From IMG/VR virus record IMGVR_UViG_3300047175_000239, positions 1 through 20,917 of that record: DNA of 20,917 bases; one strand, given 5' to 3'. This document shows positions 1 through 20,917 of this stretch, in pieces. Position 1 is the stretch's first letter. Every line of letters begins with the position of its first letter. The notes under the pieces were generated by a model. It searched no databases and was not told the DNA's origin. It saw only the letters and a program-made list of their open reading frames with translations. This stretch comes from a virus. The translations under genes were made by a program, and so were the position numbers.

Positions 1-1
1 G

Positions 2-616
2 CGCGTGCTCAACCGCATGTACGACCTCTATCCCGGCCAGCGCGCCGAGGGCAGCGTGATGATCGGCGGCGACAACATCATCGCCCCGGACATGAACCTG
101 AACCAGCTGCGCCGGCGCGTCGGCATGGTGTTCCAGAAGCCGACGCCGTTTCCAAAATCGATTTATGAAAACGTCGTGTTCGGCGTGCGGCTGCACGAGC
201 GGCTGTCGAAGGCCGAGCTGGATGAGCGCGTCGAATGGTCGCTGACCCGCGCCGCCCTGTGGGACGAGGTCAAGGACCGGCTGAACAGCTCGGCGATTGG
301 GCTCTCCGGCGGGCAGCAGCAGCGCCTGTGCATCGCCCGCTCGATCGCGGTGCGCCCGGACGTGCTGCTGCTGGATGAGCCGACCAGCGCGCTCGATCCG
401 ATCAGCACGCTGAAGATCGAGGAGCTGATCGACGAGCTCAAGAAGGAATTCACGATCATCATCGTCACGCACAACATGCAACAGGCCGGCCGCTGCGCCG
501 ACCAAGTGGCGTTTTTCTATCTGGGCGAGCTTGTCGAGGTCGGCCCCTCCAGCCAGATCTTCACCGCGCCGCGCGAGCGCCGCACGCAGGAATACATCAC
601 CGGGCGCTTCGGCTGA
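2..616 (+). CDS. pstB: Phosphate ABC transporter ATP-binding protein PstB (5' end outside the window)
   Basis: This is the ATPase of the PstSCAB high-affinity phosphate importer, acting on the cytoplasmic face of the inner membrane. About 204 residues are present, so roughly the first 50, including the Walker A loop, lie left of the window. The frame is open from base 2, and the GTG at base 5 is an internal valine rather than a start. Counting that valine as residue 1, the visible motifs are the Q-loop with its Gln at 44 (VFQKPTPFP), the ABC signature LSGGQQQR at 100-107, Walker B VLLLDEP at 120-126 followed by the D-loop SALD, and the switch histidine in VTHNMQQA at 156. The text around NRMYDL and the FQKPTPFP loop are typical of PstB rather than of other ABC ATPases. 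phoU follows after 26 bases and phoB after that, as in Pho operons. Identification is firm; only the 5' end is missing. Confidence 0.95.
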
Positions 617-642
617 CACCGCGTTATCAAGGAATCCTGAGC

Positions 643-1365
643 ATGGCCGAAGACACCAAACATATCGTCACCCGCTTCGAGACCGATCTGTCCCATCTGC
701 GCGACATGATCGCCGGCATGGGCGGTCTGGTCGAGCGCGCGGTGACGGACGCCGCCGCCGCCCTGCTGGAGCGCGACCCGGCGCTGGCGAACCGCGTCGT
801 CGAGCAGGACCAGGCGATCGATGAAGAGGAACATAAGATCGAGCAGTTCGCGGTGCAGCTGCTGGCGCTGCGCCAGCCGGTCGCCGATGACCTGCGCCAG
901 GTCGTGCAGGCGCTGAAGGTGACCACCGATCTCGAGCGCGTCGGCGATTACGCCGCCAACATCGCCAAGCGCAGCCTGGTGATCAACCAGGTGGCGAGCG
1001 GGTTCTCGCTCTCCGGCCTCGGGCAGATGGCGGCCCTGGTGCAGCAGAATCTGAAATCCAGCATGGATGCGCTGGGCGAGATGGACTCCAACAAGGCGAT
1101 CGCCGTGTGGCGCGCCGACCAGATGGTGGACGATCTCTACAACACCGTGTTCCGCGAGCTGATCACCTATATGATGGAGGATGCGCGCAGCATCACCGCC
1201 TGCACGCATCTGCTGTTCGTCGCCAAGAACCTCGAGCGGATCGGCGATCATACGACCAACATCGCCGAGCTGACCTATTACGCCATCACGGGCGAAAACC
1301 TGCCGGACTTCCGCCCGAAGGGCGACCAGACCTCGGCCTATGTGCATGCCAGTCCCGCCGGATAG
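643..1365 (+). CDS. phoU: Phosphate signalling regulator PhoU
   Basis: This 240-residue protein is probably PhoU, which links the state of the Pst transporter to the PhoR/PhoB two-component system and keeps the Pho regulon off when phosphate is plentiful. The length fits the family. Two copies of the metal-binding helix motif E-R-x-G-D-x-x-x-N are visible, at residues 98-106 (ERVGDYAAN) and 198-206 (ERIGDHTTN). They mark the two three-helix bundles of the family. The ATG at 643 is preceded by AAGGA at 631-635 with a spacing of 7 bases. The gene lies 26 bases after pstB and 3 bases before phoB, so the three are almost certainly co-transcribed. Confidence 0.95.
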   Translation: MAEDTKHIVTRFETDLSHLRDMIAGMGGLVERAVTDAAAALLERDPALANRVVEQDQAIDEEEHKIEQFAVQLLALRQPVADDLRQVVQALKVTTDLERVGDYAANIAKRSLVINQVASGFSLSGLGQMAALVQQNLKSSMDALGEMDSNKAIAVWRADQMVDDLYNTVFRELITYMMEDARSITACTHLLFVAKNLERIGDHTTNIAELTYYAITGENLPDFRPKGDQTSAYVHASPAG

Positions 1366-1368
1366 ACC

Positions 1369-2076
1369 ATGAGCGACCCGAACAAGCCGTATATCCTCAT
1401 CGTCGAGGACGAAGCGCCGCTGGTGACCTTGCTGCGCTACAATCTGGAGAAACAGGGATTTCGCGTCGAGGACGCCGGCGATGGCGGCGAGGCGCTGGCG
1501 AAGATCACCGAGGCGCCGCCCGATCTGCTGCTGCTCGACTGGATGCTGCCGACGATGTCCGGAATCGAGCTGTGCCGGCAGCTGCGCCGGCGCCCCGCCA
1601 CGCGCACGCTGCCGGTGATCATGCTGACGGCGCGCGCCGAGGAGCAGGATGCGGTGCGCGGGCTGGACACCGGCGCCGACGATTACATCACCAAGCCGTT
1701 TTCGACGGAATCGCTGATCGCGCGGATCCGCGCGCTGCTGCGCCGCGCCGGCGCGGTGCCGACCAAGATCAAGCTGAATTTCCATGATATTTCGCTCGAC
1801 CCGGCCTCGCACCGCGTGCTGCGCAACGGCCGCACGCTGCATCTGGGGCCGACCGAATTCCGGCTGCTGGAATTCTTCCTCCGCCATCCGAAGCGGGTGT
1901 TTTCGCGCGAGGATGTGCTGAATGCCGTCTGGGGGCGGGACATCCATGTCGAGCCGCGCACGGTGGATGTGCATATCCGGCGGCTGCGCAAGGCGATCAA
2001 CGGGCCCGGAGAGACCGACATCGTGCGCACGGTGCGCGCGGCCGGCTATGCGCTCGATCTGGACGCGGTCGCCTGA
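1369..2076 (+). CDS. phoB: Phosphate regulon response regulator PhoB
   Basis: This 235-residue OmpR/PhoB-class response regulator is read as PhoB, the DNA-binding activator of phosphate-starvation genes. The receiver domain (about 7-125) has the acidic pair E13/D14, the phospho-acceptor D57 in LLLLDWMLP, the switch threonine T87 and the lysine K109 in ITKPF. The C-terminal winged helix (about 135-232) holds LGPTEFRLLEF, the recognition-helix text RTVDVHIRRLRKAI and a final hairpin ending VRAAGYALD. The ATG is 3 bases after the phoU stop, with no strong ribosome site of its own, suggesting translational coupling. The receiver alone would not distinguish PhoB from other OmpR-family members; the position after pstB-phoU does. 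No sensor kinase gene (phoR) follows in this window. Confidence 0.93.
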   Translation: MSDPNKPYILIVEDEAPLVTLLRYNLEKQGFRVEDAGDGGEALAKITEAPPDLLLLDWMLPTMSGIELCRQLRRRPATRTLPVIMLTARAEEQDAVRGLDTGADDYITKPFSTESLIARIRALLRRAGAVPTKIKLNFHDISLDPASHRVLRNGRTLHLGPTEFRLLEFFLRHPKRVFSREDVLNAVWGRDIHVEPRTVDVHIRRLRKAINGPGETDIVRTVRAAGYALDLDAVA

Positions 2077-2077
2077 G

Positions 2078-2089
2078 CGCGCCGGCGCG
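2078..2089 (+). terminator. Perfect 12-base GC palindrome just after phoB (possible weak terminator)
   Basis: The bases CGCGCCGGCGCG read the same on both strands and begin two bases after the phoB stop. They are followed by TAAATGGTTTT, which has a short T run. The palindrome has no built-in loop, so the hairpin it could form is short. Termination is a guess; it could equally be a chance GC palindrome. Confidence 0.2.
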
Positions 2090-2255
2090 TAAATGGTTTT
2101 GACTCGGCCGGTGCAATAAGTTAACGTTCACTTAACCGGAGGTTGAGACGCCGCGATTGCGGTGTCGGTGACGTGTCGGTCTGTCGTCGGCGCGCGTGAG
2201 TGGCGCTGGGCTTTGTAGCCGACTGGTTAAAAATTTATGTTTTTCGGTGGGGGAC

Positions 2256-2270
2256 GAACAAAAAACGAAC
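2256..2270 (-). promoter_or_regulatory. Exact LexA (SOS) box of alphaproteobacterial type upstream of recA
   Basis: The + strand reads GAAC, seven bases (AAAAAAC), GAAC, which on the - strand is GTTC-N7-GTTC. That direct repeat is the established LexA operator of alphaproteobacteria. It lies in the AT-rich gap between phoB and recA, 196 bases upstream of the preferred recA start and 103 upstream of the alternative one. Damage-induced recA expression under LexA is the natural inference. No lexA gene is in the window. Confidence 0.72.
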
Positions 2271-2287
2271 AAATCCTTAACAAACTT

Positions 2288-2302
2288 GTTGCTAATTTGT
2301 TC
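2288..2302 (+). promoter_or_regulatory. Near-match second LexA box (GTTG-N7-GTTC)
   Basis: GTTG, seven bases (CTAATTT), GTTC differs from the alphaproteobacterial LexA consensus at one position. It starts 32 bases downstream of the exact box. Its right half overlaps a possible -35 (TTGTTC, 2297-2302), which is 16 bases from a good -10-like TATCAT (2319-2324). A transcript from there would start near 2331. The promoter is weak on paper, since the -35 matches only three of six bases. Confidence 0.35.
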
Positions 2303-2391
2303 CTTGGATGCCAGGATTTATCATCCGATTCGCACTAGAAATTCAAAGGAAACACGTTATGGTTGTGGCCTCGCCCGGTAAAAAACCTCGT

Positions 2392-2421
2392 TTGACAGCG
2401 GTGGATTCGCTTTTGGATGCT
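2392..2421 (+). promoter_or_regulatory. Candidate sigma-70 promoter close to recA (TTGACA, 18 bases, GATGCT)
   Basis: A perfect -35 hexamer TTGACA lies at 2392-2397. The best partner is GATGCT at 2416-2421, which keeps only the A2, T3 and T6 positions of the -10 consensus. It would start transcription about 24 bases before the ATG at 2452. The poor -10 keeps confidence low. Confidence 0.3.
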
Positions 2422-2451
2422 TCGGAAACACAGACCGTGAGGAAGCCGGAT

Positions 2452-3492
2452 ATGGAGAAGAGCAAGGCGCTCGACGCCGCCATGGCGCAGATCGAGCGGG
2501 CCTTCGGCAAGGGCTCGATCATGCGCATGGGCGCCAAGGGCGGCTCTGAGGCCATAGAGACGATCTCGTCAGGCTCTCTCGGGCTCGATCTGGCGCTGGG
2601 GATCGGCGGGTTGCCGCGCGGGCGCGTCATCGAGATCTACGGGCCGGAGAGTTCCGGCAAGACCACGCTGGCCTTGCACGCGATCGCCGAGGCGCAGAAG
2701 CGCGGCGGCGTCTGCGCCTTCGTCGATGCCGAGCACGCGCTCGACCCGACCTATGCCCGCAAGCTCGGCGTCGATGTCGATAACCTTCTGATATCGCAGC
2801 CCGATACTGGCGAGCAGGGGCTCGAGATCGCCGACACGCTGGTGCGCTCCGGCTCGATCGACGTGCTGGTGATCGACTCCGTGGCAGCGCTGGTGCCGCG
2901 CGCGGAGCTCGAGGGCGAGATGGGCGACACGCATGTCGGCCTGCACGCGCGGCTGATGAGCCAGGCGCTGCGCAAGATCACCGGCTCGGTCGCGCGCAGC
3001 AACACGATGCTGATCTTCCTCAACCAGATCCGGCTGAAGATCGGCGTGATGTTCGGCAATCCGGAGACCACGACGGGTGGCAACGCGCTGAAATTCTACG
3101 CCTCGATCCGCATGGAAATCCGCCGCACCGGCTCGATCAAGGACCGCGAGGAGGTCACCGGCAACCATACGCGGGTCAAGGTGGTGAAGAACAAGCTGGC
3201 CCCGCCGTTCCGCCAGGTCGAATTCGACATCATGTTCGGCGAGGGCATCAGCAAGACCGGCGAGCTCGTCGATCTCGGCGTGAAGGCCGGCGTGGTGGAG
3301 AAATCCGGCGCCTGGTTCAGCTATGACAGCCAGCGGATCGGCCAGGGGCGGGAGAACGCCAAGCAGTTCCTGCGCGACAATCCGAAGATGGCGGATGCGA
3401 TCGAGAAGAAGATCCGCGAGCAGTCGGCGGTGATCGCCGAGGCGCTGATGGTTGCCGACAGCGGCGACGCCGAGAGCGACGCGGCGGATTGA
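2452..3492 (+). CDS. recA: Recombinase RecA
   Basis: RecA forms filaments on single-stranded DNA, drives strand exchange and triggers LexA self-cleavage. From the ATG at 2452 the protein has 346 residues, the usual family length. Walker A GPESSGKT falls at 64-71, close to its position in E. coli RecA. Downstream are Walker B-like VLVIDS and the DNA-binding loop text around [18 protein letters not shown], then a short acidic C-terminus. Start choice: 2452 has GAGGA at 2439-2443 with 8 bases spacing. An in-frame ATG at 2359, also with a good site (AAAGGA, 2345-2350), would add 31 residues, but those codons have only about half G/C at position 3, against very high GC3 afterwards. The ATG at 2308 has no ribosome site. 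The upstream gap of 375 bases (2077-2451) carries the LexA boxes and no convincing gene. RecA identity is certain; the exact start is not. Confidence 0.96.
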
Positions 3493-3495
3493 GGG

Positions 3496-3548
3496 CGGGA
3501 TGTACCGGGGGCGCGGCTTGGCGAAAACCGCCGCCCCCTGTAATCCCG
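3496..3548 (+). promoter_or_regulatory. Long imperfect palindrome filling the recA-alaS gap
   Basis: Four paired blocks nest inside one another. CGGGAT (3496-3501) pairs with ATCCCG (3543-3548), TAC (3503-3505) with GTA (3540-3542), GGGGGCG (3507-3513) with CGCCCCC (3532-3538), and CGG (3514-3516) with CCG (3528-3530). This gives about 19 base pairs around an 11-base loop with small bulges. It starts four bases after the recA stop and ends five bases before the alaS ATG. No T run follows, so a simple intrinsic terminator is unlikely. It could be a terminator variant, a translational control hairpin on alaS, or an operator. E. coli AlaRS is known to bind a palindrome at its own promoter. Confidence 0.55.
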
Positions 3549-3553
3549 TAGCC

Positions 3554-6193
3554 ATGATCTCCAGCAACGACATCCGCGCGACATTCCTGAACTATTTCGC
3601 CCGGGCCGGGCACCAGATCGTGCCGAGCGCGCCGCTGGTGCCACGCAACGATCCGAGCCTGCTGTTCACCTCGGCCGGCATGGTGCCGTTCAAGAATGTC
3701 TTCACCGGCGCCGAAAAACGCCCCTATAACCGCGCGACCTCGTCGCAGAAATGCGTGCGTGCCGGCGGCAAGCACAACGACCTCGACAATGTCGGCTATA
3801 CCGCGCGCCACCACACCTTCTTCGAGATGCTGGGGAATTTCTCGTTCGGCGATTATTTCAAGGAACAGGCGATCATCCACGCCTGGACGCTGTTGACGAA
3901 GGATTTTGGCCTGCCGACTGAAAAGCTGCTGGTCACGGTCTATCACACCGACGACGAGGCGGCCGCCCTGTGGCGCAAGATCGCCGGGCTGACTGACGAG
4001 AAAATCATCCGGATCAAGACCGACGATAATTTCTGGAAGATGGGCGATACCGGCCCGTGCGGCCCGTGTTCGGAGATTTTCTACGACCACGGCCCCTCCA
4101 TCGCCGGCGGCCCGCCCGGCAGCCCGGAGGAGGATGGCGACCGGTTCATCGAAATCTGGAACCTGGTCTTCATGCAGTACGAGGAGGGCCCGCCCGGCAC
4201 GCGCACGCCCCTGCCCCGCCCCTCGATCGACACCGGCATGGGCCTCGAGCGCTTCGCCGCGATCCTGCAAGGCAAGCACGATAATTACGACACCGACACG
4301 CTGCGCGCGCTGATCCTGGCCTCCGCGGAGGCCACCGGCCAGGCGCCGGACGGCCCCTTCAAGACCAGCCACCGGGTGGTCGCCGACCATCTGCGCAGCA
4401 CGTCCTTCCTGATGGCGGACGGCGTGCTGCCGAGCAACGAGGGCCGCGGCTACGTGCTGCGCCGGATCATGCGCCGCGCCATGCGCCACGCGCATCTGAT
4501 GGGCGCGCGCGAGCCGCTGATGTACCGCCTCGTCCCCGCGCTCACGCGCCAGATGGGCCAGGCCTTCCCCGAACTCACCGCGGCCGAGCCGCTGATCACC
4601 GAAACCTTGCGGCTCGAGGAAAACCGCTTCCGCGCCATGCTGGATCGCGGCCTCAGCCTGCTCAACGAAGAAGCCCGCGCGCTCGCCCCCGGCGCCGCCC
4701 TGCCCGGCGCCGTCGCCTTCAAGCTCTACGACACGTTCGGCTTCCCGCTCGACCTCACGCAGGACGCGCTGCGCGAGGAGGGCAAATCGGTCGATCTGGA
4801 CGGCTTCAACGAAGCGATGGCGGAGCAGCGCACCCGCGCGCGCGCCGCCTGGGCCGGCTCCGGCGAGGCCGCGACCGAGACGGTCTGGTTCGAGCTGAAG
4901 GAACAGGCGGGCGGCACGGAATTTCTCGGCTACGCGACGGAGACGACAGAGGCCAGCATCCGCGCCCTCATCGTCGACGGCGCCCCCGTGACCGAAGGCG
5001 GCCCGGGCACCGCGGTCGCCGTGCTGCTGAACCAGACCCCGTTCTACGCCGAGAGCGGCGGCCAGGTCGGGGACACCGGCATCCTAACGGGCGCCGACGG
5101 CCTGCGCATCCGCATCACCGACACCCAAAAGAAGCTCGGCGACCTGTTCGTCCATCTCGGCACGGTGGAGGCCGGCACGGCCCGCGTCGGCGCCGCGGTC
5201 CTGGCGGAGGTCGACCACGCGCGCCGGCGCGACATCCGCGCGCACCACTCGGCGACCCATCTGCTGCACGAGGCGCTGCGCCGCGCGCTCGGCCCCCATG
5301 TCGCGCAGAAAGGCTCTCTCAACGCGCCCGACCGGCTGCGCTTCGACATCTCGCAACCGCGCCCCGTGACGCCGGAGGAGCTGCGCGCGGTCGAGCGCGA
5401 GGTCAACGCCCGCATCCGCGAAAACACCGAAGTCACCACCCGGCTGATGACGCCGGACGAGGCGGTCAAACTCGGCGCGATGGCGCTGTTCGGCGAGAAA
5501 TACGGGGACGAAGTGCGCGTCGTCGCGATGGGCGCCGGCGATGACGGCAAAGCCGCCTATTCGATCGAGCTCTGCGGCGGCACCCATGTCGCGCGCACCG
5601 GCGATATCGGCATGCTGCACATAATCTCGGAGGGCGCGGTCTCCGCCGGCGTGCGCCGGATCGAGGCCGTGACCGGTGCGGCCGCCATCGCCGCCCTGGA
5701 ACGCACCGCCCTGCTGCTGGAAGAGGCCGCCGCCACCGCCAAAACCCCGCCGACGGAGCTGGCCGCGCGCATCGCCACGCTGCAGGACGAGCGCAAACGG
5801 CTGGAGCGCCAGGTCGCCGAGCTGCAGAAAAAACTCACCCTGGCGGACGCCGCCGGCAGCGCGGAGGAGATCGGCGGCGTGCCCTTCGTGGGCCGCCATG
5901 TCGGCGACATCGCGGCGCGCGAGCTCAAGCCGATCGCCGAGGCGGTGCTGAAAAATCTCGGGCGCGGGGTCGTCACCCTGGTCGCCACCGCCGACGGCAA
6001 GGCCAGCATCATCACCGCGGTCTCCGAGGATCTCACGGCGGCGCACAGCGCGGTGGCACTGGTGCGGCTCGCCGCCGATGCCGTCGGCGGCGCCGGCGGC
6101 GGCGGCAGCAAGACGCTCGCCCAGGCCGGCGGGCCTGAAGGGCGGCGCTGGCAGGCCGCGCTCGACGCCGTGCGCGGCGCGCTCGCGGCGTGA
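3554..6193 (+). CDS. alaS: Alanine--tRNA ligase
   Basis: AlaRS charges tRNA-Ala with alanine in the cytoplasm and edits mischarged Ser and Gly. From the ATG at 3554 the protein has 879 residues, normal for bacterial AlaRS. The N-terminal class II catalytic core opens with the family's typical text ([15 protein letters not shown], then [18 protein letters not shown]). The editing-domain zinc ligands are visible as HSATH (H565, H569) and CGGTH (C674, H678). A coiled segment and the glycine-rich C-Ala domain close the protein. The open frame extends upstream into recA in another frame, but the M-I-S-S-N-D start matches the family and lies 61 bases after recA. No clear ribosome site precedes it; instead the ATG sits just after a long palindrome. 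The stop shares four bases (GTGA) with the next gene. Confidence 0.97.
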
Positions 6194-7695
6194 GCGACCG
6201 GCCCGCCCATGTCGTCTGTATCGGCGCCGGGCCGGCCGGCCTGACCGCCGCCTATCTGCTGATGAAAGCCGGCATCGCCGTGACGGTCCTGGAGACCGAT
6301 CCGGCCTATGTCGGCGGCATCTCGCGCACCGCGACCTATAAAGGGTTCGCGTTCGACATCGGCGGCCACCGGTTCTTCTCGAAGAGCGAGGAGGTGGAGA
6401 CGCTCTGGACCGAGCTGCTCGGCGACGATTTTCTCGACCGCCCGCGCAAATCGCGCATTTTCTATCGCGGCAAGCTGTTCGATTATCCGCTGCGCGCCTG
6501 GGACGCGCTGACCAAGCTCGGCATCGTCGAGGCGGCGCGCTGTGTCGCCTCCTACGGCCGCGCGCGGCTGGTCCGGATCAAGAATCCGAAAAATTTCCAG
6601 GAATGGGTGACCGACAGGTTCGGCCGGCGGCTGTTCGAGATTTTTTTCCGCACCTACACCGAAAAAGTCTGGGGCATGAAATGCACCGAGATCTCGGCCG
6701 ACTGGGCGGCCCAGCGGATCAAGGGATTATCGCTCTCGAAGGCGATCTATCACGCCCTGGTGCCGCAACGAAAAGCCGGCAAGCCGCGCGGCGAAATCAT
6801 CAAGACGCTGGTCGACAGTTTCCGGTATCCGCGCCGCGGGCCGGGGATGTTGTGGGAAGCGGCGGCGGCCAAAATCATCGCCGGCGGCGGCCGCATTCTG
6901 ATGGGCCATGAAGCCACCGCGATCACCTATGAACACGGCATCTACCGCGTCAGCGCGAGGCGCGCGGAGGGCGCGCCCCTGGTCCTGGAGGCGGCGCACG
7001 TGATCTCGACCATGCCGATGCACCGCCTGGCCACCGCGCTCACGCCCGCCTTGCCGCCGCGCGCCGCCGCCGCCGCCGCCGGGCTGCGCTATCGCGATTT
7101 TCTGGTGGTGGCGCTGATCCTGCGCGACCGGCAGCTGTTCGACGATAACTGGATCTACATCCACGACCCGGACGTGAAGGTCGGGCGCATCCAGAATTTC
7201 AAATCCTGGTCGCCGGAGATGGTGCCGGACGCGAAACTCAACTGCTACGGCCTCGAATATTTTTGTTTCGAGGGCGACGGCCTGTGGACCGCCACCGACG
7301 CCGCGCTGATCGCACAGGCCGGCGCAGAGCTCGTCCAGCTTGGCCTGGCCGAACCCGCCGACATCATCGACGGCACCGTCGTGCGGCAGCCGAAAGCCTA
7401 TCCGGTCTATGACGCCGACTATCAGGACCGGGTGAACGACATCCGCGCCGCGCTTGCCGCGCACTACCCGAACCTGCACCTGGTCGGCCGCAACGGCATG
7501 CATAAATACAACAACCAGGATCACGCGATGATGACGGCGATGCTCACCGTCAAAAACATCCTGGCGGGTCACCTGAAATACGATGTCTGGCGCGTCAACG
7601 AGGACGCGCAGTATCATGAGGCTGGTTCGGCCGGCGCCGAGCGCATCGCCCCCGGCGAGATCGGGCCGGAGCGCCTGGTGCCGCGGCGCGTCTAG
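6190..7695 (+). CDS. FAD/NAD(P)-dependent oxidoreductase of the amine oxidase / UDP-galactopyranose mutase-like group
   Basis: A 501-residue flavoprotein. The N-terminal Rossmann motif GAGPAGL (12-18) is followed by the ribose-binding glutamate E35 and the second FAD motif in [11 protein letters not shown] (about 55-65), a text shared by amine-oxidase-like and UDP-galactopyranose-mutase-like proteins. A conserved segment around [20 protein letters not shown] (about 158-177) and a C-terminal FAD contact around [16 protein letters not shown] complete the picture. No signal peptide or membrane segment is evident. Relatives often sit near polysaccharide or glycosyltransferase genes, but none is here, so the substrate is unknown. 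The GTG start overlaps the alaS stop by four bases, indicating translational coupling. The stop overlaps the opposing CDF gene by four bases. Confidence 0.85.
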
Positions 7696-8630
7696 ACGAA
7701 CACGCAGACGCAGGCGGTGCCTTCGGTCTCGAGCTGCAGCGTCGCGTGGCGGATGCCGAAGCGCTCGTCGAGCTCCCGGCACGCCGCCGCCAGCAGCCCG
7801 GCATCATCGGCCGCCTCCGCCCGGATCAGATGCGCGGTCAGCGCCGTGTCGGTGGTGGAGACCGGCCACACATGCAGATCATGCAGGGAAATCACGCCGG
7901 GCAGCGCCACCAGGCACGCCTCGATCTTGTCGGTATCCAGCCCCGGCGGCACCGCATCCATCGCATACCCCACCGCCTGGCGCAGCAGCGACCAGGTCGC
8001 CCAGATCATATAGCCCGACACCGCCAGGCTGATGAGCGGGTCGATCACATTGATATGGGTCAGCAAAATCAGCCCGCCGGCCACCACCGTCGCGGCCGCC
8101 AGCGCGGCATCACCGGCCAGATGCAGAAACGCCCCGCGCACATTCAGATCCCCCTGCCCGCGCAGGAACAGCAGCGCCGAGCCACCATTGACGACGATGC
8201 CGCCGGCGGCGATCAGCATCACCACCCCGCCCGCCACCTCCGGCGTATGGAACAGCCGCAGCACCGCCTCCCAGGCGATCCCGCCGGTGACGATCAGCAG
8301 CGCCACCGCATTGCCCAGGGCCGAAAGGATCGAGGCGCGCCGCTTGCCATAGGTAAAGGTCGCACTCGCCGCCGACATCGCCAGCCGGCCGGCAATATAG
8401 GCGGCCAGCAAGCCCGCCACATCCGACGCATTATGCGCCGCATCCGCCAGCAGCGCGATCGAATGCGCGAACAACCCGGCGGCGATCTCGATGACCATAT
8501 AGGCGAGATTGATCACGATACCGGCCATGAACGCGCCGTTCATCGCCGCCGGCGGCGCATGATGGTGGTGGCCATGCGGATGATCATGGTCGTGATCGTC
8601 GTGATCGTGCGCGTGGGTGAGACTTGCCAT
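7692..8630 (-). CDS. Cation diffusion facilitator (CzcD/DmeF-type) metal efflux transporter
   Basis: This 312-residue inner-membrane antiporter exports divalent metals such as zinc, cobalt or cadmium in exchange for protons. The first 25 residues are a metal-binding tail of alternating His and Asp (DHDDHDHDHPHG then HHHH). About six membrane segments follow. The transport-site motif HxxxD occurs twice, at H66-D70 (HNASD) and H170-D174 (HLAGD). The cytoplasmic C-terminal domain has the family text LHDLHVWPVS (about 249-258) and ends with Cys residues (ACVCV). The ATG at 8630 lacks a clear ribosome site. It lies on the same strand as the phage-like genes, 100 bases downstream of the endolysin, but overlaps the host oxidoreductase stop by four bases, so it is probably a host gene at the junction. 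The metal cannot be told from sequence. Confidence 0.92.
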   Translation of the reverse strand: MASLTHAHDHDDHDHDHPHGHHHHAPPAAMNGAFMAGIVINLAYMVIEIAAGLFAHSIALLADAAHNASDVAGLLAAYIAGRLAMSAASATFTYGKRRASILSALGNAVALLIVTGGIAWEAVLRLFHTPEVAGGVVMLIAAGGIVVNGGSALLFLRGQGDLNVRGAFLHLAGDAALAAATVVAGGLILLTHINVIDPLISLAVSGYMIWATWSLLRQAVGYAMDAVPPGLDTDKIEACLVALPGVISLHDLHVWPVSTTDTALTAHLIRAEAADDAGLLAAACRELDERFGIRHATLQLETEGTACVCVFV

Positions 8631-8730
8631 GCCGCAAAGCTATCATGCCCGTGACCCGGCAGCCACATCGGGAACGCGACAATCCCCGCGCTTGCCCGTC
8701 AGCCGTGGTCGCCTCGACAACATACGCTCG

Positions 8731-9243
8731 TCAGCCCACAATCGCCCCCGCCAGCGCCACCAGCCGCCGGGACCAGCCCAGTCCGAAATTCGCCCAGCTC
8801 GGCAACCGCGCATAATAATCCACCCGCCGCGCCAGCGCCTCGCGCGCCAGCGCCAGCGCATCGCCGGCCAGCAGCGCCTGCAGGCTGGCCGGCCCCAGCG
8901 CCCCATCCGCCGCCAACCCCGCCGCCTGCTGCAGCCATATCACGGCCCGTCGCCGCCCCGCATTCACCGCCGCATCGAACGCCACCATCGCGATCGGCAA
9001 GGGCAACGCATCGCCCTGCAAGCCCGTCCAATAATCCCGGCGATAGATCTCCGCCGCCGCCGCCGCCGTCAGCCCCGCGATATCCAGCGTCGGATAGGCC
9101 GCCGCGCTGATCCCGTATTTCGTGCCCCGCAGCGCCCCCTGGCCGACCGCGCCCCCCGTCCAATTCCCCGGATCGGCCGCATCCGCACTATACCCGCCCT
9201 CTGCCTGCAGGCTGAACGCCAGACAGCGCGCGAACTTATCCAT
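8731..9243 (-). CDS. GH108 family endolysin (N-acetylmuramidase-like)
   Basis: A 170-residue peptidoglycan hydrolase, the likely endolysin of the tail cluster. It has the family's catalytic glutamate in AEGGY (E15), followed by DPGNWTGG (24-31) and GTKYGIS (40-46). A second conserved stretch FDAAVNAG lies at 89-96. The C-terminal half (about 100-165) has the peptidoglycan-binding type 3 layout that usually follows GH108, including AADGALGPASLQALLA. There is no signal peptide, so release would need a holin. The stretch between the Asp motif and GTKYGIS is longer than in the minimal family pattern. It starts within the last eight bases of the coiled-coil/TM gene and is the last gene of the cluster, 100 bases before the CDF gene. 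No terminator is evident after it. Confidence 0.87.
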   Translation of the reverse strand: MDKFARCLAFSLQAEGGYSADAADPGNWTGGAVGQGALRGTKYGISAAAYPTLDIAGLTAAAAAEIYRRDYWTGLQGDALPLPIAMVAFDAAVNAGRRRAVIWLQQAAGLAADGALGPASLQALLAGDALALAREALARRVDYYARLPSWANFGLGWSRRLVALAGAIVG

Positions 9244-9562
9244 GAAACAACTTCCCCGCGAGCCCGCCGCAGGCCGCCGACAGCACGCTCACCAGCGCCA
9301 GGCTGTTGCGCCGCTCCGCCTCCCGCTCTCCCCTGATCCGCGACAGATCGGCGCGCACATCGCTCACCGCCGTCACCAGCTCGTCGATCTTGGAGAACAG
9401 CTTGGCTATCACCTGGTCCTCCTGCGACAGATACCGCACGCGCCAGGCCTCGAGCGTGTCCGCTTCGCTCTGCAACATCCCCAGCTCCTGGCGCATGCCG
9501 ATCATATCGGCGCGCAACGCCGCCATATCGGCCTGCAACACCGCCACCTCGTCGCTGCCCAT
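9236..9562 (-). CDS. Small coiled-coil protein with C-terminal membrane helix, XhlA/holin-like
   Basis: A 108-residue protein. Residues 5-35 and 55-84 are charged and heptad-like, as in coiled coils. Residues about 86-103 (SLALVSVLSAACGGLAGK) form one hydrophobic helix next to the C-terminus. This layout, together with the overlap of eight bases with the endolysin gene, resembles the XhlA family of phage lysis accessory proteins. An accessory holin or membrane anchor for lysis is inferred; the sequence alone does not prove it. The ATG at 9562 is preferred because AAGGG lies 6 bases upstream. The ATG at 9568 would add two residues but sits directly on that ribosome site. An ordinary small tail-associated membrane protein is the alternative. 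Confidence 0.7.
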   Translation of the reverse strand: MGSDEVAVLQADMAALRADMIGMRQELGMLQSEADTLEAWRVRYLSQEDQVIAKLFSKIDELVTAVSDVRADLSRIRGEREAERRNSLALVSVLSAACGGLAGKLFHG

Positions 9563-9572
9563 GGTCATCCCT

Positions 9573-11714
9573 TCACGCCGGCGTATCGGCGAGCACGATC
9601 GGATAGGTCGTCGCCTGCAGCGGCCAGTTCAGGCGCCAGGCAGCACCCAGATCGCCGCCGATATTCCAGTTCACCGGTGCCGCCAGGCTCCCGGCATTGT
9701 CCGTCACCGCATCGCCGCGGCCGATCTGCGTGCTGCCATAGGGATAGAAAAACAGCACATCGGCAGAAGGATTGGTGATCGCCGACGCCAGGGTCACGGA
9801 CACATGCGTGGCATCGACCCGCGCCGCCGCGCTCGCCGCAATGATCACGCCCGGTGCCGCGACACTGCCGCCATCCATCACCGCGAACCCCGCCCCGGCC
9901 AGCGCCTGCAGCCCGACGACGAGATCATTGCCCGCATCGTGCACGATCGTCAGGATCAGGCTGGTGTCGGAGGCGCGATACACATGCGAAATCCGCGGCC
10001 CGTTCGCCACCGGCAGCCCGCTCGCCGGCACCTGGCCCGCCGGCAGACTGTCCGACAGCCCCATCGCGATCGCCGCCCGCGCCGCCGCATGCGCGCCCAG
10101 CCGCCCATAGCGCAACAGATCGGGCTGGTCGCGATGCTCCGGATCGCCGCCTGAGGACAGCCCGGTGTTCGGATCATAAGCCGCATTCAGCGCATTCGAA
10201 TCCGCCGTCTGCGCCGCAAACACCACGATGTTGTTGGCGCTCACCGAGGCCAGATCGGCGATCGATTCCCGCACCATCTGCACGCCGTCATTGGTCTCGT
10301 ACGGGATCGCATTCCACGCCAGCAGCGGCAGGCTGGCGGCCGTCCGCCCCAGCAGCCCCCGCGTCAGCGACAAAAGCCGCAGCACGCTGGCCTTATACAG
10401 CGCCTTGTTCGCATAGGGCATCGTGCTGTCCTGCTCCGACCAAGGCCAGATCAGAAACGCGATATCGCCCTCATCGGCGGCCGAGACCACGGCCGCACTG
10501 CCGCTCAGATAGGCGCTCAGCGCCGCGAAATCCGGCCCGCCCGCCCAACCGGACGGATCGGATCCATCCCCGGGGTTCGTCAAAAACGTGCCTCCCGACG
10601 CCCCCGGCGGAAACAAAGGCGGCGAGGAGTTGGAAATCGGATGACCGGAAATGATCGAATAGCGGTTCGGCGACAAATACGTATCCGCCTGCACCGCGCA
10701 GATGCCATAGGCAGCCGCCCCCAGATACCACGCCACCCCCTGCGCCAGCGCCAGCGGCCCGCCAGAATTGACGAACCAGGCCGCATTCGACTGCCCCATC
10801 ACCAGCAGATTGACGCCGCGCCGCGCCCCCAGCACCCACCTTCCACTGGCCGCCACCAGCGTACCGACCTCGGCCGCCGTCAGCGCCCGCTCCCAGGTTG
10901 CCGCCTCATGAAACCAGCATTGCGCCGATCCCTGCAGCGACCCGTCATGCAGAAACAGCACCTGCGCATTCGCACTCGCCGGCAACGGATTGGCGACCCC
11001 GGCCGCCACCTGCACCCCATCCAGCCAGACATCCACGCCCACACCGGGCGTATGACGTAGGATCACCGCATGGCTATGCCGCCGCGCCAGCGCCGCCGTC
11101 AGCACCACCGGCTGCACCGCGCTCGGAAACAGCGTCAGGTTCGACCCCTCGCTGCTATCGGCCTGCAGGATCGTCACGCCGCCGGCCGTCGCATGGATCA
11201 GCGGTATCGGCTGGGCATCCCCGTAATAGGTCCCCTGCCGCCAGTTCGGCCGCGTCCAGACCAGATAGCGCGTCCAGGCGACCCCCGAACCGAACTCGAA
11301 ACCCGGATGCGACAATCCCCCATCCGGATCGAGGCTCGGCCCATAGGACACGATCGCCCCGTCCGGCGCCCCCACCGCCCCCAGATACCCGTTCACCCGC
11401 GGCGCCGCGATCGTCGCCACGGGTGCGGTGTCAAAACTCACATGATAAGGCAGCAGCGCCCGCCCGGCCCCGGACTTGTCCAGCAGCGACCCCACGACCG
11501 CGCCGCTCGCGGTCACGGGCGCGCCATTCGCATCCAACAGCCCGCTCAGCACCCCGGCATCCCACCAGCCGGACAGGCCGGCAATCGCCGACGGATAGGG
11601 CCCGGTAAACACCCCCGCCGCCACCGTGCTCCCCGCCGGCAATGCGGCGACCAGCGCCCGCTTGCCCGCCGCCGTCAGCAGCGGCGCACCCGACGCATCG
11701 AACAGCAGCGCCAC
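9573..11714 (-). CDS. Phage tail-associated protein with LamG-like and SGNH-hydrolase (carbohydrate esterase-like) domains
   Basis: A 713-residue protein with a short N-terminal attachment-like segment (LLFDASGAPLL). A concanavalin/LamG-like beta-sandwich follows at about 100-292, ending in the typical CWFHEAATWERALTAAEV text. An SGNH-type hydrolase spans about 300-550, with the nucleophile block GQSN (S309), the block IWPWSEQDS at 422-430 resembling the W-x-x-G-E-S-D of sialate O-acetylesterases, and a terminal Asp/His block DPEHRDQ (D524, H527). A beta-rich tail covers about 560-713. The likely role is de-O-acetylation of a surface glycan met by the tail; this is inferred from domain type. 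The start is GTG one base after the stop of the preceding fibre gene, with GGTGA upstream. The stop overlaps the ribosome site of the next gene. Confidence 0.72.
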   Translation of the reverse strand: MALLFDASGAPLLTAAGKRALVAALPAGSTVAAGVFTGPYPSAIAGLSGWWDAGVLSGLLDANGAPVTASGAVVGSLLDKSGAGRALLPYHVSFDTAPVATIAAPRVNGYLGAVGAPDGAIVSYGPSLDPDGGLSHPGFEFGSGVAWTRYLVWTRPNWRQGTYYGDAQPIPLIHATAGGVTILQADSSEGSNLTLFPSAVQPVVLTAALARRHSHAVILRHTPGVGVDVWLDGVQVAAGVANPLPASANAQVLFLHDGSLQGSAQCWFHEAATWERALTAAEVGTLVAASGRWVLGARRGVNLLVMGQSNAAWFVNSGGPLALAQGVAWYLGAAAYGICAVQADTYLSPNRYSIISGHPISNSSPPLFPPGASGGTFLTNPGDGSDPSGWAGGPDFAALSAYLSGSAAVVSAADEGDIAFLIWPWSEQDSTMPYANKALYKASVLRLLSLTRGLLGRTAASLPLLAWNAIPYETNDGVQMVRESIADLASVSANNIVVFAAQTADSNALNAAYDPNTGLSSGGDPEHRDQPDLLRYGRLGAHAAARAAIAMGLSDSLPAGQVPASGLPVANGPRISHVYRASDTSLILTIVHDAGNDLVVGLQALAGAGFAVMDGGSVAAPGVIIAASAAARVDATHVSVTLASAITNPSADVLFFYPYGSTQIGRGDAVTDNAGSLAAPVNWNIGGDLGAAWRLNWPLQATTYPIVLADTPA

Positions 11715-11715
11715 G

Positions 11716-13872
11716 TCAGGTCACCGTGATCGTAAAGCTGCTGACCGCCACACTCGTCCCGGCCGCCGTCTCGACCCAGACATAATAGCTCCCCGGCGTC
11801 GCCGGCGTCGGACAATAAACCGCCCATATCGCGTTGCCGTAGATCAGGCTCGCCGCCGTCCACCCCGATGTCGGCGCGACCGTGTTCGAGGTCGAGAGCG
11901 CCACCTGCGTCGCCACCACCTGCGGCGGATTGACGGCGCCGTTCAGCCCCACCGTCCCCGTCCCGTGCACGAACGTCCCGCCCGGATTATTGATCCCATA
12001 GGACAAAGTCGCCGCGGCGGAGACCACGATCGCCGCCGACACCGACGCGATCCCGCTCGCCGCATCCTGCGCCCAGGCATAATAGGTCCCCCCCTGCGCC
12101 GGCGTCAGGCTGGCCGTGAACGCCCCCGCCACATTCGTCGCCTGCGTCCACCCCGTCGTCGGCACCGTCAGATTCTGCGTCGCCAGCTGCACGTTCACCG
12201 CATCGCCGGCCGGGCTCACGGTGCCCGACACGCTCAGGGCGCTCCCCGCCGTCCCGGTCGCCGGCACACTCACCGTGATCGACGCCGCCACCACCGACAC
12301 CGCGCTCGAGATCGCCGCCACCGACGGGCTCGCCGTCTGCTCGGCCCAGACGTAATAGGTCCCAGCCGCGGCCGGAGAGAGCGACGCCGTCCACGCGCCA
12401 TCCGCCACCACCGCGTTCACCCAGCCGCCCGGCGCCACCGTGGCACTCGTCGACAGCCCGACCTGCACCGCCACATTCCCCGGCGCCACACTGCCGGAGA
12501 GCGACAGCACAGAGCCCAGCGCCACCGTCGCCGGTACCGCGTTCAACCCGATGCTCGGCTGCGCGATGGTAAAGCTGTTGGACACGCCAATCACCGCGAT
12601 ATTCCCATGATCGCGCACCCGCACGGCATAGCTCCCGGGCGCCAGGCCGCCGATCGTGAAACTATAGGCATTCGCAGTGATCACCGGGCTCGCCGCCGGC
12701 AGCCAGCTGCTGCCGCCATCGGTCGAATAATCCAGCGCCGTCGGCGCATCGTTGAACACCCCGCCGACCACGGCGAACGGCGTCTCCGGCGCCGGCGCCA
12801 CGATCGTGCCGACCGTCAGCGTCGGCGCGTTCGGCACGATGCCGCTCCACCAGATCAGCGACCCGCCGGAATAGCTGAGCCCGACCAGCGACGTCGCCGC
12901 CCCCGGCGGCAAGCTCGTCCCGCCGGAGCCCGAGCTGATGCCGGTGCCGAATGTGACCACGCCCGACGCCAGATTGATCAGCGTGCAGGCAAACCCCGCC
13001 CCGGTATTGCTGAAATTCGCCGTCAGAGTCAGCGGCTGGCTCGCCACCAGGATCCGGTCGTTATGCTGCGTCGAATCCAGCACCGTATCGCCGGTCAGCT
13101 CCACGACCCCCTGCTGCACGGTCGGCAGTTTCGTCTCGACATAGGTCCACAGCGCGCCAAAACTCTGCGAGCTCAGCGCGTTACCACCCTGCGCCACCAG
13201 CAATTCATCGGAATCTGAAACCGGCCCCGCGGCCGCCAGCTGGTCGATCGTCTGCCCGCCCAGAAACTGCCCATAGGGCATCCAGGCGAGCGCCCCGTTC
13301 TGCCAGAGCGCCACGTAATCCGAGGCCCCGACGGTGCTCGCACTATTCCCCGCGGCCGGGCCGGACAGCCCCGCCCCCGCCGCGCCGGCAGGACCGCTCG
13401 CCCCCGCCGGCCCGGCCGGCCCCGCCGGCCCCACGGGCCCCGCCGGCCCGGCGATCGAAGAGACCGTCACGCTGACGACGCCGTTCGCGTCGATCGCCAC
13501 ACCCGGCCCGGCCGAAAACAACCCGCGCAGCGCGCTCGCCGGCAGCAGCCCCGGCGCGCCGGCGCTGCTGATCACGATGTCATCCGACAGCGACATCGCG
13601 CTCTGCACCGGAAACCCGGCATGATCCGCCCCGGTCGCCGCCAACGCGCCGGCGGAGATCTCCAGCCCGGTGCCGACCGCCACACTCTCCGGCCCGCCCG
13701 CCCCGGTGCTCACCCGCCCCAGCAACGTCCCCGTCGGCACGCTGATCACCGCCTGCGACGACGCCGTCAGCTGCGCCACCGTCACCGCATAGAGCGTGCC
13801 CGCCTGCGACAGCGGCAGCAGGTCGCCCGCCCCCACCGACGCGGCGGCCGGCAATTGCGAAATCGTCGTCAT
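11716..13872 (-). CDS. Modular tail fibre with collagen-like stretch and tandem Ig-like repeats
   Basis: A 718-residue elongated fibre. Residues 1-80 match the N-terminus of the neighbouring tailspike gene, so this is probably the baseplate or adaptor docking module. Related short units recur at about 87-122, 176-206 and 212-247. A collagen-like run of Gly-Xaa-Yaa triplets lies at 142-165. From 346 the protein is a series of beta-sandwich domains, with three clearly related units at about 437-529, 530-620 and 621-718, each with a G-T/S-Y-Y-x-W core. No enzymatic motif is seen, so adhesion or spacing is the likely role. The ATG at 13872 has only a weak upstream GGGGA. The gene sits 46 bases after the tailspike gene and one base before the esterase-like gene. 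Confidence 0.72.
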   Translation of the reverse strand: MTTISQLPAAASVGAGDLLPLSQAGTLYAVTVAQLTASSQAVISVPTGTLLGRVSTGAGGPESVAVGTGLEISAGALAATGADHAGFPVQSAMSLSDDIVISSAGAPGLLPASALRGLFSAGPGVAIDANGVVSVTVSSIAGPAGPVGPAGPAGPAGASGPAGAAGAGLSGPAAGNSASTVGASDYVALWQNGALAWMPYGQFLGGQTIDQLAAAGPVSDSDELLVAQGGNALSSQSFGALWTYVETKLPTVQQGVVELTGDTVLDSTQHNDRILVASQPLTLTANFSNTGAGFACTLINLASGVVTFGTGISSGSGGTSLPPGAATSLVGLSYSGGSLIWWSGIVPNAPTLTVGTIVAPAPETPFAVVGGVFNDAPTALDYSTDGGSSWLPAASPVITANAYSFTIGGLAPGSYAVRVRDHGNIAVIGVSNSFTIAQPSIGLNAVPATVALGSVLSLSGSVAPGNVAVQVGLSTSATVAPGGWVNAVVADGAWTASLSPAAAGTYYVWAEQTASPSVAAISSAVSVVAASITVSVPATGTAGSALSVSGTVSPAGDAVNVQLATQNLTVPTTGWTQATNVAGAFTASLTPAQGGTYYAWAQDAASGIASVSAAIVVSAAATLSYGINNPGGTFVHGTGTVGLNGAVNPPQVVATQVALSTSNTVAPTSGWTAASLIYGNAIWAVYCPTPATPGSYYVWVETAAGTSVAVSSFTITVT
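11719..12564 (-). repeat. Three tandem Ig-like repeats encoded in the fibre gene
   Basis: Residues 437-529, 530-620 and 621-718 of the fibre align by the shared elements L-S/N-G-x-V-x-P near the start, Q-V/L-x-L-x-T-x-x-x-x-P-x-x-G-W in the middle, and G-T-Y-Y-x-W-A or G-S-Y-Y-V-W-V near the end. Their DNA spans are about 12286-12564, 12013-12285 and 11719-12012. A more distant unit precedes them at residues 346-436. Confidence 0.75.
13378..13449 (-). repeat. Collagen-like Gly-Xaa-Yaa tract in the fibre gene
   Basis: Eight consecutive triplets, mostly GPA with GPV, GAS and GAA, cover fibre residues 142-165. Such tracts form trimeric triple helices in phage fibres, so a trimeric shaft is likely. 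At the DNA level the tract is a run of GC-rich, near-repeated 9-base units and could be prone to length change. Confidence 0.85.
13633..13872 (-). repeat. N-terminal docking module, copy in the Ig/collagen fibre
   Basis: The first 80 residues share the pattern M-T-T-I-x-Q-L-P, A-A-S-V, D-x-L/A, Q-x-G, A-Q-L, T-L-L-x-x-V and a P-x-x-V-x-x-G-x-x-L stretch with residues 1-80 of the tailspike encoded at 13919-16477. It is probably a duplicated attachment domain. Confidence 0.75.
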
Positions 13873-13904
13873 GAGCAGAATATCCCCGAGGCGAATGTGA
13901 AGCA

Positions 13905-13920
13905 GAGCGCCGCCGCGCTC
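13905..13920 (-). other. Small perfect hairpin overlapping the tailspike stop codon
   Basis: GAGCGC and GCGCTC pair around a four-base loop in the only sizeable gap (46 bases) between two tail genes. The stem overlaps the stop codon at 13919-13921. The downstream bases are not T-rich, so a partial terminator or mRNA-stability element is only a possibility. Confidence 0.3.
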
Positions 13921-16477
13921 AGGCGACCGCGACCCAGTGGCCGGAGCCGGTGACCTGGTTCACCCAGAACGTGCTCCCGGCGCCACCGTTAAGATTCCGA
14001 AACGTCGAGCCCGCCGGCGCGCTCACCGTATTCAACGGCGAGCCGCGGCCGATCAGCTCCGCCGCCCCGGTCGATTCGGTATCGGAAAGGATAGACACCG
14101 TCCCCGTCCCCGCCGGATGCAGCGACAGATTGCCGGACCGCGTCCGCAGCGTCAGGCTGCCATCCCCGTTCGGCGACACGTAATCGCTCTGCGAAAACCG
14201 CGCCGCCCGCCAACCGCCATTATAGCCGATCCAATCAACGGTCGCCCCCGCCGGCACGGTGATCGGCGCGCCGGTCCAGTTACTCTGCGCCGGCGATGCC
14301 CCGGCATCGGCAAACACCGTCGCCACCAGGCAATCCACGCTCAACGACCGCCCCGGCAGCGGCGGCAATCCCACCTGCGCCGTCGCCGCCGCCCCGCCCC
14401 CGTCGCCGGTGATCGTCACGGTCGTGCCGGCGCCATAGCCGCTGCCGAAACTGCTCATCTGTATGCCGAGGATCTTCCCGTTCGAGATGAACGCCGTCGC
14501 CGCCGCCCCGGTCCCGGTCCCCGAAAAACTCACCGTCGCGGTCGTATAGCCGATCCCGGCATCGACCAGGGTGCAATAGGTGATCGTCCCCGCCGCCAGT
14601 GCGGCCTGCCCGCTCACCATGCTCGCCACCGGCGCGCTCGCCTGCGAGATGCTCACCGCATCCGCCAGATCGGGATAGGTCAGCGTATACACACCATTGA
14701 CCAGCACCGGATTGACCGCGGCGCGCGACGTATAATTCAACAGATTCCCGCGAATCGTGGCCGAACCGGTATAGGCGGACAGCGCATTGGTCAGATTCGC
14801 CCCGGCCCCGCCGACCACGATATTGCCCTCGATCAGAATATTCTGCGCGTTATCGCGCACGAGTATCCCCACGGCATTGCCGCCATAATTGATCCAATTC
14901 CCGATGATCGAAAGCCCGGTGCAGGCGAGATTGAAATTATCCCCCGCCCCGTTCGACTCCACATTCTGCACGGCGATGCTGCTGCCGGTGCAATCCTGGA
15001 TGAAATTCGCCCGCGCCGTGCAATACTGCCCGCCACCGATGTTCAACCCGATCAGCGCGCCGTTGATATAGTTGTTATCGACCTCCGTATTGATCGACCC
15101 GCCGCAATCGATCCCGAACGCCGAGGCCCCGGTGATCATATTGCCCGTCACCTTGCAATAGCCGGTATCGCACAGAATCCCCGCCCCACCCTGCGCCAGC
15201 GAACTGTTATTCGTACACAGATTGGCCGCCACCAGGATGTTACGGCCGGAGATGAAAATCCCATAGCCCTTGTTGCTGAAACAATTATTCCCCAAAATCA
15301 GCGCCGCCAGCACGTCCGGATTGGCGTTCCCATACAGAAACGGCTGCACATCCACATTATTGGCAACGAAATTGCCGACCAGAATGCCGACATTATTGTT
15401 CCAGCAGGTGTTGCCGACGATATGCAGCTGCCTGATCTTCAGCGTGAACGTCGGATCCTGGCTGTCGATGAAAATCCCATCGACGCCGTTGTCATGGCTG
15501 CTGCAATTGGTGATGCTCAGCGCATCGAGCGCCACGGCATAGAATCCATGCACCACATTGCCGGTGAATTCGCAATGATCGATCCGGTGCTGTGTCACCG
15601 TCGGATCGCTCGAAAAATACGCGAGGCCCGAGCCCGCGCCGGCGCCCTGCGCGTTGCGGAACACGCAATTCGTCACCAGCGACTTCGTGCAGCTCGCCTG
15701 CACCACGACCCCATAGGTCGTCTGCGTGATCGTGCTGTTCGCATCGAAGATCACGCCGTCCAGCACCAGCGACGCCGCCGAAAAACTCAGCCACGCCGGC
15801 GCGCCCGACGTCCCCAGCTTCGACTGCGCGGAGCGCTTCAATATCGTCAGCCCCGCCACGCCCAGCAGCGTGCAGGCGCTGCCCGACACATCGCATTCCC
15901 CGGCGATGGCATAGGTCTTCGCCCCCAGCCGCACCGGCGCCCCGCTCGCCACCGCCGCCAGCAGTGCGGCGCTATCATCCGTCACGCCATCGCCCTTGGC
16001 GCCGAAATCCTCGATCGACACCGCATTCGCCGCAATCGCATCCAGCGTCCGCGCCGTCGTCGCCCCGCTCGCCGTCGCGGTCAGCGCGCCGCCCGGCACG
16101 CCCGCCACATTGCCCAGCCCCGCCAGAAAATTGGCATAGCTCACGCCGACATTCGCCCCCGCCTGCCCGATCGGCACGATATCGCCCGCCCCCGGCGTGC
16201 TCCCGCCCGGCAACCCGGCGATCACGAACGGCGACGCCATCGCGGATAACGTATCGCCGGAGAGCGACAAATTCGCCCCGATGCTGACCGGCACGGGTGC
16301 GGCCGTCCCCGGCCCGACCCCGGCCAGCAGCGTATTCTGCGGCAGCGTCAGCGACCTCTGCACCCCGGCCAGCAGCTGCGCCCGGCTCGCCGCCAGAGTC
16401 TGCCCGTTCTGAAAAATCGCGAGCTCATCGGTGTCTGACACCGAAGCCGCCGGCGGCAATTGCCCGATCGTCGTCAT
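13919..16477 (-). CDS. Tailspike with pectate-lyase-3-like right-handed beta-helix
   Basis: An 852-residue tailspike candidate. Residues 1-80 are the docking module shared with the next fibre, and a related unit lies at 89-123. At 153-172 is the entry motif of pectate-lyase-superfamily phage spikes (FGAKGDGVTDDSAAL). From about 200 to 580 there are repeating beta-helix rungs with many short motifs such as GNTCWNN, GNNCFSN and GNMITG. The segment 636-702 holds two units of a G-x-G-Y ... G-A-x-A-T-A repeat known from phage structural proteins. The C-terminal part (about 740-852) is likely a trimer tip. Binding or cleaving a surface polysaccharide is the usual role of such spikes; no catalytic pair can be assigned by eye. 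The ATG at 16477 has GAGGTGA upstream. The core is Cys-rich (15 Cys between 195 and 519). Confidence 0.82.
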   Translation of the reverse strand: MTTIGQLPPAASVSDTDELAIFQNGQTLAASRAQLLAGVQRSLTLPQNTLLAGVGPGTAAPVPVSIGANLSLSGDTLSAMASPFVIAGLPGGSTPGAGDIVPIGQAGANVGVSYANFLAGLGNVAGVPGGALTATASGATTARTLDAIAANAVSIEDFGAKGDGVTDDSAALLAAVASGAPVRLGAKTYAIAGECDVSGSACTLLGVAGLTILKRSAQSKLGTSGAPAWLSFSAASLVLDGVIFDANSTITQTTYGVVVQASCTKSLVTNCVFRNAQGAGAGSGLAYFSSDPTVTQHRIDHCEFTGNVVHGFYAVALDALSITNCSSHDNGVDGIFIDSQDPTFTLKIRQLHIVGNTCWNNNVGILVGNFVANNVDVQPFLYGNANPDVLAALILGNNCFSNKGYGIFISGRNILVAANLCTNNSSLAQGGAGILCDTGYCKVTGNMITGASAFGIDCGGSINTEVDNNYINGALIGLNIGGGQYCTARANFIQDCTGSSIAVQNVESNGAGDNFNLACTGLSIIGNWINYGGNAVGILVRDNAQNILIEGNIVVGGAGANLTNALSAYTGSATIRGNLLNYTSRAAVNPVLVNGVYTLTYPDLADAVSISQASAPVASMVSGQAALAAGTITYCTLVDAGIGYTTATVSFSGTGTGAAATAFISNGKILGIQMSSFGSGYGAGTTVTITGDGGGAAATAQVGLPPLPGRSLSVDCLVATVFADAGASPAQSNWTGAPITVPAGATVDWIGYNGGWRAARFSQSDYVSPNGDGSLTLRTRSGNLSLHPAGTGTVSILSDTESTGAAELIGRGSPLNTVSAPAGSTFRNLNGGAGSTFWVNQVTGSGHWVAVA
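16238..16477 (-). repeat. N-terminal docking module, copy in the tailspike
   Basis: Residues 1-80 of the tailspike are paralogous to residues 1-80 of the Ig/collagen fibre, including the shared opening M-T-T-I-x-Q-L-P and the D-x-L/A, Q-x-G and A-Q-L positions. Confidence 0.75.
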
Positions 16478-16486
16478 CGCATCACC

Positions 16487-16969
16487 TCAAAGAATTGTCA
16501 GCGGCGTGCCGGTCGGATCGGTCAGCGGCTGCCCGCTCTGCGTCGTCAGCGCACTCGGCGCCGCCACCACCGTCGCCAGCGCCGCCACCGGCAGCGCGAT
16601 GCTGCGCGCCAGCGTCCGCCCGCCGGCGGTCGCAATCGTCAGCGTCACGACATAGGTCGTCAGCGCCTGGCCGCCGCTCAGCCACAGCACCGCGCGCGTG
16701 CCATCCGCCGCCGCCGACATCAGCGACAGATCACCCACCGCATCCGGGCTGATCGCGACATCGATCGTGCTGATCGTATCACCCGGATTCGCCGTCAGCG
16801 CCGGCGCGATGTCGAACACATAATCCAGCGTATCGCCCGGATCCTTCACCGGCCACACCAGCGGTGCGGCCGGCGGCACGAGCGGCCCGCGCGGCACTGG
16901 AACGAACCCGTCGATCTGCAAATAACGCGCCGCCGACGGACGCCACAAATGCGTCGTTACTGTGGTCAT
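16487..16969 (-). CDS. Phage fibre-tail adaptor-like protein
   Basis: A 160-residue protein that resembles the small adaptor proteins linking a fibre to the tail. The key text is VKDPGDTLDYVFDI followed by GDTISTIDVAI, then a strand-rich region with a hydrophobic LTTYVVTLTIATAGG and RSIALPV, consistent with an Ig-like fold. There is no signal peptide or enzymatic motif. The ATG at 16969 is preferred because GAGGGG lies about 9 bases upstream. A GTG at 16978 would add three residues but sits on that site. It lies between the glycine-rich fibre and the tailspike, which suits a linker role for one of them. The assignment is by pattern recall and position, so it is moderate. Confidence 0.6.
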   Translation of the reverse strand: MTTVTTHLWRPSAARYLQIDGFVPVPRGPLVPPAAPLVWPVKDPGDTLDYVFDIAPALTANPGDTISTIDVAISPDAVGDLSLMSAAADGTRAVLWLSGGQALTTYVVTLTIATAGGRTLARSIALPVAALATVVAAPSALTTQSGQPLTDPTGTPLTIL

Positions 16970-16982
16970 CGCTGCCACCCCC

Positions 16983-18236
16983 TCAATATTCGACGATCAC
17001 GACACCGGCGCCGCCGGCGCCGCCGGGATACCCCACCGGATTGGCGCCGGTGCTACAGCCGCCACCGCCGCCGCCGCCGCCATAGCCCTGCGCCGGCGTC
17101 CCCGCCTCAGGGCCGCTCGCCCCCCGCCCGTTGCAGGGCCCGCCGCCATCACCACCGCGGCAGGCGACGACGATCCCATCGCCGCCGTCGCCGCCCCCGA
17201 AATTCACCTGCCCGTTATAGGCCGCCCCGCCACCGCCCCCGGCATTGGCAAAAATCGTCGCCGTCCCGCCAATCCCGCCAACGCCGCCATTCGCGATCAT
17301 GAACGAACCGAAACTCGACGCCCCGCCGCTCGTGCCATTCCCTGGCCCGCCCGGCGCCGCACCGCCCGCCCCCACGGTCACGGCCACCGCCTGCCCGGCG
17401 CTCAGGCCGCTCACGATCCCCTCGGCCCGCCCGCCGGCACCCCCGCCGCCGCTCGGCATCGTGCTGTGATAACCGCCAGACCCGCCGCCGCCGATCACCG
17501 TCACCCGCGCCATCGTCACGCCGTTCGGCACGCTGAACGTCCCGGACTGCGCAAACACCTGCATCGTCGAGAATCCCGGCCGCAGCGCCGGCAACTTATA
17601 AGCAATGAACGGCGCCCCCGCGGCCGGCGCGATGCTCGCCGCCGTCACCGCCGACTGCCCATAATTCACGGTGATCACGTAAAGCCCGACCCAGCCTGTA
17701 TCCACCGCCGGCGTGCTCTGCGTCCCCGCCGCCGCCGCCGCGCCGGGCTTGAGCTGCAGCTGCACCCGCTGGATCCGCTGCGTGTTCTGCGCCGTCCCCG
17801 AATTGTTCGGCCCCGAATAGGGCTGGCTGGTATTCGCCGCGTTTACATAAGGCAGCACCACCGCATCGGTATCGCTCTCGCCGAACGTCGCCTCGATCAG
17901 ATAATCGATCGACTGTCCCGAACTCGCCGGCGCCGTCAGCGCGAAACTCGTCGCCTGCAGATTGATCCCGGTCTTGACGATCTGGTCCGTCACATCGGCG
18001 CCGAGCGAGCCATACGCCGTCGCATCCACGCTGGTCAGCTGCGTGATGCTGCCGGGCCCCACCACCACCGTCAGCGACGCCGGCGCTGTCGGCGTGCACG
18101 CCAACCCATCCGCAACCGGACCCTGCCCCAGCACCGCGGCGGAGAGTGCCGCGATCCCCACCATCGCGTTGCGGTTCGGGTACAGTATATCCGTATCCAG
18201 CGGGATGCTCCCGGGATAGACAATATTACGATCCAT
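16983..18236 (-). CDS. Tail fibre protein with glycine-rich receptor-binding-type tip
   Basis: A 417-residue protein in the position of the P2 fibre gene H. Residues 1-215 form a phage-type N-terminal part (opening MDRNIVYPGSIPLDTDILYP, with a beta-rich region to about 215). From about 227 the text changes to FAQSGTFSVPNGVTMARVTV and then a long glycine-rich domain of repeated GGGG, GGAGG and GGxGG blocks, closing with GAGVVIVEY. Glycine-rich tips of this kind occur on phage fibres and adhesins. They can pack as polyglycine-II helices with variable loops that choose the receptor; applying this here is inference. The ATG at 18236 has GAGGA about 8 bases upstream, and the gene begins nine bases after the I-like gene. 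Confidence 0.75.
   Translation of the reverse strand: MDRNIVYPGSIPLDTDILYPNRNAMVGIAALSAAVLGQGPVADGLACTPTAPASLTVVVGPGSITQLTSVDATAYGSLGADVTDQIVKTGINLQATSFALTAPASSGQSIDYLIEATFGESDTDAVVLPYVNAANTSQPYSGPNNSGTAQNTQRIQRVQLQLKPGAAAAAGTQSTPAVDTGWVGLYVITVNYGQSAVTAASIAPAAGAPFIAYKLPALRPGFSTMQVFAQSGTFSVPNGVTMARVTVIGGGGSGGYHSTMPSGGGGAGGRAEGIVSGLSAGQAVAVTVGAGGAAPGGPGNGTSGGASSFGSFMIANGGVGGIGGTATIFANAGGGGGAAYNGQVNFGGGDGGDGIVVACRGGDGGGPCNGRGASGPEAGTPAQGYGGGGGGGGCSTGANPVGYPGGAGGAGVVIVEY
16986..17558 (-). repeat. Glycine-rich tip domain coding region
   Basis: It encodes residues 227-417 of the fibre, a region dominated by Gly with Ala, Ser, Asn and scattered aromatics. On the + strand it shows as runs of GCCGCCGCC-like trinucleotides, for example near 17061-17085. 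It is coding low complexity, not a separate DNA element. Confidence 0.7.
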
Positions 18237-18245
18237 AAACGATCC

Positions 18246-18902
18246 TCAGTTGGAGATGTTCATCCAGGCGATGCTCGCCGTCGGCAGCACCGCGGCCGCC
18301 GCGGCATAGATCTCAGCATCGCCTACAGACCCCGCCAGCGCCGCCGCATCGGCATAAAACATCGGCGCGACACCATAACCGCCAGGCCCGACCGCATAGC
18401 CACCGGCATTGCTGATCGGCGTATCATTCGGCCGATACGCCGTCACAAAAAACTGATAAGGCAGATTGCGGCTGCCATAACCGCCCTGGCAATTATAGCC
18501 GAGGTTGACATTATACCCGCCGGTATCGGCGGCATTCAGCGGCTCGAAAATCCGCGGCGCGCGCTGCGTCAATCCCACCAGCGCCGCACTCAGCCCCGCC
18601 CGCGTGGCACCCTGCGTAATCAAATTCCCCAGCAGCCGCGCGCGAAACGCCGCATCCGCCTCACCCGCCCGCCGCGGCAACCGCCCGCCCAGATAATCCG
18701 CCGAAGCGATATCCAGAAAAATCCCGCTCGCCGTCGCCATCCGCGCCTGCGCGCTCACCTGCCCCAGCAACCGATACAAACCGCTCCAGGCACTGGCGAG
18801 CCCGGTCAGCAACCCATCCAGAACCGGCGTGACATCGCCGAACCATCGCGCCGGCAGCACCACCTTCAGCCGCGCCAGCATATCCGCCACATCGCCGGTC
18901 AT
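18246..18902 (-). CDS. Baseplate/tail protein I-like
   Basis: A 218-residue protein. The first 120 residues are helical with the pattern IASADYLGGRLPRRAGEADAAFRARLLGN (about 65-93, discussed as D-Y-L-G, then E-x-D-x-x-F-R-x-R). This fits the tail protein I and related baseplate families. Residues 129-165 are rich in Gly, Tyr and Asn (GGYNVNLGYN, GGYGSRNLPYQFF), suggesting an insertion or a strand-rich lobe. Its place between baseplate J and the fibre gene is that of P2 gene I, which connects the baseplate with the fibres. The ATG shares one base with the J stop (TGATG), so the two are translationally coupled. Sequence similarity to I is modest by eye, and position is the stronger support. Confidence 0.62.
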   Translation of the reverse strand: MTGDVADMLARLKVVLPARWFGDVTPVLDGLLTGLASAWSGLYRLLGQVSAQARMATASGIFLDIASADYLGGRLPRRAGEADAAFRARLLGNLITQGATRAGLSAALVGLTQRAPRIFEPLNAADTGGYNVNLGYNCQGGYGSRNLPYQFFVTAYRPNDTPISNAGGYAVGPGGYGVAPMFYADAAALAGSVGDAEIYAAAAAVLPTASIAWMNISN

Positions 18903-20026
18903 CAGGACACCGCGACCGTGCCGGCACGCACCGCGCCGAACAAACCGGGCGTCAGATCTTCTGTACCCCCGTTCAACAACAGGCCGGACACATTCGTCAC
19001 GGTGCTCGAAGCGCCATAGGCGATCTGCGCCAGCCGCGTATAGCTCAGCGCCGCCCCCACCGAGAGGCTCGCAATATAGCTCTCGATCGCCGCCGCCACC
19101 GCCGCCACCGCCGCCGCGTGCGACGCCCCGGCCGCCGTCACCAGGCTCACCGAAATATTCGCGGCCGTCACCACCGGCCCCTGCACCGCGAAACTCGTCC
19201 CCACCGGCCGCACCGCCTCCACCGCCTGCTGCACGGTGCTCAGCAGACTTGCCGGCGGGCTGCCCGACCCATCATCCACCGTCACCACGAAATGCCCCAT
19301 CTGCACGCCACCGGCCTGGTCGACATTCTCGCTGATCACATAGCTCAGCCCCTGCTGGATCGCCGCGACCGCAGCGCCCACCGCCAGAGTCGTCGCCCGC
19401 GCCAGGCTCGCCAGATAATTTCCGAACCGCGCCCGAAACGCCGCATCGCTCTCCGCATCCGCGCCGCCGGCCAGCACCAGCGCGTTCGTCACACTATCCA
19501 CGCCGGCGATCGCCGAGGTGATCAGGCTGATCGCCCCCGGCTGCACATTCCCCGCCGCCCCCGCCACCGTCGCCACCACCGGCACCGTCACGCTCGCCAC
19601 ACCCGCCGCCAGCACATAACCGCCAAGCGACACATTGAACGCGGCATTGCTCGGATCGGCCACCACCGTATAAACCTGACCATTCGCCGCGGTCGCCACA
19701 TCGCTGCCCTCCGGCACGACGGCCGCAACACTCGGCGAAAACCGAGAAAACGTCACAAACCCCGTCGCCGCCACCGCCGGCAACCGCGCAAACCCGAAAT
19801 CGGCCCCGAAACTATCGCAATCCGCCCCGCTGCTCGTCGCCAGCCGCGTCGTCGCCAGCACCTGCACGATCAACCACTGCAGCCACAGCGCCAGCGACGC
19901 ATTCGCCTCCAGAATCGCCCGCAACACAGACCCGACGGTCAAATCCAGCAAACTCTGCGCCGCCCCCTGCACGGACGCCGCCATGTTCTCGACCAGCGTC
20001 GAGAAATTCTGCAACGACAGATTCAT
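18902..20026 (-). CDS. Baseplate protein J
   Basis: A 374-residue baseplate J-like (gp47-like) wedge protein, part of the baseplate rim of contractile tails. Features include the N-terminal helix region ending in FGFARLPA (about 78-84), the strand text GFVTFSRFSPSVAAVVPEGSDV at about 89-110 (read as G-F-V-T-F then P-E-G-S), GGADAESDAAFRARF (187-201) with the conserved E-S-D-x-x-F-R-x-R motif, and a C-terminal repeat of beta-alpha units with ISVSLVTAAG. There is no signal peptide. The ATG at 20026 has AGG about 5 bases upstream, and the gene starts six bases after the gp25-like gene. Its order with the gp25-like and I-like genes is typical of myophages. Confidence 0.82.
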   Translation of the reverse strand: MNLSLQNFSTLVENMAASVQGAAQSLLDLTVGSVLRAILEANASLALWLQWLIVQVLATTRLATSSGADCDSFGADFGFARLPAVAATGFVTFSRFSPSVAAVVPEGSDVATAANGQVYTVVADPSNAAFNVSLGGYVLAAGVASVTVPVVATVAGAAGNVQPGAISLITSAIAGVDSVTNALVLAGGADAESDAAFRARFGNYLASLARATTLAVGAAVAAIQQGLSYVISENVDQAGGVQMGHFVVTVDDGSGSPPASLLSTVQQAVEAVRPVGTSFAVQGPVVTAANISVSLVTAAGASHAAAVAAVAAAIESYIASLSVGAALSYTRLAQIAYGASSTVTNVSGLLLNGGTEDLTPGLFGAVRAGTVAVS

Positions 20027-20032
20027 GACAAC

Positions 20033-20395
20033 CTACAGCGAAAATGAAAGAACAGACGTCGATCCGCTCGGCGCATCGGCATAGCTCAGCGACAGAACGA
20101 ACGTCCCGTCGCCGCCATCCTGCACGCTGATCACCGGGCTCGGCGTGCTCGCCACCGCCGCCTCCTGCAACAGCTGCGTGCGCGCCACCCCGGCGATCGC
20201 CGCCGGCGCCCCCGGCTGCCCGACGAACTGCGCCAGCCCCGCGCCATACCCCAGCTGCCAGATATAATCCCCGGCATTCGTCAGCAGCCGCCGCAGCACC
20301 CGCTCCTGCGTCAGCCCCACGCCATCGCTCAACCCCAGATCACCGGTCGGCCCCACCGCCAGATCCCCACCGAACTGCAGCGCCAGATCAGCCAT
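20033..20395 (-). CDS. Baseplate wedge protein of the gp25/W-type
   Basis: A 120-residue protein, the usual size of gp25/W-like wedge proteins that start sheath assembly in contractile tails. It has a G-rich opening with DLAVGPTGDLGLSDG (11-25), then a helix GLTQERVLRRLLTNAGDYIWQLGYGAGL (27-54) of a type typical of this family and the Mu gp46 relatives, and a C-terminal strand GDGTFVLSLSYADA. The ATG at 20395 overlaps the stop of the upstream gene (TGATG). A GTG immediately before it is not needed. The match is by pattern and by position between the V-like and J genes. Confidence 0.72.
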   Translation of the reverse strand: MADLALQFGGDLAVGPTGDLGLSDGVGLTQERVLRRLLTNAGDYIWQLGYGAGLAQFVGQPGAPAAIAGVARTQLLQEAAVASTPSPVISVQDGGDGTFVLSLSYADAPSGSTSVLSFSL

Positions 20396-20917
20396 CACAC
20401 CGTCACCGTCGTCGTTCCCGTCACCCCGCCGGCCGGCACCGGATGCTCATGCGCATCATAAGCATTCCGCAACGAAGCCACCGTCCCATGCGCCCCCGCC
20501 AGATCCGAAATATTACCGCTCACCACCAGATCACCCGCGACATTCACCACCGGCGCCTGCAGCGCGATCGTCCCATCATTATGCAGCTTCAAAAAACTGC
20601 CGCTCCGATGCACCAGCCACGCCTCGCCCGCCGGCGCCGCCAAAGGCGTATCCACCAGCGACCACACAGCCCCCACGATCACGCCCTGCTCGGCATCGCC
20701 TTCCTGCGCGATCACCAGCACCTGCGCCCCCGGCGTCAGCGGCGCGGCAAACCCCCACCCCGCCCCCACCCAGCTCGAGACGATCGGCAACCACCCGCTC
20801 AACACGTTCTCCGGCTGTATCAACACCCGCGCCGCATAGGACGAAGGATCGAAACTCGACACCAAACCAAAGCGCGCCACGCCGCTCAGCCCATCCAAAA
20901 CCCCCGCCTGCGCCTTC
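20395..20917 (-). CDS. Baseplate assembly protein V-like (5' end outside the window)
   Basis: At least 174 residues are visible. The frame has no stop up to the right edge, so the true start is probably beyond base 20917. The TTG at 20898 would give 167 residues but has no special support. The N-terminal part reads GVARFGLVSSFDPSSYAARV, then WLPIVSSWVGAGWGF and PGAQVLVIAQEGDAEQGVIVGAVWS, the text of an OB-fold spike hub. Next comes KLHNDGTIALQAPVVNVAGDLVVSGNI, a short beta-helix needle. The C-terminal AHEHPVPAGG with its HxH pattern resembles metal-binding spike tips in this family. The protein would form the membrane-piercing spike. Confidence 0.75.
   Translation of the reverse strand, partial: KAQAGVLDGLSGVARFGLVSSFDPSSYAARVLIQPENVLSGWLPIVSSWVGAGWGFAAPLTPGAQVLVIAQEGDAEQGVIVGAVWSLVDTPLAAPAGEAWLVHRSGSFLKLHNDGTIALQAPVVNVAGDLVVSGNISDLAGAHGTVASLRNAYDAHEHPVPAGGVTGTTTVTV

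Follow-up and report, generated by a model that had tools for sequence, protein, structure and literature searches.

Four adhesin genes as the probable receptor-recognition end of a domesticated, gene transfer agent-like contractile phage particle in acidophilic Acetobacteraceae

The window analysed here is the whole 20,917-base virus record IMGVR_UViG_3300047175_000239, and the phage module it carries is therefore cut at gpV. This single module occupies positions 8731-20917 on the minus strand and comprises 11 genes, from gpV to a GH108 endolysin; its fibre genes are read from right to left in the window. The gpV-like baseplate spike protein (20395..20917; Phage_base_V, 7e-7) has lost its 5' end at the contig end, and its gene is colinear in 34 genome loci. 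It is followed by a conserved gpW-like baseplate wedge (20033..20398; phrog_120 baseplate wedge, 5e-4), the gpJ baseplate protein (18902..20026; Baseplate_J, 3e-41) and a gpI-like tail protein (18246..18902; phrog_26379, 2e-59), recognised also by its place after gpJ. The next five genes form the fibre set: glycine-rich-tip fibre, adaptor, beta-helix spike, collagen/Ig-like fibre and LamG-SGNH protein. A coiled-coil protein with a C-terminal hydrophobic stretch (9236..9568) stands in a holin/spanin-like position; it gave weak Rz/holin matches, and its gene is kept in 22 loci. The endolysin (8731..9243; Glyco_hydro_108, 2e-19; PG_binding_3, 1e-6) closes the module.

Beyond the module lies host sequence. 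A CDF cation-efflux gene (7692..8630, minus strand; Cation_efflux, 5e-34) adjoins the block in the window lineage, as it does in two other contigs (L088 and L110). ABC, phoU, phoB, recA, alaS and FAD oxidoreductase genes fill positions 2..7695 on the plus strand. The CDF neighbour was considered as a general insertion site and rejected, as it was not adjacent to the block in the 25 genomes tested.

Four different tips in a row, with one adaptor-like gene among them, had been described in an earlier note on this DNA, and gene order, profile matches and the intactness of the genes bear this out. The glycine-rich-tip fibre (16983..18236) matched Gly_rich_2 (2e-10) and phrog_863 (2e-23). The adaptor (16487..16978) matched the adaptor family of podophage GP4 gp77 (PF23148, 2e-24; PDB 8jou chain D, 1e-7) and is, on these matches, predicted to be of the GP4 gp77 type. 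The fourth gene of the set (11716..13872) was confirmed as a fibre (phrog_366 tail fibre, 3e-4), whereas the collagen and Ig labels given to it earlier are weak by profile (Collagen, 0.017; Ig_2, 0.11). This fibre and the beta-helix spike have in common an N-terminal module of about 120 residues, with 40% identity (E 2e-11), which suggests a common docking site for the two proteins. The earlier proposal of a branched set of tips is consistent with this common module and with the known type of the adaptor, and the fibre set may thus have a branched geometry.

The spike (13919..16477) matched Beta_helix (7e-15) and Pect-lyase_RHGA_epim (7e-8). Its AF2 model, built as a monomer, reached pLDDT values mostly of about 85-95 between residues 160 and 760, falling lower around residues 370 and 510, and the predicted fold is, with confidence in the model, a right-handed beta-helix. 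Foldseek aligned the model with tailspikes and AlgE (mannuronan) epimerases, at query-normalised TM-scores of at most 0.37. Conservation mapped on the monomer model revealed many invariant acidic residues, none of them assignable as catalytic, and PDB profile and fold matches yielded no active-site pair. The beta-helix fold named earlier for this protein is borne out, with a likeness to known tailspikes and epimerases, and the glycan cleavage proposed earlier is a possible activity of it.

The LamG-SGNH protein (9573..11714) matched no Pfam family at E<=1, a PDB profile search gave no relevant match, and the phage collection contained no match. It carries the motifs GQSNA (S309), WPWSEQDS and DPEH (D524/H527). 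Among 27 homologues, S309 was found in all 27, D524 in 24 and H527 in 25, and E427 and D429 were invariant. The structure model (mean pLDDT 81) matched the sialic-acid esterase SIAE (8f9p), the CE2 esterase 2waa and the deacetylase FI8 (9h4u), as well as jelly-roll lectin folds. The N-terminal half also aligned strongly with lectin-like domains in large proteins that are otherwise unrelated, which we attribute to the generic likeness of jelly-roll folds. The SGNH domain named earlier is thus substantiated: its Ser-Asp-His motifs and modelled fold identify the protein as a predicted SGNH hydrolase of the acetylesterase type, which probably binds and de-O-acylates a surface glycan. The earlier idea that the tips bind, cleave and deacetylate one polymer in successive steps is hypothetical. 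In one lineage, represented by G016 and G021, the motifs are changed to GGSNA and APSY (SGNH genes at L168, 18301-20385, and L175, 18303-20405, respectively). There dN/dS of the gene rises to 0.31, and esterase activity has likely been lost.

Relatives of the window were collected by gpJ, and named Acidocella, Acidiphilium and Acidisphaera genomes are among them. The fibre genes keep one order in these three genera, where they end a colinear block of about 24 kb comprising terminase, portal, capsid, sheath, baseplate and fibre genes, with lysis genes in most; terminase to lysin spans about 23.5 kb. In A. aromatica, the large terminase, portal, capsid, sheath and tube genes and a CI-like regulator lie upstream of gpV. 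Head genes fall outside the window, which is cut before the head region, and for its own element they would be expected from these relatives. A headless, R-type tailocin was the first hypothesis; it was dropped because the relatives encode terminase, portal and capsid.

The block resides at fixed host positions. In Acidocella it lies at one site, between a glycosyltransferase gene (GT2) and rplT (ribosomal protein L20), and in Acidiphilium at a second one, between groESL and a ppk-like gene whose likeness to polyphosphate kinase was judged by eye. The capsid gene is single-copy wherever present (25 of 38 genomes in one genus and 9 of 13 in the other); the capsid match is absent from the other 13 and 4 genomes, through loss or genome incompleteness. 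Among the matches listed, no PF00589 tyrosine integrase lay closer than 20 kb to the block in any of 17 genomes. Instead of belonging to the P2-like tail that had been assumed as their context, the fibres thus stand at one end of a phage-derived block that keeps its place and is passed on mainly by vertical descent.

Inheritance was assessed against AlaS, the sole host marker in the co-diversification comparison. Distances between block genes correlated with those of host AlaS for all block genes (r 0.65-0.92). Maximum-likelihood trees of the structural and fibre genes had 11 of 20 and 12 of 20 bipartitions, respectively, in common with the AlaS tree; in 500 label permutations, at most 4 (structural) and 3 (fibre) were in common. 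This partial congruence, far above the permutations, supports co-diversification with the host and mostly vertical inheritance. The element and AlaS trees differ in part, therefore some exchange or error remains.

The block is also under purifying selection, with dN/dS mostly of 0.05-0.3 and a maximum of 0.36. Of 42 relatives with sufficient flanking sequence, 41 have all five fibre-set genes intact and colinear; in the remaining one, G085, no SGNH gene was detected. Their dN/dS values of about 0.06-0.31, together with this intactness, indicate that they are neither chance ORFs nor the remnants that would have undone the earlier reading; all the ORFs are open. Receptor-binding tips usually change rapidly. 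Here the fibres match the baseplate in conservation (median identities of 64-70%, versus 66% for gpJ), and this difference from usual tips supports domestication.

The most surprising part of the block lies outside the window. It is a slot flanked by the tail chaperone gene on one side and the tube-initiator-like gene on the other, beyond the window's reach and seen in relatives, which in phage phiKX1 holds a 743-aa tape measure. The window's relatives have ORFs of 245-400 aa in this slot or, in ten Acidocella genomes forming one clade in the AlaS tree, no ORF. In the tube-to-LysM region of these ten (G001, G002, G004, G006, G007, G008, G010, G012, G016 and G021) the tape-measure ORF is wholly absent; sheath and tube are still under selection. 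Many slot ORFs have in common a motif of the kind QARLPPSGxTGFDPRLTPAWAG at the C-terminus. In 18 metagenome loci whose upstream region is present, the N-terminus of the slot ORF belonged to one of three unrelated classes, with partner genes ahead of it: a three-helix membrane protein for class A, a signal-peptide protein for class B, and a small membrane protein plus a NAGPA-domain enzyme for class C. ORF class and partner class agreed in 17 of the 18 loci, class A locus L026 having no partner. Partner genes are duplicated in L011, L043, L277 and L279, and L025/L258 keep an orphan partner and an orphan anchor. Different classes occur on sister backbones that are 91-94% identical (L264/L255, L281/L258 and L270/L260). 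Class B resembles a tail lysozyme (phrog_27932, 2.6e-4), with invariant R/E/GAYQ.

Searches of Pfam, NCBIfam and PDB gave no convincing match for the slot ORFs. A search of 397 Acetobacteraceae genomes, run without a positive control, gave no match for the class A partner; the cassettes are therefore known here only from metagenome contigs. Exchangeable slot ORFs were noted in L025, L011, L043, L073, L082 and L255-L281. The NAGPA phosphodiester-glycosidase-like gene travels with the class C partners (L025:5305-6273, L073:4093-5061 and L085:3585-4547), and its L073 copy matched PF09992 (1e-11). In L023, an extra beta-helix-like ORF (5983-7104) separates the slot ORF from the tube-initiator-like gene.

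In these relatives the slot thus combines a variable module, a constant anchor and a cognate adjacent partner. Judged from gene arrangement, the slot bears the hallmark of polymorphic effector/immunity modules, whose effectors would be toxic, and in some relatives the slot may hold exchangeable cargo with cognate immunity. We tentatively propose, at somewhat less than even odds, that in a vertically inherited, head-bearing contractile particle the tape-measure position has become an effector/immunity cargo slot, probably envelope-targeting, alongside a fixed four-adhesin set.

Altogether, we consider, with a probability of roughly 0.6, that the four adhesins serve receptor recognition at one end of a domesticated, gene transfer agent (GTA)-like contractile phage particle, mainly vertically inherited in acidophilic Acetobacteraceae. 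The host would express the particle in the manner of a gene transfer agent or of PBSX, and cells would lyse to release it. Released particles would bind relatives through the fibre set, as its conservation suggests. The glycine-rich fibre and the adaptor would be placed beside gpI, and the spike and the collagen/Ig fibre would plug into a common site by their shared N-terminal module. The LamG-SGNH protein would bind and probably de-O-acylate the surface glycan. Finally, the particle would contract and deliver DNA packaged in the head, cargo carried by the tail, or the two together.

PBSX and tailocins kill relatives. A bacteriocin-like weapon, in which a head-bearing particle mainly kills relatives with toxic cargo in the tape-measure slot while the fibres choose the victims, is the strongest alternative, although we regard it as unlikely; it is not exclusive of the GTA-like reading, and the two are compatible. 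Its case is made by the slot: three unrelated ORF classes that end in one conserved motif and are each accompanied by a distinct family of secreted or membrane partners, the near-complete matching of class-assigned ORFs and partners, the tandem duplications and one orphan module, the switching of classes between closely similar backbones, and the lysozyme-like class B. However, the slot holds a short ORF or is empty in most cultured relatives, the class A locus without a partner departs from the pattern, and capsid and terminase, which killing does not need, stay under strong selection.

An ordinary temperate prophage, truncated in the window by the contig end, is improbable. The phage relatives phiKX1 and phiKX2 are indeed induced prophages with replication genes and the 743-aa tape measure, and their kinship with the block (46-50%) points to a phage ancestry and allows for relatives that are mobile. 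The relatives' blocks, however, show neither the nearby integrase (among the matches listed) nor the replication genes of such a prophage, the window itself ending at gpV, and they have fixed host sites, a single copy and co-diversification with the host. A decaying, non-functional remnant, as the ten genomes without a tape-measure ORF and the SGNH motif loss in G016/G021 might suggest, is even less probable, since all genes are open and dN/dS is well below 1 across genera.

The block is a testable candidate for a contractile-tailed, GTA-like element, present in cultured A. aromatica, A. facilis and A. rubrum. Our literature search found no report of a contractile-tailed GTA-like element in Acetobacteraceae. 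That the receptor-binding proteins are conserved, not diversifying, suggests that the particle is of use to its host. If the cargo-slot proposal holds as well, natural antibacterial effectors and their immunity proteins would be found in an extracellular phage-derived particle, whose traits would then be partly those of a gene transfer agent and partly those of an antibacterial injection system.

Phages G7C (gp63.1) and CBA120 (TSP1-4) are examples of branched receptor-binding systems whose spikes are SGNH proteins or depolymerases. The block resembles G7C, CBA120 and Possum (PMC9569702) in having several tips, among them one SGNH-type esterase and one beta-helix spike. Those are virulent phages with usually fast-changing tips, whereas the set described here is conserved across genera.

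For the slot, the nearest precedents are the MuF polymorphic toxins, which are phage head proteins (PMC5576092), and Sle1/Tme, tape-measure-like effectors of actinobacterial contractile injection systems, one of which has an immunity partner (PMC13277306). All of them place an exchangeable toxic module on a phage structural anchor, with an immunity partner in some. Sle1-type proteins join an N-terminal coiled coil to a C-terminal effector, whereas the slot ORFs have a variable N-terminus and a conserved C-terminal motif. Unlike either precedent, the slot ORFs stand where the tape measure would be, in an alphaproteobacterial element that bears a head.

Of the features by which Kogay et al. 2022 (PMC9662315) define GTAs, three were found here: structural proteins derived from caudoviricetes, endogenization and mostly vertical inheritance. 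The definition further names the packaging of host DNA that is largely random, a head too small for the element's whole genome (the block measures about 24 kb) and the delivery of DNA to other cells, which the particle may share. Like RcGTA and BaGTA, the block has Caudoviricete genes for head, tail and lysis that sit at fixed sites and diversify with the host by vertical descent; its tape measure is short, and no integrase lies nearby among the matches listed. It differs from them in its contractile sheath, four adhesins and phiKX1-related origin, and its packaging and transfer of DNA are putative. The Komagataeibacter phages phiKX1 and phiKX2 (LC644975 and LC644976) are alike in gpJ (46%), sheath (50%) and tail gene order, and their tape-measure ends resemble the ends of the Acidisphaera slot ORF; they differ in being temperate prophages of 53 kb that carry replication genes. 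Finally, the available text of an independent 2025 study of Sphagnum (peat moss) metagenomes describes phage-like regions from Acetobacteraceae, common to its samples, that have no modules for excision or replication, and core-virome contigs that, as in the block, carry gpVWJ along with genes for structure, packaging and lysis (PMC12142844). Likened by description, these contigs are probably the same or related elements, and to what that text covers the present analysis adds the vertical inheritance of the block, its fibres and its possible cargo.
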